From positions 186,001-250,000 of the forward strand of contig NZ_JAFICD010000006.1 of assembly GCF_017833525.1 (NCBI RefSeq): a stretch of 64,000 nt of DNA, written 5' to 3'. How positions within the stretch are numbered: position 1 is the first letter of the stretch; the number at the start of each line of letters is the position of its first letter. The position numbers and the translations under genes were made by a program. Positions 1 through 64,000 of the stretch are shown one piece after another. This DNA comes from Duganella sp. 1411. Lineage in GTDB: Bacteria; Pseudomonadota; Gammaproteobacteria; Burkholderiales; Burkholderiaceae_D. The notes under the pieces are model-generated. The model saw only the letters and a program-made list of their open reading frames with translations. It was not told the origin of the DNA and ran no database searches.

Positions 1-1
1 C

Positions 2-505
2 GGCTCCGGGGATGCCTTGCAGGTCAACGGCAGCACCTATCTTGAGGGTGTGAAGGTTGTCGGCCACGGCGATACCATACTCGGGCGCGGACCGGCGTTT
101 TTCCGGCGCTGCGAGATCGAATCGCGCGGACCGTTCATGTGGGTACGCAATACGTCCGCCAACCATGGGAATGTGTTCGTCGATTGCCGCTTCAGCGCCA
201 TCGGCGACGGGCAGCCGCACCTCGCGCGCTCGCCGGTCAACAAGGGGAAGAGCTATCCGCATGCGGAGGCGGTGCTGATCAATGCCACGTTGAGCGGCGT
301 CAGTCCCCAGGGATGGGGCGAGATAGGCGGCGACGCGTCGAATGTGCGCTTCTGGGAGTACAACAGCCGCCATGCCGACGGCACGCAGGTCGATGTGAGC
401 AAGCGGCATCCGGCGTCGCGCCAGTTGACGATGGAGAGCGACGCGGAGTTGATCAAGAAGTACGGCACGCCGTCTTGGGTGTTGGGCGGCTGGGCGCCGC
501 GTTGA
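2..505 (+). CDS. Pectinesterase, C-terminal part (5' end outside window)
   Basis: The reading frame is open from the window edge, so this is the last 167 or so residues of a longer protein. It reads GDALQVNGSTYLEGVKVVGH then GDTILGRGPAFF and later FVDCRFSA, the successive strands of a right-handed beta-helix of the carbohydrate esterase 8 type. The C-terminal stretch SNVRFWEYNSRHADG resembles the segment of pectin methylesterases that precedes the last helix. Such enzymes de-esterify pectin to polygalacturonate, usually outside the cytoplasm; the signal peptide would lie upstream of the window. The convergent genes from 744 onward encode galacturonate/galactarate catabolism, which fits. The main catalytic Asp region is not visible, so activity is inferred. 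Confidence 0.7.
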   Translation, partial: GSGDALQVNGSTYLEGVKVVGHGDTILGRGPAFFRRCEIESRGPFMWVRNTSANHGNVFVDCRFSAIGDGQPHLARSPVNKGKSYPHAEAVLINATLSGVSPQGWGEIGGDASNVRFWEYNSRHADGTQVDVSKRHPASRQLTMESDAELIKKYGTPSWVLGGWAPR

Positions 506-520
506 GCCGTCGACGGAGCC

Positions 521-647
521 TGGCGGATTACGCTACGCTAATCCGCCCAACGTGGATCACCGCGATGCATCCTTGCCGATGCCCTCGAACCTACGAAAAA
601 ACGCGGATACACGTAGGGCGGATTAGGCGGAACGCCGTAATCCGCCA
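521..647. repeat. Pair of GGCGGATTA/TAATCCGCC palindromic repeats (repeat family A)
   Basis: Two REP-like units lie in inverted arrangement. The first (522-547) is GGCGGATTA, 8 bases, TAATCCGCC. The second (611-647) carries the ACGTAGGGCGGATTAGGCGG form. The same pair architecture recurs at 5298-5407 and 42222-42323, and part of one at the right edge of the window. This gap (506-743) has no gene. Confidence 0.8.
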
Positions 648-672
648 CGGAGCCGCCGACAACGCTCGAGCT

Positions 673-700
673 CGTGTAGAAATGGTGGACCTGACCCCGG
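673..700 (+). repeat. Single half-unit of dispersed repeat family B
   Basis: A 28-bp unit, CGTGTAGAAATGGTGG followed by ACCTGACCCCGG. It is identical to the arms of the inverted pairs at 34617-34715 and 52071-52160. Here only one arm is present, placed directly before a terminator hairpin. Confidence 0.8.
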
Positions 701-702
701 AT

Positions 703-737
703 GAAAAAAGGGCGGACACCCCCGGCGTCCGCCCTTT
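703..737 (-). terminator. Rho-independent terminator of the galacturonate operon
   Basis: GGGCGGAC (710-717) pairs with GTCCGCCC (727-734), extendable to 11 bp with one mismatch. A run of six A on the plus strand at 704-709 gives a U-tract for minus-strand transcripts. It sits 7 bp past the stop codon of the lactonase gene, so it ends that operon. The TTT after the stem could also serve the pectinesterase transcript. Confidence 0.75.
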
Positions 738-743
738 CATCCT

Positions 744-1622
744 TCATCCAACGAACGGCGTTTCCGCCAGCCCCTTGACGCCGGGCCGCAGCAGCAGCAC
801 CGCCCCGCCCCACTCCGCGTCCTCCGGCTTGCCGGACGGGATGGACGTGACGATCATCGTGTCCAGGTCCTTGCCGCCGAAGGAGCACATCGACGGCTTT
901 TTCATCGGCACCTCGAGTCGCCGATCGAGCTTGCCGTCCGGCGTGAAGCGCAGCAGGCAGCCGCCGTCGTTGCCGGCGACCCAGTAGCAGCCGTCGGCAT
1001 CGACCGCCGCGCCATCGGGACGTCCGACCTCTTTCGTCAAATCGGCGAACACGCGCTGGTTCGACGGCACGCCGTCGGCGATGTCGTAGTCGAACGCCCA
1101 CACCAGGCGCCGCAGCGGATGCGAATCCGACAGGTACATGGTGCGGCCGTCCGCCGAGAAGGCCGTGCCGTTCTGCGTCAGCAGCCCCTCCACCAGCGGC
1201 GCCGAGATGCCGCGCGCCGTGTCGTAGCTGAACAACTTGCCGACCTGACGATTGGCCGACATGTCCATGAACATGGTGCCGGCGACAAAACGGCCCTGGC
1301 GATCGCAGCGCCCGTCGTTGAAGCGCATACCCTCTCCCAGCCCGACCGCCGGCGTGGCCAGCTTGCGCGCCACGGCCGCCGGACCGTCGCCCAGATCGAG
1401 ATTGAACACGCCCGTCTCCATGCCGGCGATCAGGCCACCACCGGCCCTGGTCGCGACACAGCCGGCCATTTCATCGAGCGTCCAGAAACGCGTGGCGCCG
1501 GACGACAGGTCCAGACGCCAGACGCGCTTGGCGGGGATGTCGGTCCAGTAGAAGGCCGATTCCGCCGCGCTCCACGTTGGGCTTTCGCCCACCGCGCATC
1601 GGATGTCGCTTACGCGTTCCAT
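744..1622 (-). CDS. SMP-30/gluconolactonase family lactonase, probably aldarolactonase
   Basis: A 292-residue six-bladed beta-propeller of the SMP-30/regucalcin family. The expected metal-binding positions are visible: Glu in CAVGESPTW near the N terminus, Asn in MRFNDGR, Asn in [11 protein letters not shown] and Asp in [13 protein letters not shown]. The family hydrolyses sugar lactones. Beside a 5-dehydro-4-deoxyglucarate dehydratase and a 2-oxoglutarate semialdehyde dehydrogenase, the likely substrate is galactarolactone or glucarolactone made by uronate dehydrogenase; that substrate is inferred. No signal peptide, so cytoplasmic. The start overlaps the end of the dehydrogenase gene by 13 bp, indicating translational coupling. 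Gluconolactone or a pentonolactone remain alternatives. Confidence 0.85.
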
Positions 1623-3184
1623 GCCAGGTCGCCGTTGACGACACGCGGCAGCTTCTGCGGGTTTTCGTCGGTCAGCGATTCAGGCAGCAGGTACGATGGC
1701 ACGTCCTGGTAGCAAACAGGGCGCAGGAAGCGGTCGATGGCCGAGGCGCCGACCGACGTCGAACGGCTGTCCGAGGTCGATGGGAACGGGCCGCCGTGCA
1801 CCATCGCGTGCGACACTTCCACGCCGGTACCAAAGCCGTTGAACAGGATGCGACCCACTTTGCGTTCCAGCACAGGCATCAGGCGCGCGGCCAGTTGGCG
1901 GTCGTCGGCGGTGGCGTGGACGGCGGCGGTCAATTGACCTTCGACGTGTTCGGCCACGGCCAGCAACTCGGCTTCGTCATTGGCGACCACCAGCAGCGAG
2001 GTCGGTCCGAAGATCTCGCCTTCCAGCGCAGGGTTGCTCAGGAAGGTCTTGGCGTCGACCTGGTACAGGAACGCTTGCGCGGCGCACGGTGCTTCGGTGG
2101 TCTGGCCGGCGGCCAGCTGCGAAACACCGTCGATGCCGGCCAGGCCCTTGACGCCGTTGACGTAGGCCTTGTGGATGCCCGGGGTCAGCATGGTGGCGGC
2201 GGGCTTGGCGCCCAGCGAGCCGGCGGCGGCGGCGACGAACGCTTGCAGCTTGTCGCTTTTCAGGCCGATCAGCAGGCCGGGGTTGGTGCAGAACTGGCCG
2301 GCGCCCATCGTCAGCGAGTCGGCGAAGGCTTGTGGCAGTTTGGCGTTGTCCAATGCGCCCGGCAGCAGGAACACCGGATTGATCGAGCTCATTTCGGCGT
2401 ACACAGGGATCGGTTCCTTGCGTTCGGCCGCCGTTTTCATCAGGGCGATGCCGCCGGCGCGCGAGCCGGTGAAGCCGACCGCCTTGATGGCCGGGTGGCT
2501 GACCAGGGCCTGGCCGATGGTCTGGCCGGAGCCGATCAGCATCGAGAACACGCCTTCAGGCATGCCGCATTCCTCGGCGGCCTTGGCGACGGCCTTGCCG
2601 ACCAGTTCCGAGGTGCCCAGGTGGGCCGAGTGGGCCTTGACGATGACCGGGCAGCCGGCCGCCAGTGCCGACGCGGTGTCGCCGCCGGCCACCGAGAACG
2701 CCAGCGGGAAGTTCGAGGCGCCGAACACGGCGACCGGGCCCAGGCCGATTTTACGCAGACGCAGATCGCTGCGCGGCGGGGTGCGTTCCGGCAGCGCGCT
2801 GTCCAGCGTCGCCGACTGGAAGCGGCCGTCGCGCACGACTTTGGCGAACAGGCGCAGTTGATTGCAGGTGCGACCGCGCTCGCCTTCCAGGCGCGCTTGC
2901 GGCAGGCCGGTTTCCTGCATCGCGCGCTCGATCAGGGTCGGACCCAGGTCCATGATGCGGTCGGCGATGGTTTCGAGGAACTTGGCGCGCGCTTCCAGGC
3001 CGGTGGCGCGGTAGACGTCGAAGGCCGCATCGGCCAGTTCGCAGGCGCGCGCCAGGTCGGCGGCGCCGGCCAGGCCGAACGCCGGTTCGATTTCCACGTT
3101 GCGCGATGGGTCGACCGCCTTCATCGTGCCCTCTTTACCCACCACGGCGCTGCGGCCAATGATCATTTCGCCAGCTACTTGCAT
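1610..3184 (-). CDS. 2-oxoglutarate semialdehyde dehydrogenase (NADP+), aldehyde dehydrogenase family
   Basis: A 524-residue aldehyde dehydrogenase of the subgroup acting on 2,5-dioxopentanoate. Catalytic residues are intact: Asn158 in SNFPLAF, Glu264 in YAEMSSINP and the nucleophile Cys299 in [10 protein letters not shown]; the NAD(P)-binding FTGSRAGG follows the Rossmann segment. It oxidises 2-oxoglutarate semialdehyde to 2-oxoglutarate, the last step of oxidative uronate/aldarate catabolism, and is encoded next to the enzyme that makes its substrate. AAGGAG stands 6 bp before the ATG, fixing the start. The 80-bp gap to the preceding gene contains a hairpin and a TTGTATGAC motif, so it may have its own promoter. 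Confidence 0.9.
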
Positions 3185-3205
3185 ATCGACTCCTTAGATG
3201 TGTGA

Positions 3206-3228
3206 AAAGCGCGGACCAGCCGCGCTTT
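3206..3228 (-). terminator. Hairpin between dehydratase and dehydrogenase genes, possible attenuator
   Basis: AAAGCGCGG (3206-3214) pairs perfectly with CCGCGCTTT (3220-3228) around a 5-base loop. Read on the minus strand the stem ends in TTTT, so it could terminate or attenuate transcription leaving the dehydratase gene before the dehydrogenase gene. Confidence 0.45.
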
Positions 3229-3231
3229 ATG

Positions 3232-3240
3232 TTGTATGAC
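3232..3240. promoter_or_regulatory. TTGTATGAC motif, candidate GntR operator (copy 1)
   Basis: TTGTATGAC in the 80-bp gap upstream of the dehydrogenase gene, followed closely by a second CTATGAC. The same nonamer occurs upstream of the dehydratase gene (4240) and upstream of the GntR gene (5153), always in the same orientation. Confidence 0.5.
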
Positions 3241-3264
3241 GTTCTATGACGCTAGCTTACCGGA

Positions 3265-4176
3265 TTATTGCGCGCCTTGCTTGCGAATCAGCTTGTCGAG
3301 CATGTCGCATTCCTCGGCGGTCAGGTCGGTCAGCGGTGCGCGCACCGGACCGCCGTCGTGGCCCACCAGGCGCGCGCCGGCCTTGACGATGCTGACCGCG
3401 TAGCCGGCCTTGCGGTTGCGGATCTCCAGGTACGGCAGGAAGAACTCGTCCAGCATGCGGTTTTGTTCGGCATGATTGTCCGACGCCACCGCGTGGTAGA
3501 AGTCCATCGCCAGCTTCGGCATGAAGTTGAACACCGCCGACGAGTATACCGGAGTGCCGAGCGCCTTGTAGGCCGCCGCGTACACTTCGGCCGTTGGCAG
3601 GCCGCCCAGGTAGCTGAAGCGGTCGCCCATCTTGCGCCAGATCGAGACCATCAGCTCGATGTCGCCGACGCCGTCCTTGAAGCCGATCAGGTTCGGGCAG
3701 CGGTCGGCCAGCTTGGCCAGCGAATCCGGCGTCAGGCGGCAATTGGCGCGGTTGTACACCACCACGCCCAGGTTGGTGGCCTTGCAGACCTCGGCCACGT
3801 GTTCGATCAGGCCGTCCTGCGACGCTTCGGTCAGGTAGTGCGGCAGCAGCAGCAGGCCCTGGGCGCCAACGCGCTCGGCTTCCTTGGCGTAGGCGGCGGC
3901 GACGCGGGTCGGACCGCCGACACCGGCCAGGATCGGCACTTGGCCGGCGCAGGTGTCGACGGCGGTCTTGATGATGTCGGTGTATTCGTTCGGCGTCAGC
4001 GAGAAGAACTCGCCCGTGCCGCCGGCGGCGAACAGCGCGCTCGCGCCGTACGGCGACAGCCATTCCAGGCGCTCGATGTAGCTCGATTTGCGGAAGTTGC
4101 CTTCGGCGTCAAAGTCGGTGATCGGGAACGACAGCAGGCCAGAGGAAAGGATTTTTTTCAGGTCATTCGGTTGCAT
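3265..4176 (-). CDS. kdgD: 5-dehydro-4-deoxyglucarate dehydratase
   Basis: A 303-residue class I aldolase-fold protein of the DHDPS superfamily, full length for KdgD (EC 4.2.1.41). The motif GGTGEFF (52-58) binds the carboxylate end of the substrate. Tyr141 in VVVYNRANC is the conserved proton-relay Tyr, and Lys167 in GFKDGVGD is the Schiff-base lysine. The enzyme dehydrates and decarboxylates 5-dehydro-4-deoxy-D-glucarate to 2-oxoglutarate semialdehyde, feeding the dehydrogenase encoded downstream. It is the first structural gene after the GntR regulator, with an operator-like palindrome in its promoter region. The YNR context distinguishes it from dihydrodipicolinate synthase. Confidence 0.92.
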
Positions 4177-4239
4177 AAGGTCTCCAATAATCGACGTCTA
4201 ATCTGTGAAGGGGAAGTTCGACGGGCTTCCCGTCGCGTG

Positions 4240-4257
4240 TTGTATGACATCGTACAA
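4240..4257. promoter_or_regulatory. Palindromic operator candidate upstream of kdgD (copy 2)
   Basis: TTGTATGACATCGTACAA is a near-perfect dyad (TTGTATGA against TCGTACAA, one mismatch) located 63 bp upstream of the kdgD start. FadR-type GntR regulators bind short palindromes with a GT...AC core, so this is the most likely site for the adjacent regulator. Confidence 0.6.
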
Positions 4258-4374
4258 CCATATTCGGACGGGAGCAAGCGATTTAGCGAAAACTCGCCGA
4301 TCGCCGCCCCTGGCGTTGCGGATTGGCTCCCGTCGTGGCGCCCGCGTCGACCGCGGCGGCGCCGCGCCCGCGTC

Positions 4375-5139
4375 TCAGCCATTGTTGGCGGCGATATCCT
4401 CTTGCGCGCGGCGCAGGCGTTCGCGGCTGTTGCTCAGGTGGGTGCGCATGGCGGCGCGCGCCGCCTCGGCGTCCTTGCGCAGGATGGCGTTGTAAATATC
4501 ATCATGTTCGCGGTTGACGCGTTCCTGGTAGACGACCGGGTCGTCGTGCGCCAGCCGCGCCGAATCGACCCGCGTGCGCGGAATGATGGTGTTGCCCAGG
4601 TCGCTGAGGATATCGACGAAATAGCGGTTGCCGGTGGCCTGGGCGATCAGCAGGTGGAACTTGACGTCCGATTCCACCGAGCCGGGGCGGGCCTGCGACT
4701 CCTGGATGCGCTTGAGCACCACGCCCATTTCCCGCACCTGCTCCTCGCTGCGGCGGCTGGCCGCCAGCCACGCGGCCTCGGTTTCCAGGCTGATGCGCAG
4801 TTCGAGGATGGCCAGCACGTCGCCCAGCGTGCGGATGGTGTCGGACGAGATGCGCAGGTTGGCCGGCTGCGGCTCCAGCACGAAGGTGCCGATGCCGTGG
4901 CGCGTCTGCACCAGGCCGGCCGCCTGTAGGTGGGAGATGGCCTCGCGCACCACGGTGCGGCTGACGCCGTGCATTTCCATGATCACCGATTCGGTCGGCA
5001 GTTTCTCGCCCGGTTTCAGGGTGCCGGCCTGGATGCTGTTGGTGAAGCTCTCCACCACGCCCTGGGCGAGGTTGCGGTGCTTCTTCTTGGGCAAGGGGGC
5101 CGGCGGGACGGGCGACGGGACTGCTGCGGTTTGACTCAT
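4375..5139 (-). CDS. GntR family transcriptional regulator, FadR/FCD subfamily
   Basis: 254 residues. After a Pro-rich N-terminal tail of about 20 residues comes the winged helix-turn-helix (LAQGVVESFTNSI, KLPTESVIMEMHGVSRTVVR, ending GIGTFVLEP near residue 90). An all-helical FCD ligand domain follows, with metal/ligand-binding positions in RISLETEAAWLA, KFHLLIAQATGN and EHDDIYNAILRKD. Such regulators typically repress sugar-acid catabolic genes and release DNA on binding the acid. It is transcribed in the same direction as kdgD, 198 bp upstream of it. The TTGTATGAC motif at 5153 suggests autoregulation. The likely inducer, a galactarate or glucarate intermediate, is inferred from the neighbours. 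Confidence 0.85.
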   Translation of the reverse strand: MSQTAAVPSPVPPAPLPKKKHRNLAQGVVESFTNSIQAGTLKPGEKLPTESVIMEMHGVSRTVVREAISHLQAAGLVQTRHGIGTFVLEPQPANLRISSDTIRTLGDVLAILELRISLETEAAWLAASRRSEEQVREMGVVLKRIQESQARPGSVESDVKFHLLIAQATGNRYFVDILSDLGNTIIPRTRVDSARLAHDDPVVYQERVNREHDDIYNAILRKDAEAARAAMRTHLSNSRERLRRAQEDIAANNG

Positions 5140-5152
5140 GGCTTCGGGCTTG

Positions 5153-5161
5153 TTGTATGAC
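5153..5161. promoter_or_regulatory. TTGTATGAC motif upstream of the GntR gene (copy 3)
   Basis: TTGTATGAC starts 13 bp before the regulator start codon on its promoter side. It is identical to copies at 3232 and 4240, which suggests autoregulation by the GntR protein. Confidence 0.5.
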
Positions 5162-5297
5162 GACTATTTGGCATTATCGCCGATGACGCGTCGAACGATG
5201 TGCATATTGCCAGATTTTCGATGAAAATGATTGCGCGGACATCGTTTTCGCCACATAGGTGGCATCGGCTTGGCGTGGAGCCAGCGGCGGCTCATAC

Positions 5298-5407
5298 ATG
5301 GCGGATTACGGCGTTCCGCCTAATCCGCCCTACGTGGAAGCGTGGCCGTTCAAGGGCCGACCACCACTGTTCCACGTAGGGCGGATTAGCGAAGCGTAAT
5401 CCGCCAT
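5298..5407. repeat. Inverted pair of family A repeats
   Basis: Left unit 5298-5338 (ATGGCGGATTACGGCGTTCC, then CCTAATCCGCCCTACGTGGA) and right unit 5371-5407 (TCCACGTAGGGCGGATTAGC, then GAAGCGTAATCCGCCAT) face each other across 32 bp. The outer 13-20 bp of the two units are complementary, so the whole 110 bp can fold as one large hairpin. It lies between the GntR gene and the end of the HDOD gene and contains no gene. Confidence 0.85.
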
Positions 5408-5432
5408 CGACGAGCCGCCAACCACGCCCGCG

Positions 5433-6251
5433 TCAAACCAGCAACGCCGCGCTCATCGACGCGGCCTCCTCCGCCGATTCGACCAGCATCTGCTCCAACG
5501 CCGCGTTGTCGTCGACGAAACCGTCCAAACCGGCCTGCTCCTGCGCCGGCGCGAACGGCGACGCCACCGGCGCCAGCCGCTTGGCGATCAGCAGCGTGTC
5601 GCGCAAGCCCAGCGGCGGCGGCGTCAAGGTCGCCCCGCGCAGCGACACGATGGCCAGGCTCACCGGCTCCGGTATCATCATTTTCCGCATCATTTCGCGG
5701 GCGATGATCTCGTGCGCCGCGCCCATCCAGTCGTCCGGATCGTCCAGCAGGCCGGGAATCTCGTCGGCGCGCGACAGCAAATAAAAGCCCCCCGCCTCGT
5801 GCACGATGCCGGCGAACATCGCCGTATCGGCGTCGGTGGCGGTCAGCTTGCGGGCGATCACATGGGACAGCGCGGCCACGTGCGCCGTGTGGCTCCACAG
5901 CTGCTCGGCCTTGGCGCGCAGCCCGGGGTCGCGGATGCGGCTGCCGAACTGGCGCACCACCATCGCCGCCGCCATCGAATACAAATGCCGGTAGCCCACC
6001 CGCGCCACCGCCGAGCGCACGCTGGTGACGGGCACGCCGCCGCGGTTGAACACCGCCGAATTGGCCAGCGCCACCGTACGCGCCGCCAGCAGCGGCTCGC
6101 CGAGCACCTTGCGGATCACGTCGTCGGTGTCGCAATCGGGATCGGCCAGCGTCAACTGCAGCCGCAACGCGGCGTTGACGCTGGTGGGAAAGACCAACTC
6201 GCCGCGTGCAGCCTGCGTCACAATCTGCGAGATGTCTTTTAGTTTTTCCAT
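5433..6251 (-). CDS. HDOD domain protein
   Basis: A 272-residue single-domain HDOD protein. The HDOD fold spans roughly residues 18-215 (FPTSVNAALRLQLTLADPDC at the start, then LANSAVFNRGG and VARVGYRHLYS). The region equivalent to the HD metal site reads SHTAHVAALSHVIA and FAGIVHEAGG, lacking the HD pair, as usual for non-catalytic HDOD scaffolds. These proteins act in signalling, chemotaxis or cyclic-di-GMP networks, often by protein interaction; the partner here is unknown. The stop is followed by an inverted repeat pair. The MFS gene lies upstream with a 15-bp gap, so the two may be cotranscribed. Confidence 0.8.
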   Translation of the reverse strand: MEKLKDISQIVTQAARGELVFPTSVNAALRLQLTLADPDCDTDDVIRKVLGEPLLAARTVALANSAVFNRGGVPVTSVRSAVARVGYRHLYSMAAAMVVRQFGSRIRDPGLRAKAEQLWSHTAHVAALSHVIARKLTATDADTAMFAGIVHEAGGFYLLSRADEIPGLLDDPDDWMGAAHEIIAREMMRKMMIPEPVSLAIVSLRGATLTPPPLGLRDTLLIAKRLAPVASPFAPAQEQAGLDGFVDDNAALEQMLVESAEEAASMSAALLV

Positions 6252-6266
6252 AGCAAGATTATAGCG

Positions 6267-7688
6267 TCAAAGACCATTCCGCTTTGTAACAACTTGTGCG
6301 CCGGCGCCCGGCTTGAGAAACATCGCGTCCAGCATGGCCAGCAAACCGACCAGCGCCACCAGCAGGAACGCCAGCCGGTACTCGATGGCCGGCCAGTCGG
6401 CGATGCCCAGCCGCTGCGCGCTCCAGTGCCCCAGCCGCACGCCGCTGGCCCCCATCGCGATGCCCAGGCCGACCGACACCTGGAACGCGGTGCTGAACAA
6501 GGTGTTGGCCGCCGCCATGCGCGGCTGCGGCACGTCGGCGAAGGCCAGCGTGTTGAGGGCGCTGAACTGCATCGAGCGCGTCAGTCCGCCGACGAACAGC
6601 ACCGCCGCGATCAGCCACACCGGCGTGGCCGGCGTCAGCAGCGCGCACGCCGCCAGCGAGGCGACGTTGGCCAGGCCGTTGACCAGCAACACCGGCTTGA
6701 AGCCGAAGCGCCGCAGGATGGGCGTGGTGGCCGGCTTCATCATCAGGTTGCCGGCGAAAACAGCGATCACCAGCAGGCCCGAGTGGAAGGCGTCCAGCCC
6801 GAACCCCAGCTGGAACATCAGCGGCAGCAGGAACGGCACGGCGCCGATCGCCATGCGGAACAACGAGCCGCCAATGATGGTGACGGTGAAGGTAGGGATC
6901 GCGAACGCGCCCAGGTCGATCAGCGGATGGGCGGCGCGGCGCAGGTGCCACACCATCGCGGCCAGCAGGACGGCGCCGGCGGCCATGCAGCCGAGCGCCT
7001 GGCCCCAGTCCGGATCGCGGGCGCCGACCAACTCGGCGCCCCAGGTCAACAGCAGCACCGCGCCCGCGCTCAGCACGAAGCCCGGCCAGTCGAACGGGCG
7101 GCGCGTCTGCGCCGGTTGCGCGGGGATCAGCCACAACGCCAGCGCCAGCGCGATCACGCCCAGCGGCAGATTCAGGTAAAAAATCCAGCGCCACGACAGG
7201 TAGCTGGCGATGAAGCCGCCCACCGGCGGCCCCAGCACCGGCGCCACCAGCGCCGGCCAGGTCAGCGTGGCGATCACGCCGATCAATTGTTCCTTGGGCG
7301 TGTTCTTGAGCACCAGCAGGCGCCCGACCGGCACCATCATCGCCCCGCCCACGCCCTGCAGCACGCGCAGCCAGACGAATTCGGTCAGGCCGCCGGCCAT
7401 GCCGCACAGCACCGAGGCGAGCGTGAAAATCGTCAACGCCGCCGCGAACACGCGGCGGGCGCCGAAGCGCTCGGCCACCCAGCCGCTGGCGGGAATGAAC
7501 ACGCCCAAGGTCAGCAGATAGGCGCTGACGCCGATGTTGAGCGCCAGCGGCGCCACGCCGAACGACTTGGCGATGTCCGGCAGCGCCGTGGTGATGATGG
7601 TGCCGTCCAGGTTCTCCATGAAGAAGGCGCCCGCGACGAGCAGCGCGATCCATTTACTGGCGGCCGCCGGGGCCGCGTCGCCGCTCAT
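6267..7688 (-). CDS. MFS efflux transporter, DHA2 (EmrB/QacA-like) family
   Basis: 473 residues with about 14 predicted membrane segments. Typical DHA2 features are ENLDGTIITTALPDIAKSFG in TM1, the motif-A-like loop AERFGARRVF and PVGGFIASYLSWRWIFYLN at TM5. TM5 carries the motif C (GPPVGG) of drug/H+ antiporters. The family exports hydrophobic drugs, dyes or metabolites across the inner membrane. No partner membrane-fusion gene (EmrA type) is adjacent, so it may act alone. The start ATG is the first Met before the first helix. The divergent space up to the TerD terminator is short. The substrate cannot be assigned. Confidence 0.85.
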   Translation of the reverse strand: MSGDAAPAAASKWIALLVAGAFFMENLDGTIITTALPDIAKSFGVAPLALNIGVSAYLLTLGVFIPASGWVAERFGARRVFAAALTIFTLASVLCGMAGGLTEFVWLRVLQGVGGAMMVPVGRLLVLKNTPKEQLIGVIATLTWPALVAPVLGPPVGGFIASYLSWRWIFYLNLPLGVIALALALWLIPAQPAQTRRPFDWPGFVLSAGAVLLLTWGAELVGARDPDWGQALGCMAAGAVLLAAMVWHLRRAAHPLIDLGAFAIPTFTVTIIGGSLFRMAIGAVPFLLPLMFQLGFGLDAFHSGLLVIAVFAGNLMMKPATTPILRRFGFKPVLLVNGLANVASLAACALLTPATPVWLIAAVLFVGGLTRSMQFSALNTLAFADVPQPRMAAANTLFSTAFQVSVGLGIAMGASGVRLGHWSAQRLGIADWPAIEYRLAFLLVALVGLLAMLDAMFLKPGAGAQVVTKRNGL

Positions 7689-7792
7689 GCGCCGGCCGTG
7701 CTGGTGTGGTGTGTGGTGCGCATGCTGTGTGCCCGGGGTTGTTTGTGCAAGTTTCGCGAATTATACCCAGCGGGCCGCCAGCGTTCCGCGCA

Positions 7793-7830
7793 CAAAAAAA
7801 AGCGCGGCACCGCCGGTACGGTGCCGCGCT
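7793..7830 (-). terminator. Rho-independent terminator of the ter operon
   Basis: GCGCGGCACCG (7802-7812) pairs perfectly with CGGTGCCGCGC (7819-7829), loop of 6. Nine consecutive A (7793-7801) on the plus strand give a long U-tract for minus-strand transcripts. It lies 20 bp past the stop of the last TerD gene. Confidence 0.9.
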
Positions 7831-7849
7831 TCAACTGCGGGTAAAACTG

Positions 7850-8431
7850 TTACAGGTGTGCGGCGATCTGCGGCAGCAGGTCGTCGAAGGTACGGCCGTT
7901 GCCGTTTTCGCCGATCGCGTGCATCTTCCACTCGCCGTTGTGGCGGTACACCTTGGCCATGATCTGCGCCGAGTGCGGGCCCTGCACCGACAGGTTGAAA
8001 CGCGCCACTTCCTTGCCGCTGGACGCGTCCAGCAGGCGGCAATACGCGTTCTCGACCTGGGCGAAGGTCTGGCCGGTGAAGCTGTTGACCGTGAACACCA
8101 GGCTCTTGATGTTGGCCGGCACGGCGTTCAGGTCGACGTTGATCTGCTCGTCGTCGCCGTCGCCGGCGCCGGTGCGGTTGTCGCCGGTGTGGACGATGCT
8201 GCCGTCCTTGCTCTTCAGCTGGCGGAACCAGATCACGTCGACCGGGCGCTGGCCCTCATCGAACATGACCACCGACGCGTCGAGGTCGACCGCCTCGGTC
8301 TTGGCGCCGAAGCCGAGGAAACCCTTGCTCTTGATCGCATCCCAGCCCAGGCCCATCGTGACCTTGCCGAGTGCGCCGCCGCTTTCTTTTTCCAGAGAAA
8401 TCTTCTGGCCCTTGCTCAAATTGACTGACAT
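7850..8431 (-). CDS. TerD family calcium-binding stress protein (TerD/TerZ-like)
   Basis: 193 residues forming a single TerD domain, starting VNLSKGQKISLEKE. The acidic loop [14 protein letters not shown], the family's Ca2+-binding signature, is intact, as is the later GPHSAQIMAKVYRHNGEWKM segment. TerD proteins are cytoplasmic or membrane-peripheral beta-sandwich proteins linked to tellurite resistance, phage inhibition and membrane stress; the exact biochemical role is not settled. This is the last gene of a four-gene operon with a second TerD, an AIM24-like protein and a DUF475 membrane protein. The other TerD protein shares the same [12 protein letters not shown] loop, so the two are paralogues. 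Confidence 0.88.
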   Translation of the reverse strand: MSVNLSKGQKISLEKESGGALGKVTMGLGWDAIKSKGFLGFGAKTEAVDLDASVVMFDEGQRPVDVIWFRQLKSKDGSIVHTGDNRTGAGDGDDEQINVDLNAVPANIKSLVFTVNSFTGQTFAQVENAYCRLLDASSGKEVARFNLSVQGPHSAQIMAKVYRHNGEWKMHAIGENGNGRTFDDLLPQIAAHL

Positions 8432-8469
8432 AGTGTGCTCCTAATTGGTTTAATGGACAGCTTAAAGTG

Positions 8470-9168
8470 TTACTGCGACCCTGGGCGCTGGGCCCAAGCC
8501 CGGAACGCCGCGCCGTTGCGCGAGCACACCAGGATCTTTCCGGCTCCGGAAAAGCGCAGCACCATGCCTTCGCCGCTGGTCTGGCTGTTGACGAGATTGC
8601 TCAAAAAGCCGCTGTTGCCGCCGGTGGTGACGGAGATTTCATAGCGCAGCCGGTTATCCCACGCCACCACGTGCGAGTTATCGATGATCACATCGTTGCC
8701 GGGCGTCACGTCCAACGTCGACATCGAACCGAAGCCCGACACCGCCACCTGGCCGGTGCCGCTGGTCTCGGTGATGAAGAAGCCGCCGCTCTGGGCGAAC
8801 AACGCATTGCCCAGGCTTTGCGTGCGCACCTTCAGTTCCACGCTGGAGGTGGCGGCGACAAAGGCGCCGTCGCTGAGCATGTACTGGTACTGGCCGACGT
8901 CGAGCACTTGCATCGCGCCGGGCAGCGTCGGCGCCAGCAGGCAATCGCCGCCGCCGCGCACCGCCTCGATGTGCTGCTGGAAGAAGGACTCGCCGTTGGC
9001 GAAGCGGCGCATGATGGCCGCGCCGATGCCGCCGGTCACCTTGCCCTTCAATTCGAGCGCCGCTTCCATCATCACCATCGCATCCGATTCGCAGTAGATC
9101 TTCTCTCCCTGCGCCAGCGAAACGTGCAGAAACGGGTCGACATCACCGGTGATCGAAAATTTTGGCAT
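8470..9168 (-). CDS. AIM24/TIGR00266 family protein
   Basis: A 232-residue beta-rich protein of the AIM24 family. Recognisable segments are FLHVSLAQGEKIYCESDAMV at the N terminus, ANGESFFQQH in the middle and VIIDNSHVVAWDN near the C terminus. Bacterial members form trefoil-like beta folds, and their function is poorly known. They are frequently encoded with TerD proteins, as here between two terD-like genes, which suggests a shared stress complex. No signal peptide. It follows the upstream TerD gene by 31 bp and precedes the next by 38 bp. Confidence 0.82.
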   Translation of the reverse strand: MPKFSITGDVDPFLHVSLAQGEKIYCESDAMVMMEAALELKGKVTGGIGAAIMRRFANGESFFQQHIEAVRGGGDCLLAPTLPGAMQVLDVGQYQYMLSDGAFVAATSSVELKVRTQSLGNALFAQSGGFFITETSGTGQVAVSGFGSMSTLDVTPGNDVIIDNSHVVAWDNRLRYEISVTTGGNSGFLSNLVNSQTSGEGMVLRFSGAGKILVCSRNGAAFRAWAQRPGSQ

Positions 9169-9199
9169 GACTGAGTCCTTTCTTTCCAGTTAAAGTGAA

Positions 9200-9775
9200 T
9201 TAAACGCCGACGCCGAACGACGCGGCCAGAGGGCCCAGGCCGCCCTTGAAGCCCTGGCCGACGGCCTTGAACTTCCAATCGGAACCGTTACGATACACCT
9301 CGCCGAACACCATCGCCGATTCGGTCGAACCGTCTTCCGACAGGTCGTAGCGGGCGATCTCGGCGTTGCCGGTGGCGTTGACGCAGCGGATGTACGCCTT
9401 CTGCACCATGCCGAAGTTCTGCTTGCGGGCGTCGCCCTCGTGGATCGTCACGCACACGGCGATGCGCTCGACGTCGGCCGGCACCTTGGTCAGGTCGATG
9501 GTGACGGTTTCGTCGTCGCCGTCGCCGGCGCCGGTGCGGTTGTCGCCCGAGTGGGTGACGGCGCCGTCGGACGACTTCAGGTTGTTGTAGAAGATGAAGT
9601 CGTTGTCGGCGCGCACCTTGCCGTCGACCTTCAACAGGAAGGCCGAGCCGTCCAGGTCGAAGGCGCTGCCATCGGTGCTGCGAGCGTCCCAGCCGAGGCC
9701 GACGACGATTTGCGACAGGCCCGGGGCTTCCTTGCTCAGATTAACGTTACCGCCTTTTTGCAGACTGATTGCCAT
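9200..9775 (-). CDS. TerD family calcium-binding stress protein (TerD/TerE-like)
   Basis: 191 residues, a complete TerD domain starting [20 protein letters not shown], with the canonical [10 protein letters not shown] strand and the Ca2+ loop [14 protein letters not shown]. It resembles TerD/TerE of the classical tellurite cluster more closely than the 7850 protein does; the latter has an inserted KSKGFLGFG loop. It is second in the minus-strand operon after the DUF475 gene. A perfect 11-bp hairpin lies in the 107-bp gap between them, which may set the relative expression of soluble and membrane components. The ATG is preceded by AAGGAG. Confidence 0.88.
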
Positions 9776-9817
9776 AATGTGATACTCCTTAAAGAAACCG
9801 GACTTGGGTACTGCATG

Positions 9818-9850
9818 CGGCGGGTCGTGTCCGTGATTAACGACCCGCCG
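9818..9850 (-). terminator. Perfect hairpin between DUF475 and terD genes, possible partial terminator
   Basis: CGGCGGGTCGT (9818-9828) pairs perfectly with ACGACCCGCCG (9840-9850). There is no clear U-tract on either side, so it could be an attenuator, an RNA-processing or stability element, or a weak terminator inside the ter operon. Confidence 0.45.
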
Positions 9851-9882
9851 TGTTCTTTACTGCTTGAATTACTGCCTGAACG

Positions 9883-10935
9883 TTACGCGGCGATCGCTTC
9901 GGTCGCCGCGTGCTTGCGGCGGTGGCGCACCGACGACCAGACCGAGGCGGCGATGAAGGCCACACCAATCAGACCGGTGAAGATCTCCGGCACGTGGTAC
10001 TTCATACTTGCCAGCATGATCGCGGCCAGGATACCGATGGCGTAGTGCGCGCCGTGCTCCAGGTAGACGAACTCGTCGAGCGTGCCCTTCTTCACCAGAT
10101 ACACCGTCATCGAACGGACGAACATCGCGCCGATGGCCAGGCCCAGCATGATGATCACGACGTCGGTGGTGATGGCGAACGCGCCGATCACGCCGTCGAA
10201 GCTGAACGAAGCATCGAGCACTTCCAGGTACAGGAAACCACCGATACCGCCCTTCTTGACCAGGTCGCCGACATCGCTGCCGCCGGCTTCTTCCTTCTCC
10301 AGCAAGCCGCTGATGGCGTCGACGCCGACGTACACCAGGATGCCCCACAGGCCGGAGATGAGCACGATCAGTTTCTGCGCCTCGGTCACCAAGCCCATCG
10401 AGGCCATCAGCACGCCCAGCGAAATCATCACCGAGATCGACGAGACCTTGCCCAGCGAACCGAGCTTCTTCTCGAAGTTGCCCAGCCAGTGCACTTCCTT
10501 GTCCTCGTCCAGCAGGAAGTTCAGGAACACCAGCAGCAGGAACATGCCGCCGAAGGCCGCCACTTCCGCGTGGTGGTTAGTCAGGTGCATCGAATACGTC
10601 TTCGGATCGTTCAGCGCCAAGGTCCACACGTCCATGATGCCGATGTCGGCCGCGACCGCCACGATGACCAGCGGGAACAGCAAACGCATACCGAACACGG
10701 CGATGATGATGCCGAGGCCGAGGAACAGCTTTTGCCAAAACTCATCCCAGTTCTTCAGCACGGAGGCGTTGACCACCGCGTTATCGAACGACAGCGACAC
10801 TTCCATCGCCGCCAGGATCAGCGCGACGCCGAACGCGGACAGCGCGCCGGGCCAGCCGTTGTGCGAGTACCCCCACCAGCCGGCCGCCGCAAGGCAGACG
10901 ATGCTGACCAGGAAGGAAATTCTAAAGTGCTTCAT
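9883..10935 (-). CDS. DUF475/TerC-like integral membrane protein
   Basis: 350 residues with about nine hydrophobic segments. Two acidic membrane motifs typical of TerC-like proteins are present: SLSFDNAVVNASVLKNWDEF near residue 50 and DASFSFDGVIGAFAITTD near residue 240. The overall layout matches the DUF475 branch of the TerC superfamily, often encoded with terD genes. TerC-type proteins are linked to tellurite resistance and, in other branches, to Mn2+ export; which applies here cannot be told. It is the promoter-proximal gene of the ter-like operon, divergent from a LysR regulator across 110 bp. The C terminus is basic and cytoplasmic (SVRHRRKHAAT). Confidence 0.88.
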   Translation of the reverse strand: MKHFRISFLVSIVCLAAAGWWGYSHNGWPGALSAFGVALILAAMEVSLSFDNAVVNASVLKNWDEFWQKLFLGLGIIIAVFGMRLLFPLVIVAVAADIGIMDVWTLALNDPKTYSMHLTNHHAEVAAFGGMFLLLVFLNFLLDEDKEVHWLGNFEKKLGSLGKVSSISVMISLGVLMASMGLVTEAQKLIVLISGLWGILVYVGVDAISGLLEKEEAGGSDVGDLVKKGGIGGFLYLEVLDASFSFDGVIGAFAITTDVVIIMLGLAIGAMFVRSMTVYLVKKGTLDEFVYLEHGAHYAIGILAAIMLASMKYHVPEIFTGLIGVAFIAASVWSSVRHRRKHAATEAIAA

Positions 10936-11045
10936 TGATGTTTTCCCCAGTTATAAGTTGATGTAGCGCAGTGTATAGGCGCGCAGCCAATTTAAAAATA
11001 GAAGATAATTGAAGTATTACTTCGTAAAAACGGAAGATAGGCCCA
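10936..11045. promoter_or_regulatory. Divergent promoter region, ter operon / LysR gene
   Basis: A 110-bp AT-enriched spacer between the DUF475 gene (leftward) and the NhaR-like gene (rightward). LysR-type regulators commonly bind such divergent spacers. I see no unambiguous T-N11-A box that I would assert. Confidence 0.5.
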
Positions 11046-11957
11046 ATGAAGACCAGCGGACTGAATTTTCGGCACCTGTATTTTTTCTGGATGGTGGCCA
11101 AGGAAGGCGGCGTCACGCGCGCCGCCGAGCGGCTCGGGCTGGCGGTGCAAACGATCAGCATGCAGCTGGCGTCGCTGGAACAATCGATCGGCAAGCAATT
11201 GCTCGAGCCGCAGGGACGGCGCCTGGTGCCGACCGAGGCGGGCCGGCTCGCGCTGAGCTACTGCGACCAGATCTTCCTGCTGGGCGAGCAATTGCAGGAC
11301 GCGCTAGACGAGGCCGAGGCGGGCAAGATGCGACTGACGGTGGGCATCTCCGACTCGCTGCCCAAGCTGATCGCGTTCCGCCTGCTGCAGGCCACCCAGG
11401 AGCTCGACAAGCAGGTGCGGCTGGTGTGCATGGAGGCCGAGTTCGAGGACCTGCTGGCCGACTTGGCGCTGGGCAAGCTCGATGTCGTATTGACCGACCG
11501 CACGGTGCGCGCCGGCGGCAGCCTCAAGGTGTACAGCCACCTGCTGGGCGAAAGCGACATGAAGCTGTTCGGCGTGCCGCGCCTGGCCGACAAGTACCGG
11601 CCCGGCTTTCCGGCCAGCCTGAACCACGCGCCGCTGCTCGTACCCACGCGCAACAACGCGCTGCGCGGTCGCATCGACGCCTGGCTGGTGGAGCACGAGG
11701 TGCGGCCGGAGATCGTCGGCGAATTCGAGGACAACGCCATGCTCAACACGTTCGGGCGCAACGGCATGGGCTTGTTCTTCGCCACGTCGGCGCTGGCGCA
11801 GGACATCAAGGATCAGTTCGGCGCGGTGCTGGTGGGCGACGCGCCGGAACTGCGCGAGCACTTCTACGCCATCTCCAGCGCCCGCAAGATCAAGCATCCG
11901 GCGGTCGAGGCGATCCTGTCGGCGGTGCACAGCGGACCGTTCGCGGTGGCAAGCTGA
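11046..11957 (+). CDS. LysR family regulator, NhaR-like
   Basis: 303 residues: winged HTH (FRHLYFFWMVAKEGGVTRAA, ERLGLAVQTISMQLASLEQS) followed by a periplasmic-binding-type effector domain. LNFRHLYFFW, the use of VQTISMQ in the recognition helix, and FEDNAMLNTFGRNGMGLFF in the effector domain are features of the NhaR branch. In E. coli NhaR responds to Na+ and activates an antiporter gene. No antiporter is adjacent here; the gene instead diverges from the DUF475/TerD operon, which it may control. That target is inferred. Purine-rich sequence (GGAAGATAGG) precedes the ATG. Confidence 0.82.
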   Translation: MKTSGLNFRHLYFFWMVAKEGGVTRAAERLGLAVQTISMQLASLEQSIGKQLLEPQGRRLVPTEAGRLALSYCDQIFLLGEQLQDALDEAEAGKMRLTVGISDSLPKLIAFRLLQATQELDKQVRLVCMEAEFEDLLADLALGKLDVVLTDRTVRAGGSLKVYSHLLGESDMKLFGVPRLADKYRPGFPASLNHAPLLVPTRNNALRGRIDAWLVEHEVRPEIVGEFEDNAMLNTFGRNGMGLFFATSALAQDIKDQFGAVLVGDAPELREHFYAISSARKIKHPAVEAILSAVHSGPFAVAS

Positions 11958-12013
11958 CAGACCTTATCGAATCGGTTACAGTTTACCGATCACTAGACTG
12001 ATGGGAGCGGGCG

Positions 12014-12397
12014 ATGTTGAAAGGCACTTGTTTATGCGGCGGCGTCGCCTACCGGGCCGAGGGGCCGGTGTCCCACGCCAGCCACTGCTACTGCACCATG
12101 TGCCAGAAGCAGCACGGCGCGGCGTCCGGCACCTACGCCAACGTCGGCATGGCCGGCTTCGCCTTCGAGCGCGGCGCCGACCTGGTGACCGAATACGCCT
12201 CGTCCGACCACGGCCGGCGCGGCTTTTGCCGGGTGTGCGGCTCGACCTTGTTCTGGCGCAGCACGCAAAGCCCGGACCGCATCGCCCTCACGCTGGGCAC
12301 GATGGAGCCCGAATACGACGGCCCGGTGCAGCGCGAACTGCACACCGACACCAAGCCGCGCTGGCTGCCGACCAGGCAGGCCGACGCCGGTGATTAG
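12014..12397 (+). CDS. GFA family (glutathione-dependent formaldehyde-activating-like) zinc protein
   Basis: 127 residues, the usual length of the GFA fold. The zinc cysteines are all present: Cys6 and Cys8 in GTCLCGGV, Cys25, Cys27 and Cys30 in HCYCTMCQK, and Cys72 and Cys75 in FCRVCGSTLF. The family is named after an enzyme first proposed to promote S-hydroxymethylglutathione formation; most members have no assigned substrate. A second GFA paralogue lies at 28881. The stop overlaps the start of the next gene by 8 bp, so the two are translationally coupled. Confidence 0.85.
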   Translation: MLKGTCLCGGVAYRAEGPVSHASHCYCTMCQKQHGAASGTYANVGMAGFAFERGADLVTEYASSDHGRRGFCRVCGSTLFWRSTQSPDRIALTLGTMEPEYDGPVQRELHTDTKPRWLPTRQADAGD

Positions 12398-12890
12398 CCG
12401 GAAAAAGCTACGCCACGTCGCCGCTGGCCTGCTCGCCTCATTCATCAGCCGCAACAACGACCTGGCGGGCTACTGGGCGCCCGGCCTGCTGTACCGCGAG
12501 TGCGGGGCCGACCTGTGCGTGCGATTGAACTTGCTTGCACCGGGCCCGGCCCCCTCGCCCCGCATCGCCACGGCCGCCGCCCGCCAGTACGGCGAATTCC
12601 TGCAACGCGCGCTGAGCAGGCACGGCCTGCACCTGGAACAGCTCGCACACGCCGAGATCGCGCTGCGTTTCGACGCGGACATCGCGCTGAACGATGTCGG
12701 ACGCGGATGGATAGGCGAGCCCTTCGTTTGCACCGTCACGCTCACGGCGCAGGACGGCCGGGCGGCCCGTGCGCAAGGCATCAGACGCTGCGCGCGCTAT
12801 GATCCCGGCAGGTTCACGGGGCGGGCGCACAGCGGCGGCCCGGCATTTGAACCGCTGCTGAACGGAGCCATTGGAGGGGACGACGACTGA
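12390..12890 (+). CDS. Hypothetical protein coupled to the GFA gene
   Basis: 166 residues with a GTG start inside the end of the GFA gene (8-bp overlap). I do not recognise a family. Features visible: a basic N terminus (ISRKKLRHVAAGLLASFISR), the segment NNDLAGYWAPGLLYRECGAD, and an acidic C terminus (GGDDD). No signal peptide or membrane segment is clear. Coding potential is supported by the overlap and by GC-rich third positions like its neighbours. It probably shares a transcript with the GFA gene. The function is unknown. Confidence 0.6.
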   Translation: MISRKKLRHVAAGLLASFISRNNDLAGYWAPGLLYRECGADLCVRLNLLAPGPAPSPRIATAAARQYGEFLQRALSRHGLHLEQLAHAEIALRFDADIALNDVGRGWIGEPFVCTVTLTAQDGRAARAQGIRRCARYDPGRFTGRAHSGGPAFEPLLNGAIGGDDD

Positions 12891-12963
12891 CCCCGCCATG
12901 GCTGATAGTCCCGCGCGGGTTTGCTAAAATGGCACTTTCCACTTTCGTCTGCCGGGAACTTCT

Positions 12964-13449
12964 GTGCTCACTGCAATTCATCATCCCGCCACCGGCGTTT
13001 CTGACCTGGCACCGCTCCGGCAAGCGCGCGCCGACGACATTCCGGCGATGTCGGCTATTCGCCTTGCCGTCAAGGAAAACGTTCTATCCGATCCGAGCCG
13101 TGTCACCGAGCAAATGTATCGGGACTATCTGGACCTGTTGGGACGCGGCTGGGTGGTCGAGGTCGACGGCAAGGTGGTGGGATTTTCCTACGCCGATAAG
13201 ACTGACGCGTCGATCTGGGCGCTGTTTGTGGCGCAGGACTACGAAGGCAGGGGAATCGCGAAGCGCTTGTTGAATGCGGCGGTGGACTGGCTGTTCGCCC
13301 TGGGCCACGAAAGCGTTCATCTGAGCACCTCCAAAGATACGCGGGCCGACAAATTCTATACCAGCCAAGGATGGACCCGCAGCGTGTTGAACGACCGCGA
13401 TGCGGGATTTCGCCTTACACGGAAGGCGACAACATTTGAAGGTAGCTGA
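12964..13449 (+). CDS. GNAT family N-acetyltransferase
   Basis: 161 residues with a GTG start. The GNAT core is clear: RQARADDIPAMSAIRLAVKE (beta1-alpha1), GRGWVVEVDGKVVGFSYADK (beta2-3), IWALFVAQDYEGRGIAKRLL, which holds the acetyl-CoA pyrophosphate loop QDYEGRGIAKR, and the closing YTSQGWTRS. The family transfers acetyl groups from acetyl-CoA to amines; the substrate is unknown. Its 3' end overlaps the 3' end of another GNAT gene on the opposite strand by 35 bp. An in-frame downstream start is possible but would remove beta1. Confidence 0.82.
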   Translation: MLTAIHHPATGVSDLAPLRQARADDIPAMSAIRLAVKENVLSDPSRVTEQMYRDYLDLLGRGWVVEVDGKVVGFSYADKTDASIWALFVAQDYEGRGIAKRLLNAAVDWLFALGHESVHLSTSKDTRADKFYTSQGWTRSVLNDRDAGFRLTRKATTFEGS

Positions 13450-13891
13450 CGTCAGTGCCGTTATAGTGCCGGGTCGACCGACCGGCAACGGTGAATCCGC
13501 TTCGCTGATAAAACTGTCGCGCATTGAGATTGGACTCCGCCACATGCAGCGACAATCCTCGCGGCGCGCGCGCCAGCGCAGCGTTGAGCAAGGCGTGGCC
13601 CACGCCTCGTCCGCGCGCCTCGCCGTGCACGAATAACGCCCGCAACTGCCCGTCGAACATGGCGGCGAATCCCACCACCCTGTCATCTTCATAGACGATG
13701 ACATCGGATTCGCGAAACGCCGCCAGGATGACGGCGTCCTCTTCCAGCGGAATAATTTCAATGACTTGGGCTTCGTATGCCAGCTCGTCGCGCTTGGCAT
13801 TGGCGTAAATTCGGCCGACTTCGGCAAGATCCGCCTCATTAAACTGCCTGACGCGCATTGGCAACGGCCCGCCGGCATCCAACTCAGACAA
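13415..13891 (-). CDS. GNAT family N-acetyltransferase (convergent paralogue)
   Basis: Up to 158 residues. An internal Met at residue 12 (MRVRQFNEADLAEVGRIYAN, start near 13858) is the better domain boundary, because the GNAT fold begins there. The acetyl-CoA loop is GEARGRGVGHALL, preceded by LRALFVHG, and the C-terminal NARQFYQRSGFTVAG is canonical. It converges on the neighbouring GNAT gene with a 35-bp tail-to-tail overlap. The gene for a small membrane protein ends 8 bp into its start region. The substrate is unknown. Confidence 0.8.
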   Translation of the reverse strand: MSELDAGGPLPMRVRQFNEADLAEVGRIYANAKRDELAYEAQVIEIIPLEEDAVILAAFRESDVIVYEDDRVVGFAAMFDGQLRALFVHGEARGRGVGHALLNAALARAPRGLSLHVAESNLNARQFYQRSGFTVAGRSTRHYNGTDVSYLQMLSPSV

Positions 13892-14108
13892 CGTTTGCCC
13901 GCCTTTTTCGCAGCCGCGCCATGTAAACCACCGCGCATCCGATCATCGGAAGCAGCGCGAAGAGCGCACCGACGCCGATAAAAAGCCAGCCGGCGGCGGC
14001 ACCGCCGAATACGCAGAACACAAATAAAAACAGCATCTCCGGACTGCCAAGAAAAAGCAGGCCCCAGTTGTCACAATGGGCTGCGGACTTCTCAGAAACT
14101 CTCTTCAT
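13884..14108 (-). CDS. Small hypothetical membrane protein
   Basis: 74 residues. Two hydrophobic segments (MLFLFVFCVFGGAAAGWLFI and VGALFALLPMIGCAVVYMA) are followed by a basic tail (RLRKRRANVV), predicting a two-helix inner-membrane protein with a cytoplasmic C terminus. I recognise no family. It overlaps the start of the GNAT gene by 8 bp on the same strand, which supports a real two-gene unit. It is transcribed leftward from the AT-rich region. Confidence 0.5.
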   Translation of the reverse strand: MKRVSEKSAAHCDNWGLLFLGSPEMLFLFVFCVFGGAAAGWLFIGVGALFALLPMIGCAVVYMARLRKRRANVV

Positions 14109-14639
14109 GGGACTCTCGCAGGTTGGTCGTCAAACTGAACATCAATACTTCGCATGCTGGCGTCGAGATCGGCATTCAACGATGAAAAAAACTAGCTAGC
14201 GCTTCCCATCATATCTTGTTTAGATTTCTATGGGCCAATATGTCTTTTTCCTCAGCCGTTATATTTGGTTAGAATTTCCAATAATCAATGCACGATCAAA
14301 TTACATGGTTCTATTTTGATAGAATCTGGACTTTTAAACAGTGGATGGCTCGCCGCAGTTATATTTGGAGAGAATTCCAGGTTGAATATCTTCCAATAAG
14401 CAAGTTATGAAATTTTTAATTATTAATTGACAGCGTATTTTTTTCGCAATATTCTTGAGCTGTTTCAAATACGCTGCTTTCGAAGTGAGGTTGCCACTGG
14501 CGGTAATGCCTGTTACCCACAATACCCCCCCAAGTAAAAGGATCTGGATATGTTTCAGAAGCCATACAGAGATCGTCAAAAAGAGATTTCCATTATCTCG
14601 ATTCCAGGTCTCGGCTGTAACAAGCCCGGAACATATCTC
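14109..14639. other. AT-rich intergenic region with short repeats, leader of the NRPS cluster
   Basis: A 530-bp gene-free stretch whose middle (14160-14470) is far more AT-rich than anything around it. GTTATATTTGGTTAGAATTT near 14257 is echoed by GTTATATTTGGAGAGAATTC near 14356. A weaker related copy, TCTATTTTGATAGAATCT, lies near 14310. The repeats are about 50 and 100 bp apart. They could be tandem regulator-binding sites or curved promoter DNA for the downstream cluster. A minus-strand open frame here has only a TTG start and no support. Confidence 0.55.
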
Positions 14640-16307
14640 ATGAAACTTGTCTTCATCTGGCCCTTAATAGGATGTTTTGCCGCGGCAGGGGCTGCGCAGC
14701 CGTCGGCGCCTTGGTTGTCGCCATTGTTTGCCCCGGCCCGCCTCTCACAGGACGTGCGCATTCTGGCCTCCGACGAATTCGAGGGGCGGGCTCCGTACAC
14801 CGCTGCGGAAACCAAAACCGTCGATTACCTCGTTACGCAAATGCGCCGCGCAGGGCTGCAGCCTGGCGGTGACATCGATAACGGAAAACGCAGCTGGATT
14901 CAGCCCGTTCGGCTCGTTCGTAGCGAACACGTCAGCCCGCCCTCGGCGTCCATAACGATCGGTGGCGTGCAGCAAACTCTTAGTCAAGGGCAAGAGGTCG
15001 TTATCCGTGCCACGTTAAACGGCTCCAGCTCGGTCGACATCGATTCGGCGCCAGTGGTATTCATTGGCTATGGGGTCAGCGCGCCGGAGCGCAACTGGGA
15101 CGATTTCAAAGGCGTGGACCTGCACGGTAAAGTCGCATTGGTGTTGATAAACGATCCAGACTTCGAAACCGGCGAAGGCGATTTCGGCGGCCGCGAGATG
15201 ACTTATTATGGCCGCTGGACATATAAGTTCGAGGAAGCTCTCCGGCGTGGTGCTAGCGCCGTATTCATCATCCACGAGACGGCACCAGCTTCTTATGGAT
15301 GGGAACTGGTGCGGAACACGGACACTCTTCCTTTATTCGACATCGAGCGCGACGACCCGGCATCGATCCATCCGCAGCTGGAAGGATGGATGCATAGAGA
15401 TTCCGCAGTGACGCTGTTTGAGCGGGCTGGGCTTGACTTCGAGGTGCTCAAGCAGGTGGCCCGGACCAGGGAATTCCATCCAGTTGAGCTTGCGGACGCT
15501 CGATTCTCGACTAGCTATCAAGTCAATCTCTCCACCGTCACATCAAAAAATGTGGTGGGTAGGATAAACGGCCGCGTGCACCCCGAAGAGAGCGTTGTTT
15601 ATGTCGCGCACTGGGATCATTTGGGTATCGGCAGCGATGACGCGCAAGGCGATCATGTCTTCAATGGCGCCTTCGATAACGCAACCGGCGTGGCCGGGCT
15701 ACTTGAGCTCGGGCGCCGTTTTGCAAACGGCCCTTCTCCGCAGCGTTCGCTGATATTTTTAGCGGTCACATCCGAGGAAAAAGGATTGCTGGGTTCAGAA
15801 TATTATGTTTCCAACCCCAGCCAGCCGCTATCAAAAACAGCAGGCGTTATTAATATCGATATTCTCGACCCCCATGGTCCGGCACGAAACTTTACTTCGG
15901 CAGGCAATCCAAAGCTGGATCTGCTCGACGATTTAAAAGTTACTGCAAAACATTGGGGCCTTTACTTCGCGCCCGATAAAAATTTGGCAGCGGGCCGGTT
16001 TTTCCGCTCTGATCATTTCTCGTTTGCTAAACGCGGAGTTCCAGCAGTGTGGTTCCAGTCGGGGAACGACTGGTACCACGGTGGCGCCACGGCAGGCGAT
16101 GCCGAAATGGCCGATTTCTATGCGAATAGATACCATCAACGCGGGGACGAATGGTCGCCGGCTTGGTCATTCACCGGCATGGCCCGTGATGTTTCGATCC
16201 TCTATCAATTCGGCCTCGACCTGGCGAACTCGCGGCGATGGCCCAACTGGGGCGCGGACTCGGAGTTTCGCGCGGTCCGCGACCAAACGGCCGCAGAGCG
16301 CCCCTGA
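14640..16307 (+). CDS. Secreted M28 family zinc metallopeptidase with PA domain
   Basis: 555 residues from the ATG that opens a good signal peptide (MKLVFIWPLIGCFAAAGAAQ). An upstream in-frame ATG at 14550 would bury that signal, so I reject it. An inserted protease-associated segment (FIGYGVSAPERNWDDFKGVD, then KVALVLINDPDF) precedes the M28 catalytic core. Di-zinc ligands and catalytic residues are intact: His324 in VAHWDHLG, Asp346 in FDNATGV, Glu379-Glu380 in SEEKGLLGS, Asp407 in NIDILD and His459 in SDHFSF. It is an aminopeptidase- or carboxypeptidase-like exopeptidase acting outside the cytoplasm. Placed immediately upstream of the NRPS genes, it may trim a leader group, recycle the product or be unrelated. 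Confidence 0.85.
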   Translation: MKLVFIWPLIGCFAAAGAAQPSAPWLSPLFAPARLSQDVRILASDEFEGRAPYTAAETKTVDYLVTQMRRAGLQPGGDIDNGKRSWIQPVRLVRSEHVSPPSASITIGGVQQTLSQGQEVVIRATLNGSSSVDIDSAPVVFIGYGVSAPERNWDDFKGVDLHGKVALVLINDPDFETGEGDFGGREMTYYGRWTYKFEEALRRGASAVFIIHETAPASYGWELVRNTDTLPLFDIERDDPASIHPQLEGWMHRDSAVTLFERAGLDFEVLKQVARTREFHPVELADARFSTSYQVNLSTVTSKNVVGRINGRVHPEESVVYVAHWDHLGIGSDDAQGDHVFNGAFDNATGVAGLLELGRRFANGPSPQRSLIFLAVTSEEKGLLGSEYYVSNPSQPLSKTAGVINIDILDPHGPARNFTSAGNPKLDLLDDLKVTAKHWGLYFAPDKNLAAGRFFRSDHFSFAKRGVPAVWFQSGNDWYHGGATAGDAEMADFYANRYHQRGDEWSPAWSFTGMARDVSILYQFGLDLANSRRWPNWGADSEFRAVRDQTAAERP

Positions 16308-16466
16308 CCAGGCATCTTTCTCCACCAATACCTATTGAAGTCTGCGATGTGACAACTTCGCTGTTGGCACGCGCACGGCCGGGGATACGCACGCCGATGG
16401 GCGTCGCATACCGCCTGATTCCGATGAAAACGCCATGGTTGTAATAATCTGAAAGGAGCCCTCGAA

Positions 16467-17384
16467 GTGACGCAATTGACTATTGACGAGCGCCAAAGTG
16501 CCCTCGGCGCGTATGAACGCGATGGATACACCGTTTTTCGAAATGTGATCGACGCCGAACTTATCGAGGAGGCGCAGGCGCACGTCGCGTGGCTGGGGAA
16601 GCGCTACCCCAACCTGCGACCGGAGCACTATCACCACCCGCTGGTGCGGGACGACGCGTTCTGGGTACGCCTGATAGCCGATTCCCGCTTGCTCGACATC
16701 GCGGAGCTGTTCGTCGGTCCGGACATTTCATGTTTTACCTCGCACTACGTTTGCAAGCCGCCGCTCGACGGCCATGCGGTGCTATGGCACCAGGATGGCG
16801 CGTATTGGGACCTGCGGCCGATGCGTGCTGTGACGCTTTGGCTGGCCATCGATCACAGCAACCCTGACAACGGCTGCGTCAGGATGCTGCCCGGGACGCA
16901 TCGCGAAGCTATTCTGCCCCTTGAGGCGCGTCTCGAAAAGCCGAACATGCTCGCCTCGTCGCTGAACTTCGAGCGGTTCAAGGACATCACCCCGATCGAC
17001 GTGGTGCTCAATCCGGGAGACGTGTCCGTCCATCATCCGCACATCGTACATGGCTCCGAGCCCAATCGATCGGCACACCGCCGCTGCGGCCTCGACATCG
17101 GCTACATGCCGGCCAGCGTCGGCATCCATAACGAAGCCCTTTACCAGACCCCGATCCTGGTGCGGGGAGACGCGCCGCGCGATCGTCAATACCAGCCGTG
17201 GCCCGAGGTTCGGCTTGGCGAGACGATCCATTTCCGCGGAGATGCGCAATGGAACAGGACGGCGGCCGAGAAGAATGCCCGATTCCAGCATCTGCAAAAT
17301 TCAGAAGACGATCCCCTGACGGTCACTTCACGCATGATGGAGCGGCTGAATTCGGGAACGGTCAAGCCCGGCGCCAAGGTATAG
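16467..17384 (+). CDS. Phytanoyl-CoA dioxygenase (PhyH) family Fe(II)/2-oxoglutarate oxygenase
   Basis: 305 residues, GTG start behind GAAAGGAG. The 2-His-1-carboxylate triad is present: His108 and Asp110 in WHQDGAYW and His195 in HIVHGSEPNRS. An Arg in the following SAHRRCG could bind 2-oxoglutarate. Substrate-pocket landmarks VTLWLAIDHS and GCVRMLPGTH are typical of PhyH enzymes in secondary metabolism, which hydroxylate, halogenate or desaturate free or carrier-bound substrates. It ends 42 bp before the NRPS gene and is probably cotranscribed. The substrate is inferred to be an NRPS building block or the peptide product. Confidence 0.85.
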   Translation: MTQLTIDERQSALGAYERDGYTVFRNVIDAELIEEAQAHVAWLGKRYPNLRPEHYHHPLVRDDAFWVRLIADSRLLDIAELFVGPDISCFTSHYVCKPPLDGHAVLWHQDGAYWDLRPMRAVTLWLAIDHSNPDNGCVRMLPGTHREAILPLEARLEKPNMLASSLNFERFKDITPIDVVLNPGDVSVHHPHIVHGSEPNRSAHRRCGLDIGYMPASVGIHNEALYQTPILVRGDAPRDRQYQPWPEVRLGETIHFRGDAQWNRTAAEKNARFQHLQNSEDDPLTVTSRMMERLNSGTVKPGAKV

Positions 17385-17426
17385 GCGGGACCCGGGCAAT
17401 CAACGCACCTATAGAGGTAACTGAAT

Positions 17427-20400
17427 ATGTCAGCACAGATCGAAGCCTCCAACACCGACCACCTCTGCGTTCATGAGTTGTTTGAGTTGCACGCCGCCAG
17501 GGCTCCGGAAGCAGATGCGGTAATCGAGGAAGCGCAGCACTGGAGTTACAAAGTGGTCAACGAGCGGGCCAACCGGCTTGCCCGCCACCTGCGCCAGCAG
17601 GGCGTCGGCCCCGACGTGCGGGTCGGTATTCTCATGTATCGCAGTGTCGACCTGGTGGTCGCCATCCTGGCCACCTGGAAGGCCGGCGGCGCCTATGTGC
17701 CGCTCGATCCGGGCTTGCCCGCCCAACGCCTGCGCACGATGCTGGAAACGTCGGTTCCGCCCGTGATATTGACACACGCCCCCGTGGTGGCCGAGGGCTT
17801 GCCCACGCCGGCGCGCGGCTTTCTTGACGAGCGCAAGACGGCGCTGATCGACATCGATGCCGGCGCCACCGCGTGGGCGGACGCGTCGCAGGACAATTTG
17901 CCGCGCGCCGAGAGCGGACTGATCGATCAGCATCTGGCCTATGTGATTTATACCTCCGGTTCCACCGGCCGGCCCAAGGGCGTGATGGTCGAACACCGCG
18001 GCCTGGTCAATCTGGTGCGCAATCAACTCCAAGGGTTCCGTATCGATCCGCAAAGCCGGGTTCTGCAGTTCGCGCCGTTCGGATTCGATGCGAGCGTGTC
18101 GGAACTCGGTATGGCGCTGGGTGGAGGCGCCGCGCTTTGTATCGCGCACCACGAGACCGTGCTGGTCGGCGTTTCACTGATCGAGGCGATCCGGCGCTTC
18201 GGGGTTACCCATCTGACCGCGCCCCCTTCGGTGTTGGGCGAGCTGCCGCGCGAAACACGATTCGATTCCCTGGTGACGCTGTCGCTGGCGGGCGAGGCGC
18301 CGGGCGACGCACTGGTGCGCCACTGGGCCAAACACCACCGGCTGTTGAATGGTTACGGACCGACCGAAGCCACGGTCTGTTCGTCCGTCCATGAGTACAC
18401 CGTCGAGGGCGAACGCGCTGCGACCATCGGGCGCCCGCTGCAAAACACCCACATTTATATTCTCGACGAGCACGGACAGCCGGTGCCGACCGGGGGCACG
18501 GGCGAGATCCATATCGGTGGCAGGGGCGTGGCGCGCGGGTACGAGAACCGCCCGGACCTTACCGCGGAGCGCTTCGTGCCGAATCCGTTCACCTGCCTGC
18601 GCGGCGCGCGCATGTACAAGACCGGCGACCTGGCCCGTTATCAGGCCGACGGCAGCATCGAGTACATTGGACGCAACGATCGCCAGATCAAGTTGCGCGG
18701 CTTCCGCATTGAACTCGCGGAGATCGAAGCGGCCCTGCTGGAACATCCGAGGGTGCTGCAGGCCGCCGTGCTGGTGCGCCAACTGCGGCAAGGCGAGCAA
18801 GGACTGGTCGCGTACGTGGTCGAACACCGCGCAGGCGACGCGGTCGACCAGGACGGCACCTCGCTGGCGAAGCAACTGCGCCGGGATCTGGCCGAGGTTT
18901 TGCCCGATTACATGGTGCCGACGGCATACGTACAGCTCGAACGCATGCCGGTGAACGCGAACGGCAAGATCGACCGCGCCGGGCTGCCGGACCAGCTGCC
19001 GGCGAACGCTGCCTCGCACCGATACGAAACGCCCCAAGGCGCGGCCGAAGCCACGTTGGCGCAGATATGGGGGGACGTGCTCGGCATCGCGGACGTGGGG
19101 CGGCACGACAATTTCTTCGAGCTTGGTGGGAACTCGCTGCTGGCGGTAAGAGTCATCTATCGCATGCTGCAACATGGCTTGCACACGGACGTGAGAGGAA
19201 TATATTTGCGGCCGACGATTGCCGCGCTCGCCCCGGCCATCGGTCATATGGCGGACGCGGTCCATGTTCCCGAGAATCGGATCGACCCGCGGGCGGACCG
19301 CATCACGCCGGAGATGTTGACGCTCGTCACGCTGACCGCCGCCGAGATCGAACGGCTAGTCTCCAGCGTCGCCGGCGGCGCCCGCAACGTCCAGGACATC
19401 TATCCGCTGGCGCCGCTGCAGCAGGGGCTGCTGTACCAGCATCGCATCTCCACCGCCGGTGATTCCTATCGTCTGTGGACCATGTACCGCTTTCAGAGCC
19501 GGGCGCAGGTGGCGTCTTACGTGGCGGCGCTGCAAGCCGTCGTCGACCGCCACGACATACTGCGCACAGCGGTGATGTGGGAACAGGTGCGGGAACCTGT
19601 GCAAGTGGTCTGGCGCAGCGCGCCCTTGTCGGTCGTCGAGCTCGAAATCGGCGCCGCCGGCGGTTCGGTGGCACAAGCGTTGGTGGAGCGCTTCAACCGC
19701 GGCGAGTTTCCCCTCAGCTTGCAGCATGCGCCACTGGTGCGTTTGATCGTCGCAGCGGAGCCCCTCACCGGCAGCGTTATCGTCATGGAGATCAGCCATC
19801 ACATGATTATGGATCACGTCAGCCAGGGCCTGGTCCAGAACGAGTTGCGCGCGCGCTTGTTGAATCTTGACGAGCCGGCGCCTGCCGTGCCGTTCCGCGA
19901 CTTCATCGTGCGCGCGCGGCATGGCGCTGCACGCGTCGAGCAGGAAGCCTTTTTCACCGCGCTACTCGGCGCCGTCAAAGAGCCGACGGCGCCTTTCGAC
20001 ATCTTGAACGTCCGTGACGATGGCGCCGCGATCGCGGAAGCGGAGCAAGAAATTGAGCCGCATTTCGCGGCAAGGCTGCGGCGCGCGGCGCAGGGAGCCG
20101 GCGTTAGCCCCGCAGCCCTGCACCACTTGGCCTGGGGATTGGTGCTGTCGCGGTTGACCGGTCGTGGCGAAGTGGTGTTCGGCACCGTGCTCGCGGGGCG
20201 TTCGCACGGCGGGGCCAAGGCCCAGCGGGTGATCGGCCTGTGCGCAAATACCTTGCCCATCCGTCTCACCGTGGATGGTCGATCCTGCCGCGACGCGGTC
20301 GGCTCCACGCACCAATTGCTGACCGAACTGATGGCGCATGAACAAGCGTCGCTGGCGCTGGCGCAGCGCTGCAGCGGCGTGGCGGCGCCGGCCCCTCTAT

Positions 20401-22568
20401 TCACGACGATCCTCAACTATCGCTATAGAGAACCCGAGTTGGCCGGCCTTGGCGTGGCGCGGCAGCATGCCGTCACCGACGTTCTGCCTGGGGCGCAATG
20501 GCTCGGCGCTGTCGAGCGCACCAATTTTCCGTTCGCGGTCTCCGTCGACGACTGGGGCAGCCAGTTGCGGCTGAAAGTCCAGGTGGACGACCGGGTGGAC
20601 CCGGCGAGAATGTGTACCTGGATGGCGGCGGCGCTGCAACGCCTGGTCGAAGCGCTCGAGACGGGTTCCGACACGTCCCTGCGGGGCGTGGACGTTATGC
20701 CCGAGGCGGAACGGCAGCTCTTGCTGACGACGTGGAACAAAACCAGCTCCCAGTTTGAGCGGGATGTCTGCCTCCACGAGCTGTTTGAGGCCAGCGCGGC
20801 CCGCAGCCCCGAGGCCCAGGCGCTGGTGCACAATGGCGAATCGCTTAGCTTCGGGCGGCTCAACGAACGCGCCAACCAACTTGCGGGCCACCTGCGCGAG
20901 CAGGGCGTCGGGCCGGAACGCCGAGTGGCCTTGTGTATGGAACGCGGCTTCGACATGGTGGTTGGCATGCTTGCCATCCTCAAGGCCGGCGGCTGCTACG
21001 TTCCGCTGGATCCGGCTTATCCGGCCGACCGCCTGGAATACATGTTGCGCGACGCCGAGCCCGCCGTGGTCATTACGCACCAGAAGGTACAAGACCGTGT
21101 CAGCACGCGCTTGTACAAAGTCGCCAAAGAACGCGCGTTGCCGCTGATCGATCTGGACACCGACAAAGCGCTCTGGGCTGACCGCGCCGGCGGGAATCAT
21201 GCGCGCGGCACGACCGGCCTCGACGCCACGCACCTCGCCTACGTGATCTACACCTCGGGTTCGACCGGAGCGCCGAAGGGCATCGAGGTGGAACACCGCG
21301 GCGCGGCCCACTTCGTCCAGTGGGGCATGACCGAATTCGGCCCGGAGGACTTGCGGCAGACGCTCTTCTCCACCTCGGTCAACTTCGATCCGTCCGTGCT
21401 GGAGTGCTTCTCGGCGCTGGCGACAGGCGGCACCGCGATTATCGTCGGCGATGTGCTGTCGGGCGCCGGCGCCGGGCAGAAAGCCACGCTGCTCAATGCG
21501 GTGCCGTCGGCCATGCGGGCGCTGTTCGACGCCGGCGGCATTCCCGCGACGACCCGTACGGTCGTGCTTGGCGGCGAGGCTTTGCATCCGCCGCTGGTGG
21601 AGCGCGTCTTCCGAGAGAGCAATGCGGAACGGGTCTTCAATGCCTACGGGCCGACCGAGACGGGCTATTCCACCTATGCCGTGACGAAACGCGGCGAGGC
21701 GTTCACCGGGCATATCGGCCGGCCGCTCGGCCACACCCGACTCTATATTCTTGATGGCAATGGCAACCCGACGCCGATCGGCATCCCCGGAGAAATTTTC
21801 ATCGGCGGGCACGGCGTGGCGCGAGGCTATCATCAGCGGCCGGCGTTGACCGCCGAGCGATTCGTGCCGGATATCTTCTCCGCCGAAGCCGGCGCCCGGA
21901 TGTATAAAACCGGCGACTTGGCGCGCTATCGCGACGATGGCACGATCGAGTTCATCGGCCGCAGCGACTTCCAGGTCAAGCACCGCGGGTTCCGCATCGA
22001 GCTCGGCGAGATCGAGGCGAAGATACTCGAGCACCCGGCGATCGATCAGGCGGTAGTGCTCTTGCGCGAGGACCAGCCCGGCGACAACCGGCTCGTCGCC
22101 TACGTGGTAGGCAAGGCTGGCGCGGCGGCGGCGGACGGCGCATGGCCGGCCGATGTGCTGCGGTCGCACCTGTCCCACTTCCTGACCAACCACATGGTTC
22201 CGGCCGTGTACGTGGCGCTCGACAGCATGCCGACCACGCCGAACGGCAAACTCGACCGCGCCGCCCTGCCGCAGCCCGACGCCTTCGCGCGCAACCTGGA
22301 AACCTACGAGGCGCCCGTCGGCGGCACTGAGGCGCAGATCGCCGGTATCTGGATGGATTTGCTCAGCGTCGGCCGGGTCGGACGGCGTGACAACTTCTTC
22401 GAGCTCGGCGGCCACTCGCTGCTTGCCATGGTGGTCGCCGCAAGGCTGCGCAGCGGCATGGGGGTGGAAATCCCGCTCAGCGATCTGCTGGCGCACCCGG
22501 TCCTTTGCGACCTGGCGGCGGAGGTGGGAAGGGTCGCCCGATCTTTGCAGACGGCAAACGTTGCTTGA
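17427..22568 (+). CDS. Nonribosomal peptide synthetase, A-T-C-A-T (two modules, no release domain)
   Basis: 1713 residues. Domains: A1 about 20-515 (YTSGSTGRPKG, GRNDRQIKLRGFRIEL, NANGKIDR with Lys514); carrier T1 with Ser570 in LGGNSLLAV; C about 655-1090 (YPLAPLQQGLLYQ; active site His791-His792...Asp796-His797, i.e. HHxxxDH rather than HHxxxDG); A2 about 1110-1605 (YTSGSTGAPKG, GRSDFQVKHRGFRIEL); T2 with Ser1664 in LGGHSLLAM. Read by eye, specificity positions are D-A-S-T-S-A-G-V-C-K for A1, resembling DAST codes of tyrosine/beta-hydroxytyrosine domains, and D-P-L-N-V-G-A-Y-S-K for A2, which I cannot assign. With no N-terminal C domain, A1-T1 loads the first residue. The protein ends just after T2 without thioesterase, reductase or terminal C domain. 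An MbtH partner is encoded downstream. Confidence 0.95.
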   Translation: MSAQIEASNTDHLCVHELFELHAARAPEADAVIEEAQHWSYKVVNERANRLARHLRQQGVGPDVRVGILMYRSVDLVVAILATWKAGGAYVPLDPGLPAQRLRTMLETSVPPVILTHAPVVAEGLPTPARGFLDERKTALIDIDAGATAWADASQDNLPRAESGLIDQHLAYVIYTSGSTGRPKGVMVEHRGLVNLVRNQLQGFRIDPQSRVLQFAPFGFDASVSELGMALGGGAALCIAHHETVLVGVSLIEAIRRFGVTHLTAPPSVLGELPRETRFDSLVTLSLAGEAPGDALVRHWAKHHRLLNGYGPTEATVCSSVHEYTVEGERAATIGRPLQNTHIYILDEHGQPVPTGGTGEIHIGGRGVARGYENRPDLTAERFVPNPFTCLRGARMYKTGDLARYQADGSIEYIGRNDRQIKLRGFRIELAEIEAALLEHPRVLQAAVLVRQLRQGEQGLVAYVVEHRAGDAVDQDGTSLAKQLRRDLAEVLPDYMVPTAYVQLERMPVNANGKIDRAGLPDQLPANAASHRYETPQGAAEATLAQIWGDVLGIADVGRHDNFFELGGNSLLAVRVIYRMLQHGLHTDVRGIYLRPTIAALAPAIGHMADAVHVPENRIDPRADRITPEMLTLVTLTAAEIERLVSSVAGGARNVQDIYPLAPLQQGLLYQHRISTAGDSYRLWTMYRFQSRAQVASYVAALQAVVDRHDILRTAVMWEQVREPVQVVWRSAPLSVVELEIGAAGGSVAQALVERFNRGEFPLSLQHAPLVRLIVAAEPLTGSVIVMEISHHMIMDHVSQGLVQNELRARLLNLDEPAPAVPFRDFIVRARHGAARVEQEAFFTALLGAVKEPTAPFDILNVRDDGAAIAEAEQEIEPHFAARLRRAAQGAGVSPAALHHLAWGLVLSRLTGRGEVVFGTVLAGRSHGGAKAQRVIGLCANTLPIRLTVDGRSCRDAVGSTHQLLTELMAHEQASLALAQRCSGVAAPAPLFTTILNYRYREPELAGLGVARQHAVTDVLPGAQWLGAVERTNFPFAVSVDDWGSQLRLKVQVDDRVDPARMCTWMAAALQRLVEALETGSDTSLRGVDVMPEAERQLLLTTWNKTSSQFERDVCLHELFEASAARSPEAQALVHNGESLSFGRLNERANQLAGHLREQGVGPERRVALCMERGFDMVVGMLAILKAGGCYVPLDPAYPADRLEYMLRDAEPAVVITHQKVQDRVSTRLYKVAKERALPLIDLDTDKALWADRAGGNHARGTTGLDATHLAYVIYTSGSTGAPKGIEVEHRGAAHFVQWGMTEFGPEDLRQTLFSTSVNFDPSVLECFSALATGGTAIIVGDVLSGAGAGQKATLLNAVPSAMRALFDAGGIPATTRTVVLGGEALHPPLVERVFRESNAERVFNAYGPTETGYSTYAVTKRGEAFTGHIGRPLGHTRLYILDGNGNPTPIGIPGEIFIGGHGVARGYHQRPALTAERFVPDIFSAEAGARMYKTGDLARYRDDGTIEFIGRSDFQVKHRGFRIELGEIEAKILEHPAIDQAVVLLREDQPGDNRLVAYVVGKAGAAAADGAWPADVLRSHLSHFLTNHMVPAVYVALDSMPTTPNGKLDRAALPQPDAFARNLETYEAPVGGTEAQIAGIWMDLLSVGRVGRRDNFFELGGHSLLAMVVAARLRSGMGVEIPLSDLLAHPVLCDLAAEVGRVARSLQTANVA

Positions 22569-22659
22569 TTTCAGCGCGCCGCGTCGCTTAAAAAAGTGCC
22601 CCCTCCTCCTGTTTTGGTGAGCGGGGCGGTTCTACAGACTGCCTCTCGAGAGAACACTT

Positions 22660-23649
22660 ATGAAGACAATTATCTGGGATACCTCCTACTTTTGCCCGCT
22701 GCAGTGTGTGTATTGCTATTCCTCGTCAGGACCACATCGCCCGCAAACCGAAGCCGAGCAGACCCTCGCCGTCGCGCGGGCGATTGCCCGCGAACGCCCC
22801 GGTGCGGTGATGATCAGCGGCGGCGAGCCCACCTTCGCCAAAGGGATCCTCGAGGCAGGCAAGTTGCTGAAGGACGCTGGCATCGTCGCCTCGATATTCA
22901 CCTCGGGCTGGGCGATGAACCCGACCCGGATCCGCTCGCTGTGCGAGGTGTTCGATCGGGTGCACGTCAGCATCGACGCCAGCGACCCGGAGGTCAATGA
23001 CCGGGTGCGCAACCGGAAGGGCGCGCACGCCAACGCGATGGAAACGTTGCGTTTGCTCGGCGAGGAGCAGTCGCACAACAAGCGGCTGCGCTTCGGGGTC
23101 GAATGCACGGTGATCCGCGACAACCTCGATGGCATCGCCAGCTTTGTACGCGCCATGTCCACGGTACCGGGTCTGAGCTTCATCAACATCGTGGCCGCCG
23201 TCCCGAGCGGTCGCGGGGCGGACGCGCTACGGTGTGAAACGCAGTTGCTTAGCAGCGAGGAAGTGCGGCAACTATCGCAGTCGGTCAAAGGCGTGCAGAA
23301 GGAGGTTCCCCCCACGGTGATCCTGACGTTGAACGATACGGATTTCCTGCAAAGCGATGGCGAATCTTGTGTTCAGCTTGATCCAAAGGGCAATCTGCGC
23401 GCCATCAAGATTTGTGACAAGACCGTCGGCAATCTTATCGACGAGCCGCTCGATGTGCTCATCGCCCGCGCTCTGGAGTGGCGACAGAATTCAGGACTGG
23501 CGAAACAGTTGACGCAGGCGTCCAACTTCGTGGCTTGGGGCGACGTCGTGCGTCGGATCGATCAAGAGGCCGCGGCAATCGGCGGCGCGGCCATACCGGG
23601 CCATCACGGCGGCGATGCTGGACAGCCGCGGCTGCACGACTCTCACTAA
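22660..23649 (+). CDS. Radical SAM enzyme with short C-terminal cysteine pair
   Basis: 329 residues. The [4Fe-4S] motif is Cys12-x3-Cys16-x2-Cys19 (CPLQCVYC) at the extreme N terminus, followed by the SAM-binding glycine motif ISGGEPTFA and SIDASDPEVND. The C-terminal region holds Cys237 (GESCVQL) and Cys252 (KICDKT), fewer than a full SPASM domain, so a twitch-like or single auxiliary cluster is possible. Such enzymes catalyse C-C, C-S or C-O bond formation, epimerisation or methylation. It lies 91 bp downstream of the NRPS and 12 bp upstream of the CmlA homologue, clearly in one unit. The reaction is unknown. Confidence 0.88.
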   Translation: MKTIIWDTSYFCPLQCVYCYSSSGPHRPQTEAEQTLAVARAIARERPGAVMISGGEPTFAKGILEAGKLLKDAGIVASIFTSGWAMNPTRIRSLCEVFDRVHVSIDASDPEVNDRVRNRKGAHANAMETLRLLGEEQSHNKRLRFGVECTVIRDNLDGIASFVRAMSTVPGLSFINIVAAVPSGRGADALRCETQLLSSEEVRQLSQSVKGVQKEVPPTVILTLNDTDFLQSDGESCVQLDPKGNLRAIKICDKTVGNLIDEPLDVLIARALEWRQNSGLAKQLTQASNFVAWGDVVRRIDQEAAAIGGAAIPGHHGGDAGQPRLHDSH

Positions 23650-23661
23650 GGACAAGCCAAT

Positions 23662-25281
23662 ATGGGATATTATCTGCACGATGATGTGAAGATCGAGCCG
23701 CTGGTCGGCCGTTGGTATGCGCATCCTTTTCTGATCGCGCCGGCCTCCGCCGCGTTCATGACCCGGCATCACATCCAGATCATGGAGTCGTTTGTGCAGC
23801 ATCCGGAGTTGCACGCCGCCGCACTTCAGCAACCGTCCATGCGCGGCGGTCCATTTCTCGAAAGCTCCAACGGCGCGGATGATGTGGGCGAGATCCGCCG
23901 CCTGCTGGAATTCACGCGGCTGAGCCGCGCTGAATTGCTGCGCCTGGCCGCTGAAATCGACGACTTGCAGGGGATGTTGCGCGCAACCACCGGAGCTAGC
24001 CTGGACGGCACCTATCCCAAACTCGGGGCGGGCCTGGGCGGACGGGTGGAGCTTGCCTACGAGACGTCGGGCTTGCGCGGGCGCGCGCGGCTGATCGAGG
24101 CGTTGCTGTATGCGGCCTTTCCGCCGGAAACGCATCAGGAGTTCGCGCTGGCCAGGGTGGATTCCGACGCGCGCCCGTACGTGCTGAGCACTCCCCGCCT
24201 GGCCAGCGAGGGAGACCTGATCCTTCGTATGCCATTTGGCTCATCAGAAAGCGCGGCGCTGCTCGCCTCCCGCCAGCGGCCGTTGTCGGACGAGGATCTG
24301 GAGCGCTTTTTCCACATGCAGGGAACCGGCTCAAGCTGGACACGGGCGCAGATCAACGATCTGTTCCGCGCCAGTCCCGACCTGCCCAGCCGGCCCGCGG
24401 CGGACGATGGCCCGCGCATCGACTACTTCGGCCATGCCTGCGTGCTGATCCGCACCGGCCGGGCGAGCGTGCTGATCGATCCACTGGTCGGCTATAACGT
24501 CGCCGAGGGACCGGCGCGGAGCACTTGGCGCGATTTGCCGGCGCAGATCGATTGCGCACTGATCACGCACGCCCATCACGATCATTACGTGATCGAAACT
24601 TTGCTGCAGATCCGCGAGCGGACCAAGACGCTGGTTGTGCCGCGCAGCACCCCGGGAGCCATCCACGATCCCTCCCTCGAACTGGTATCCAGGCATCTGG
24701 GCTTCGGCGATGTGCTGGCGCCCAACCCGTTCGACGCGCTGGAGTTCGACGGGGTAAAGATCCAGACACTGCCGTTCCTGGGCGAACACGGCGAGCTGGA
24801 CATCACCAGCAAGCTCGGATACCGTCTTGAGTTCGCGGGGCAATCGGTGGTCTTTCTTGCCGACAGCAACAATTTGGACACCCGGATGTACCAGCAGATC
24901 CGCGATCTCTACGGCCCGACCGATATCGCCTTTATCGGCCTGGAATGCCAGGGGGCGCCCATTTCGTGGACGTATGGACCTCTGCTGTTCGGCTCGGTGT
25001 CGCGCGAAATGGAGCCGGGACGAAGGACCGGCGGCTCCAACGCCGAGCGGGCCTTGCAGCTGGTGCGCGCGCTCGGGTGCAAGCGCGTGTTCATCTACGC
25101 CATGGCAATCGAGCCGTGGGCCGGACCGCTGGGCGGTTCTCCCATCGAAAAAGACTCGTATCAGGACATGGAGAACCAGGCGTTCATCCGCGATTGCCGG
25201 GCACTGGGCATCGAGGTGGAATTGTTGGATGGGTCAAAATCAATCGCGCTCGATGGCGAGCGGCGCATGCCGGCGGTCTAG
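23662..25281 (+). CDS. CmlA-type di-iron beta-hydroxylase of carrier-bound amino acids
   Basis: 539 residues, close to the 532 of the chloramphenicol enzyme CmlA. The N-terminal CmlA_N-like domain (1-230) reads LVGRWYAHPFLIAPASAA and later AALQQPSMRGGPF; the C-terminal half is a metallo-beta-lactamase fold. The di-metal motif is His303-x-His305-x-Asp307-His308 (THAHHDH). Glu375 (GEHGEL) occupies the place where hydrolases have His, the hallmark of CmlA, and Asp401 (LADSNN) is the bridging Asp. The spacings 303-375-401 equal those I recall for CmlA 305-377-403. The family uses a di-iron cluster and O2 to beta-hydroxylate an aminoacyl group on an NRPS carrier domain, here presumably the aromatic residue on T1. 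The start is fixed by AAGGA. Confidence 0.88.
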   Translation: MGYYLHDDVKIEPLVGRWYAHPFLIAPASAAFMTRHHIQIMESFVQHPELHAAALQQPSMRGGPFLESSNGADDVGEIRRLLEFTRLSRAELLRLAAEIDDLQGMLRATTGASLDGTYPKLGAGLGGRVELAYETSGLRGRARLIEALLYAAFPPETHQEFALARVDSDARPYVLSTPRLASEGDLILRMPFGSSESAALLASRQRPLSDEDLERFFHMQGTGSSWTRAQINDLFRASPDLPSRPAADDGPRIDYFGHACVLIRTGRASVLIDPLVGYNVAEGPARSTWRDLPAQIDCALITHAHHDHYVIETLLQIRERTKTLVVPRSTPGAIHDPSLELVSRHLGFGDVLAPNPFDALEFDGVKIQTLPFLGEHGELDITSKLGYRLEFAGQSVVFLADSNNLDTRMYQQIRDLYGPTDIAFIGLECQGAPISWTYGPLLFGSVSREMEPGRRTGGSNAERALQLVRALGCKRVFIYAMAIEPWAGPLGGSPIEKDSYQDMENQAFIRDCRALGIEVELLDGSKSIALDGERRMPAV

Positions 25282-25314
25282 CGCTGATAGAACAGTTAAT
25301 AGGAGGAAGTTCAA

Positions 25315-25551
25315 ATGAACATGAACGACGAAAAAGACGCCGTATCCTACGTTGTGGTGAAGAATGAGGAAGAGCAGTACGCCATCCTGCCGGAGCACCA
25401 GAGTGTGCCCGCGGGCTGGAAGGTTGCCGGGCCGAAGGGAGAGAAGCGCCACTGCCTCGACTACATCCAGGATAACTGGACGGACATGCGTCCCCTCAGT
25501 GTTCGCGCGCAAGGCGCTCAGCGCAGCGGATCTGCGCATCCACGCCAATGA
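25315..25551 (+). CDS. MbtH family NRPS chaperone
   Basis: 78 residues. The MbtH core is NEEEQYAILPEHQSVPAGW, then GEKRHCLDYIQDNWTDMRP, matching the family's conserved Asn, Glu, Pro, Trp and TDMRP positions. The usual SLWP segment is replaced by AILP. A non-conserved tail of about 15 residues follows. MbtH proteins bind A domains and are needed for their folding or activity, so the target is one or both A domains of the upstream NRPS. A strong AGGAGGAAG site precedes the ATG. It ends 7 bp before the acetyltransferase gene. Confidence 0.93.
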   Translation: MNMNDEKDAVSYVVVKNEEEQYAILPEHQSVPAGWKVAGPKGEKRHCLDYIQDNWTDMRPLSVRAQGAQRSGSAHPRQ

Positions 25552-25558
25552 GTAATAG

Positions 25559-26074
25559 ATGAGCCACTCTTACACCATTCCCGTCATTCAAACAGATCGC
25601 CTCACGCTTCGCGAGTACCGGCCTGCCGACTTCGATGCATTTGCCGGGCACCTCGCAGACCCCGAAAGCGCGGCCCACATCGCTCTGGCCGATCGTGACA
25701 CGGCGTGGCGGATCTTCAGCGGCCACGCCGGGCTATGGGTCTTGCATGGCGCGGGATGGTGGGCGGTCGAGATGCGGCAGACTGGCGAGCTGATTGGTAA
25801 CGTGGGGGCATTCTTCCGCGAGACGTCGCCCGTGATGGAGGTCGGCTGGAACACCTATCGCGCGTTCTGGGGCCACGGATACGCAAGCGAGGCGGCGGCG
25901 GCGGCCTTGGACTTCGCGTTTGAGGTCAGGCGCGAACCGAAGATTCAAGCGCTCATCGATTCGGGCAATGAATCCTCGCTTCGTGTTGCTCAGCGCCTTG
26001 GTTTTGCTTACGAGTCCGAAACCGAAATCCACGGTAAAACGGTGGGCAGGTACTCCCGGCAGCGGGGGCGTTGA
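25559..26074 (+). CDS. GNAT family N-acetyltransferase, RimJ/RimL-like, end of the NRPS cluster
   Basis: 171 residues. It begins with the RimJ/L pattern IQTDRLTLREYRPADFDAFA. VGWNTYRAFWGHGYASEAAA contains the acetyl-CoA loop, and NESSLRVAQRLGFAYESE closes the fold. It starts only 7 bp after the MbtH stop without a clear ribosome site, suggesting coupling. It could acetylate the peptide product for modification or self-protection, or be an unrelated housekeeping acyltransferase; the tight spacing favours the former. A minus-strand gene ends 38 bp downstream, so this closes the cluster. Confidence 0.82.
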   Translation: MSHSYTIPVIQTDRLTLREYRPADFDAFAGHLADPESAAHIALADRDTAWRIFSGHAGLWVLHGAGWWAVEMRQTGELIGNVGAFFRETSPVMEVGWNTYRAFWGHGYASEAAAAALDFAFEVRREPKIQALIDSGNESSLRVAQRLGFAYESETEIHGKTVGRYSRQRGR

Positions 26075-26111
26075 AGGCACCTGGCCGGGATTAAGCTGGT
26101 CACGGCGGCGG

Positions 26112-26570
26112 TTACGGGTTGATCACCAGATAATCGGCGTAAAGCAGGATCGGCGCCGGCCACTCGATGCTGACCCAGATGTCGACGGCGTTGGCCCTCG
26201 GCGCGACGTTGCGCACCGTGAAGCGGGCCGCCCCGATGAACTTGCCGTTGTCCGGTCCGCCGGCAACGCCCTCGCTTACCGCCACGAAGATCCGCGAACG
26301 GGGAGTGATCAGCGGCAGCCTGGGCGAGATGAGGGTCAGTATCACCTCGCCGTTGCGGGCGCCCCAGTTCTGCCGATACGTGTAACCGTATCCTTCCAGC
26401 ACCTGTTGCCGCACCGTCCCCCCGGACAGCGGCACCACCGCCGCTTCGTCCAGCTCCTGCACGACCGTCGTGACGCCGGCCAGTATCGCCGAGGAAGCGG
26501 CCGCCGCCTGGTCCTGCGCGGACCGGGGCGCAGTGATCACTTCAGGTCCATTGCTATGAATAATCGACAT
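26112..26570 (-). CDS. Hypothetical protein, 152 residues
   Basis: The start is placed at the ATG (MSIIHSNGPEVITAPRSAQD) preceded by AAGGAGA 6 bp upstream; a longer frame to 26684 has no ribosome site and a low-complexity Arg/Ser extension. The N terminus is Ala/Gln-rich (AQDQAAAASSAILAGVTTVV). The rest is probably beta-rich, with KFIGAARFTVRNVAP and a hydrophobic end (ILLYADYLVINP). No signal peptide, membrane helix or known motif is apparent, and I recognise no family. It is convergent with the NRPS cluster and divergent from the CNNM transporter gene. Confidence 0.6.
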   Translation of the reverse strand: MSIIHSNGPEVITAPRSAQDQAAAASSAILAGVTTVVQELDEAAVVPLSGGTVRQQVLEGYGYTYRQNWGARNGEVILTLISPRLPLITPRSRIFVAVSEGVAGGPDNGKFIGAARFTVRNVAPRANAVDIWVSIEWPAPILLYADYLVINP

Positions 26571-26853
26571 CGTAGTTCTCCTTGGTACACCGTGGGTCGG
26601 GGTCGCCGCGCTCGACAGGCAAGACCGGCGACTTGGCCGGTCACAACGACCGGCGCCGTGAGCGCCGCCAACAAAGTCGGCCACTCACTCTCCTTATGCT
26701 AGCTGGTGCATATGGACGGTGTTTGTGGCGCCTCAATGTCGCAAGGGGCCTCAGGCGATATGGATTTTCGGTAATAAACAGCAATTTGCGCCCCATCCCC
26801 CCGCAGTCGTTTAAGATGCGTGTTTTAACTACGTAAACCGCCGCTCGGCCCCT

Positions 26854-28191
26854 ATGCAAAACGTTATGCTTGTCGTGCTCGCCCTGTTCCTGGTCGCGCT
26901 CAATGGATTCTTTGTGGCGGCCGAATTCGGCATCGTCACGCTGCGCAAGACGCGCGTTCGCGCCATCGCCAAGACCCAGGGACTACGCGGACGCATCCTC
27001 GGCAAAGTGCACGGCCAGCTCGACGCCTACCTGTCGGCCTGCCAACTGGGCATCACGCTCGCCTCGCTGGGCCTGGGCTGGGTCGGCGAACCGGCCTTCG
27101 CCAGCCTGCTCGAGCCCTTCCTGGCCGCCATCGGCGTCGACTCGCCCAAACTGGTCCACAGCATCGCCTTCATCTTCGCGTTCGGCGTGATCTCGTTCCT
27201 GCACATCGTCGTCGGCGAACTGGCGCCGAAGTCGCTGGCGATCCGCATGCCGGAGGCGATCGGCCTGTGGTGCGCGCCGCTGTTGTACGCCTTCTACTGG
27301 GCCATGTATCCGTTCATCTGGGTGCTCAACGGCAGCGCCAACATGGTGCTGCGCCTGGCCGGCCTGTCCGGCAAGGGCGGCCACGAGAGCCACTATTCGG
27401 TCGAGGAATTGAAGATGATCCTGCGCACCAGCCAGCCTGGTGAGAAATACAACAAGGACGAACGCAACATCCTGGCCCATTCGCTCGATTTCAGCGATCT
27501 GGCCGTGTCGGACCTGATGCGCCCGATCAACGAGGTGATCAGCCTGCACGCGAGCCGCTCGCTGGCCGACAACCTGCAAACCATGCTGCGCAACCGCTTC
27601 AGCCGCTATCCGTACTACGACAAGGACGGCGAGACGGTGCTGGGCGTGGTGCACCTGAAGGATTTGTTCTTCGCCCAGCAGTCGGGCAAGCCGATCACCG
27701 ACCTGGCGCCGTTCCTGCGGCCGGTGGAGACGATCTCGGCGCGCACGCCGGCGCTCGAGCAGTTCCGCCGCTTCCGCGACGGCGCGCCGCACTTCGCGCT
27801 GATCGGCGAGAAAGGCAAGCGTCCGCTGGGCTTCATCACGCTCGACAACCTGCTTGGCGCGATGGTCGGCGAGATCCACGACGAGTTCCGCCTCAACGAG
27901 AACGACTGGCTCAAGCAGCCCGACGGCACGCTGATCGGCAAGGCCAGCCTGCCGATCTTCTCGCTCGAGCGCACCCTGGGCATCGATATCGAGAACGAGG
28001 AACTGGGCATGGACGAGGTCGAGTCGGTCGGCGGCCTGATCATGCTGAAACTGGGCGACATTCCGAAGCAGGGGCAGCGCATCAGCTTCCGCCACTTCGA
28101 TATCGTCGCCAAGAAGATGAACGGCCCGCGCATCCTGCTGGTCAAGGTCATTCCGAAGGATGACACCGAGGACAATGCCGACCTGGATTAA
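26854..28191 (+). CDS. CNNM/CorC (HlyC/CorC) family transporter
   Basis: 445 residues. Layout: DUF21/CNNM membrane domain with about four hydrophobic stretches (MLVVLALFLVALNGFFVAAE, the conserved LGWVGEP and GELAPKSLAIR), a CBS pair around residues 205-330 (VSDLMRPINEVISLHASRS, then GKRPLGFITLDNLLG), and a C-terminal CorC/HlyC domain (DEVESVGGLIMLKLGDIPKQ). These proteins are implicated in Mg2+/Co2+ efflux and are often misnamed hemolysins. The ATG is the first before the first helix. Its stop codon overlaps the stop of the opposite-strand gene by 4 bases. Confidence 0.88.
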   Translation: MQNVMLVVLALFLVALNGFFVAAEFGIVTLRKTRVRAIAKTQGLRGRILGKVHGQLDAYLSACQLGITLASLGLGWVGEPAFASLLEPFLAAIGVDSPKLVHSIAFIFAFGVISFLHIVVGELAPKSLAIRMPEAIGLWCAPLLYAFYWAMYPFIWVLNGSANMVLRLAGLSGKGGHESHYSVEELKMILRTSQPGEKYNKDERNILAHSLDFSDLAVSDLMRPINEVISLHASRSLADNLQTMLRNRFSRYPYYDKDGETVLGVVHLKDLFFAQQSGKPITDLAPFLRPVETISARTPALEQFRRFRDGAPHFALIGEKGKRPLGFITLDNLLGAMVGEIHDEFRLNENDWLKQPDGTLIGKASLPIFSLERTLGIDIENEELGMDEVESVGGLIMLKLGDIPKQGQRISFRHFDIVAKKMNGPRILLVKVIPKDDTEDNADLD

Positions 28192-28472
28192 GGGATGGTT
28201 GGGTTGGGCGCAGTTGACGAGTCAGTGGGCCGCGCAGGTTCGGTTCTTATCGGACTCTGGCTGATGGTCGAACCGCCTACGCCAGCCTTCTTCTCGGCGT
28301 TCTGCTGAAGCTGCACGCTGAACCTGTAGCCAAGTAAAACAGCGCCAGGCTGCCGATCGCCGAACGTTTTACAAAACTCAACCTTTTGCCGTTTGTAGGC
28401 GATGTACGCGAATGCGCCGGCCGCATCATTCGGATCGGCAGTCAAGCGCTGAAAAACCGAGGCGTCAGTCAC
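28188..28472 (-). CDS. Small hypothetical protein, possibly a decayed family member
   Basis: 94 residues with a GTG start. The N-terminal TDASVFQRLTADPNDAAGAF followed by AYIAYKRQKVEFCKTFG looks like a genuine conserved helix pair. After residue 45 the sequence degenerates into a Ser/Thr/Pro-rich tail (SPIRTEPARPTDSSTAPN). This suggests a gene truncated or frameshifted near its middle. It follows the 28483 gene by 10 bp on the same strand, without a good ribosome site of its own. Convergent with the CNNM gene. Confidence 0.4.
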   Translation of the reverse strand: MTDASVFQRLTADPNDAAGAFAYIAYKRQKVEFCKTFGDRQPGAVLLGYRFSVQLQQNAEKKAGVGGSTISQSPIRTEPARPTDSSTAPNPTIP

Positions 28473-28482
28473 TGCGGAGGCC

Positions 28483-28692
28483 CTATTTTCCTGAACGGAC
28501 AGTCATCTGCGCGATGCGATATGCCTCGTTCATCTTCTCGCGGGAAACTCCTTTTTCACGCATAAGCTTCGCGACAATCGGCGATGTCGGCGTGTATGAA
28601 GAATTAGTAGAGGCCGGCGAAGCTGAATAACGGGCCATTCGCGCGCTAATGGCGGCCAGGTCGTCAGACGAAAAGAAATTTTTCCCGCTCAT
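28483..28692 (-). CDS. Small hypothetical protein, 69 residues
   Basis: Preceded by a strong purine-rich site (AGGGGGAAG) 3-11 bp before the ATG, the main support for its reality. The first half is Ser/Ala/Thr-rich (SARMARYSASPASTNSSYTP). The second half is a charged helix, VAKLMREKGVSREKMNEAYR. No signal or membrane segment. It probably forms a two-gene unit with the downstream 28188 gene. No function can be assigned. Confidence 0.5.
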   Translation of the reverse strand: MSGKNFFSSDDLAAISARMARYSASPASTNSSYTPTSPIVAKLMREKGVSREKMNEAYRIAQMTVRSGK

Positions 28693-28880
28693 ATCTTCCC
28701 CCTGTGTACTATAGCTTTACGCGGTTAGCGAGCAGCGACGAACAAAATTATATACCCGGGATTTTGAGCACACCCGCCAAACGCGCGAGCGGGGATTGAG
28801 GCAAAACAAATAGCTTTCAATTTGCCAGAGAGGCTAGCGACTGCTAGTCTTGCCCTGTTGTCGAACCATTTGGAGAGGCC

Positions 28881-29279
28881 GTGAAGACTTACCATGGAAG
28901 CTGCCATTGCGGTACCGTGCGCTTTGAAGCGGACATCGATTTGAGCCAGGGTACCTTGCGCTGCAACTGCTCGATCTGCACCAAGGTACGGTTCTGGCCG
29001 GCCATCGTCCAACCGGCGGCGTTCCGGCTCATCTCGGGCGAGGCTGACCTTACCAACTACCAGTTCCTGACCAAGCGGGACAAGCACCTGTTTTGCCGCC
29101 ATTGCGGCGTGCGCTCGTTTGGTATCGGCAATTCGCCGCGCTGGGGCGAGTTCTATGCCGTCAACGTGACCTGCCTCGACGACGTCACCAGCGAGGAGCT
29201 GATCGACGCGCCTATCACCTATCTGGACGGCCGCAACGATAATTGGGAAACCCCGCCGGACGAGGTGAGGCACTTGTAG
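28881..29279 (+). CDS. GFA family zinc protein (second copy)
   Basis: 132 residues with a GTG start behind TGGAGAGG. All zinc-site cysteines of the GFA fold are present: Cys8/Cys10 (GSCHCGTV), Cys28/Cys30/Cys33 (LRCNCSICTK) and Cys72/Cys75 (FCRHCGVRSF). The C terminus EFYAVNVTCLDDVTSEEL is typical of the commonest proteobacterial GFA subgroup. It shares architecture but little close identity with the 12014 copy, so it is not a recent duplicate. The substrate is unknown. Confidence 0.85.
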   Translation: MKTYHGSCHCGTVRFEADIDLSQGTLRCNCSICTKVRFWPAIVQPAAFRLISGEADLTNYQFLTKRDKHLFCRHCGVRSFGIGNSPRWGEFYAVNVTCLDDVTSEELIDAPITYLDGRNDNWETPPDEVRHL

Positions 29280-29291
29280 CCCAACGCCGCA

Positions 29292-30332
29292 TCAAACCGG
29301 CTGACCGGTCCAGTTGCGCAGCAGCCCCAGCCCCACCGCCAGCAACGTCGGTCCGATGAACAGGCCGACGAAGCCGAACGCCAGCACCCCGCCCATCACG
29401 CCCAGCAGCACCAGGATGAACGGCAGGCTGCTGCCGCGGCTGATCAGCAAAGGCTTGACGACGTTGTCGACGCCGCTGATCAGGAACACGCCCCAGACCA
29501 GCATGAACACGCCCCACGCGACGCGGCCCTCGTTGAACAGCCACAGCGCGGCGCCGCCCCAGATCAGCGGCGGTCCCACGGGAATCAGCGAGAACAGGAA
29601 GGTCGCCACCGACAGCAGCGCCACGGCCGGCACGCCGGCGATCAAAAAGCCGATCGCCGCCACCACCGACTGCGCCAGCGCCGTGCCCAGCAGGCCGTAC
29701 ATGACGCCGCGCACGGTGCGGCTGACGGTGTCGGCGACGGACAGGCTTTGCTCCGCCCCGATCAATTTGTTCAGGGCGTTCGACAGCGCCACGACGATGT
29801 ACTGGCCGTCGCGGTACAGGAAGAAGCTGACGAACACGGCCAGGCTGACCTGCGCCACGCCGCTGCCCAGCACCATGCCGCTGCCGAGCAGGAAGTGGCG
29901 CGCCGGCTCCAGCATGCCCTTGGCGGTGTTGACCAGCTCCTCGCGGCTGCCCAGCAGCTTGCGCAGATAGGTGTCGATGATCTCGCCGACCACCGGGATA
30001 TCCTTGAGCCAGACGGGCGGCGACAAGCTCCCGGTGTCGAGGTCGCCCTTGACGTGGTCGTAGAATTCGGAGGCGTTGTCGGCGATGTTCCAGGTGACCA
30101 GGGTCAGCGGCACAACGATCAGCAAGGTCAGGCCGACGCTCATGATGATGGCGGCCAGCCAGCGCCGCCCCTTCACGCGCTCAAGCAGGCGCAGATACAG
30201 CGGCCAGCTGGAGATGGCGATGGCGCAGGCGAACAGGATCGCGGCCAGGAACGGCCGCAGCACGAACAGGCAGCCGATCACCAGCAGGATGATGGCGGCG
30301 AGGCGGGTAAAAGGCTGAAAGCGCTGTCCCAT
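29292..30332 (-). CDS. AI-2E family (YdiK/PerM-like) transporter
   Basis: 346 residues from the ATG of MGQRFQPFTRLAAIILLVIG, chosen because the frame upstream is the shadow of the SCO1 gene and a GGGGA site precedes this Met. About eight hydrophobic segments; the C-terminal ISGVDNVVKPLLISRG followed by LPFILVLLGVMGGVLAFGFV is the family's most conserved stretch. Members are polytopic permeases, variously linked to autoinducer-2 or other metabolite export; the substrate here is unknown. It begins 11 bp after the SCO1 stop codon and probably rides on the oxidase assembly transcript. Confidence 0.87.
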   Translation of the reverse strand: MGQRFQPFTRLAAIILLVIGCLFVLRPFLAAILFACAIAISSWPLYLRLLERVKGRRWLAAIIMSVGLTLLIVVPLTLVTWNIADNASEFYDHVKGDLDTGSLSPPVWLKDIPVVGEIIDTYLRKLLGSREELVNTAKGMLEPARHFLLGSGMVLGSGVAQVSLAVFVSFFLYRDGQYIVVALSNALNKLIGAEQSLSVADTVSRTVRGVMYGLLGTALAQSVVAAIGFLIAGVPAVALLSVATFLFSLIPVGPPLIWGGAALWLFNEGRVAWGVFMLVWGVFLISGVDNVVKPLLISRGSSLPFILVLLGVMGGVLAFGFVGLFIGPTLLAVGLGLLRNWTGQPV

Positions 30333-30343
30333 GCCGTCCCCGC

Positions 30344-30934
30344 TCAGGACAGCAATTGTTTGATGTCGTGGACGATCGGCGCCGGGCCCTGGCCGTGGCG
30401 CACCAGCAGGCGCACCTTGCCGTTGCGGTCGAAGATATAGCTGGCGGCGGTGTGGTCGATCGAATAGCTGCCCGGCGTCTTGCCCTCCACCTTGGAGTAG
30501 AACACCTTGAATTCCTTGGCGACGGCGGCGGTCTGCGCGGGCGTGCCGTACAGGCCGAGGAAGCGCTGGTCGAACGCCGGCACATACTGCGACAGCAGCT
30601 CTTTCGTGTCGCGCTCGGGATCGACGGTGACGAACAGCACCTGCACCTGGTCGGCCTGCGGCCCCAGTTCCTTCATCACGGCCGACATTTCGGCCATCGT
30701 CGTCGGGCACACGTCCGGGCACTGGGTGAAGCCGAAGAACATCACCACCACCTTGCCCTTGAAGTCGGCCAGCGTGCGCGGCTTGCCGGTGTGGTCGGTC
30801 AGCGCGAAGTCGCGCGCGAAGGTGGCGCCGGTGATGTCGACGCTCTGGAACGTCGGCGCCGCCGCGGGTTTCTCGCCGCAGCCGGCCAACAGCATGGAGA
30901 CGGCCAGCAGGCCCAGGGCGAGGATTTTTTTCAT
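30344..30934 (-). CDS. SCO1/SenC copper chaperone for cytochrome oxidase
   Basis: 196 residues. The lipoprotein signal [20 protein letters not shown] has a lipobox LLAGC, so the mature protein is anchored at Cys19 on the periplasmic face. The thioredoxin-fold domain carries the copper-binding CxxxC ([10 protein letters not shown]) and the distal His in [11 protein letters not shown], the three SCO ligands. It metallates the CuA site of subunit II. The ATG overlaps the end of ctaB by four bases (ATGA), showing translational coupling in the ctaA-ctaB-sco order. The longer open frame reaching into ctaB is a shadow. Confidence 0.93.
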
Positions 30935-31824
30935 AGTTTGAGGTAGTGATCCACCAGCAGCGCCGCGAACAGCAGCGACAGATAAATGATCGACCACGTG
31001 AACGCCTTGCGGGCCACCAGGTCGGTGTAATGACGGTAGATTTTCCACGCGTGGCGCAGGAACACGGCGTTGAGGATCACCGCGCTGACCAGGTAAATCA
31101 GCCCGCTCATCTGCACCGCGAACGGCAGCAAGGTGGTGGCCGCCAGCGCGATCGAATACAGCCAGACGTGGAACTGCGTGAATTGCATGCCGTGCGTGAC
31201 GGGCAGCATCGGCAGGCCGGACTTGGCGTAGTCGTCGCGGCGGTACAGCGCCAGCGCCCAGAAGTGCGGCGGCGTCCAGACGAAGATGATCAATACCAGC
31301 AGCCACGCCTCCATCGGCACCTCGTTGGCGATCGCGGCCCAGCCCAGCGCCGGCGGCATGGCGCCGGACAGGCCGCCGATGACGATGTTCTGCGGCGTCG
31401 ACGGCTTCAGGATCATCGTGTAGATGATGGCGTAGCCGATGAAGGTGACAAAGGTCAGCCACATCGTCAGCGGATTGACCATGGTGTACAGGATCCACAT
31501 GCCGGCGCCGCCGATGACGGCGGCGAACACCACGGTCTGCATGACGGTGATGTCGCCCAGCGCCATCGGCCGGCGCGCGGTGCGGGCCATGCGGGCGTCG
31601 ATTTCGCGCTCGGCCAGGCAGTTGACGGCGAAGGCGGCGCCGGTCAGCAGCCAGATGCCGATGGTGGCGGCGACCACGACGCGCCAATCCGGCAAGCCCT
31701 CGGTGGCGAGGAACATGCCGATGACGGCGCAGAACACCGCCATCTGGGTGACGCGCGGCTTGGTCAGCGCCCAATATTGCGAGGCGCGGCTGGGTGGTTT
31801 GGCGATTGCGGTGTGAGTGGTCAT
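30931..31824 (-). CDS. ctaB: Protoheme IX farnesyltransferase (heme O synthase)
   Basis: 297 residues, nine predicted membrane helices of the UbiA superfamily. The first prenyl-diphosphate/Mg site reads [19 protein letters not shown], the CyoE/CtaB version. The loop after the central helices has [20 protein letters not shown], diagnostic of heme O synthases. It farnesylates heme B to heme O, which CtaA then oxidises to heme A. It sits 9 bp downstream of ctaA and overlaps the SCO1 gene by 4 bp. Confidence 0.95.
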
Positions 31825-31833
31825 TAGGGCTGC

Positions 31834-32997
31834 TTATCGTTGCCTGACCGGCAAGATCTGCGGAAAAGCCGAGCCTGAAGCTGCTTTTTTGGCAAGATCG
31901 TACTGGTACTTAGCCTTGTAGTTTAACATGGTAAGCAGCAGGACCAGCATGGCCGCCCCGGCGTTGTGCAGCACCGCGATGGTCAGCGGGAAGCTTAGAT
32001 AGATGGTAGCGATGCCGCTGGCGATCTGCGCCGCCAGCACGATGGCGATGCCGCGCGCCGTCTTGTGCAGCGCCGGATGCTCCCACGCGCGCCAGGCCGT
32101 GTAGCCGGCCACCAGCGCGACGATCAAGCCCATGTTACGGTGCACCCAATGGATCGCCGTCAACGCCGAAAACGGCAGGTAGTGGCCGGCGGCGGTCTTG
32201 CCCAGCTCGCGCCACAGGGTGAAACCGTGCTCGAAATCCATCTCCGGCACCAGCTTGCCGCCGCACAGCGGGAAATCGGTGCAGGCCAGGGTCGCGTAGT
32301 TGGTGCTGACCCAGCCACCGAGCGCGATCTGCACCAGCAGAATGAGCGCCGAGGCGGCGGCCAGCAGGCGGATGTTGCGCATCGCCGGCGGCGACGCCGT
32401 CACCGTGCGCACAGGCGAAATCAACTGGTCCTGGCGGCCGCCGTACCACACCAGCAGCGACAGCAGCCCCATGCCCAGCAGCAAATGGGTGGTGACGATC
32501 ACCGGCTGCAGCTTCAAGGTGACGGTCCACGCGCCGAACGCGCCCTGCAGGCAAACGAAGAAGAACAGCAAGGTCGGCATGCCGGGCGCGTACTCGGGCC
32601 GCGTGCCCTTCGACTTGCGCCACTGGTACCACGCCTGCCCCATCATCGCCACGATCAGCACGCCGATCGCCATCGCCAGGTAGCGGTGGATCATCTCGAT
32701 CCAGGCCTTGACCACGGTCACCGGGCCGGTCGGGCGCAGCGCCTCCTCGGCCACGATCTGGGCGTGCGCCAGGAAGGGATTGGCGGCGCCGTAGCAGCCC
32801 GGCCAGTCCGGGCAGCCCAGGCCGGAATCGGTCAGGCGCGTGAAGGCGCCGAACACGATCAGGTCGAACGTCAGGAACACGCTGACCCACACCAGCTTGC
32901 GGTACTTGCTGGCGTCGGACGAGGTATAGACCAGCGACAGCGGCAGCAGCGCCACCAGTAGCGCCGTGACGGCCATTTGGGCGAGGGTGAGATGCAT
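31834..32997 (-). CDS. ctaA: Heme A synthase (COX15/CtaA)
   Basis: 387 residues from MHLTLAQMAVTALLVALLPL; the frame extends further upstream only as a shadow of the SCO-like gene. About eight helices form two homologous four-helix halves. Heme-ligand histidines lie in HRYLAMAIG and THLLLGMG (first half) and HWVHRNMG and VLHNAGAAM (second half). The extracytoplasmic loops contain Cys pairs (GLGCPDWPGCYG and LACTDFPLCGG), as in type with disulphides. It converts heme O to heme A. It starts 5 bp downstream of the SCO-like gene. Confidence 0.93.
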   Translation of the reverse strand: MHLTLAQMAVTALLVALLPLSLVYTSSDASKYRKLVWVSVFLTFDLIVFGAFTRLTDSGLGCPDWPGCYGAANPFLAHAQIVAEEALRPTGPVTVVKAWIEMIHRYLAMAIGVLIVAMMGQAWYQWRKSKGTRPEYAPGMPTLLFFFVCLQGAFGAWTVTLKLQPVIVTTHLLLGMGLLSLLVWYGGRQDQLISPVRTVTASPPAMRNIRLLAAASALILLVQIALGGWVSTNYATLACTDFPLCGGKLVPEMDFEHGFTLWRELGKTAAGHYLPFSALTAIHWVHRNMGLIVALVAGYTAWRAWEHPALHKTARGIAIVLAAQIASGIATIYLSFPLTIAVLHNAGAAMLVLLLTMLNYKAKYQYDLAKKAASGSAFPQILPVRQR

Positions 32998-33002
32998 GGC
33001 GT

Positions 33003-33635
33003 TTATCCGATCCCCGAGGCTTTGAGCAGTTTGGCCAGATCCTTGTGCACCTTGCGCACTTTTTCGGTGTCGCTGGAGACCGCGCCTTTCGGGAAGCGCA
33101 TCATCAGGTTGCCCAGCGGATCGATCAGATAGACGTGGTCGGACACCTTGTCGGCGCCGGCACCTGCGCCCTGCTCCAGCGGCAGCCATTTGTCGATGAC
33201 GGCGGCCGGCGCGCGCAGCATGCGGGTGCCGTCGTTGACGCGCATCAGCACCGTATCGAGCGGCTCGTTATCGGTGATCATCCACACGCGCTCGACGCGC
33301 TCCATCTCCTTGCCCTGCATCTTGCGCAGCTGGCGCATCGCGAACAGCTGGTCCTGGCACTCCTGCAGGCACTCGGACGGGCCGACCTTGAGCATGATCC
33401 ACTTGCCCTTGTAGTTGTCCAAGGTGGCCGGTTTGCCGTCGAGCGTGGTGCTGGCCATCGGCGGAATCGGGTACAGGCGCGGATCGATCAAGGTGCCGTA
33501 GTTGGTCACGCCGCCCTTGGGCTTGACGACGTAGTACATGAAATACGAAGCGATCAGCGGCGCGGCGCACACGGCCAGCACGGCCATCAGCTTCCAGCGG
33601 CCACGGGAGTTGGGACTATTTACCTGGTTTTGCAC
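33003..33635 (-). CDS. Membrane-anchored SCO/thioredoxin-like cytochrome oxidase assembly protein
   Basis: 210 residues: one N-terminal membrane anchor (LMAVLAVCAAPLIASYFMYY) and a periplasmic thioredoxin-like domain. A CxxxC pair occurs as SECLQECQDQ, and a His is in VSDHVYLIDP, giving a SCO-like ligand set in a diverged scaffold. It lies between SURF1 (20-bp overlap) and ctaA, a conserved position in Burkholderiales oxidase loci. A role in copper or thiol delivery to the oxidase is inferred. It is a second, non-lipoprotein SCO-like protein besides the one at 30344. Confidence 0.82.
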   Translation of the reverse strand: MQNQVNSPNSRGRWKLMAVLAVCAAPLIASYFMYYVVKPKGGVTNYGTLIDPRLYPIPPMASTTLDGKPATLDNYKGKWIMLKVGPSECLQECQDQLFAMRQLRKMQGKEMERVERVWMITDNEPLDTVLMRVNDGTRMLRAPAAVIDKWLPLEQGAGAGADKVSDHVYLIDPLGNLMMRFPKGAVSSDTEKVRKVHKDLAKLLKASGIG

Positions 33636-34350
33636 GTCTGAATCCGTTCACAACAAAGAAGACAACGGCCATCGCCGCCAGCGCGTACCACTGGAAGGCA
33701 TAGCCCTGATGTTTTTCGACGCTCATCGCCGGCAGCGTCCAATCGCGCGCCATGCGGGCATCGTCGCCGCCCGGCCTGGCCGGCGCGGTCTGCTGCAGCA
33801 CGAACGGCTGCATCGTCAGCCCGCTCTGGGCGGCCACCTGCAGCGGGTCGGCGTTCTGCACGATGGCGTTCGGCGCCAGCGGCGGCGCCGTGCCCAGTTG
33901 CATCACATGGCCGAGATTGAGGCGCGCCACGCCCTCGAGCGTGACCTCGCCGGGCGGCGTCGCATAGGCCGGCAACTTGTCGTGCTGGGCCGAATCGCGC
34001 GGCAGCCAGCCGCGCTGCACCAGCACATGCATGTTCGATCCGGCGATTTTAAACGGCATCAGCACATAAAACCCGGAGCGGCCCTGGTAGGGGCGGTTAT
34101 CCAAGTACAACGGCCAGTTGGCGACGAACTGGCCGGTGGCGGTCACGCGGCGAAACTCGACGGCGCCGGCGTCGAGCGGCGCGCCGGTCAAGGTCAGCGG
34201 CCCGGCGGCGTTACCTTGAGCAAGTTTATCCTGAGCGGAGATTTTTTGCGCGGCGCGGCGCTCCTGCCAGTTGCCCAGCTGAATGCCGAGCGTCACCACC
34301 AGCACGGTGGCCACGAACGGGATCAATTTAAAACGGAAGCTAATAGGCAT
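33616..34350 (-). CDS. SURF1 family cytochrome oxidase assembly protein
   Basis: 244 residues with the SURF1 hairpin layout. TM1 near residues 9-26 (LIPFVATVLVVTLGIQLGNW) runs into the conserved QERR. A periplasmic domain follows, with LYLDNRPYQGRSGFYVLMPF and LVQRGWLPRD. TM2 near 217-237 follows HQGYAFQWYALA, the most conserved SURF1 motif. It assists heme A insertion into subunit I. Its end overlaps the SCO-like gene by 20 bp. Divergent from a DUF2909 gene across 39 bp. Confidence 0.92.
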   Translation of the reverse strand: MPISFRFKLIPFVATVLVVTLGIQLGNWQERRAAQKISAQDKLAQGNAAGPLTLTGAPLDAGAVEFRRVTATGQFVANWPLYLDNRPYQGRSGFYVLMPFKIAGSNMHVLVQRGWLPRDSAQHDKLPAYATPPGEVTLEGVARLNLGHVMQLGTAPPLAPNAIVQNADPLQVAAQSGLTMQPFVLQQTAPARPGGDDARMARDWTLPAMSVEKHQGYAFQWYALAAMAVVFFVVNGFRRAKPGK

Positions 34351-34389
34351 TACAATGGAGCCTCAATCATTACACCGCCCGGTCCTGTC

Positions 34390-34593
34390 ATGAAAATTGC
34401 TGTCGCCATCGCGTTCATCCTGATACTGGGCAGCCTGGGATCGGCATTATTCTTCCTGATGCGCGACAAAGGCAAAAGCAACAACACGGTCAACGCGCTC
34501 GCGCTGCGGGTGGGCCTATCGATCGCGCTGTTCCTGCTGATACTACTCTTCTACAAGCTCGGCTACATCCACCCCACCGGCATCCGCACCTAA
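34390..34593 (+). CDS. Twin transmembrane protein, DUF2909 family
   Basis: 67 residues from MKIAVAIAFILILGSLGSAL. Two hydrophobic helices (residues 3-24 and 41-58) are separated by a short charged loop (MRDKGKSNNT), and the protein ends in HPTGIRT. This is the DUF2909 layout of small proteins found beside cytochrome oxidase assembly genes. The function is unknown. It is the only plus-strand gene in the oxidase locus and shares a very short divergent promoter region with SURF1. The frame is open far upstream but only as antisense of SURF1. Confidence 0.8.
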   Translation: MKIAVAIAFILILGSLGSALFFLMRDKGKSNNTVNALALRVGLSIALFLLILLFYKLGYIHPTGIRT

Positions 34594-34616
34594 GCCGAGA
34601 GGCAACTCCGGCAACT

Positions 34617-34715
34617 CCGGGGTCAGGTCCACCATTTCTACACGAGCCCAGCCTTAACAGCACTTTTTTACCGATTACAGCCCCGTCCGTGTAGAAATGG
34701 TGGACCTGACCCCGG
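34617..34715. repeat. Inverted pair of family B repeats
   Basis: The 28-bp unit CCGGGGTCAGGTCCACC plus ATTTCTACACG (34617-34644) is repeated in exact inverse at 34688-34715, separated by 43 bp of unrelated sequence. It lies after the DUF2909 gene and directly before the bidirectional terminator. The same unit makes a loopless palindrome at 52071 and a single arm at 673. Confidence 0.85.
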
Positions 34716-34724
34716 ATGAAAAAT

Positions 34725-34758
34725 AGCCGCATCGAGTGACCTCGTCTGCGGCTTTTTT
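34725..34758. terminator. Bidirectional terminator between DUF2909 and ctaE genes
   Basis: AGCCGCA (34725-34731) pairs with TGCGGCT (34747-34753); an inner CGAG/CTCG can extend it. A T-run (34753-34758) serves the plus strand. The A-rich ATGAAAAAT before the stem serves leftward transcripts from subunit III. Confidence 0.75.
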
Positions 34759-34799
34759 CCGCCGCGACAGGCTCGTCGCGGCATTATAACGCTGCGCCT

Positions 34800-35672
34800 T
34801 TATAGCCAGTACACGACAACGTACAAACCGAGCCAGACCACGTCGACAAAGTGCCAGTACCAGGCCGCGCCTTCGAACGCGAAGTGGTGGTCCGGCGTGA
34901 AATGCCCCCTCAGCACGCGGTACAGCACCACCGACAGCATGATCGCGCCCATCGTCACGTGGAAGCCGTGGAAACCGGTCAGCATGAAGAACGTCGAGCC
35001 GTAGATGCCCGAGGTCAGCTTCAGGTTCAGTTCCGAGTAGGCGTGCATGTATTCGTAGGCCTGGAAGCCCATGAAGGTCGCGCCCAGCAGGATCGTGGCG
35101 AACAGCCAGATCGCCGTCTGCGCCCGGTGCCCGGCGCGCAACGCGTGGTGCGAAATCGTCAACGTCAGGCCCGACGTCAGCAGCAACGCGGTGTTGATCG
35201 TCGGAATCGGGAACGGGCCCATCGTCTTGAACGTTTCGACCGTGCCGGCCGGGCCGATGTTGCCCCAGTGCGCGGCGAAGTCCGGCCAGATGAACTTGTG
35301 GTCGAGGTCGCCCAGCCACGGCATCGTGATCGTGCGCGCGTAGAACAGCGCACCGAAGAAGGCGCCGAAGAACATCACTTCCGAGAAGATGAACCAGGCC
35401 ATCGACCAGCGGTACGAGTAGTCGATGCGCTGGCTGTACTGGCCGCTTTCGGATTCCTTGATGGCGTCGCCGAACCAGAAATACAGCACGCTGATGATCG
35501 CGGCGATGCCGAGCAGGTTGAGCGGCATGCCCCAGGACACGTCGTTCACCCAGCCCGAGGCGCCCACCATCGTCACCAGCAGCGAGATGCCGGCCAGCAG
35601 CGGCCACCTGGACGGACCCGGCACGAAGTAATACGGTGCCGTGGTGTTATGCGAACCTACCTGTGAACTCAT
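34800..35672 (-). CDS. ctaE: Cytochrome c oxidase subunit III
   Basis: About 290 residues with seven helices. The start is set at the second in-frame ATG (MSSQVGSHNTTAPYYFVPGP), because AGGGAG abuts the first ATG with no spacing but is 6 bp from this one. Landmarks: PYYFVPGPSRWPLLAG near the N terminus, YSYRWSMAWFIFSEVMFFGA, the carboxylate region of helix III, and GFHGFHVTMGAIML near the C terminus. It is the third core subunit of the aa3/caa3 oxidase in the inner membrane. It is separated from the rest of the operon by a 38-bp gap after the DUF2970 gene. Confidence 0.95.
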   Translation of the reverse strand: MSSQVGSHNTTAPYYFVPGPSRWPLLAGISLLVTMVGASGWVNDVSWGMPLNLLGIAAIISVLYFWFGDAIKESESGQYSQRIDYSYRWSMAWFIFSEVMFFGAFFGALFYARTITMPWLGDLDHKFIWPDFAAHWGNIGPAGTVETFKTMGPFPIPTINTALLLTSGLTLTISHHALRAGHRAQTAIWLFATILLGATFMGFQAYEYMHAYSELNLKLTSGIYGSTFFMLTGFHGFHVTMGAIMLSVVLYRVLRGHFTPDHHFAFEGAAWYWHFVDVVWLGLYVVVYWL

Positions 35673-35710
35673 CTTCATCTCCCTAATTCATTTATTCGAG
35701 GATGCTACGT

Positions 35711-35911
35711 TTACTTTGATACGACTAATTTAACGATCGTGATCAGCAAGCCGATAAAGACGGCCACGCCGATCAGCGCGGCGATGACGATGTGCAGCGG
35801 ATTCAGCTTGGCCGAATCGGTATCGAAATCGCTTTTCCTGCGCAGGCCGAAAAACGACCAGAACACCGCCTTCAACGAGTACAGGAACGAGGCCTTTTTA
35901 TCGGACTGCAT
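35711..35911 (-). CDS. DUF2970 small membrane protein
   Basis: 66 residues: soluble N terminus (SDKKASFLYSLKAVFWSFFG with LRRKSDFD) and one C-terminal helix (LHIVIAALIGVAVFIGLLIT). This matches the DUF2970 family, recurrently encoded between ctaG and subunit III in Burkholderiales. The function is unknown; an accessory or assembly role in the oxidase is inferred from its place. The start overlaps the end of ctaG by 14 bp. Confidence 0.85.
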   Translation of the reverse strand: MQSDKKASFLYSLKAVFWSFFGLRRKSDFDTDSAKLNPLHIVIAALIGVAVFIGLLITIVKLVVSK

Positions 35912-36491
35912 GCTTGCTGCCCTCGTTGACCGCGGTCTTGTCCATGCCGCCCACCTCGAAGAAGGTGTACGACAAGGTGATCGTCTTGACTTCCTTCGGC
36001 AGCGCCGGGTCGATGAAGAACACCACCGGCATCTGGCGCGCCTCGTTCGGCTTGAGCGTCTGTTGCTTGAAGCAGAAGCATTCGACCTTTTTAAAGTGCT
36101 GCATCGCGTTTTGCGGCGCGTAGCTTGGAATCGCCTGCGCCGCGACGTCGCGCTTCTGGGTGTTGACCACCTCGTACATCACCGTGGCCAGTTCGCCCGG
36201 GTGCACCGTCATGTTGGTCACCGTCGGGCGGAAGCGGTACGGCCCCTGCGCGTTGGCGTCGAACTCGATGACGATGTTGCGCGTCTTGTCGACCTGCGTG
36301 TTCTTGTCCAACTCGACCGTGCCGTCCTTCTGCGTCAGCACGTTCAGCCCCAGCGCTTCGCAGATCTGGCGGTAGAACGGGTTGAGCGCGTAGGCGAAGC
36401 CGAACATCACCACCGCGATGACGATCAGCTTGCGCAACAGCGTGCGGTTCAAACCGCTGGTTTCGTTGTCTCGACTCACATCACCCCGCAC
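35898..36491 (-). CDS. ctaG: Cytochrome c oxidase assembly protein CtaG (Cox11)
   Basis: Up to 197 residues. One N-terminal helix (LIVIAVVMFGFAYALNPFYR) is followed by a periplasmic immunoglobulin-like domain with the copper-binding CFCF (VECFCFKQQTLKPNE) and MPVVFFIDP. It delivers copper to the CuB centre of subunit I. The first start is GTG; a second GTG four codons in (SRDNETSG) has a better-spaced GGGGTG upstream and may be the real one (start 36479). It lies between the 35-residue assembly peptide gene (3 bp) and the DUF2970 gene (overlap). Confidence 0.93.
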   Translation of the reverse strand: MRGDVSRDNETSGLNRTLLRKLIVIAVVMFGFAYALNPFYRQICEALGLNVLTQKDGTVELDKNTQVDKTRNIVIEFDANAQGPYRFRPTVTNMTVHPGELATVMYEVVNTQKRDVAAQAIPSYAPQNAMQHFKKVECFCFKQQTLKPNEARQMPVVFFIDPALPKEVKTITLSYTFFEVGGMDKTAVNEGSKHAVR

Positions 36492-36494
36492 GCA

Positions 36495-36602
36495 TCAGCT
36501 CAGCCATATCCGTTTGACGAACACGGACAGGAAAAAAAACAGCGCCAGGCCGGCCAAGATCAGGCCGGTCCTCAGATTGTTCGGCTTCTTTTGCCCGGAC
36601 AT
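36495..36602 (-). CDS. Cytochrome oxidase small assembly protein, 35 residues
   Basis: A very short gene filling the gap between ctaD and ctaG. Translation gives MSGQKKPNNLRTGLILAGLA, then a hydrophobic continuation ending VKRIWLS: a basic cytoplasmic N terminus and a single helix of about 20 residues. It starts 2 bp after the ctaD stop and ends 3 bp before the first ctaG start, so it is translationally embedded. Peptides of this size and form are annotated in the same position in many Burkholderiales. The role is unknown, presumably oxidase assembly or stability. Confidence 0.8.
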   Translation of the reverse strand: MSGQKKPNNLRTGLILAGLALFFFLSVFVKRIWLS

Positions 36603-36604
36603 GG

Positions 36605-38191
36605 TCACTTGAACTGCGGCGGGGTTTCAAAGGTGTGGAACGGCGCCGGCGACGGCACGGTCCACTCCAGGCCCTCGGCGCCATCCCATGGCTTGGCTTC
36701 GGCCTTCTTGCCGCCGCGAATGGTCGGCAGCACCACGCCGAACAGGAAGAACACCTGCGACAGCCCGAAACCGAAGGCGCCGATGGTGGCGATCATGTTG
36801 TAGTCGGTGAACTGCGCCGAGTAGTCGACATAGCGGCGCGGCATGCCGGCCAGTCCCAGGAAGTGCATCGGGAAGAAGGTGATGTTGAAGGTGATCAGCG
36901 ACAGCCAGAAGTGCGCCTTGCCCATCGTCTCGTTGTACATGTGGCCGGTCCACTTCGGCGACCAGTAGTAGAAGCCGGCGAACAGCGCGAACAGCGAGCC
37001 GGCCACCAGCACGTAGTGGAAGTGCGCCACCACGTAATAGGTGTCCTGCAGCTGGATGTCGATCGGCGTCACGGCCAGGATCAGGCCGGTGAAGCCGCCG
37101 ATCGTGAACACGAAGATGAAGCCGACCGCGAACAGCATCGGCGTCTCGAAGGTCATCGAACCCTTCCACATGGTGGCGATCCAGTTGAACACTTTCACGC
37201 CGGTCGGCACCGCGATCAGCATGGTGGCGTACATGAAGAACAGCTGCGACGTCACCGGCATGCCGGTGGTGAACATGTGGTGGGCCCAGACGATGAACGA
37301 CAGGATGGCGATCGACGCGGTGGCGTACACCATCGACGCGTAGCCGAACAGCTGCTTGCGGGCGAACGCCGGCAGGATCTGCGAGACGATGCCGAACGCC
37401 GGCAAGATCATGATGTACACCTCGGGGTGGCCGAAGAACCAGAAGATGTGCTGGTACATGACCGGGTCGCCGCCGGCGGCCGCGTTGAAGAAGGTGGTGC
37501 CGAAGTGGCGGTCGGTCAGCGTCATGGTGATGGCGCCGGCCAGCACGGGCATGACGGCGATCAGCAGGTAGGCGGTGATCAGCCAGGTCCAGCAGAACAT
37601 CGGCATCTTCATCAGGGTCATGCCGGGCGCGCGCATGTTGAGGATGGTGACGATGATGTTAATCGAGCCCATGATCGACGACGCGCCCATCAGGTGCATC
37701 GCGAAGATGGCCATGTCCATGCCCGGCCCCATCTGGGTCGACAGCGGCGCGTACAGGGTCCAGCCGGCGGCGGTGGCGCCACCGGGCACCAGGAACGACG
37801 TCGCCAGCAGCAGCGCGGCCGGCGGCAGCAGCCAGAACGAGAAGTTGTTCATGCGCGCGAAGGCCATGTCGGAGGCGCCGATCTGCAGCGGGATCATCCA
37901 GTTGGCGAAGCCGACGAAGGCCGGCATGATGGCGCCGAACACCATCACCAGGCCGTGCATTGTGGTCAGCTGGTTGAAGAACTCGGGCTGGAAGAATTGC
38001 AGGCCGGGCTTGAACAGCTCGCTGCGTATCATCAGCGCCAGCACGCCGCCCGACAGCAGCATGACAAACGAGAACCACAGGTACAGGGTACCGATGTCCT
38101 TGTGGTTGGTGGCGAACAACCAGCGCGACAGCCCGTGCGGGTGGTCGTGAGCGTGATCGTGGTGTGCGTGATCCAAGGTGCTTGTGCTCAT
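36605..38191 (-). CDS. ctaD: Cytochrome c oxidase subunit I
   Basis: 528 residues, 12 helices. Heme-copper ligands are in place: His in [12 protein letters not shown] (low-spin heme a), [10 protein letters not shown] (CuB His and cross-linked Tyr), WAHHMFTTG (two CuB His), and [10 protein letters not shown] (heme a3 and heme a). The N terminus is His/Asp-rich ([14 protein letters not shown]), which might bind metal. AGGAGCG lies 7 bp before the ATG. It is 15 bp downstream of ctaC and 2 bp upstream of the small assembly peptide gene. This is the catalytic, proton-pumping subunit. Confidence 0.97.
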
Positions 38192-38206
38192 TTCTAACGC
38201 TCCTGA

Positions 38207-39421
38207 TTACTTACGTGCAGCCAAGACTTCGGCCGGTTGAACGATGTTTTCGGCGGCCTTGTTCGACCAGCTGTTACGCGTATAGGTGATGACGGCGGCG
38301 ATATCGGTGTCGGACAGCTGTTTCCACGACGGCATCTCGGCCGGGAACCTGCCGCTCTTCTGGCCGTTGAGCAGCACGTGGATCTGGTCCGCTTTCGGGC
38401 CGTTGACCACGGCCGAGCCGTCGAGCGCGGCGAACGCGCCCGGCACGCCCTTGCCGGTGGCCTGGTGGCACACCACGCAATTGGTCGTGTAGACCTTCTC
38501 GCCCTTGGTTTTCAGTTCGTCGATGGTCCAGGTCTTGTTCGGATCGTCGGCCAGCGCCGCCATTTCCTTTTTCTTGCCGTCGACCCAGGTCTTGTACTCG
38601 GCGTCGGTGACGACCTTGACGACGATCGGCATGAACGCGTGCTCCTTGCCGCACAGCTCGGAGCAATAGCCGCGGTAGGTGCCGGTGTGGTCGGCCTTGA
38701 ACCAGGTGTCGCGCACGAAGCCGGGGATGGCGTCCTGCTTGACGCCGAAGGCCGGGATCGACCACGAGTGGATCACGTCGTTGGCGGTGGTGACCATGCG
38801 GATCTTTTTATTGACCGGCACCACCACCTCGTTGTCGACTTCCATCAGGTAGTTGTCGCCGCGCTGCTCGGTCGGCTCGAAGCCGGGCGCGCCCACCTGC
38901 GAGCGCGGGGTCGACAGGTTCGACAGGAAGGAGATGCCCTCGCCCTCGCCCTTGAGGTAGTCGTAGCCCCATTTCCACTGCATGCCGGTGACCTTGATGG
39001 TGATGTCGGCGTTGGAGGTGTCCTTCATGCCGACCACGGTGCGGGTGGCGGGCAGCGCCATGCCGATGACGATCAGGAACGGCACCACCGTCCAGGCGAT
39101 CTCGACTGCGGTCGACTCGTGGAAGGTGGCCGGCTTGTGGCCCAGCGATTTGCGGTGCTTGAAGATGGAGTAGAACATCACGCCGAACACGGCGACGAAG
39201 ATGACCAGGCACACCACCATCATCCAGGTGTGCAGGTCGTAGATTTGGGAAGCGATCTGGGTCGCGGGGGGCTGCAGGTTCATTTCCCCCTTGACGGGGC
39301 CGCCGGTGCCGCCGGTGGCCGCGGTGTAGGTGCCCGCCGTCTCCGCCGCCCACGCTGGGATACTGGCTGCCGTCATCGTCAGCCCGAGCATCAACGATTG
39401 AAGTCGCTTCGCATGTGTCAT
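38207..39421 (-). CDS. ctaC: Cytochrome c oxidase subunit II with fused cytochrome c domain (caa3 type)
   Basis: 404 residues from MTHAKRLQSLMLGLTMTAAS, a signal peptide ending SIPAWA; GGGGA is 5 bp before this ATG, whereas an upstream GTG lacks a site. Two membrane helices (HTWMMVVCLVIFVAVFGVMF and the one around VVPFLIVIGMAL) precede the cupredoxin domain with the CuA ligands GYCSELCGKEHAFM. A C-terminal c-type cytochrome follows with CVVCH (NCVVCHQATGKG) and a distal Met candidate in FPAEMPSWKQL. The fused heme defines a caa3-type enzyme. It heads the structural operon. Confidence 0.95.
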   Translation of the reverse strand: MTHAKRLQSLMLGLTMTAASIPAWAAETAGTYTAATGGTGGPVKGEMNLQPPATQIASQIYDLHTWMMVVCLVIFVAVFGVMFYSIFKHRKSLGHKPATFHESTAVEIAWTVVPFLIVIGMALPATRTVVGMKDTSNADITIKVTGMQWKWGYDYLKGEGEGISFLSNLSTPRSQVGAPGFEPTEQRGDNYLMEVDNEVVVPVNKKIRMVTTANDVIHSWSIPAFGVKQDAIPGFVRDTWFKADHTGTYRGYCSELCGKEHAFMPIVVKVVTDAEYKTWVDGKKKEMAALADDPNKTWTIDELKTKGEKVYTTNCVVCHQATGKGVPGAFAALDGSAVVNGPKADQIHVLLNGQKSGRFPAEMPSWKQLSDTDIAAVITYTRNSWSNKAAENIVQPAEVLAARK

Positions 39422-39851
39422 GTTTTCCCCAACCACCCAAGAAATTAAAAAGTATTTTTTTAACGACTCCGGATTTCGGTGAACTGAACCGGCGCCGCTC
39501 CTTAAACAACTTCAGGCCCCATGCCAGCCACGTTTGAAAACTTCTTCAACGCGGCCCCGGCGGGACCTTGAGACTTTCAACGCCGTCCCTACATACTGCT
39601 TAGGGACAACATAAAAGCCTGATTCTGCTTAATTCAACTGCTTGTTCTTGTTCGTTCTGACTGCTTTCACCCCACGTCGACGAGTTATAGCTGGCGACGT
39701 GACATGCTGGCAAAATTAGTCAATGATTATATATAACAACAACGGCGCACATCAACAAATAATCCATTTTGCAACTCTTCCGTCCCTCTCAGCGCACTCA
39801 GCTTTACCACAGTGCGAAACGCCAGACGACGGCCAAAACGCCGCAAACCCG
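39422..39851. promoter_or_regulatory. Upstream region of the oxidase operon
   Basis: A 430-bp gene-free spacer between convergently placed ctaC (leftward) and the end of bioC (also leftward). It becomes AT-rich around 39590-39780 (for example ATGATTATATATAACAAC), where the ctaC promoter presumably lies. I found no tRNA, terminator of the inverted-repeat type or credible ORF; a 78-codon plus-strand frame overlaps bioC and lacks support. Confidence 0.5.
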
Positions 39852-40778
39852 CTACTGGCGCGGCTTGCGGGGCAGATCGAAGCGAATGATGGCTTCACCT
39901 TTGGAAGTCACTTTCGGCGCCGGCCGGAACGCGTGGCCGTAGATCACCTCGAAGGTTAGCCCCAGCTTGCCGTCCGGACGGCGCGTCTTTTCCAGCGCGT
40001 CCAGCATGCGCCGCCAAGCCTGTTTGCCCATCAGTCCCCTGCTCACCGTACCCAGCGGATTGCCGCCCAGCGCGCGCACATCGGCCAGCAGCGCCTTTGG
40101 CGTGTCGTAGGTGACGGTGATCACTTCCATGTCCAGCACCGGCGTCGAAAAGCCGACCTCCACCAATTGGTCGCCGAAGTCGTGCATGTCGACGAAGGGC
40201 AGCGCGTGCGCGGCCAGGTCGGCCTCGGCGAAGGCCGCCCGCAACTCGCGGAAGGTATCGGGGCCGAAGCACGAAAACATCAGCAAACTATCGACGCGCA
40301 GCACGCGGCGCCACTCGGCGAACACGCGGTCCGGCTGGGGGTGCCAATGCAAGGCCAGATTAGACCACACCAGATCGACGGAGTTCGGTCCCATCGGCAA
40401 CTCGGCGAAATCGCCGCACAACAGATCGACGCCGGTCTTGGCCGGCAACAATTTGCTCAGCAGCAGGTTCAGCGACGACGGTTTGGACGCCTGGCCGCGC
40501 GCGGCGCGCAGTTGCGCCTCGGCGGCATCGAGGCCCAGGATCTGGGCGGCGGGGTAGGATTTTTGCAACAGCGGCAGGTCGGCGCCCGCGCCGCAACCGG
40601 CGTCGAGCACGCGCTGCGGCGCGATTTTGATCAATTCCAGGCGGTCGAACATGCGCGAGGACACTTCGCGGCGCAGGAAATCGGCCGGCGCGACGCGTTC
40701 AGGGCGGGAAAACAGCGCGCGCACGCGCTCCAGGTCGATAGGCGCACTCAGTTTGGGTGGATTTGCGGGCACATGCAT
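39852..40778 (-). CDS. bioC: Malonyl-ACP O-methyltransferase BioC
   Basis: 308 residues from MHVPANPPKLSAPIDLERVR; the frame beyond is antisense of comF. The class I SAM methyltransferase core has motif I VLDAGCGAGADLP, the acidic end of beta2 in ILGLDAAEAQL, and DLVWSNLALHWHPQPDRVFA, a hallmark of BioC. RPERVAPADFLRREVSSRM and a C-terminal FEVIYGHAFRP also match the family. It methylates malonyl-ACP to start pimeloyl synthesis for biotin. No other bio gene is adjacent. It diverges from comF. Confidence 0.85.
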   Translation of the reverse strand: MHVPANPPKLSAPIDLERVRALFSRPERVAPADFLRREVSSRMFDRLELIKIAPQRVLDAGCGAGADLPLLQKSYPAAQILGLDAAEAQLRAARGQASKPSSLNLLLSKLLPAKTGVDLLCGDFAELPMGPNSVDLVWSNLALHWHPQPDRVFAEWRRVLRVDSLLMFSCFGPDTFRELRAAFAEADLAAHALPFVDMHDFGDQLVEVGFSTPVLDMEVITVTYDTPKALLADVRALGGNPLGTVSRGLMGKQAWRRMLDALEKTRRPDGKLGLTFEVIYGHAFRPAPKVTSKGEAIIRFDLPRKPRQ

Positions 40779-40872
40779 CGTGGGTCGGTCTGTAATGCGA
40801 TAATGTCGGCAGTGTACATGGTTGAACGCGAATGCGACGCCTACGGCCCGCGTTTTTTGCCGGGAGCGTGGC

Positions 40873-41709
40873 ATGAATGGCAAGTTGACCGACCAAACAA
40901 CAGGCCCGCGCGATGGCGGCAAGCCCGGCCCCGCGGGCGCGCTGTGGCGGCGCCATGGCGCCAGAATATTGCGCGCCCTGCTGCCGACCTCCTGCGCCCT
41001 GTGCGGCACCGGCTGCGACGAAACACTGTGTCCGGACTGCGCGGCGCAATTTTTCGGCGCCGGCGCCGCCGTCGCCCGCTGCCGTTGCTGCGCCAACCCG
41101 CTGCCTGGCGCCGCCGTGGGCGCCGACCAGCCACCATCGGGAAAGCCGCCCGGCCGCTCGGCAGAACGACTGTGCGGCCAGTGCGCCACGCAGCCGCCGG
41201 CCTTCGACGTCACGCTGACGGCGGCCGATTACGCGATGCCGGTCGACCAACTGGTGCTGCAACTGAAATTCGGCCACCGGCTCGCGCTGGCGGCGCTGTT
41301 CGCGCGCCTGCTGCGCGACGCCGTGCTGCAACAGCCGGACTTCGTCCTGCCTGCGCTGATCTGCCCGGTTCCGCTGGGACCGCGGCGGCTGGCCGAGCGC
41401 GGCTACAACCAGGCGCTGGAAATCGCCCGGCCGCTGGCGCGCAGCCTCGGCGTCGCGCTGCATCCGCGCCTGGCGGCGCGGGTGCGCGAGACGACGGCGC
41501 AAAGCAGCGTCGCACCCGAACAGCGCCAGCGCAACATCGCCGGCGCCTTCGCGGTGCCGGACGCCGCGCTGGTGCGCGGCCGGCACATCGGCATCGTCGA
41601 CGACGTCATGACCAGCGGCGGCACGCTGGACGAACTGGCGGCCACGCTCAAGCGCCACGGCGCCGCGCGCGTGAGCAACCTGGTGTTCGCCCGCACGCCG
41701 CCGCATTGA
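40873..41709 (+). CDS. comF: ComF family phosphoribosyltransferase-like protein
   Basis: 278 residues from MNGKLTDQTTGP, preceded by GGAGCG; an earlier in-frame ATG at 40822 lacks a site. N-terminal zinc ribbon: CALCGTGCDETLCPDC, then CRCCANP and CGQC. The C-terminal type I phosphoribosyltransferase fold has the conserved LICPVPLGPRRLAERGYNQA and the PRPP loop GIVDDVMTSGGTL. ComF proteins are needed for DNA uptake in transformable species; the molecular activity is uncertain. The chromosomal type IV pilus retraction genes elsewhere in the window fit a competence role. It lies 20 bp upstream of trmL. Confidence 0.9.
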   Translation: MNGKLTDQTTGPRDGGKPGPAGALWRRHGARILRALLPTSCALCGTGCDETLCPDCAAQFFGAGAAVARCRCCANPLPGAAVGADQPPSGKPPGRSAERLCGQCATQPPAFDVTLTAADYAMPVDQLVLQLKFGHRLALAALFARLLRDAVLQQPDFVLPALICPVPLGPRRLAERGYNQALEIARPLARSLGVALHPRLAARVRETTAQSSVAPEQRQRNIAGAFAVPDAALVRGRHIGIVDDVMTSGGTLDELAATLKRHGAARVSNLVFARTPPH

Positions 41710-41729
41710 ACTGTATTGAGGAGAACATC

Positions 41730-42200
41730 TTGTTTCACGTAGTGCTGGTCCACCCCGAAATTCCGCCGAACACCGGCAACGTCATCCGCCTGTGCGCCAA
41801 CACCGGCGCGCAGCTGCACCTGATCGAACCGCTGGGCTTCCCGCTGGAGGATTCGAAGATGAAGCGCGCCGGGCTGGATTACCACGAGTACGCGAAAATG
41901 AAGGTGCACGCCGACTGGCAAGCGTTTTTGACGGACCTGCAGCCGGACCCGGCGCGCATGTTCGCCATGACCACGCACGGCTCGTCGCCGTTCGCGCAGG
42001 CCAGCTTCCAGCCGGGGGACGTGTTCGTGTTCGGCTCCGAGACCAGCGGCCTGCCGCCGGCGCTGCGCGAGAATTTTCCGCCGGCACAGCGCATCCGCCT
42101 GCCGATGCGTCCGGACAACCGCAGCCTGAACCTGTCGAACACGGTGGCGGTGGTGGTGTTCGAGGCCTGGCGCCAGAACGGTTACGCCGGCGGCGCATAG
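41730..42200 (+). CDS. trmL: tRNA (cytidine(34)-2'-O)-methyltransferase TrmL
   Basis: 156 residues using a TTG start: the protein begins FHVVLVHPEIPPNTGNVIRL, and GAGGAG stands 7-12 bp before that TTG. The SPOUT knot is visible in VFVFGSETSGLPP and RLPMRPDNRSLNLSNTVAVV. It 2'-O-methylates the wobble base of tRNA-Leu isoacceptors. It is very likely cotranscribed with comF (20 bp). The open frame extends far upstream as a shadow of bioC and comF. It ends before an inverted repeat pair. Confidence 0.93.
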   Translation: MFHVVLVHPEIPPNTGNVIRLCANTGAQLHLIEPLGFPLEDSKMKRAGLDYHEYAKMKVHADWQAFLTDLQPDPARMFAMTTHGSSPFAQASFQPGDVFVFGSETSGLPPALRENFPPAQRIRLPMRPDNRSLNLSNTVAVVVFEAWRQNGYAGGA

Positions 42201-42221
42201 CGGCGCATGAGATACCCTGTA

Positions 42222-42323
42222 AACACGTAGGGCGGATTAGCGTAGCGTAATCCGCCAATGCGTGAGCCGCCGAGGGCGCATGCATGGCGGATTACGGCGT
42301 TCCGCCTAATCCGCCCTACGTGG
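42222..42323. repeat. Inverted pair of family A repeats
   Basis: The left unit (ACACGTAGGGCGGATTAGCG, then TAGCGTAATCCGCCA) and right unit (CATGGCGGATTACGGCGTTC, then CGCCTAATCCGCCCTACGTG) face each other across about 25 bp, the mirror image of the pair at 5298. It lies between convergent trmL and a small membrane protein gene, and could act as a transcript-end structure. Confidence 0.85.
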
Positions 42324-42355
42324 TTTAGATTGTTCATCCGCCGCGAGTCGGCGGT

Positions 42356-42649
42356 TCAGCGTCGGCGCCGTCTGGCGATGTAACGGCCCAGCGCCAGCGC
42401 GCCCGTGCCGACCGCGCTGACGATCACCGTCGAGGCGGCAAACAGCGCCGGCGGGTTGCGCATGCCCAGCACGTCGGCCGTGAACGCCAGCGCCACCGCC
42501 GCCATCAGCTGCGCCGGCAGCATGAAGCGCAACTGCCGGAACGCGGCCGCGTCGCCGCGCTGCCACAGCCGCCACGCCACGTACGTCACCGGTCCCCACA
42601 GCACGCCGATGAACGCCAGCACCGCCACGGCGATCAGCAGCAGCCTCAT
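42356..42649 (-). CDS. Small hypothetical membrane protein, 97 residues
   Basis: Three hydrophobic stretches (LLLIAVAVLAFIGVLWGPVT, LMAAVALAFTADVL, TVIVSAVGTGALALGRYI) and a basic tail (RYIARRRRR) predict a polytopic inner-membrane protein with a cytoplasmic C terminus. I recognise no family. Its ATG overlaps the stop of the adenylyltransferase gene by four bases (ATGA), supporting expression from the same transcript. Confidence 0.65.
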   Translation of the reverse strand: MRLLLIAVAVLAFIGVLWGPVTYVAWRLWQRGDAAAFRQLRFMLPAQLMAAVALAFTADVLGMRNPPALFAASTVIVSAVGTGALALGRYIARRRRR

Positions 42650-43155
42650 GCCGGACGCTGCGCGCGCACCTTGGTCAGCAACTTGGTCGTCGAGCGGTCA
42701 TGCTCGAAGTCGATGGCGACCGCCCGCCCGCCGTACGCCAGCACCGCCTGGCCCTCCGGAATCGCGTCCATTTGATAGTCGCCGCCCTTGGCGTAGATTT
42801 CCGGCCGCGCCTGCTTTACCACTTCCAGCGCCGTGTCCTCGTCGAAATCGACCACCAGGCTGACCGATTCCAGCGCCGCCAGCACCGCCATACGGTCGGC
42901 GCAGGTGTTGAGCGGGCGGTCGTCGCCCTTGCCCAGCCGCTTGACCGACGCGTCCGTGTTGGCGGCCACCACCAGCGACGCCCCCAGCGCGCGCGCCTGC
43001 GCCAGGTACGTGACGTGGCCGCGGTGCAGGATGTCGAACACGCCGTTGGTCAGCACCACCGGCTTGGGCAGCGCGGCCACGCGCGCGGCCAGTTGTTCAC
43101 GGGTGCAAATCTTGTCTTCAAATTGGGGCATGTGGGTCTTTTCGATGTGGTTCAT
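42646..43155 (-). CDS. rfaE2: D-glycero-beta-D-manno-heptose 1-phosphate adenylyltransferase
   Basis: 169 residues, the stand-alone nucleotidyltransferase half of HldE, as usual in betaproteobacteria. The cytidylyltransferase fold has the HxGH in GVFDILHRGHVTYLAQAR, NTDASVKRLGKGDDRP, and KGGDYQMDAIPEG. It activates heptose 1-phosphate to ADP-heptose for the lipopolysaccharide core. A downstream Met (MPQFEDKICTREQL, residue 9) is an alternative start. The ATG overlaps the PilU-like ATPase stop by four bases, an odd pairing of LPS and pilus-type functions in one transcript. Confidence 0.92.
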   Translation of the reverse strand: MNHIEKTHMPQFEDKICTREQLAARVAALPKPVVLTNGVFDILHRGHVTYLAQARALGASLVVAANTDASVKRLGKGDDRPLNTCADRMAVLAALESVSLVVDFDEDTALEVVKQARPEIYAKGGDYQMDAIPEGQAVLAYGGRAVAIDFEHDRSTTKLLTKVRAQRPA

Positions 43156-44336
43156 TTGGGTTCGTCGTCCGGCGCTTCCGCTTCGATCTGCATGCTCAGC
43201 GTGTCGGCGCCGCCGCGGGCGCCGTCGCCCGGCTCCTTGCGCTCGCCGCGCAGCTTGATCTGCAGCCGCAGGCCGTTGGCCGAGTCGGCGTTGCGGATCG
43301 CTTCGTCATAGCCGATGTAGCCCTTATTATAAAGTTCGTACAGCGCCTGGTCGAACGTGCACATGCCCAGCTCGCGCGACTTGTGCATGATTTCCTTGAT
43401 CGACTGGAAATTGCCCTTGAAGATCATCTCGGCGATCGTCGGCGTGTTCAGCAAAATCTCGATGGCCGCCTTGCGTCCCTGCCCGTCCTCGGTGCGCACC
43501 AGCCGCTGCGAGACGATGGCCCGCAGGTTCGACGACAAGTCCATCAACAGCTGGTTGCGCCGCTCCTCCGGGAAGAAGTTGATGATGCGGTCCATGGTCT
43601 GGTTGGAGTTGTTCGCGTGCAAGGTGCCCAGGCACAGGTGGCCGGTCTCGGCGAACGCGATCGCGTGCTCCATGGTCTCGGTGTCGCGGATCTCGCCGAT
43701 CAGGATCACGTCCGGCGCCTGGCGCAAGGTGTTCTTCAGCGCGTTGTGCCACGACAAGGTATCGACGCCGACCTCGCGGTGCGTGATCAGGCAGCCCTTG
43801 TTCTTGTGCACGTACTCGACCGGGTCCTCGACCGTGATGATGTGGCCGGCCGAATTGGCGTTGCGGTAGTCGATCATCGCCGCCAGGGTGGTCGACTTGC
43901 CGGAACCGGTGCCACCGACCACCAGCACCAGCCCGCGCTTGGTCATGATGACGTCCTTGAGCACCTCGGGCAGGTCGAGCTTTTCAAACGTCGGGATCTC
44001 CGAGGCGATGGTGCGGATCACCATCGCCACGTTCTGCTGCTGCACGAAGACGTTGACGCGGAAACGGCACACCTCCGGCAGCGCGATGGCGAAGTTGCAT
44101 TCGAGCTCGGCCTCGAACTCGCGCTTTTGCTTCTCGTTCATGATCGACAAGGCCAGCGCGCGCGTGACGGCGCCGGTCAGCTTCTGCTGGCTCAGCGGCT
44201 TCATCGCGCCCTGCGATTTGATGCTCGGCGGGAAATCGGCGGAAATGAACAAGTCCGATCCGCCCGTGTGGTGCATCACTTTCAACAGCTTATGCAGGTA
44301 GGCTTGCGCCTCCTCCGGTCCGAATGTGGTGGACAT
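43152..44336 (-). CDS. PilT/PilU-family ATPase (third paralogue)
   Basis: 394 residues from MSTTFGPEEAQAYLHKLLKV; an upstream ATG would add 11 residues. Hexameric retraction-ATPase features: N-terminal PAS-like domain (SDLFISADFPPSIKSQG), Walker A GGTGSGKST, Asp box TVEDPVEYVH, Walker B IGEIRDTETM and His box ETGHLCLGTLHAN. The C terminus is extended and acidic (QIEAEAPDDEPK), more like PilU than PilT. It is distinct from both the pilT and pilU at 51-53 kb and lies apart from them, with an LPS gene. It could be an accessory retraction motor or serve another type IV filament. Confidence 0.85.
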   Translation of the reverse strand: MSTTFGPEEAQAYLHKLLKVMHHTGGSDLFISADFPPSIKSQGAMKPLSQQKLTGAVTRALALSIMNEKQKREFEAELECNFAIALPEVCRFRVNVFVQQQNVAMVIRTIASEIPTFEKLDLPEVLKDVIMTKRGLVLVVGGTGSGKSTTLAAMIDYRNANSAGHIITVEDPVEYVHKNKGCLITHREVGVDTLSWHNALKNTLRQAPDVILIGEIRDTETMEHAIAFAETGHLCLGTLHANNSNQTMDRIINFFPEERRNQLLMDLSSNLRAIVSQRLVRTEDGQGRKAAIEILLNTPTIAEMIFKGNFQSIKEIMHKSRELGMCTFDQALYELYNKGYIGYDEAIRNADSANGLRLQIKLRGERKEPGDGARGGADTLSMQIEAEAPDDEPK

Positions 44337-44458
44337 ACACGCCTTCTTTCTCAGGTTTTGCGCCGCCAAGGTGCATTATATCGACACCATTCCGCTACAA
44401 TGGGCTTTGTAGGTGCACAATTATTGCATCTGTACATTGCCTGTGTTCAAATAGATTC

Positions 44459-45394
44459 ATGACTCTGACCGAACTGAAATACATAGTTGCCGTTGCGCGA
44501 GCGAAACACTTCGGCCACGCCGCCGAGGCTTGCTACGTCGCGCAGCCGACGCTGTCGGTCGCCATCAAGAAACTCGAGGACGAGCTCGGCGTGGTGCTGT
44601 TCGAACGGGGCGGCGCCGAGATCTCGGTCACCCCGCTGGGCGCGCAGATCGTCGCCCAGGCCGAGCGCGTGCTGGAACAGACCGCCGCGATCAAGGAATT
44701 GGCCAAACAGAACAAGGACCCGCTGGCCGGCCCGCTGCGCCTGGGCGTGATCTACACCATCGGCCCGTATCTGCTGCCGCCGCTGGTCAAGGGCATGATA
44801 GCCAAGGTGCCGCAGATGCCGCTGATCCTGCAGGAGAACTTCACCGTGCGCCTGCTCGAGATGCTGCGCCAGGGCGAACTCGACGCGGCCATCATGGCGC
44901 TGCCGCTGCCGGACCACGGCATGGCGATGCAGGCCTTGTACGACGAACCGTTCGTGGTCGCCATGCCGGCCCAGCACCCGTGGACCAAGCGCAAGACCAT
45001 CCCCGCCGACGACCTCAAAACCGAAAACATGCTGTTGCTCGGTAACGGACACTGTTTCCGCGACCAGGTACTGGAAGTATGTCCCGAGATGGCGCGCTTC
45101 TCGGCGCCGGGCAACGGCATGCAGCGCACCTTCGAAGGCTCGTCGCTCGAAACCATCCGCCACATGGTCGCCAGCGGCATCGGCCTGACCGTGTTGCCGC
45201 GCGCCTCGGTGCCGGACATGAACACCACCGAGGGCATGCTGCAGTTCCGCAACTTCGACGCGCCGCAGCCGTCGCGCCGCGTGGTCATTGTCTGGCGCAA
45301 GAGTTTCACCCGCAAGGCCGCCATCGACGCCGTCTGCGAGGTCGTCGCCGCCTGCGACCTGCCCGGCATCACCACCCTCTGCGCCGACGCATAA
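44459..45394 (+). CDS. oxyR: Hydrogen peroxide-sensing LysR regulator OxyR
   Basis: 311 residues. N-terminal winged HTH (TELKYIVAVARAKHFGHAAE with TLSVAIKKLEDELG), then the regulatory domain with the redox pair Cys199 and Cys208 in NGHCFRDQVLEVCPE, exactly the E. coli positions. Peroxide oxidises them to a disulphide, activating peroxide-defence genes. The true ATG is the one opening MTLTELKYIV; upstream Met codons lie in the divergent promoter. It precedes ubiA by about 80 bp and diverges from the PilU-like gene. Confidence 0.95.
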   Translation: MTLTELKYIVAVARAKHFGHAAEACYVAQPTLSVAIKKLEDELGVVLFERGGAEISVTPLGAQIVAQAERVLEQTAAIKELAKQNKDPLAGPLRLGVIYTIGPYLLPPLVKGMIAKVPQMPLILQENFTVRLLEMLRQGELDAAIMALPLPDHGMAMQALYDEPFVVAMPAQHPWTKRKTIPADDLKTENMLLLGNGHCFRDQVLEVCPEMARFSAPGNGMQRTFEGSSLETIRHMVASGIGLTVLPRASVPDMNTTEGMLQFRNFDAPQPSRRVVIVWRKSFTRKAAIDAVCEVVAACDLPGITTLCADA

Positions 45395-45475
45395 ACCGGC
45401 CGCCGCCGCGCCATCCCGGCCGGCGTGGAAAAGATTTGCGATAATGCCGGTCTTTCCCCTCACACGACGCGATCG

Positions 45476-46330
45476 ATGAACAAGCTGCAGCTGTACTTCC
45501 GCCTGGTCAGACTGGACAAACCCATCGGCACCCTGCTGCTGCTGTGGCCGACTTTATGCGCGCTGTGGCTGGCCTCGGGCGGCAAGCCGGACTGGAAAGT
45601 GGTGCTGATCTTCGCGCTCGGCACCCTGCTGATGCGCTCGGCCGGTTGCGCGATCAACGACTACGCCGACCAGGACATCGACAAGCACGTCAAGCGCACC
45701 GCGCAGCGCCCCATCACCAGCGGGCGCATCAGCGGCAAGGAGGCGCTGGCCATCGCCGCCCTGCTGGCGCTCGTCTCGTTCTGCCTGATCCTGCCGCTCA
45801 ACGCGCTCACCAAGCAGCTGTCGGTGGCGGCCGTCGTCATCGCCGGCACCTACCCGTACTTCAAGCGCTTCTTCGCCATCCCGCAGGCGTATCTGGGCAT
45901 CGCCTTCGGCTTCGGCATCCCGATGGCGTTCGCGGCGCTCCAGAACACGGTGCCGCCGGTGGCCTGGGTGCTACTGCTGGGCAACGTCTTCTGGGCGGTC
46001 GCCTACGACACCGAGTATGCGATGGTCGACCGCGACGACGACTTGAAAATCGGCATCCAGACCTCGGCCATCACCTTCGGCCGCTACGACGTCGCCGCCG
46101 TCATGCTGTGCTACGGCGCGCACCTGGCGCTGCTGCTGGCGTGCGGCCTGCAACTGGGCCTGGGCGCGTGGTTCGTCGCCGGCCTGGCGGTGGCGGCCGG
46201 CATCGCCGCGTATCACTACACGCTGATCCGCGCACGCGAGCGCGACGCGTGTTTTTACGCTTTCCGCCATAATAACTGGCTCGGTGCGGCGGTGTTCGCC
46301 GGTATCGCGGTCGACTACGCGCTGCGCTGA
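45476..46330 (+). CDS. ubiA: 4-hydroxybenzoate octaprenyltransferase
   Basis: 284 residues from [20 protein letters not shown], the typical UbiA start; an earlier in-frame ATG is upstream of the conserved region. Nine helices; both Mg-diphosphate motifs are present, [19 protein letters not shown] and [16 protein letters not shown]. It prenylates 4-hydroxybenzoate in ubiquinone synthesis at the inner membrane. No ubiC (chorismate lyase) gene is adjacent. Confidence 0.94.
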
Positions 46331-46418
46331 CACGATTGAGCCAACGCAAAGGCGCCCCATACTTGGCGCCTACACTGGCTATCCCCTTTCACCACGCGAC
46401 AGACAGGAGGGCATCACC

Positions 46419-46769
46419 ATGGATCAAACTCATCAGAACGGCAATGGCGTCTCCAACGGCCAGGCGGCCAGCGGCGCGGCGCGCGAAAAGCTGATGGACG
46501 GCTTGAAGACCGCCATCGGCGAAGCGGAACACTACCTCAGCGACGCCGGCGAGCAAGTCAGCGGCACCGCCTCCGAGGTCCGCGCCCGCTTCGAAGACAC
46601 GCTGCGCACCGCCAAGAGCGACCTGCGCAAGCTCGAGGACAGCGTCATCGCCCGCAGCCACGAAATCGCCCAAAGCGCCGACGTCTACGTGCGCGACAAC
46701 CCGTGGAAGGCGGTCGGCCTGGGCGCGGCCGTCGGCGTCCTGGTCGGCATACTGGCCTCGCGCAGATAA
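46419..46769 (+). CDS. DUF883 (ElaB/YqjD-like) ribosome-associated membrane protein
   Basis: 116 residues from the ATG behind GACAGGAGGGC. A hydrophilic helical body (LKTAIGEAEHYLSDAGEQVS and RARFEDTLRTAKSDLRKLED) leads to the family's C-terminal membrane anchor DNPWKAVGLGAAVGVLVGIL ending in ASRR. In E. coli such proteins tether ribosomes to the membrane in stationary phase. It is probably monocistronic and followed by a perfect hairpin at 46814. Confidence 0.9.
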   Translation: MDQTHQNGNGVSNGQAASGAAREKLMDGLKTAIGEAEHYLSDAGEQVSGTASEVRARFEDTLRTAKSDLRKLEDSVIARSHEIAQSADVYVRDNPWKAVGLGAAVGVLVGILASRR

Positions 46770-47203
46770 GCCGCCGCGGCGGCATCCCGCTTTTTCTCCC
46801 GTTTTTTCTCTCCTTCGGCACGCCGCGCAGGCGTGCCGAACTACCAAGTCTCACCAACCTCCCCACACAACGGTAACAGCGCCCGCCGGCGCTTCGCCTG
46901 CCGCGCCGCCGATTCGCTTGCGCGCACGGCCCGCTCGCGGCCATGCCCTATTGTTGACACGCGCAAGCTAAGTCCGGCACATCAATGCCGAAAACCACCC
47001 CGACAGGAAGCACGCACCTTGCAGATGCATGACGCGGAGCATGCCTCCCGTCGCCGAGGTGCGTCTCCCCGAATGGCCCATCCATCTCTCAACCACTTGA
47101 GGCATTTATGAGTTCAACCAGCATCACCTCGTCGCCGCCCCTTTCCCGCCCCAACCATCCGGACAGCCCCCGCTGACCATCACTTCAGAAGAGAGGAAAT
47201 ATC
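46770..47203. other. Gap before the J-domain gene: hairpin, possible leader peptide
   Basis: 434 bp. A perfect 11-bp hairpin (TTCGGCACGCC, 5-base loop, GGCGTGCCGAA) lies at 46814-46840 and may end the DUF883 transcript, though it follows rather than precedes the T-runs. TTGACA at 46954 could be a -35 box, but no matching -10 is evident. A 22-codon ORF (47108-47176, MSSTSITSSPPLSRPNHPDS, then PR) ends 27 bp before the next start and may be a leader peptide. Nothing else is recognisable. Confidence 0.45.
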
Positions 47204-49342
47204 ATGAGTTTCTGGCACAAACTGAAGCACGCGTTCCATAACATCGGACATGCGGTCGAGCACGCCGCCAAGGATATCGTGCACGGCGTCGAAAATGTCG
47301 CCAAGGATATCGGCCATGCCGCCGAGGAGGCGGCGCACGCGGTCAACGACATCGCCCATGGCCGGCTGCGCGCGGCGTTGAACGACGTCGCCAACGTCGG
47401 CACCAGCCTGACCAAGGGCCTGACGGACATGGAGAAGGCCGCCGTCGACGCGGCGGCCGACGCCACCGTCGACCTGCACCTGTCCAAGGCGATGGACAAA
47501 ATGGCGGCCAACGCCAAGCAGATGGCCAAAAAAATGGCCGACAACACGGTCAACGCGGTCGACAAAGTCGGCCACAGCCTGGCCAACAACACCGCCACCC
47601 TGGCCAGCGACGCCGGCCACCTGACCAAGGACGTGTTCACCGGGCACTTCGACGCGGCCAAGCACGACCTGTCCAAAGGCGCCAGCGACTGGGGCCACGC
47701 GGTCGGCGACCTGGGCAAGGACGCCGCCACGCTGGCCAAGACCGCCGTTGCCAATGCCGGCGAGGTCGGCAAATGCGCGACCGATTGCGCCGCCGCCGGG
47801 CTCGAGGGCATGCACATCTCCAAGTCGGTCGACCGCTTTGCCGAGAAGGCCAGCCACACGATCGACAAGGGCATCGACACCACGGTCAAGATCACCGACC
47901 AGGTGGCCGACGGCGTCGCCAAGGACCTGGCCGGCACGGTGGACGGCGCGGTCGCCATGACCAAGGACGTCGTCAGCGGCCACGGCGGCCAGGCGCTGCG
48001 GGACGGGCTGAACACCGCCGTGAGCGCCGTCTCGCTGGCGTGCGACTTGACGCCGGAAGGCCTGGCGGCCAACGCCGCCATCGCCACCATGCAGACCGCC
48101 CACATCGGCAACGCCATGGTGCAGGACGTGGTGGGCGGCTTGATCGGCGGGCCCAAGGGCCTGTTGAAACGCGCGGCGGAAACCGGCGTCGGCGTCGGCG
48201 TCAACGAGGCGCTGCAGAAGGCGACCAACGGCCATGGCGGCGAAGCGCTGATGCTGGGCGGCGCGGCGCTGGGCATGATGGGGTCGCGTCACGGCGGCCA
48301 CGGCGAGACGCCGCATACCGGCGCGCCGTCGCCGGCGGGCATGCATCACCCGGACGCGGGCGCGCCGCCGCCTGGTTACGCGCATGGCCCGGAGGCCAAA
48401 CCGGAGGCCAAACCCGAAGCCAAATCCGAAGCCAAACCGGAGAAGCCGGCGTCCAACTGGCATGAAGTCCTCGGTGTCGGCCCGAACGCCACCCGTGGCG
48501 AGATCAACCAGGCCTACCGCAAGCTGTCGCTGCAACACCATCCGGACAAGGGTGGCGACGTCGAGAAGCAGAAGGAAATCAACAACGCGCGCGACGCCGC
48601 CCTGGCCGATCTGGAGAAGCGCACCAAGGCAGGCAACGGTCCCGAGGTGAAACCGGAAGCGAAGCCGGAGACCAAGTCCGAAACCAAGCCGGAAGCGAAG
48701 CCGGAGACCAAGTCCGAGGCTAAGCCTGAAACGAAGCCGGAGACGAAGTCCGAAGCCAAGCCGGAGACGAAACCCGAAGCCAAGCCCGAAGCGAAGACGG
48801 TGACCAGGTTGCTAATCGAGCCTGAAGCGAAGCCAGAAGCGAAGACTGAAGCGAAGCCCGAGGCCAAGCCGGAGACCAAATCCGAGAGCAAATCCGAGAC
48901 CAAGCCGGACACCGCGTCCGCGCCCCGGCCGTGGAACGAGGTACTCGGTGTCGGTCCCGACGCGACCCGCGACGAGATCAACCAGGCCTACCGCAAGCTG
49001 TCGCTGCAACACCATCCGGACAAAGGCGGCGATCCCGAGAAGCAGAAGGAGATCAACAACGCGCGCGACGCCGCCCTGGCCGACCTGGACAAGCGCGAAT
49101 CGGTCAAGGATAAAGACAAGGACTCGGTGGCTGACTCGGTCGGCAACGTGGCTGGCACGGCCGGGACCCTGGCCGGCTCGGCCGAAGCCGCCGCCACGAT
49201 CGCGGCGGCCCAGGCCTCGGCCGCCATCACCATGGCGGCCCAGACCGCGATGGCGGCGATCCAGAACCAGATCGCGCTGAACGAGGCCCTGTGCCACGTG
49301 CAAGAGGAGCTGGGCAAAGGCGTCAAGTCGCTGGCGCAATAA
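47204..49342 (+). CDS. Large helical protein with two near-identical J-domains and EAKPE repeats
   Basis: 712 residues behind GAAGAGAGG. Residues 1-340 are helical and built of short repeats (HAVEHAAKDIVHGVENVAKD, KDIGHAAEEAAHAVNDIAHG) reminiscent of LEA or apolipoprotein-like amphipathic helices. Around 340-417 comes a Gly/Pro/His-rich linker. J-domain 1 is 418-473 and J-domain 2 is 576-631, each with LQHHPDKGGD containing the HPD. The two differ at only 6 of 56 positions. Between them lie about 100 residues of EAKPE/ETKSE tetra- and pentapeptide repeats. The C-terminal 75 residues are Ala-rich helix (AATIAAAQASAAITMAAQTA). J-domains recruit DnaK-type Hsp70. No signal peptide or membrane helix. 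The gene stands alone with a strong terminator. The function is unknown; a secreted or stress role is only a guess. Confidence 0.75.
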   Translation: MSFWHKLKHAFHNIGHAVEHAAKDIVHGVENVAKDIGHAAEEAAHAVNDIAHGRLRAALNDVANVGTSLTKGLTDMEKAAVDAAADATVDLHLSKAMDKMAANAKQMAKKMADNTVNAVDKVGHSLANNTATLASDAGHLTKDVFTGHFDAAKHDLSKGASDWGHAVGDLGKDAATLAKTAVANAGEVGKCATDCAAAGLEGMHISKSVDRFAEKASHTIDKGIDTTVKITDQVADGVAKDLAGTVDGAVAMTKDVVSGHGGQALRDGLNTAVSAVSLACDLTPEGLAANAAIATMQTAHIGNAMVQDVVGGLIGGPKGLLKRAAETGVGVGVNEALQKATNGHGGEALMLGGAALGMMGSRHGGHGETPHTGAPSPAGMHHPDAGAPPPGYAHGPEAKPEAKPEAKSEAKPEKPASNWHEVLGVGPNATRGEINQAYRKLSLQHHPDKGGDVEKQKEINNARDAALADLEKRTKAGNGPEVKPEAKPETKSETKPEAKPETKSEAKPETKPETKSEAKPETKPEAKPEAKTVTRLLIEPEAKPEAKTEAKPEAKPETKSESKSETKPDTASAPRPWNEVLGVGPDATRDEINQAYRKLSLQHHPDKGGDPEKQKEINNARDAALADLDKRESVKDKDKDSVADSVGNVAGTAGTLAGSAEAAATIAAAQASAAITMAAQTAMAAIQNQIALNEALCHVQEELGKGVKSLAQ

Positions 49343-49362
49343 CGTCGTTCCCCGCAACGCCA

Positions 49363-49406
49363 ACGGGCCGGTTCCAGCTACATCGCTGGAACCGGCCCGT
49401 TTTTTT
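49363..49406 (+). terminator. Strong rho-independent terminator of the J-domain gene
   Basis: A 16-bp perfect stem (ACGGGCCGGTTCCAGC at 49363-49378 with GCTGGAACCGGCCCGT at 49385-49400), loop TACATC, followed by seven T. Confidence 0.95.
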
Positions 49407-49431
49407 GCGCGCGCCGTGCGGCGGCGGGTTA

Positions 49432-50256
49432 TCAGTTGGCCGCGCCCAGCTCGTCGCCCATCTCCTTGCCTCGCGCAGCGGCCGCCTTGACGGCCGTGAC
49501 GATGGCCGCCTTGACGCCGCTTTGCTCCATGCTGGTGAGCGCCGCATACGTGGTGCCGCCCTTGGACGTGACGCGCTCGCGCAACAGCGAGACCGGCTCG
49601 CTGGAACGGGTGGCCAGCTGCGCCGCGCCGGCGAACGTCGCCAGCGCCAGCTGAGTGCCCTGCTCCGCGCTCAGGCCCAATTCGGCGGCCGCCTGCTGCA
49701 TCGCCTCGATAAAGTAGAACACGTAGGCCGGACCGCTGCCCGACACCGCCGTCACCGCGTCGATCTTGGCCTCGTCGTCGAGCCACACGGTGGGGCCGAC
49801 CGCGCGCAGGATATCGTCGGCGGCCTGCTTCTGCTCGGCGCTGACGCCGGCGGCGGCGACCATGCCGGTGATGCCCATGCCGATCAAGGCCGGCGTGTTC
49901 GGCATGCAGCGCACGATGGCGCCGTAGCCGCCCAGCCAGCGCGACAGGTCGGCGCTGCGGATGCCGGCCGCGACCGACACGATCAGCGTCCGCTTGGCCT
50001 GGTCCAGCAGCGGCAGCAGCTGGGCGGCAACCTCGCGCATGCTCTGCGGCTTGATCGCCAACACGATCACATCGGCCGCGCCGAGGGCGGCGTCGGCGGC
50101 GGCGGCGGTAGTCACGCCGTATTGCTGCCGCAGTTTTTCCAGCGACGCCGGATTGGGGTCGACCACGTGGATGTTGGCGCCGTCGGTCAGCTTGCCGGCC
50201 AGGCCGGCGATCAACGCGGAGGCCATGTTGCCGCCGCCAATAAATGCAATCTTCAT
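49432..50256 (-). CDS. proC: Pyrroline-5-carboxylate reductase
   Basis: 274 residues from MKIAFIGGGNMASALIAGLA, the NADP-binding Rossmann start; an in-frame GTG/ATG extension of nine residues belongs to the upstream gene's end. The C-terminal dimerisation domain has AVSGSGPAYVFYFIEAM and TSKGGTTYAAL, the P5C-binding signature. It reduces pyrroline-5-carboxylate to proline. It lies 1 bp downstream of the PLP-homeostasis gene, a conserved pair, with which it forms an operon. Confidence 0.95.
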   Translation of the reverse strand: MKIAFIGGGNMASALIAGLAGKLTDGANIHVVDPNPASLEKLRQQYGVTTAAAADAALGAADVIVLAIKPQSMREVAAQLLPLLDQAKRTLIVSVAAGIRSADLSRWLGGYGAIVRCMPNTPALIGMGITGMVAAAGVSAEQKQAADDILRAVGPTVWLDDEAKIDAVTAVSGSGPAYVFYFIEAMQQAAAELGLSAEQGTQLALATFAGAAQLATRSSEPVSLLRERVTSKGGTTYAALTSMEQSGVKAAIVTAVKAAAARGKEMGDELGAAN

Positions 50257-50257
50257 A

Positions 50258-50956
50258 TCAAGCCTTGTAAGTTCGTGATCCAAAAATGGCGCTGCCGACG
50301 CGCACGATGGTGGCGCCCTCGAAGATCGCCGCGCGCAGGTCGGCCGACATGCCCATCGACAGCGTATCGAGCGCCAGGCCGTCGGCGCGCAATTGTTCGT
50401 ACAACAGACGCAGGCGCGCGAACGCGGCGCGCTGCTGGTCGAATTCCACGGCCGGCTCGGGGATCGCCATCAGGCCGCGCAACGTCAGATTGGGCAGCGC
50501 CGCGACCTTGTGGGCCAGCGCCGCCACCTCGTCCGGGGCGACGCCGCTCTTGCTGGCCTCGCCGCTGATATTGACTTGCAAACAGATTTGCAGCGGCGCC
50601 ATGCCGGCCGGCCGCTGCTCGGACAGGCGCTGCGCGACCTTCTCGCGCTCGACGGTGTGGACCCAGTCGAAGTGCTCGGCGATGGGCCGCGTCTTGTTGC
50701 TCTGGATGGGGCCGATGAAATGCCACTCCAACGGCGCCGGCTGGTCGCGCAGCGCGGCGATCTTGTCGAGCGCCTCCTGCAAATAGTTCTCGCCGAACGC
50801 CCGCTGGCCGGCCGCGACCGCCTCGAGCACGGCTTGCGGACCGAAAGTCTTGGATACGGCCAGCAAGCGCACGGCCTGCGGCGCACGGCCGGATTCTTGA
50901 GCGGCGGCAACGATAGTCGCGGTGATTGCTTGCAAGTTTTGGGGGATCGGGGACAT
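50258..50956 (-). CDS. YggS/PROSC family pyridoxal phosphate homeostasis protein
   Basis: 232 residues from MSPIPQNLQAITATIVAAAQ. A single alanine-racemase-like TIM barrel: the PLP lysine is in RLLAVSKTFG, then GENYLQEALDK, WHFIGPIQSNKTRPI, and the phosphate-binding SMGMSADLRAAIFEGATIVR. Such proteins bind PLP without known catalysis and buffer its level; loss affects amino-acid metabolism. It is the upstream partner of proC and divergent from pilT across 60 bp. Confidence 0.93.
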   Translation of the reverse strand: MSPIPQNLQAITATIVAAAQESGRAPQAVRLLAVSKTFGPQAVLEAVAAGQRAFGENYLQEALDKIAALRDQPAPLEWHFIGPIQSNKTRPIAEHFDWVHTVEREKVAQRLSEQRPAGMAPLQICLQVNISGEASKSGVAPDEVAALAHKVAALPNLTLRGLMAIPEPAVEFDQQRAAFARLRLLYEQLRADGLALDTLSMGMSADLRAAIFEGATIVRVGSAIFGSRTYKA

Positions 50957-51016
50957 AATCATCGAGTAAAAGACAGCGGTAAGCGTCATCACACCAACGC
51001 CAGGCAGGGATTATAA

Positions 51017-52060
51017 ATGGACATATCCGAACTTCTCGCATTCTCCGTCAAGAACAAGGCTTCGGATCTGCACCTGTCGGCGGGGCTGCCGCCGATGATA
51101 CGGGTGCACGGCGACGTGCGGCGCATCAATCTGCCGCCGCTCGAGCACAAGGACGTGCACGGCATGATCTATGACATCATGAACGACGGCCAGCGCAAGG
51201 CGTACGAGGAGATGCTGGAGGTCGACTTCTCGTTCGCGATCCCGGGGCTGGCGCGGTTCCGCGTCAACGCCTACAACCAGGAGCGCGGCGCCTCGGCGGT
51301 GCTGCGCACGATCCCGTCGAAGATCCTCAGCCTCGAGGAGCTCAACGCGCCGAAGATCTTCGCCGAGTTCGCGCTCAAGCCGCGCGGGCTGGTGCTGGTG
51401 ACGGGGCCGACGGGCTCGGGCAAATCGACGACGTTGGCGGCGATGGTCAACCACCTCAACGAAAACAAGTACGGCCACATCCTGACGATCGAGGACCCGA
51501 TCGAGTTCGTGCACGAATCGAAGAAATGCCTGATCAACCAGCGCGAGGTGGGGCCGCACACGCTGTCGTTCAACAACGCGCTGCGCTCGGCGCTGCGGGA
51601 GGACCCGGACGCGATCCTGGTGGGCGAGCTGCGCGACCTGGAAACGATCCGGCTGGCGTTGTCGGCGGCCGAGACGGGCCACCTGGTGTTCGGCACCTTG
51701 CACACGTCGTCGGCGGCCAAGACGATCGACCGCATCGTCGACGTCTTCCCGGCCGACGAAAAGGAGATGGTGCGGGCGATGCTGTCGGAATCGCTGCAGG
51801 CGGTGATCTCGCAGACGCTGCTCAAGACCAAGGACGGCGCCGGGCGGGTGGCGGCGCACGAGATCATGGTGGCGACGCCGGCGATCCGCAACCTGATCCG
51901 CGAATCGAAGATCGCGCAGATGTACTCGGCGATCCAGACCGGCAGCAACGTCGGCATGCAAACCCTGGACCAGAACCTCACGGACCTGGTGCGGCGCAAC
52001 GTCATCTCCGCCGCCGCCGCCCGCAGCGCCGCCAAAACCCCCGACAACTTCCCCGGCTAA
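51017..52060 (+). CDS. pilT: Type IV pilus retraction ATPase PilT
   Basis: 347 residues, standard PilT length. N-terminal PAS-like domain (SDLHLSAGLPPMIRVHGDVR); Walker A GPTGSGKST (130-138); Asp box TIEDPIEFVH; Walker B LVGELRDLETI; His box ETGHLVFGTLHTSS; and the PilT-specific C-terminal AIRNLIRESKIAQMYSAIQT. The hexamer powers pilus retraction for twitching, DNA uptake and surface sensing. It is separated from pilU by 114 bp that contain a 90-bp perfect palindrome. Confidence 0.97.
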   Translation: MDISELLAFSVKNKASDLHLSAGLPPMIRVHGDVRRINLPPLEHKDVHGMIYDIMNDGQRKAYEEMLEVDFSFAIPGLARFRVNAYNQERGASAVLRTIPSKILSLEELNAPKIFAEFALKPRGLVLVTGPTGSGKSTTLAAMVNHLNENKYGHILTIEDPIEFVHESKKCLINQREVGPHTLSFNNALRSALREDPDAILVGELRDLETIRLALSAAETGHLVFGTLHTSSAAKTIDRIVDVFPADEKEMVRAMLSESLQAVISQTLLKTKDGAGRVAAHEIMVATPAIRNLIRESKIAQMYSAIQTGSNVGMQTLDQNLTDLVRRNVISAAAARSAAKTPDNFPG

Positions 52061-52070
52061 AACGCCAAAC

Positions 52071-52160
52071 TCCGGGGTCAGGTCCACCATTTCTACACGG
52101 GCTGTGCCGTAGTGGCCACTACGGCACAGCCCGTGTAGAAATGGTGGACCTGACCCCGGA
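52071..52160. repeat. 90-bp perfect palindrome between pilT and pilU (family B repeats)
   Basis: Two 45-bp arms (52071-52115 and 52116-52160) are exact reverse complements with no spacer. Each outer 30 bp is the dispersed family B unit (TCCGGGGTCAGGTCCACCAT, then TTCTACACGG), and the inner 15 bp (GCTGTGCCGTAGTGG) is unique to this site. As RNA it would form an extremely stable hairpin ending 14 bp before the pilU start. Confidence 0.95.
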
Positions 52161-52174
52161 TTGAAAGGAATACC

Positions 52175-53311
52175 ATGGAACGCGACCAGGCCTCCAAATT
52201 CATGTTCGATCTGCTGCGCTTGATGACCAGCAAAAAAGGCTCGGACCTGTTCATCACCGCCGGCTTTCCACCGGCGATCAAGATCGACGGCAAGATGACG
52301 CCCGTGTCGTCCCAGGTGCTGACCGCCGCCCATACCGTCGACCTGGCACGCTCCATCATGAACGATAAGCAGACCGCGTCGTTCGAGCTGACCAAGGAGG
52401 CCAACTTCGCCATCAGCCCCGGCGACCTGGGCCGCTTCCGGGTGTCGGCGTTTGTGCAGATGAGCTCGGTCGGCATGGTGCTGCGGACCATCACCAGCGA
52501 CATCCCCAAACTCGACGACCTCGGCCTGCCCGAGGTGCTCAAGGACGTCGTCATGGCCAAGCGCGGCCTGGTGATCATGGTCGGCGCCACCGGTTCCGGC
52601 AAGTCCACCACCCTGGCGGCCATGGTCAACCACCGCAACGAGCACAGCTACGGCCACATCATCACCATCGAGGACCCGGTCGAGTACGTCCACCCGCACA
52701 AGAACTGCATCATGACCCAGCGCGAAGTCGGCGTCGACACCGACGATTGGGCAGTGGCGCTGAAAAACACGCTGCGCCAGGCCCCCGACGTGATCCAGAT
52801 CGGCGAGATCCGCGACCGCGAGACCATGGACCACGCGATCGCCTTTGCCGAGACCGGCCACCTGTGCCTGGCCACCCTGCACGCCAACAGCGCCAACCAG
52901 GCGCTCGACCGCATCATCAATTTCTTCCCCGAGGAGCGCCGCCAGCAGTTGCTGATGGACCTGTCGCTGAACCTGAAGGGCATGATTTCCCAGCGCCTGA
53001 TCCCGCGCAAGGAGGCCAAGGGCCGCGCGGTGGCGATCGAGATCATGCTCAATTCGCCGCTGATCTCGGACCTGATCTTCAAAGGCCAGGTCCACGAGAT
53101 CAAGGAGCTGATGAAGAAGTCGCGCGAGCTGGGCATGCAGACCTTCGACCAGTCGCTGTTCGATCTGCACGAAGCCGATATCATCACGTACGAGGACGCG
53201 CTGCGCAACGCCGATTCCGTCAACGACCTGCGACTGGCTATCAAGCTGGAAGGCAAGGCCGCCAAGAACCGCGACCTGTCGGCCGGCACCGAACATCTCG
53301 GCATCATCTGA
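52175..53311 (+). CDS. pilU: Type IV pilus accessory retraction ATPase PilU
   Basis: 378 residues. It shares the PilT core (Walker A GATGSGKST, Asp box TIEDPVEYVHPHK, Walker B IGEIRDRETMD, His box ETGHLCLATLHANSAN) but has the PilU-type sequence ERDQASKFMFDLLRLMTSKK at the start and a C-terminal extension after NADSVNDLRLAIKL. PilU works with PilT for forceful retraction. GAAAGGA lies before the ATG. It ends 13 bp before the glutathione peroxidase gene. Confidence 0.95.
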   Translation: MERDQASKFMFDLLRLMTSKKGSDLFITAGFPPAIKIDGKMTPVSSQVLTAAHTVDLARSIMNDKQTASFELTKEANFAISPGDLGRFRVSAFVQMSSVGMVLRTITSDIPKLDDLGLPEVLKDVVMAKRGLVIMVGATGSGKSTTLAAMVNHRNEHSYGHIITIEDPVEYVHPHKNCIMTQREVGVDTDDWAVALKNTLRQAPDVIQIGEIRDRETMDHAIAFAETGHLCLATLHANSANQALDRIINFFPEERRQQLLMDLSLNLKGMISQRLIPRKEAKGRAVAIEIMLNSPLISDLIFKGQVHEIKELMKKSRELGMQTFDQSLFDLHEADIITYEDALRNADSVNDLRLAIKLEGKAAKNRDLSAGTEHLGII

Positions 53312-53324
53312 AAAGGACACACCC

Positions 53325-53810
53325 ATGAGCACCATCTTCGACCTCTCCGCCGACAGCCTGGCGGGTGCCCCCGTCGACCTGCGCCAATACCAGGGCCGGG
53401 TCCTGTTGATCGTCAACACCGCCAGCAAGTGCGGCTTCACGCCCCAGTACCAGGGCCTCGAGCAGGTCTACCAACAATTCAAGGACCGGGGCGTGACCGT
53501 GCTCGGCTTCCCGTGCAACCAGTTCGGCGGGCAGGAGCCGGGACAGGCCGACGAGATCGGCGCCTTCTGCGAGAAGAACTACGGCGTCACCTTCCCGCTG
53601 TTCGCCAAGATCGACGTCAACGGCGAGCACGCCCACCCGCTGTTCGCCAAGCTGAAGAAGGACGCGCCCGGCATCCTCGGCACCGAGGCGATCAAGTGGA
53701 ATTTCACCAAGTTCCTGGTCCGCAAGGACGGCACCGTCTTCAACCGCTACGCGCCGGCCACCAAGCCGGAGGAACTGGTGGCCGACATCGAAAAGCTGCT
53801 GGCCGAATAA
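53325..53810 (+). CDS. Glutathione peroxidase family thiol peroxidase
   Basis: 161 residues. The peroxidatic cysteine is Cys36 in VNTASKCGFTPQYQ; the rest of the tetrad is present (Gln in GFPCNQFGGQEPG, Trp and Asn in IKWNFTKFLV). The extra Cys in GFPCNQF and in AFCEKNYG suits a resolving-cysteine, thioredoxin-dependent mechanism as in most bacterial members. It reduces H2O2 and organic peroxides in the cytoplasm. It lies directly after pilU, probably on its transcript. Confidence 0.93.
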   Translation: MSTIFDLSADSLAGAPVDLRQYQGRVLLIVNTASKCGFTPQYQGLEQVYQQFKDRGVTVLGFPCNQFGGQEPGQADEIGAFCEKNYGVTFPLFAKIDVNGEHAHPLFAKLKKDAPGILGTEAIKWNFTKFLVRKDGTVFNRYAPATKPEELVADIEKLLAE

Positions 53811-53930
53811 AATCCACCAAAACTGTCCAGTACATCCCGTCAATTCCGCCTGCGTTTTCTGAAAAACGTGCCTTAGGTTAACTTTTCGGTAATAATGGCC
53901 CTTGGTCCTTTCCAATCGAATCAGTTACCT

Positions 53931-56483
53931 ATGTCCGTGTTTGGAAAACTACTGTCACCGTGGCTGCGGATGGGAATGTATTCCCGTCTGTTCGTGCCCA
54001 TTTTCATCATCATCGCGATGGTGGTGGGCGTGCGCTACACGCTGCTGTTCCAGGGCGAGACCGCCACCGCCGACGCCCGCTATCAACAGGATGCCAGCGA
54101 CATCGGCATCTACCTGCACAAGGCGCTGCTGCCGGCGCTGGCCGTCCCCGACCGCGCCGCGCTCGACGGCACGCTGGCCGACGCCCTGCTGCTCAGTCCC
54201 GATCTGGTCGCCGCCCGCCTGGACTACGCCGGCGGCCATCTGGAGGCGCTGCGCCAGCCGCCGCCACGGGCGGACTTCCCGGCGTGGTTCGGCAAGCTGC
54301 ACCCGCTGGTGCCGATCCGCCGCCACATCTACATCGGCACCGCCAGCCTGGTGCTGGAGTTCGATCCGGCGCTGCCGGTGGCCGCCGTCTGGGCCTCGGT
54401 CTGGAAGCAGATGGTCATCACCGCCATCAACGTCGCCGTCATCTACACGCTGCTGGGGATTATCATCTACGCCAACAAGCGCATGCTCAAGCGCCTCAAC
54501 GACGCCACCCGGCGCTTCCAGGGCGGCGAGCACGATGTGCGGCTGCCGGTCGGCGGCACGCTGGAGGCGCGCATGCTGGCGGTCACCTTCAACAACATGG
54601 CGCAGCGCGTGCAGGCGCTGGTCGACAAGCTGCAACTGAGCGAGAAAGAGCTCAGCGAGCAGCTCAAACGCACGCTGGCCGCGCAAGACCAGCTGCAGGC
54701 GCAAAAGGAGCGCATCGAGGTGACGCTGGCGTCCATCGGCGACGCCGTCATCACCACCGACCTGACGGGGAAAATCGAATCGATCAACCAGGTCGCCCAG
54801 CAGCTCACCGGCTGGCCGGAGGCGCACGCGCGCGGCATGGAGCTGCACCAGGTGTTTGTGTTGGCGAATAACTTCGGCCAGCACTCGCTGCTCAAGGCGA
54901 TGTCGGCGATTTACGGCGGCGGCGAGGTGGTCAAGGTCGGCAACCAGAGCCTGCGCAACCGGCACGGCCAAACCATGACCGTGGAGTACACGGCCAACGG
55001 CATCCGCGCCGCCCACGGCGAGGTGCAAGGCTCGGTGCTGGTGTTCCGCGACGTCACCGAACGCCGCCAGTTGATGCAGCAGATCTCCTGGCAAAGCAAC
55101 CACGACATCCTGACCGGCCTGCCCAACCGCGCGGCGCTGGCGGCGCGCTTCGAAAACGAGGTCGCGCACGCGCGCGAGCGTGACTATCTGCTGGCCGTGT
55201 GCCTGTTCGACCTGGACCACTTCCAGCAGGTCAACGACGCGCTGGGCCACGCCATCGGCGACGAGGTGCTCAAACAGGTGGCCAGCCGCCTGCACGACTT
55301 CGCCGGCCAGCGCCACTACGTCGCGCGCCTGGGCGGCGACGAATTCGTCCTGCTGCTGCCGGAGATGCACTCGCGCGTGGCCGTCGAGGTGGCGATGGAA
55401 CGGCTGATGACGGCGCTGTCGCGCGACTACCTGTGCGAGGGCAAGACGGTGGCGATGTCCGCCAGCGCCGGCATCGCCGTCTTCACCGGCAACGAGGTCA
55501 GCGCCGACAGCCTGCTGCGCCAGGCCGACCAGGCGCTGTACCAGGCCAAGATGATGGGCCGCAAACGCTTCCACTTCTTCGACGCCGACCTCGACGAGCA
55601 GGTGCGCACCCATCACAACCGCCGCACCGAGGTGCGCACGGCCTTGCGCGCCGGCGAGCTGCGGCTGTACTACCAGCCCAAGCTGGACATGCGCAAGGGC
55701 CGCATCATCGGCATGGAAGCGCTGCTGCGCTGGCAGCATCCGGTGCGCGGCGTCGTCGGGCCGGCGGAGTTCCTGCCCATCGTCGAACACAGCGACGTGA
55801 TCGTCGACATCGGCGAATGGGTGCTGCGCGAAGCCCTGCGCCAGCTGCAGCAATGGCGCGTCTTCGATCCGACGTGGGTCATCAGCGTCAACATCGCCGC
55901 CCGCCATTTCCAGCGCAGCGATTTCGTCGACCGCCTCACCACGATCCTGTCGGAGTTCCCGGACGTGCCGCCGCACATGCTGGAGCTGGAGATCCTGGAG
56001 TCGTCGGCGCTCAGCGACATCAATCACGTGCGCAGCATCATGCTCGATTGCCAGGCGCTGGGCATCAGTTTCGCGCTCGACGATTTCGGCACCGGCTACT
56101 CGTCGATGTCCTACCTCAAGCGGCTGCCGGCGGACGTGTTAAAGATCGATCAAAGCTTCGTGCGCAACATGCTGGTCGACCGCGACGACCTGCATCTGGT
56201 CAGCGCGGTCATCGGCCTGGCCAGGTCGTTCGGGCTGGGCGTGATCGCCGAGGGCGTCGAGACGGTCGAACACGGCGCCATGCTGATGCGGCTGGGCTGC
56301 GATCTGGTGCAGGGCTACGGCATCGCGCGGCCGATGCCGGCGGACGAGGTGCTGGAGTGGGTGGCCGGCTTCGACATGGCGCCGACGTGGCAGGCCGCCG
56401 CCGGCTTGCCGCCGATCGTCAACCTGCACGGCCAGGAACCGGCCGGCGGCACCGCGCAAATCCCGTTGTTCGCACCGACGTAA
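53931..56483 (+). CDS. Membrane-bound sensor GGDEF-EAL protein (cyclic-di-GMP turnover)
   Basis: About 850 residues from MSVFGKLLSPWLRM. Order: TM1 near 20-40, periplasmic sensor segment of about 110 residues, TM2 near 160-180, HAMP (RRFQGGEHDVRLPVGG), a coiled coil of QLKRTLAAQDQLQAQKE, PAS (SIGDAVITTDLTGKIESINQ), GGDEF with intact GGDEF (468-472), EAL with EALLRW (Glu596) and the loop 6 motif DDFGTGYSSMSYLKRLPAD. Both diguanylate cyclase and phosphodiesterase signatures look intact, so the net output cannot be predicted. The adjacency to pilT/pilU fits pilus or surface regulation, which is inferred. Confidence 0.93.
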   Translation: MSVFGKLLSPWLRMGMYSRLFVPIFIIIAMVVGVRYTLLFQGETATADARYQQDASDIGIYLHKALLPALAVPDRAALDGTLADALLLSPDLVAARLDYAGGHLEALRQPPPRADFPAWFGKLHPLVPIRRHIYIGTASLVLEFDPALPVAAVWASVWKQMVITAINVAVIYTLLGIIIYANKRMLKRLNDATRRFQGGEHDVRLPVGGTLEARMLAVTFNNMAQRVQALVDKLQLSEKELSEQLKRTLAAQDQLQAQKERIEVTLASIGDAVITTDLTGKIESINQVAQQLTGWPEAHARGMELHQVFVLANNFGQHSLLKAMSAIYGGGEVVKVGNQSLRNRHGQTMTVEYTANGIRAAHGEVQGSVLVFRDVTERRQLMQQISWQSNHDILTGLPNRAALAARFENEVAHARERDYLLAVCLFDLDHFQQVNDALGHAIGDEVLKQVASRLHDFAGQRHYVARLGGDEFVLLLPEMHSRVAVEVAMERLMTALSRDYLCEGKTVAMSASAGIAVFTGNEVSADSLLRQADQALYQAKMMGRKRFHFFDADLDEQVRTHHNRRTEVRTALRAGELRLYYQPKLDMRKGRIIGMEALLRWQHPVRGVVGPAEFLPIVEHSDVIVDIGEWVLREALRQLQQWRVFDPTWVISVNIAARHFQRSDFVDRLTTILSEFPDVPPHMLELEILESSALSDINHVRSIMLDCQALGISFALDDFGTGYSSMSYLKRLPADVLKIDQSFVRNMLVDRDDLHLVSAVIGLARSFGLGVIAEGVETVEHGAMLMRLGCDLVQGYGIARPMPADEVLEWVAGFDMAPTWQAAAGLPPIVNLHGQEPAGGTAQIPLFAPT

Positions 56484-56493
56484 CGCGGGCGGC

Positions 56494-57729
56494 TCAACGG
56501 CGCTTGCGCCCCGCCAGCGCGCGATCAATCAACTCGATCCAATGCAACACCGGCGTCAGCGTCCCCGACTGCAAATGCGCCGTGCAACCGACATTGGCCG
56601 AGACGATGGTCGCCGCCCCCGTATCGGCCAGGTTGGCCAGCTTGCGGTCGCGCAGCTGCAGCGACAACTCCGGCTGCAGCAGCGAATACGTACCCGCCGA
56701 GCCACAGCACAAATGACTGTCCGCGCACAACACCACATCGACACCGACGGCGCGCAGCACCCCCTCCACCTTGCCGCGTATCTGCTGCCCGTGCTGCAGC
56801 GTGCAAGGCGGATGATAAGCCACCCGCTCCTTGATGACGGCGCCAAGGCGCGCCAGCCCCTCCTCGAACTCCGGCATGATTTCGCTCAAATCGCGTGTCA
56901 GCATCGAGATGCGCGCCGCCTTGCCGACATACTCACTGTCATGCGCCAGCAGATGCCCGTAATCCTTGACCATGGAACCGCAGCCCGACGCCGTCATGAC
57001 GATCGCCTCCGCCCCACGCTCGATATACGGCCACCACGCATCGATATTGCGCCGCATATCATCCAGCGCCGCCTCATGATCGTTCAGGTGATGACGCACC
57101 GCGCCGCAGCAGCCGGCCTTGGGCGCGACGATCAGTTGCACCCCCAACGCATCGAGCACGCGCGCGGCGGCGGCGTTGATGTTGGGCGCCATGCCCGGCT
57201 GCACGCAGCCTTCCAGCACCAGCATCTTGCGCCCGCGCTCGCGCGTCGGCCAGGCGCCGGCGCGCGCCCTTTCCGGAATCTTGTCCTGCATCGCGGGCGA
57301 CAGCAGCGGGCGGAAAAGCTGGCCGGCGCGTAAAGCCGCCGTGAAGACCGCCTTGCGCGGCAAGGCCTCTTTCAGCACCTTGCGCTTAAACCGCTCCATC
57401 AGCGGACGCTCGACACGCTCCTCCACCACCTTGCGGCCGATGTCGATCAGCCGCCCGTACTGGACCCCGGACGGACAGGTGGTTTCGCAGTTGCGGCACG
57501 TCAGGCAGCGGTCCAGATGCGTTTGCGTCTTGGCGGTGACCTCCGCCCCCTCCAGCACCTGCTTGATCAGATAAATCCTGCCGCGCGGCCCGTCCAGCTC
57601 ATCGCCGAGCAGCTGATAGGTGGGGCAGGTCGCCGTGCAAAAGCCGCAGTGGACGCAGGAGCGCAGAATGGCGTCGGCCTCTTCGCCTTCGGGCGTGTTC
57701 TTGATGAAATCGGCGAGATTGGTTTGCAT
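56494..57729 (-). CDS. glcF: Glycolate oxidase iron-sulfur subunit GlcF
   Basis: 411 residues from MQTNLADFIKNTPEGEEADA; the longer frame is antisense of glcE. Two [4Fe-4S] clusters: CVHCGFCTATCP and CLTCRNCETTCP. Two CCG domains follow (APKAGCCGAVRHH and LCCGSAGTYSLLQ) plus CNVGC-like SANVGCTAHL. It passes electrons from the flavin subunits to the quinone pool during glycolate oxidation to glyoxylate. It is the last gene of a glcD-glcE-glcF run, starting 8 bp after glcE. It converges on the GGDEF-EAL gene. Confidence 0.95.
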   Translation of the reverse strand: MQTNLADFIKNTPEGEEADAILRSCVHCGFCTATCPTYQLLGDELDGPRGRIYLIKQVLEGAEVTAKTQTHLDRCLTCRNCETTCPSGVQYGRLIDIGRKVVEERVERPLMERFKRKVLKEALPRKAVFTAALRAGQLFRPLLSPAMQDKIPERARAGAWPTRERGRKMLVLEGCVQPGMAPNINAAAARVLDALGVQLIVAPKAGCCGAVRHHLNDHEAALDDMRRNIDAWWPYIERGAEAIVMTASGCGSMVKDYGHLLAHDSEYVGKAARISMLTRDLSEIMPEFEEGLARLGAVIKERVAYHPPCTLQHGQQIRGKVEGVLRAVGVDVVLCADSHLCCGSAGTYSLLQPELSLQLRDRKLANLADTGAATIVSANVGCTAHLQSGTLTPVLHWIELIDRALAGRKRR

Positions 57730-57737
57730 GGGATTTC

Positions 57738-58823
57738 TCAGTACATGCGGCCGGGATTGAAGATCCCCGCCGGATCGAAGGACCGCTTCAGCCGGTCGTG
57801 GATCTTCGCCACGGCCGGCGCCAGGGGATGGAACACGCCGACCTGCCTTTGCCCGCCACGGAACAGCGTCGCATGCCCGCCCGCCGCCGCCACCGACCGG
57901 CGGATGCCGTCCGTCTGCCCGGCGTCGCACTCGGCCACCTTGAGCCAGCGCTGGGCGCCGCCCCACTCGATCAACTGCTCGCCGCCCAGGATGATGGCAC
58001 TGGCGGCCGGCGGCACCGACAGGCGCCACAAGCTGCCGCCGCCGCCAAAGTAAGCGTGCGACTGGTCGCGCAACGACGCCCAGAACGCCGGGCCGTCGTC
58101 GAGCCCCGCGCCGCCCAGCGTGCGCCGCGCCGCCGCCACCGCCGCCTCCGCGCCGGACAGCCGCAGCGACAGCGCGCCCTGGTGCCAGCAGCTCGCCGAT
58201 ATCGGCAACGGCTGGCCGGCCCACTCGTTCATCCGCGTCAACGCCTCGATCTCGCTCATGTCGAAGCGCAGGCTCGCCTCGCTCACCGGCACGGGCAGCA
58301 CCTTGAGCGACACCTCCAGTATCAATCCCAGGGTGCCGAGCGAACCGGCCAGCAGGCGCGAGACGTCGTAGCCGGCGACGTTCTTCATCACCTGGCCGCC
58401 GAAGCGCAGCGCCTCGCCGCGTCCATCCATCAGCACCGCGCCGAGCACGAAGTCGCGCACGGCGCCGGCACTGGCGCGGCGCGGTCCGGACAGGGCGCTG
58501 GCGACCACGCCGCCGATCGTCGAGCCGGGGCCGAAATGCGGCGGCTCGAAAGCCAGCATCTGGTTGTGCTCGGCCAGCAGCGCCTCGATCTCGGCCAGCG
58601 GCGTGCCGCAGCGCGCGGTGATCACCAGCTCGGTCGGTTCGTACGACACGATGCCGGTATAGGCGCGCGTGTCGAGCGGCTCACCGTCGAACGCCTGGCC
58701 ATACCAGTCCTTGGTGCCGCCGCCGCGTATGCGCAGCGGCGTGCCGGCGGCGGTGGCGGCGGCGATGCGCGCGCCGAACCGCGCGGCGATGTCGGTCAAC
58801 GAGTTGGTCGATGCGTCGTTCAT
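57738..58823 (-). CDS. glcE: Glycolate oxidase FAD-binding subunit GlcE
   Basis: 361 residues of the FAD-binding PCMH type: N-terminal LRIRGGGTKDWYG, LAFEPPHFGPGSTIGGVVAS and SGPRRASAGAVRDFVLGAVL with VAGYDVSRLLAGSLGTLG. The short C-terminal cap is characteristic of GlcE compared with GlcD. It works with GlcD and GlcF as a membrane-associated oxidase. It starts 10 bp downstream of glcD. Confidence 0.94.
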   Translation of the reverse strand: MNDASTNSLTDIAARFGARIAAATAAGTPLRIRGGGTKDWYGQAFDGEPLDTRAYTGIVSYEPTELVITARCGTPLAEIEALLAEHNQMLAFEPPHFGPGSTIGGVVASALSGPRRASAGAVRDFVLGAVLMDGRGEALRFGGQVMKNVAGYDVSRLLAGSLGTLGLILEVSLKVLPVPVSEASLRFDMSEIEALTRMNEWAGQPLPISASCWHQGALSLRLSGAEAAVAAARRTLGGAGLDDGPAFWASLRDQSHAYFGGGGSLWRLSVPPAASAIILGGEQLIEWGGAQRWLKVAECDAGQTDGIRRSVAAAGGHATLFRGGQRQVGVFHPLAPAVAKIHDRLKRSFDPAGIFNPGRMY

Positions 58824-58833
58824 GTGGCTCCGT

Positions 58834-60333
58834 TCAAAAATGCGGCAGATGGGCGAACGGCAGCGCGCCGCCGCTGACGCGCATCTTGCCGAATTCGGCG
58901 CAGCGGTTCAGGGTCGGTATCGCCTTGTCCGGATTGAGCAAGCCGGCCGGATCGAACGCGCGCTTGACCGAGAAGAACGCCTCCAGCTCGGACGGGGCGA
59001 ACTGCACGCACATCGAATCGATCTTTTCGATGCCCACGCCATGCTCGCCGGTGATGGTGCCGCCCACCGCCACGCACAGCGCCAGGATCTCGGCGCCGAA
59101 GGCCTCGGCGCGTTCGAATTCGTCGGGGACGTTGGCGTTGAAGAGGATCAGCGGATGCAGATTGCCGTCGCCGGCATGGAACACATTGGCGCAGCGCAGG
59201 CCATACTTGGTCTCCATGGCCGCGATGCCGGTCAGGACCTCGCCCAGGCGCTTGCGCGGTATCGTGCCGTCCATGCAGTAGTAGTCCGGCGAGATGCGGC
59301 CGGCCGCCGGAAAGGCGTTCTTGCGGCCGGACCAGAACTTGAGCCGCTCCGCCTCCGACTGCGACACGGCGATCGCGCTGGCGCCGGCCGTTTGCAGCAC
59401 GGCGGACATGCGGGCGATCTCCTCCTCCACCTCCTCGGCGGTGCCATCGGCCTCGCACAGCAGGATCGCGGCGGCGTCGGTGTCGTAGCCCGCCCGGACG
59501 AACGGCTCGACCATGCGCGACGAGGTTTGATCCATCATTTCCAGCCCGGCCGGGATGATGCCCGCCGCGATCAGCGCGGCCACCGCCTCGCAGCCGTCCA
59601 CCACCCGGCCGAACGACGCCATGATCACGCGCGCCGTCGCCGGCTTGGGAATCAGCCTGACCGTCACCTCGGTCACGATGCCGAGCATGCCCTCCGAGCC
59701 GATGAAGACCGACAGCAGATCGAGCCCCGGCGCGTCGAGCGCCTCGCCGCCCAGCTCCACCACGTCGCCGTCGATGGTCACCATGCGCACGCGCAGCACG
59801 TTGTGCACCGTCAGGCCGTACTTCAGGCAATGCACGCCGCCGGAGTTCTCCGCCACGTTGCCGCCGATGGTGCAGGCGATCTGCGACGACGGATCGGGCG
59901 CGTAGTACAAGTTGTGCCGCGCCGCCGCCTCGGAGATCGCCAGGTTGCGCACGCCCGGCTGGACCACCGCCGTGCGCGAATACGCGTCCATGCGCACGAT
60001 CTGGTTCAGGCGCGCGGTCGACAGCACCACGCCATCGGCGATCGGCATCGCGCCGCCGGACAAGCCAGTGCCGGCGCCGCGCGGCACGATCGGCACATTC
60101 AATTCGCGGCACACGCCCAGCACGGCGACGATCTGCGCCTCGCTGTCGGGCAGCACGACGATCATCGGCAACTGGCGGTAGGCGGCCAAACCGTCGCATT
60201 CGTAAGGGCGGGTATCCTCGGGCGCGGACAGGATGGCGCGTGCGGGCAGCACTTTGTGCAACGCCTCGGAAACCTGGGCGCGACGGCTGGCGATATCGGC
60301 CAACACGGCAGCTTCGGGTATGGCAGTGTTCAT
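58834..60333 (-). CDS. glcD: Glycolate oxidase FAD-linked subunit GlcD
   Basis: 499 residues from MNTAIPEAAVLADIASRRAQ; GGGAGCG-like purines precede this ATG. FAD-binding: VPIVPRGAGTGLSGGAMPIA and CTIGGNVAENSGGVHCLKYG; C-terminal oxidase domain HAGDGNLHPLILF and GTITGEHGVGIEKI, with the conserved HGVG His near the substrate site. It oxidises glycolate or a related 2-hydroxy acid; D-lactate is an alternative, but the E and F neighbours favour glycolate. It heads the operon; no glcC regulator is adjacent. Confidence 0.95.
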   Translation of the reverse strand: MNTAIPEAAVLADIASRRAQVSEALHKVLPARAILSAPEDTRPYECDGLAAYRQLPMIVVLPDSEAQIVAVLGVCRELNVPIVPRGAGTGLSGGAMPIADGVVLSTARLNQIVRMDAYSRTAVVQPGVRNLAISEAAARHNLYYAPDPSSQIACTIGGNVAENSGGVHCLKYGLTVHNVLRVRMVTIDGDVVELGGEALDAPGLDLLSVFIGSEGMLGIVTEVTVRLIPKPATARVIMASFGRVVDGCEAVAALIAAGIIPAGLEMMDQTSSRMVEPFVRAGYDTDAAAILLCEADGTAEEVEEEIARMSAVLQTAGASAIAVSQSEAERLKFWSGRKNAFPAAGRISPDYYCMDGTIPRKRLGEVLTGIAAMETKYGLRCANVFHAGDGNLHPLILFNANVPDEFERAEAFGAEILALCVAVGGTITGEHGVGIEKIDSMCVQFAPSELEAFFSVKRAFDPAGLLNPDKAIPTLNRCAEFGKMRVSGGALPFAHLPHF

Positions 60334-60459
60334 GGGAGCGGCGCCTGAAAACACGAGTGAGTCTCGATTGTAAGCACAAACGCCCGGGCAGGCGATATCT
60401 TTGGCGGATACGGGGCGTATAATCGGCCGGCCGTCGCTATATCAACTCCTCGGGATAGT

Positions 60460-61017
60460 ATGGAATACAATTTTGAAAAAGAGTGGCTCCTGGCACTGGA
60501 GCGGCGTTTCAACAGGCAGGCGACGGAAATCGCCGAGATCACGCTCAGCGGTCGTCCGCGCATGTTGATCTTCTACTTCGCCGACTTCCCGGCGCCGGGC
60601 ATGCTGACGGCCGTGACGGCCGGCCTGTCCAACGCCAGCCACCCGGACTGGGTGCACGGCAAGCCTGAGCTGAGCTTCACGCTGAAGACCACCGATCAGG
60701 GCTGGGGCAAGAGCGCCGCCTACCTCGCGCAGGAGTTCTTCAACCAACGCTCGTTCGCTTACCAGTCGTCGTTCGCGCTGGATGTCGCCATGTCGGACGA
60801 CAGCGCGATGAACGCCTGCTTCGTCTACCGTCCGCAGTTCCTGAACAAGGACCAGGTCAAATTCGAGCTGCAAGACCGCACCATCCACCTGGCCGGCCTG
60901 TTCCCGATGTACGACGAGGAAATCGCCATGTACGAAACCAAGGGGACGGAGGCCTTCTGGAACACGCCGGGCTTCCATCCCTACGACCCGACCCGCGCCA
61001 GCATCGCCGGCAAATAA
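60460..61017 (+). CDS. Suppressor-of-fused (Sufu) domain protein
   Basis: 185 residues. The stretch RPRMLIFYFADFPAPGMLTA followed by VTAGLSNASHPDWVHGKPEL is characteristic of the bacterial Sufu-like family, and GLFPMYDEEIAMYETKGTEA closes it. The animal homologue is a Hedgehog-pathway scaffold; in bacteria the domain is often tied to immunity proteins for polymorphic toxins, but many are orphans. No toxin gene is adjacent here. It precedes the cobalamin adenosyltransferase gene by 20 bp. Cytoplasmic, no signal peptide. Confidence 0.8.
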   Translation: MEYNFEKEWLLALERRFNRQATEIAEITLSGRPRMLIFYFADFPAPGMLTAVTAGLSNASHPDWVHGKPELSFTLKTTDQGWGKSAAYLAQEFFNQRSFAYQSSFALDVAMSDDSAMNACFVYRPQFLNKDQVKFELQDRTIHLAGLFPMYDEEIAMYETKGTEAFWNTPGFHPYDPTRASIAGK

Positions 61018-61037
61018 TTCGACACCAGGAGCCACAC

Positions 61038-61613
61038 ATGGGCAATCGACTCTCAAAAATCGCCACCCGCACCGGCGACGGCGGCACCACCGGCCTTGGC
61101 GACGGCAGCCGCACCGACAAGGACAGCGTGCGCATCCACTCTATCGGCGAGGTCGACGAACTGAACTCGCACATCGGCTTGCTGCTGTGCGAGGACATGC
61201 CGGCCGACCTGCGCGAGGAGCTGGTGACGATCCAGCACGACCTGTTCGACCTGGGCGGCGAGTTGTGCATCCCCGGCTACCAGATGATCACCGAGGCGCA
61301 CGTCGAGCGGCTCGACACGCTGCTGGCCAAGTACAACGCCACCTTGCCGGCGCTGACGGAATTCATCCTGCCGGCCGGCTCGCGCGCCGCGTCGCAGGCG
61401 CACGTGTGCCGCACCGTGTGCCGCCGCGCCGAACGCGCCATCGTCACCCTGGGCAAGACGGAAACCATCCACGAGCATCCACGCCAGTACGTGAACCGCC
61501 TGTCGGACCTGATGTTCGTGCTGTCGCGGGTGTTGAACCGCTTCGGCGGCGGCAGCGACGTGCTGTGGCAGCACGAACGGCGCGGCAAACCCGCACCGCC
61601 GGGCGGGGTCTGA
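61038..61613 (+). CDS. Cob(I)yrinic acid a,c-diamide adenosyltransferase, PduO type
   Basis: 191 residues. The PduO/MMAB signature is complete: N-terminal ATP-binding KIATRTGDGGTTGLGDGSRT, then DSVRIHSIGEVDELNSHIGL and the C-terminal CRRAERAIVTL with NRLSDLMFVLSRVLNR. It transfers adenosyl from ATP to cob(I)alamin to make coenzyme B12. The start follows CCAGGAGC. The TGA stop lies inside a 12-bp inverted repeat that may form the terminator. Confidence 0.93.
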   Translation: MGNRLSKIATRTGDGGTTGLGDGSRTDKDSVRIHSIGEVDELNSHIGLLLCEDMPADLREELVTIQHDLFDLGGELCIPGYQMITEAHVERLDTLLAKYNATLPALTEFILPAGSRAASQAHVCRTVCRRAERAIVTLGKTETIHEHPRQYVNRLSDLMFVLSRVLNRFGGGSDVLWQHERRGKPAPPGGV

Positions 61614-61632
61614 CCCGGTCGGGTCAGACCCC
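61605..61632. terminator. Palindrome GGGGTCTGACCC / GGGTCAGACCCC spanning a stop codon
   Basis: 12-bp perfect arms (61605-61616 and 61621-61632) around a 4-base loop. The TGA stop of the adenosyltransferase gene (61611-61613) is within the left arm. There is no T-run, so it may act as a stability hairpin or a REP-like element between convergent genes. It shares GGGGTC...GACCCC with family B. Confidence 0.5.
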
Positions 61633-61656
61633 ATGGTGGCGGCGCCTGCGCTCCGT

Positions 61657-62583
61657 TCAAGGATTCCAGGACGGGGGTTGCGCATTGGCGTAGCCCGGCA
61701 GTTGCGCGATATTGGCGACCAAATGATCGAGCAGCAAGCGCGCCCGCAGCGGCTGATAGCGGCGCGACGGCGACAGCAGACGCAGCGCCTGCGGCTGGCC
61801 CTCCCACGCCGGCAGCACGCGCACCAGCGCCCCGCTGTCGAGCAAATCCTGCACCAGCCATAGCGGACACAATCCGATACCGCCGCCGGCCGCTAGGCTT
61901 TCGCGGATCGCCAGCGCGTGGTTGACGCGATAGCGCCCTCGCGTGGCCACGCTTTCAACCTTGTCGCCGCTGCGCAGCGTCAGCATGTCGCCATCGGCCA
62001 GCCAGGCGAAGCGGATGTAATCGAAGTCCGCCAGTTCCGCCGGCCGGCGTGGTTGGCCGCGGTGCCGCAGATAGGCCGGTGCCGCCACCAGATGCCTCGG
62101 CGAGACGCCGGCCAGCCGGGCCACCGCGTCCGGCGGCAGTTCGCCGCCCTGCCGCAGCGCGATATCGACACCCTCCTTGACCAGATCGACCATGCGGTCG
62201 TCGAGTATCAGCTCGATGTCGACCTGCGGATATTGTTCGAGGAAGGCGGCCAGCAAAGCGTTCAGACGAAACTGGCCGAAGGCGGCCGGCGCGTTGACCC
62301 GTATCAGCCCGGCCGGCGTATCGGTTTGGCCGCGCGCCTCGGCCACCGCCTCCTGGTATTCCGCCAGCACGCCAAGCGCGCGCTGATAGAACAGGCTTCC
62401 CTGCGGCGTCGGCTGCAGGCTGGTGGTGCTGCGCTCGAGCAGGCGCACGCCCAGTTCGCGCTCCAGCGCGGCCATTAACTTGCTGACGGTGGGCTGGGTG
62501 GTGCGCTCTTCGCGCGCGACGGCGGACAAGCTGCCCAGTTCGACGGCGCGCACGAAGCAGCGCAAGGAGCGGATGGTGTCCAT
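61657..62583 (-). CDS. LysR family transcriptional regulator
   Basis: 308 residues. N-terminal HTH MDTIRSLRCFVRAVELGSLS, then REERTTQPTVSKLMAALERE; the C-terminal substrate-binding domain has VDIELILDDRMVDLVKEGVD, the common phrase of the CrgA/DmlR branch. The effector is unknown. It diverges from the SGNH hydrolase gene across about 100 bp that include an AT-rich stretch (TTCATTCAAATATCGAATG), so it may regulate that gene. Confidence 0.88.
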   Translation of the reverse strand: MDTIRSLRCFVRAVELGSLSAVAREERTTQPTVSKLMAALERELGVRLLERSTTSLQPTPQGSLFYQRALGVLAEYQEAVAEARGQTDTPAGLIRVNAPAAFGQFRLNALLAAFLEQYPQVDIELILDDRMVDLVKEGVDIALRQGGELPPDAVARLAGVSPRHLVAAPAYLRHRGQPRRPAELADFDYIRFAWLADGDMLTLRSGDKVESVATRGRYRVNHALAIRESLAAGGGIGLCPLWLVQDLLDSGALVRVLPAWEGQPQALRLLSPSRRYQPLRARLLLDHLVANIAQLPGYANAQPPSWNP

Positions 62584-62681
62584 GGTTCAGTCATTCGATA
62601 TTTGAATGAAGTATAGTCTAATAAGCCATCTTCCCGTCACATTTGGAATGGCCTATCGTGCGGTTTTTAAAGGAGCCCACG

Positions 62682-63917
62682 ATGAAAACACTGACCAATC
62701 TCGCACTGGCCGCCGCGCTCGCGCTGGCGCCTCCGATCCAGGCAGGCGAACCAGCGACGGCATGGACGTCGAGTTGGTACGCCAGCCCGCACGCCACCTG
62801 GGGCGCGGACTTTCCCTTGCCGACGGCCGTACCGGCGATGCTGCAGCGGCAAACCGTGCGCGAGACGGCGCGCATCAGCGTCGGCGGGCGACGCGTGCGT
62901 GTCGTCCTGTCGAACAGCTATGGCGAGCGGCCGATGGTGATCGGCGAGGCGCGCATCGCCCGTGCCGGAGACGCGGCCGGTGCCGTACGAGGTCCGGATC
63001 ACGCGCTGACGTTTGGCGGCAAGCGCGCGGCCACGATACCGGCCGGCGCGCCGCTCGTCAGCGATCCTGTCGATCTGCCCGTGGGCGCGCTGGAAAAGCT
63101 GACGGTCAGCGTCTATCTGCCGCAGGCGACGCCGCTGAAGACATTCCACTGGGGTGCGCAGCAGACCGGCCATATCGCAGACGGTAACGTCACCACCGCG
63201 GCCACGTTGAAGGATGCACAGGCGCTGCATGGCCGCGCGCTGCTCAGCGCCATCTTGGTCGACGCGCCCGGCGGCAAAGGCGTCGTGGTCGCGCTGGGGG
63301 ACTCTATCACCGACGGCAACGGCTCGACGCCGGACCGCGACCGGCGCTGGCCGGATTATCTGGCCGCGCGCCTGGGCGCGGACGGCGTCGGCGTGGTCAA
63401 TGCCGGCATCTCCGGGGCCCGGCTGCTGGGCGACCGCATGGGTGTGAACGCGGCGGCGCGTTTCGGGCGGGATGTGTTGGGTCAGGCCGGAGTCGGGACC
63501 GTCGTGGTTCTGATGGGGATCAACGACATCGGCTGGCCGCAAAGCGCGTTCGCGCCGGACGAGCCGCCGATGCGTGCGGAGCGCATGATCGCCGTTTATC
63601 GTCAGTTGATCGCGCAGGCGCGCGTGCGCGGGGTGCGCATCGTCGGCGGGACGTTGTTGCCGTTTGAAGGGGCGCTGAACGGCACGCCGTTCGAGGGTTA
63701 TTACACGCCCGCCAAAGACGCGGTGCGGCGCGAGGTCAATCAGTGGATCAGGGAGAGTGGGGAGTTCGACGCCGTGGTCGATTTCGATGCGGTGGTGCGC
63801 GATCCGTCGCGGCCAGCGCGCATGTTGCCCCGCTATGACAGTGGCGATCATTTGCATCCCGGAGACGCCGGGTATGAAGCGATGGCGAAGGTGGTGGAGG
63901 TTGGCGGATTGCCGTGA
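62682..63917 (+). CDS. Secreted SGNH/GDSL-family hydrolase
   Basis: 411 residues from the ATG behind AAGGAG; the signal peptide is MKTLTNLALAAALALAPPIQ, cleaved near AGEPA. An N-terminal beta-rich domain (to about residue 200) precedes the SGNH core: block I VVALGDSITDG with the nucleophile Ser, block II Gly in NAGISGARLLGD, block III LMGINDIG with Asn, and block V SGDHLHPGDAGY with the catalytic Asp and His. This two-domain layout is typical of extracellular carbohydrate esterases or lipases. The ester substrate is unknown; pectin or other plant polymers are possible given the pectinesterase upstream, but this is only inference. Confidence 0.9.
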   Translation: MKTLTNLALAAALALAPPIQAGEPATAWTSSWYASPHATWGADFPLPTAVPAMLQRQTVRETARISVGGRRVRVVLSNSYGERPMVIGEARIARAGDAAGAVRGPDHALTFGGKRAATIPAGAPLVSDPVDLPVGALEKLTVSVYLPQATPLKTFHWGAQQTGHIADGNVTTAATLKDAQALHGRALLSAILVDAPGGKGVVVALGDSITDGNGSTPDRDRRWPDYLAARLGADGVGVVNAGISGARLLGDRMGVNAAARFGRDVLGQAGVGTVVVLMGINDIGWPQSAFAPDEPPMRAERMIAVYRQLIAQARVRGVRIVGGTLLPFEGALNGTPFEGYYTPAKDAVRREVNQWIRESGEFDAVVDFDAVVRDPSRPARMLPRYDSGDHLHPGDAGYEAMAKVVEVGGLP

Positions 63918-63951
63918 TCGGCCAGAAGATAGGTCGCAGGCCGCGCACGCA

Positions 63952-63990
63952 TTGGCGGATTACGCTGCGCTAATCCGCTCGCCCACGTTG
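63952..63990 (+). repeat. Family A repeat, unit at window edge
   Basis: TTGGCGGATTACGCTGCGCT followed by AATCCGC, then diverging at the CGTAGGG-equivalent end (TCGCCCACGTTG). It is the first arm of what is probably another inverted pair continuing outside the window. Confidence 0.7.
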
Positions 63991-64000
63991 ATATGTCAAC

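Follow-up and report, generated by a model that had tools for sequence, protein, structure and literature searches.

An apparently acquired NRPS operon with CmlA-type, PhyH-type and orphan radical SAM enzymes, putatively directing synthesis of an oxidised dipeptide-scale metabolite

What might be made by a two-module NRPS encoded beside three types of oxidative enzyme, and how did such a gene set come to occupy its present site? Within the window (the whole 64,000-nt stretch of DNA that was analysed), positions 14640-26074 contain seven open reading frames, all uninterrupted and on the + strand, which successively encode an M28 peptidase, a PhyH-type oxygenase, the NRPS, a radical SAM enzyme, a CmlA-type hydroxylase, an MbtH-like protein and a GNAT acetyltransferase, with intergenic gaps of 159, 42, 91, 12, 33 and 7 bp in that order. 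Pfam matches far above chance were recorded for all seven genes, and the catalytic motifs of the M28, PhyH and CmlA proteins were undamaged. The open reading frame positions and Pfam domains thus bore out the initial annotation in respect of seven same-strand genes separated by 7-159 bp, an A-T-C-A-T synthetase and the association of a two-module NRPS with three oxidative enzyme types; the absent release domain, the insertion, the orphan radical SAM enzyme, the M28 paralogues and the upstream repeats described below are additions to that annotation. On balance it is probable that the locus is an acquired NRPS operon directing formation of an oxidised metabolite of dipeptide scale, a size previously proposed for the product and consistent with the A-T-C-A-T order.

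The 1713-aa synthetase (17427..22568) returned two AMP-binding (7.5e-166), one Condensation and two PP-binding matches with Pfam, confirming the domain order A-T-C-A-T, and core motifs of the A, C and T domains were present, the C domain motif being HHMIMDH instead of HHxxxDG. No thioesterase (TE), reductase, further C/E or terminal C domain was matched by Pfam at E<=0.001, and the termination domain that marks a complete assembly line was therefore absent at that threshold; release would accordingly depend on diketopiperazine cyclisation, on a type II TE encoded at another locus or on a non-canonical step. Reading by eye from the GrsA anchor positions gave the first adenylation domain (A1) the code DASTSAGVC(K), which resembles Tyr codes, and its specificity thus looks aromatic and Tyr-like. 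Assignment as the solanimycin synthetase SolG was rejected (1458.2 bits against an NCBIfam cutoff of 2200): when up to two candidates per genome were scored with this model, 26 of the 27 places listed at E<=1e-250 in 16 other genomes outscored the present NRPS, so the score represents a generic C-A-T match.

The CmlA-type diiron beta-hydroxylase (23662..25281) combines the two domains characteristic of its type, CmlA_N (PF18456, 2.4e-55) and a metallo-beta-lactamase fold (Lactamase_B_2 PF12706, 8.1e-14). The residues H303, H305, D307, H308, E375 and D401 (HxHxDH, E, D), which we take to be the iron ligands, were invariant in 11 sequences, and none of the relatives found exceeded 42% identity to the protein. 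Its matches to PDB chains spanned 301-324 bits, the best being 8a90, a chain named 'Non-heme diiron monooxygenase' (324 bits), with CmlA itself at 303 bits. According to PMC7794379, CmlA-family enzymes hydroxylate carrier-bound amino acids, and the substrate of one member, FrsH, is carrier-bound leucine. Because 8a90 was the best PDB match and FrsH uses leucine, CmlA homology alone does not define an aromatic substrate; hence the beta-hydroxylated aromatic residue expected in the initial annotation remains plausible by virtue of the Tyr-like A1 code, whereas the hydroxylase by itself is an insufficient basis for it.

The second oxidative enzyme, a PhyH-type Fe(II)/2-oxoglutarate oxygenase (16467..17384; PhyH PF05721, 1.5e-32), has a complete HxD...H facial triad, comprising H108-Q-D110 and HHPHIVHGSEPNR from position 189. 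In SyrB2-type NRPS halogenases Ala or Gly replaces the Asp ligand (HxA/G); that assignment was rejected, the Asp ligand being retained here and the chlorinating-enzyme model giving 33.8 bits against 226.3. Membership of a subfamily confined to NRPS clusters was likewise discarded, since the next relatives (44% identical, on Halomontanus plasmids) were not close to NRPS genes in the one plasmid read for neighbourhood. The MbtH-like protein (25315..25551; MbtH PF03621, 1.6e-17) has a counterpart encoded on another contig of the same genome (C2:101408). For the GNAT acetyltransferase (25559..26074; Acetyltransf_3 PF13302, 3.8e-28), identity with BlmB was dismissed at 39.3 bits (4.6e-10) against a cutoff of 625, and a role in tailoring or self-protection is proposed.

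The third enzyme (22660..23649) exhibits both marks of the radical SAM superfamily, a CX3CX2C motif formed by C12, C16 and C19 and a Radical_SAM match (PF04055, 6e-20). A full SPASM domain is defined by a seven-Cys C-terminal motif, and was rejected here as only C237 and C252 lie beyond residue 192, constituting a two-Cys, partial Twitch/SPASM-like tail. Among the best 25 of 43 NCBIfam radical SAM families none scored above its curated cutoff (top 62.6 bits against 500); prokaryotic viperin (50 bits against 180), the PADLOC pVip model (59.8 bits, residues 4-164), heme b synthase, NirJ and similar candidates were all set aside as matches at the level of the superfamily. A single-sequence structural model was poor (pTM 0.49, mean pLDDT 50.4), and the resultant Foldseek matches to DesII, viperin, NifB, PqqE and others consequently give only weak support for the fold. 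The genomes and plasmids searched yielded weak, partial homologues alone (23-34% identity), and no homologue was encoded beside CmlA at the 80 CmlA loci kept; within these searches the protein is an orphan for which no close relative was found.

Upstream of the operon, three 22-nt direct repeats with an exact 50-bp spacing (14255..14376, + strand; copies at 14255, 14305 and 14355) form a candidate operator. With the unit length picked after the repeats had been seen, the triple scored 49, a value reached by none of 1000 dinucleotide shuffles (maximum 40), and a pattern built from copies 1 and 3 found, at up to three mismatches, only those two places genome-wide. A sigma-70-like promoter, TTGACA-17-TATTCT (14427..14455, + strand), is a consensus match only (10/12 positions), the region containing two such sites against a shuffle mean of 1.0. 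Transcription would begin upstream of the M28 gene under the control of the three spaced repeats.

Comparison with relatives by blastn placed the operon inside a 14.86-kb insertion (about 11945..26806) between the LysR and CNNM genes: homology ended at 11944 and restarted at 26805-26809, and in four same-genus relatives the flanking homologous blocks lay only 8, 30, 12 and 100 bp apart (G013, G008, G004 and G011, respectively), the segment being missing from each as one block. GC3 values of 0.62-0.81 for the seven operon genes barely overlapped with those of five flanking genes (0.80-0.92), and the seven-gene block has apparently been acquired. No tRNA attachment site was detected within the window, and no integrase or transposase among those of the island open reading frames that were scanned.

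Taken together, these data are consistent with a pathway in which the MbtH-like protein would assist the A domains, A1 would load a Tyr-like aromatic amino acid onto T1, and the CmlA-type enzyme would hydroxylate the beta carbon of the T1-bound residue, the product thus probably containing a beta-hydroxylated Tyr-like residue. The C domain would then couple this residue to the A2 residue on T2; the PhyH oxygenase would hydroxylate either the carrier-bound intermediate or the released product, and the radical SAM enzyme would perform a further radical step, again on the carrier or after release. Following release by one of the three routes outlined above, the GNAT enzyme might acetylate an amine, and the probably exported M28 peptidase could either process the product or serve as an insensitive copy of its target. 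Weighing against this scheme are the lack of a release domain and of an exporter gene in the operon, the departure of the C domain from its usual motif, the poor radical SAM model and the membership of the M28 protein in a multi-copy family.

Several other readings of the locus deserve consideration. An arrangement in which the CmlA-type enzyme acts on the A2 residue, possibly an aliphatic one, which would free the product from any requirement for a beta-hydroxy aromatic residue, would accord with the slightly higher PDB score of 8a90 and with the use of leucine by FrsH reported in PMC7794379; we nevertheless regard it as rather unlikely, given the apparently aromatic A1 code and the divergence of all relatives, which makes the difference in bit score weakly informative about substrate. 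Were other loci of this genome to supply the rest of a larger assembly line, with the NRPS as a single subunit, a longer peptide would result, as the missing TE and the second MbtH gene, a hint of another NRPS locus, might suggest; against this stand the N-terminal A domain, which denotes an initiation module, the tailoring set that the island itself brings and the fact that relatives lack the whole segment at this site, such that we consider it distinctly unlikely. That the cluster is decayed or silent, a suspicion raised by its presence in just one of the genomes searched, appears very improbable when seven open reading frames are open with motifs intact and a promoter-like site and significant repeats lie upstream.

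The remaining alternative concerns the M28 peptidase (14640..16307; Peptidase_M28 PF04389, 3.8e-42), whose reading frame opens at 14550 although a start at 14640 fits the N-termini of same-genus homologues; the N-terminus, judged by eye, resembles a signal peptide, and the enzyme is probably exported. At 57-58% identity to five same-genus homologues, with its catalytic motifs kept and neighbouring positions changed, it is by homology a divergent copy of a genus-wide, multi-copy family, matched in a single search in 60/60 same-genus genomes and in 0/40 others. A dipeptide with a hydroxylated aromatic residue would resemble known aminopeptidase inhibitors, such as those of the bestatin type, and the cluster copy could therefore have arisen by duplication of an exported aminopeptidase and be insensitive to the inhibitor, the nearer homologue (about 55-58%) present in this genome and in 46/59 other same-genus genomes being the target of a bestatin-like product. 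However, the other 13 of the 59 exhibited matches of only about 40%, which means that part of the genus lacks the supposed target, and since this genome has five further family members the copy may have come along as a passenger or serve in processing; we judge the proposal improbable. A still bolder extension, to which we assign a very slim chance, would have the radical SAM enzyme perform an undescribed radical step on an NRPS-bound beta-hydroxy aromatic dipeptide, also enabling or achieving TE-less release, to give a new aminopeptidase-inhibitor scaffold to which the M28 copy is insensitive.

The favoured reading, an acquired operon producing an oxidised dipeptide-scale metabolite, would, if the cluster is active, join three oxidative chemistries to a two-residue synthetase and open questions as to the role in an NRPS pathway of a radical SAM enzyme for which no close relative was found, thioesterase-free release and the M28 paralogue as a target marker; were the paralogue indeed an insensitive target, the cluster would reveal its own target. 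Its length of ~11.4 kb makes the operon, in which no exporter gene was found, small enough for cloning whole, and the clean insertion provides relatives naturally without the cluster for metabolite comparison.

Unusual sets of tailoring genes are frequent among orphan NRPS clusters, and this pathway type is already known; the particular enzyme combination was not found elsewhere in our searches. The initial annotation recognised no characterised pathway with this gene set, and no matching cluster was found among the genomes, plasmids and literature searched: the neighbourhood search then recommended found no trio of NRPS, CmlA and radical SAM genes at the 80 loci kept, and the literature search found no paper joining the three. 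The plasmid NRPS cluster of Janthinobacterium lividum EIF2 shares a CmlA homologue (36.7%), an M28 peptidase and TauD oxygenases close to NRPS genes, but differs in its large NRPS/PKS, SbnA/SbnB and transporters, and its plasmid record gave no radical SAM homologue at E<=1e-10. A plasmid region of Streptomyces mirabilis NBC_01248 encodes a 54% identical PhyH protein near NRPS and MbtH genes, but differs in having P450s and a Lys/Orn oxygenase; the stretch read contained nothing matching CmlA, and the plasmid record nothing matching the radical SAM protein. BlmB, of bleomycin-type self-resistance, shares the GNAT domain and a peptide-antibiotic type of cluster, the present protein being a non-member by score, while the likeness to bestatin-type inhibitors is confined to the scale and the hydroxylated aromatic residue of the predicted product. 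The systems of chloramphenicol (CmlA) and FR900359 (FrsH/FrsA) deploy the same CmlA-family enzyme type with the same proposed ligand pattern, the latter also with an MbtH-like protein (FrsB), and the beta-hydroxylation step would run alike; in contrast to both, the present locus sets an A-T-C-A-T synthetase without a TE beside radical SAM, PhyH, GNAT and M28 proteins.

Reading of the open frames together with Pfam searches confirmed that the seven forward-strand genes of the operon (14640-26074) are real and stand in the order first noted: an M28 peptidase, a PhyH oxygenase, an NRPS, a radical SAM protein, a CmlA homologue (CmlA_N plus a beta-lactamase-fold domain), MbtH and a GNAT acetyltransferase, with no regulator gene among them. 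The intergenic gaps are as small as the initial annotation had claimed (159, 42, 91, 12, 33 and 7 bp); the M28 frame opens at 14550, and the start at 14640 was retained because it is the point at which the N-termini of same-genus homologues begin. Within the NRPS (1713 aa), Pfam placed a pair each of A and T domains and a single C domain, and the resultant order A-T-C-A-T, opening with an N-terminal A domain, corresponds to an initiation module plus one elongation module, which fits its description as a two-residue synthetase; no release domain is present in the protein.

In the region immediately upstream (13939-14639, 44% GC) a 22-nt repeat occurs three times, at 14255, 14305 and 14355, the middle copy being only 68% like the first. 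With a unit length picked after the repeats had been seen, the three-copy score of 49 was reached by none of 1000 dinucleotide shuffles (mean 33.6, maximum 40), and that of the best pair alone by one in 1000. A pattern built from copies 1 and 3 matched those two places only in the 7.63-Mb genome at up to three mismatches. Downstream of the repeats lies a TTGACA-17-TATTCT site, of which shuffles of the region give a mean of 1.0.

The operon lies within a segment bounded by LysR and CNNM genes. The latter, on the right-hand flank, was searched in 26 genomes and matched in 17, counting this one, and its upstream sequence was read in nine same-genus relatives. In six of these (G013, G008, G004, G011, G010 and G005) LysR adjoins CNNM with a gap of approximately 50-540 bp, and in two others, G014 and G007, the pair is separated by unrelated genes spanning about 4.4 kb; the insert of G007, the one of the two covered by the gene scan, includes an OmpA-family gene. 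In the ninth, G001, LysR is represented only by a 41-aa match (75.6%) at the distal limit of the 14 kb read, 11.9 kb away from CNNM, and an OmpA-family gene comes next; the interval is probably the same one, enlarged by further genes. When six of the nine relatives were compared with the window by blastn, homology stopped at 11944 and restarted at 26805-26809 in G013, G008, G004 and G011, the blocks being separated by 8, 30, 12 and 100 bp respectively; the corresponding limits were 11950 and 26838 in G005 (125 bp between) and 11917 and 26852 in G010 (570 bp between). Because these blocks are near-adjacent in the relatives, about 14.86 kb was either gained here or cleanly lost elsewhere, gain being the simpler reading. 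Composition lends this weak support, since the GC3 ranges of the seven operon genes (0.62-0.81) and the five flanking genes scored (0.80-0.92) just overlap. The interval (window 11944-26806; loci L141, L142 and L145) varies among same-genus genomes and may be a variable insertion site. Upstream of the operon, the island also carries a gene of the GFA family (12014-12397) and another GNAT gene (12964-13449), and it contains a minus-strand 153-aa ORF (26115-26573) with no match in Pfam or PADLOC; no tRNA gene was found in the window.

Read by eye at GrsA-based anchor positions, the first A domain gives the code D-A-S-T-S-A-G-V-C, which we take to resemble Tyr-type codes, and the second D-P-L-N-V-G-A followed by Y-S, or by G-Y with a one-residue gap. 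Among the matches listed, the best plasmid relatives are 48-52% identical for the first module and 48-49% for the second. A region of Ensifer adhaerens plasmid pD (L031, 10001-15169) for which no genes are listed encodes NRPS sequence that aligns with this synthetase over 1743 columns at 48.9% identity. A second MbtH gene elsewhere in the genome (L001, G000:C2:101408-101563) hints at another NRPS locus.

M28 matches (E ≤ 1e-60) were recorded in 60 of 100 genomes, comprising all 60 same-genus ones (own included) and none of the 40 others; the own genome holds six counting the operon gene, the nearest other copy being 57% identical. Compared with five homologues (57-58% identical), the operon enzyme has the catalytic motifs in common and differs in residues beside them. 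It could be imagined as an insensitive copy of an exported aminopeptidase targeted by a bestatin-like product, and for 46 of the other 59 genomes of the genus the best match is indeed a nearer homologue (~55-58% where listed); in the remaining 13, however, the best match is only ~40% identical, and the absence of the nearer homologue there lowers the odds of a reading that we regard as unlikely. The same absence counts against the more elaborate and still more improbable proposal that the radical SAM step would enable release without a TE domain and yield a new inhibitor scaffold, with M28 again as the insensitive target copy.

The radical SAM protein itself (P0004, 22660-23649) has cysteines at 12, 16, 19, 95, 149, 192, 237 and 252, among them the canonical cluster motif and a two-Cys remnant of a putative Twitch/SPASM-like tail. 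It matched only itself among 198 relatives (E ≤ 1e-20) and 398 phylum genomes (E ≤ 1e-15); none of 44 pattern hits was confirmed in an 84,980-species collection, a scan relying on exact short peptides that detects close relatives only. All 45 plasmid records matched were below 60% identity, the 20 listed being 23-32% identical; those with an annotation are for the most part mycofactocin, NirJ or other radical SAM proteins. Among 32 genomes or records (from 26 of 80 CmlA loci, plus six plasmids) one gave a 29% match over 127 residues, and four of 207 genomes (E ≤ 1e-15) from the phylum to which G585 (source of Sorangium locus L049) belongs gave 27-34% matches inside the first 180 residues. Since at most 11, 5 and 10 candidates per genome were scored in the 198-, 398- and 207-genome searches, a weak true relative could escape detection.

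The PhyH protein retains an intact HxD...H motif. Its 21 plasmid records are led by Streptomyces relatives (54% and 48%) close to NRPS or acyl-carrier genes, followed at 44% by Halomontanus plasmids, one of which was read and has no NRPS nearby. Relatives occur in 18 of 197 other related genomes (E ≤ 1e-25; 29-39% over partial lengths), none of them same-genus. The order in which the PhyH, radical SAM and GNAT enzymes would act is one that we infer. Acetyltransferases are named as peptide-antibiotic self-resistance factors in reports on paenilamicin (PamZ) and odilorhabdin, and a comparable role for the operon GNAT is therefore possible.

The best PDB relatives of the CmlA protein are 8a90 and CmlA, and its proposed iron ligands are invariant across 11 aligned sequences. 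Relatives occur in nine of 197 other related genomes (33-40% identity), and a GTDB scan confirmed at least 383, the best 80 of which are at most 42% identical. A dipeptide-scale product with a beta-hydroxylated aromatic residue, as initially suggested, would be a reasonable structural guess. Enzymes of the CmlA family use amino acids bound to a carrier as substrates and, according to PMC7794379, FrsH does so with leucine, so homology does not in itself settle the substrate as aromatic. Other CmlA loci include a Janthinobacterium lividum plasmid NRPS/PKS cluster (L014, 9576-17684) with an M28 peptidase, SbnA/SbnB and two TauD oxygenases; a locus with an aminobenzoate oxygenase and NRPS on a Candidatus Megaera polyxenophila plasmid (Rickettsiaceae; L017, 11998-22753); and a gammaproteobacterial MAG (L090, ~8645-9986) with a CX3CX2C ORF that is lysine-2,3-aminomutase-like by eye.

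In the literature covered, which excluded most subscription journals, nothing was found combining CmlA, radical SAM and NRPS, or these with phytanoyl-CoA dioxygenase; a looser query brought up work on FR900359, on cystobactamid and on a RiPP. In the neighbourhood search, a P0004 match was present in none of the 80 best CmlA loci (4 to 21.6 kb; E ≤ 1e-3), which contain four other CX3CX2C ORFs of at least 200 codons. PhyH-like matches were present in five of the 80 (41-100 bits) and M28-like matches in three (48-65 bits), so that neither pairing with CmlA is in itself unique. The locus is confirmed as an orphan NRPS island that looks intact and belongs to a known kind; its set of enzymes is unusual and includes one orphan enzyme.
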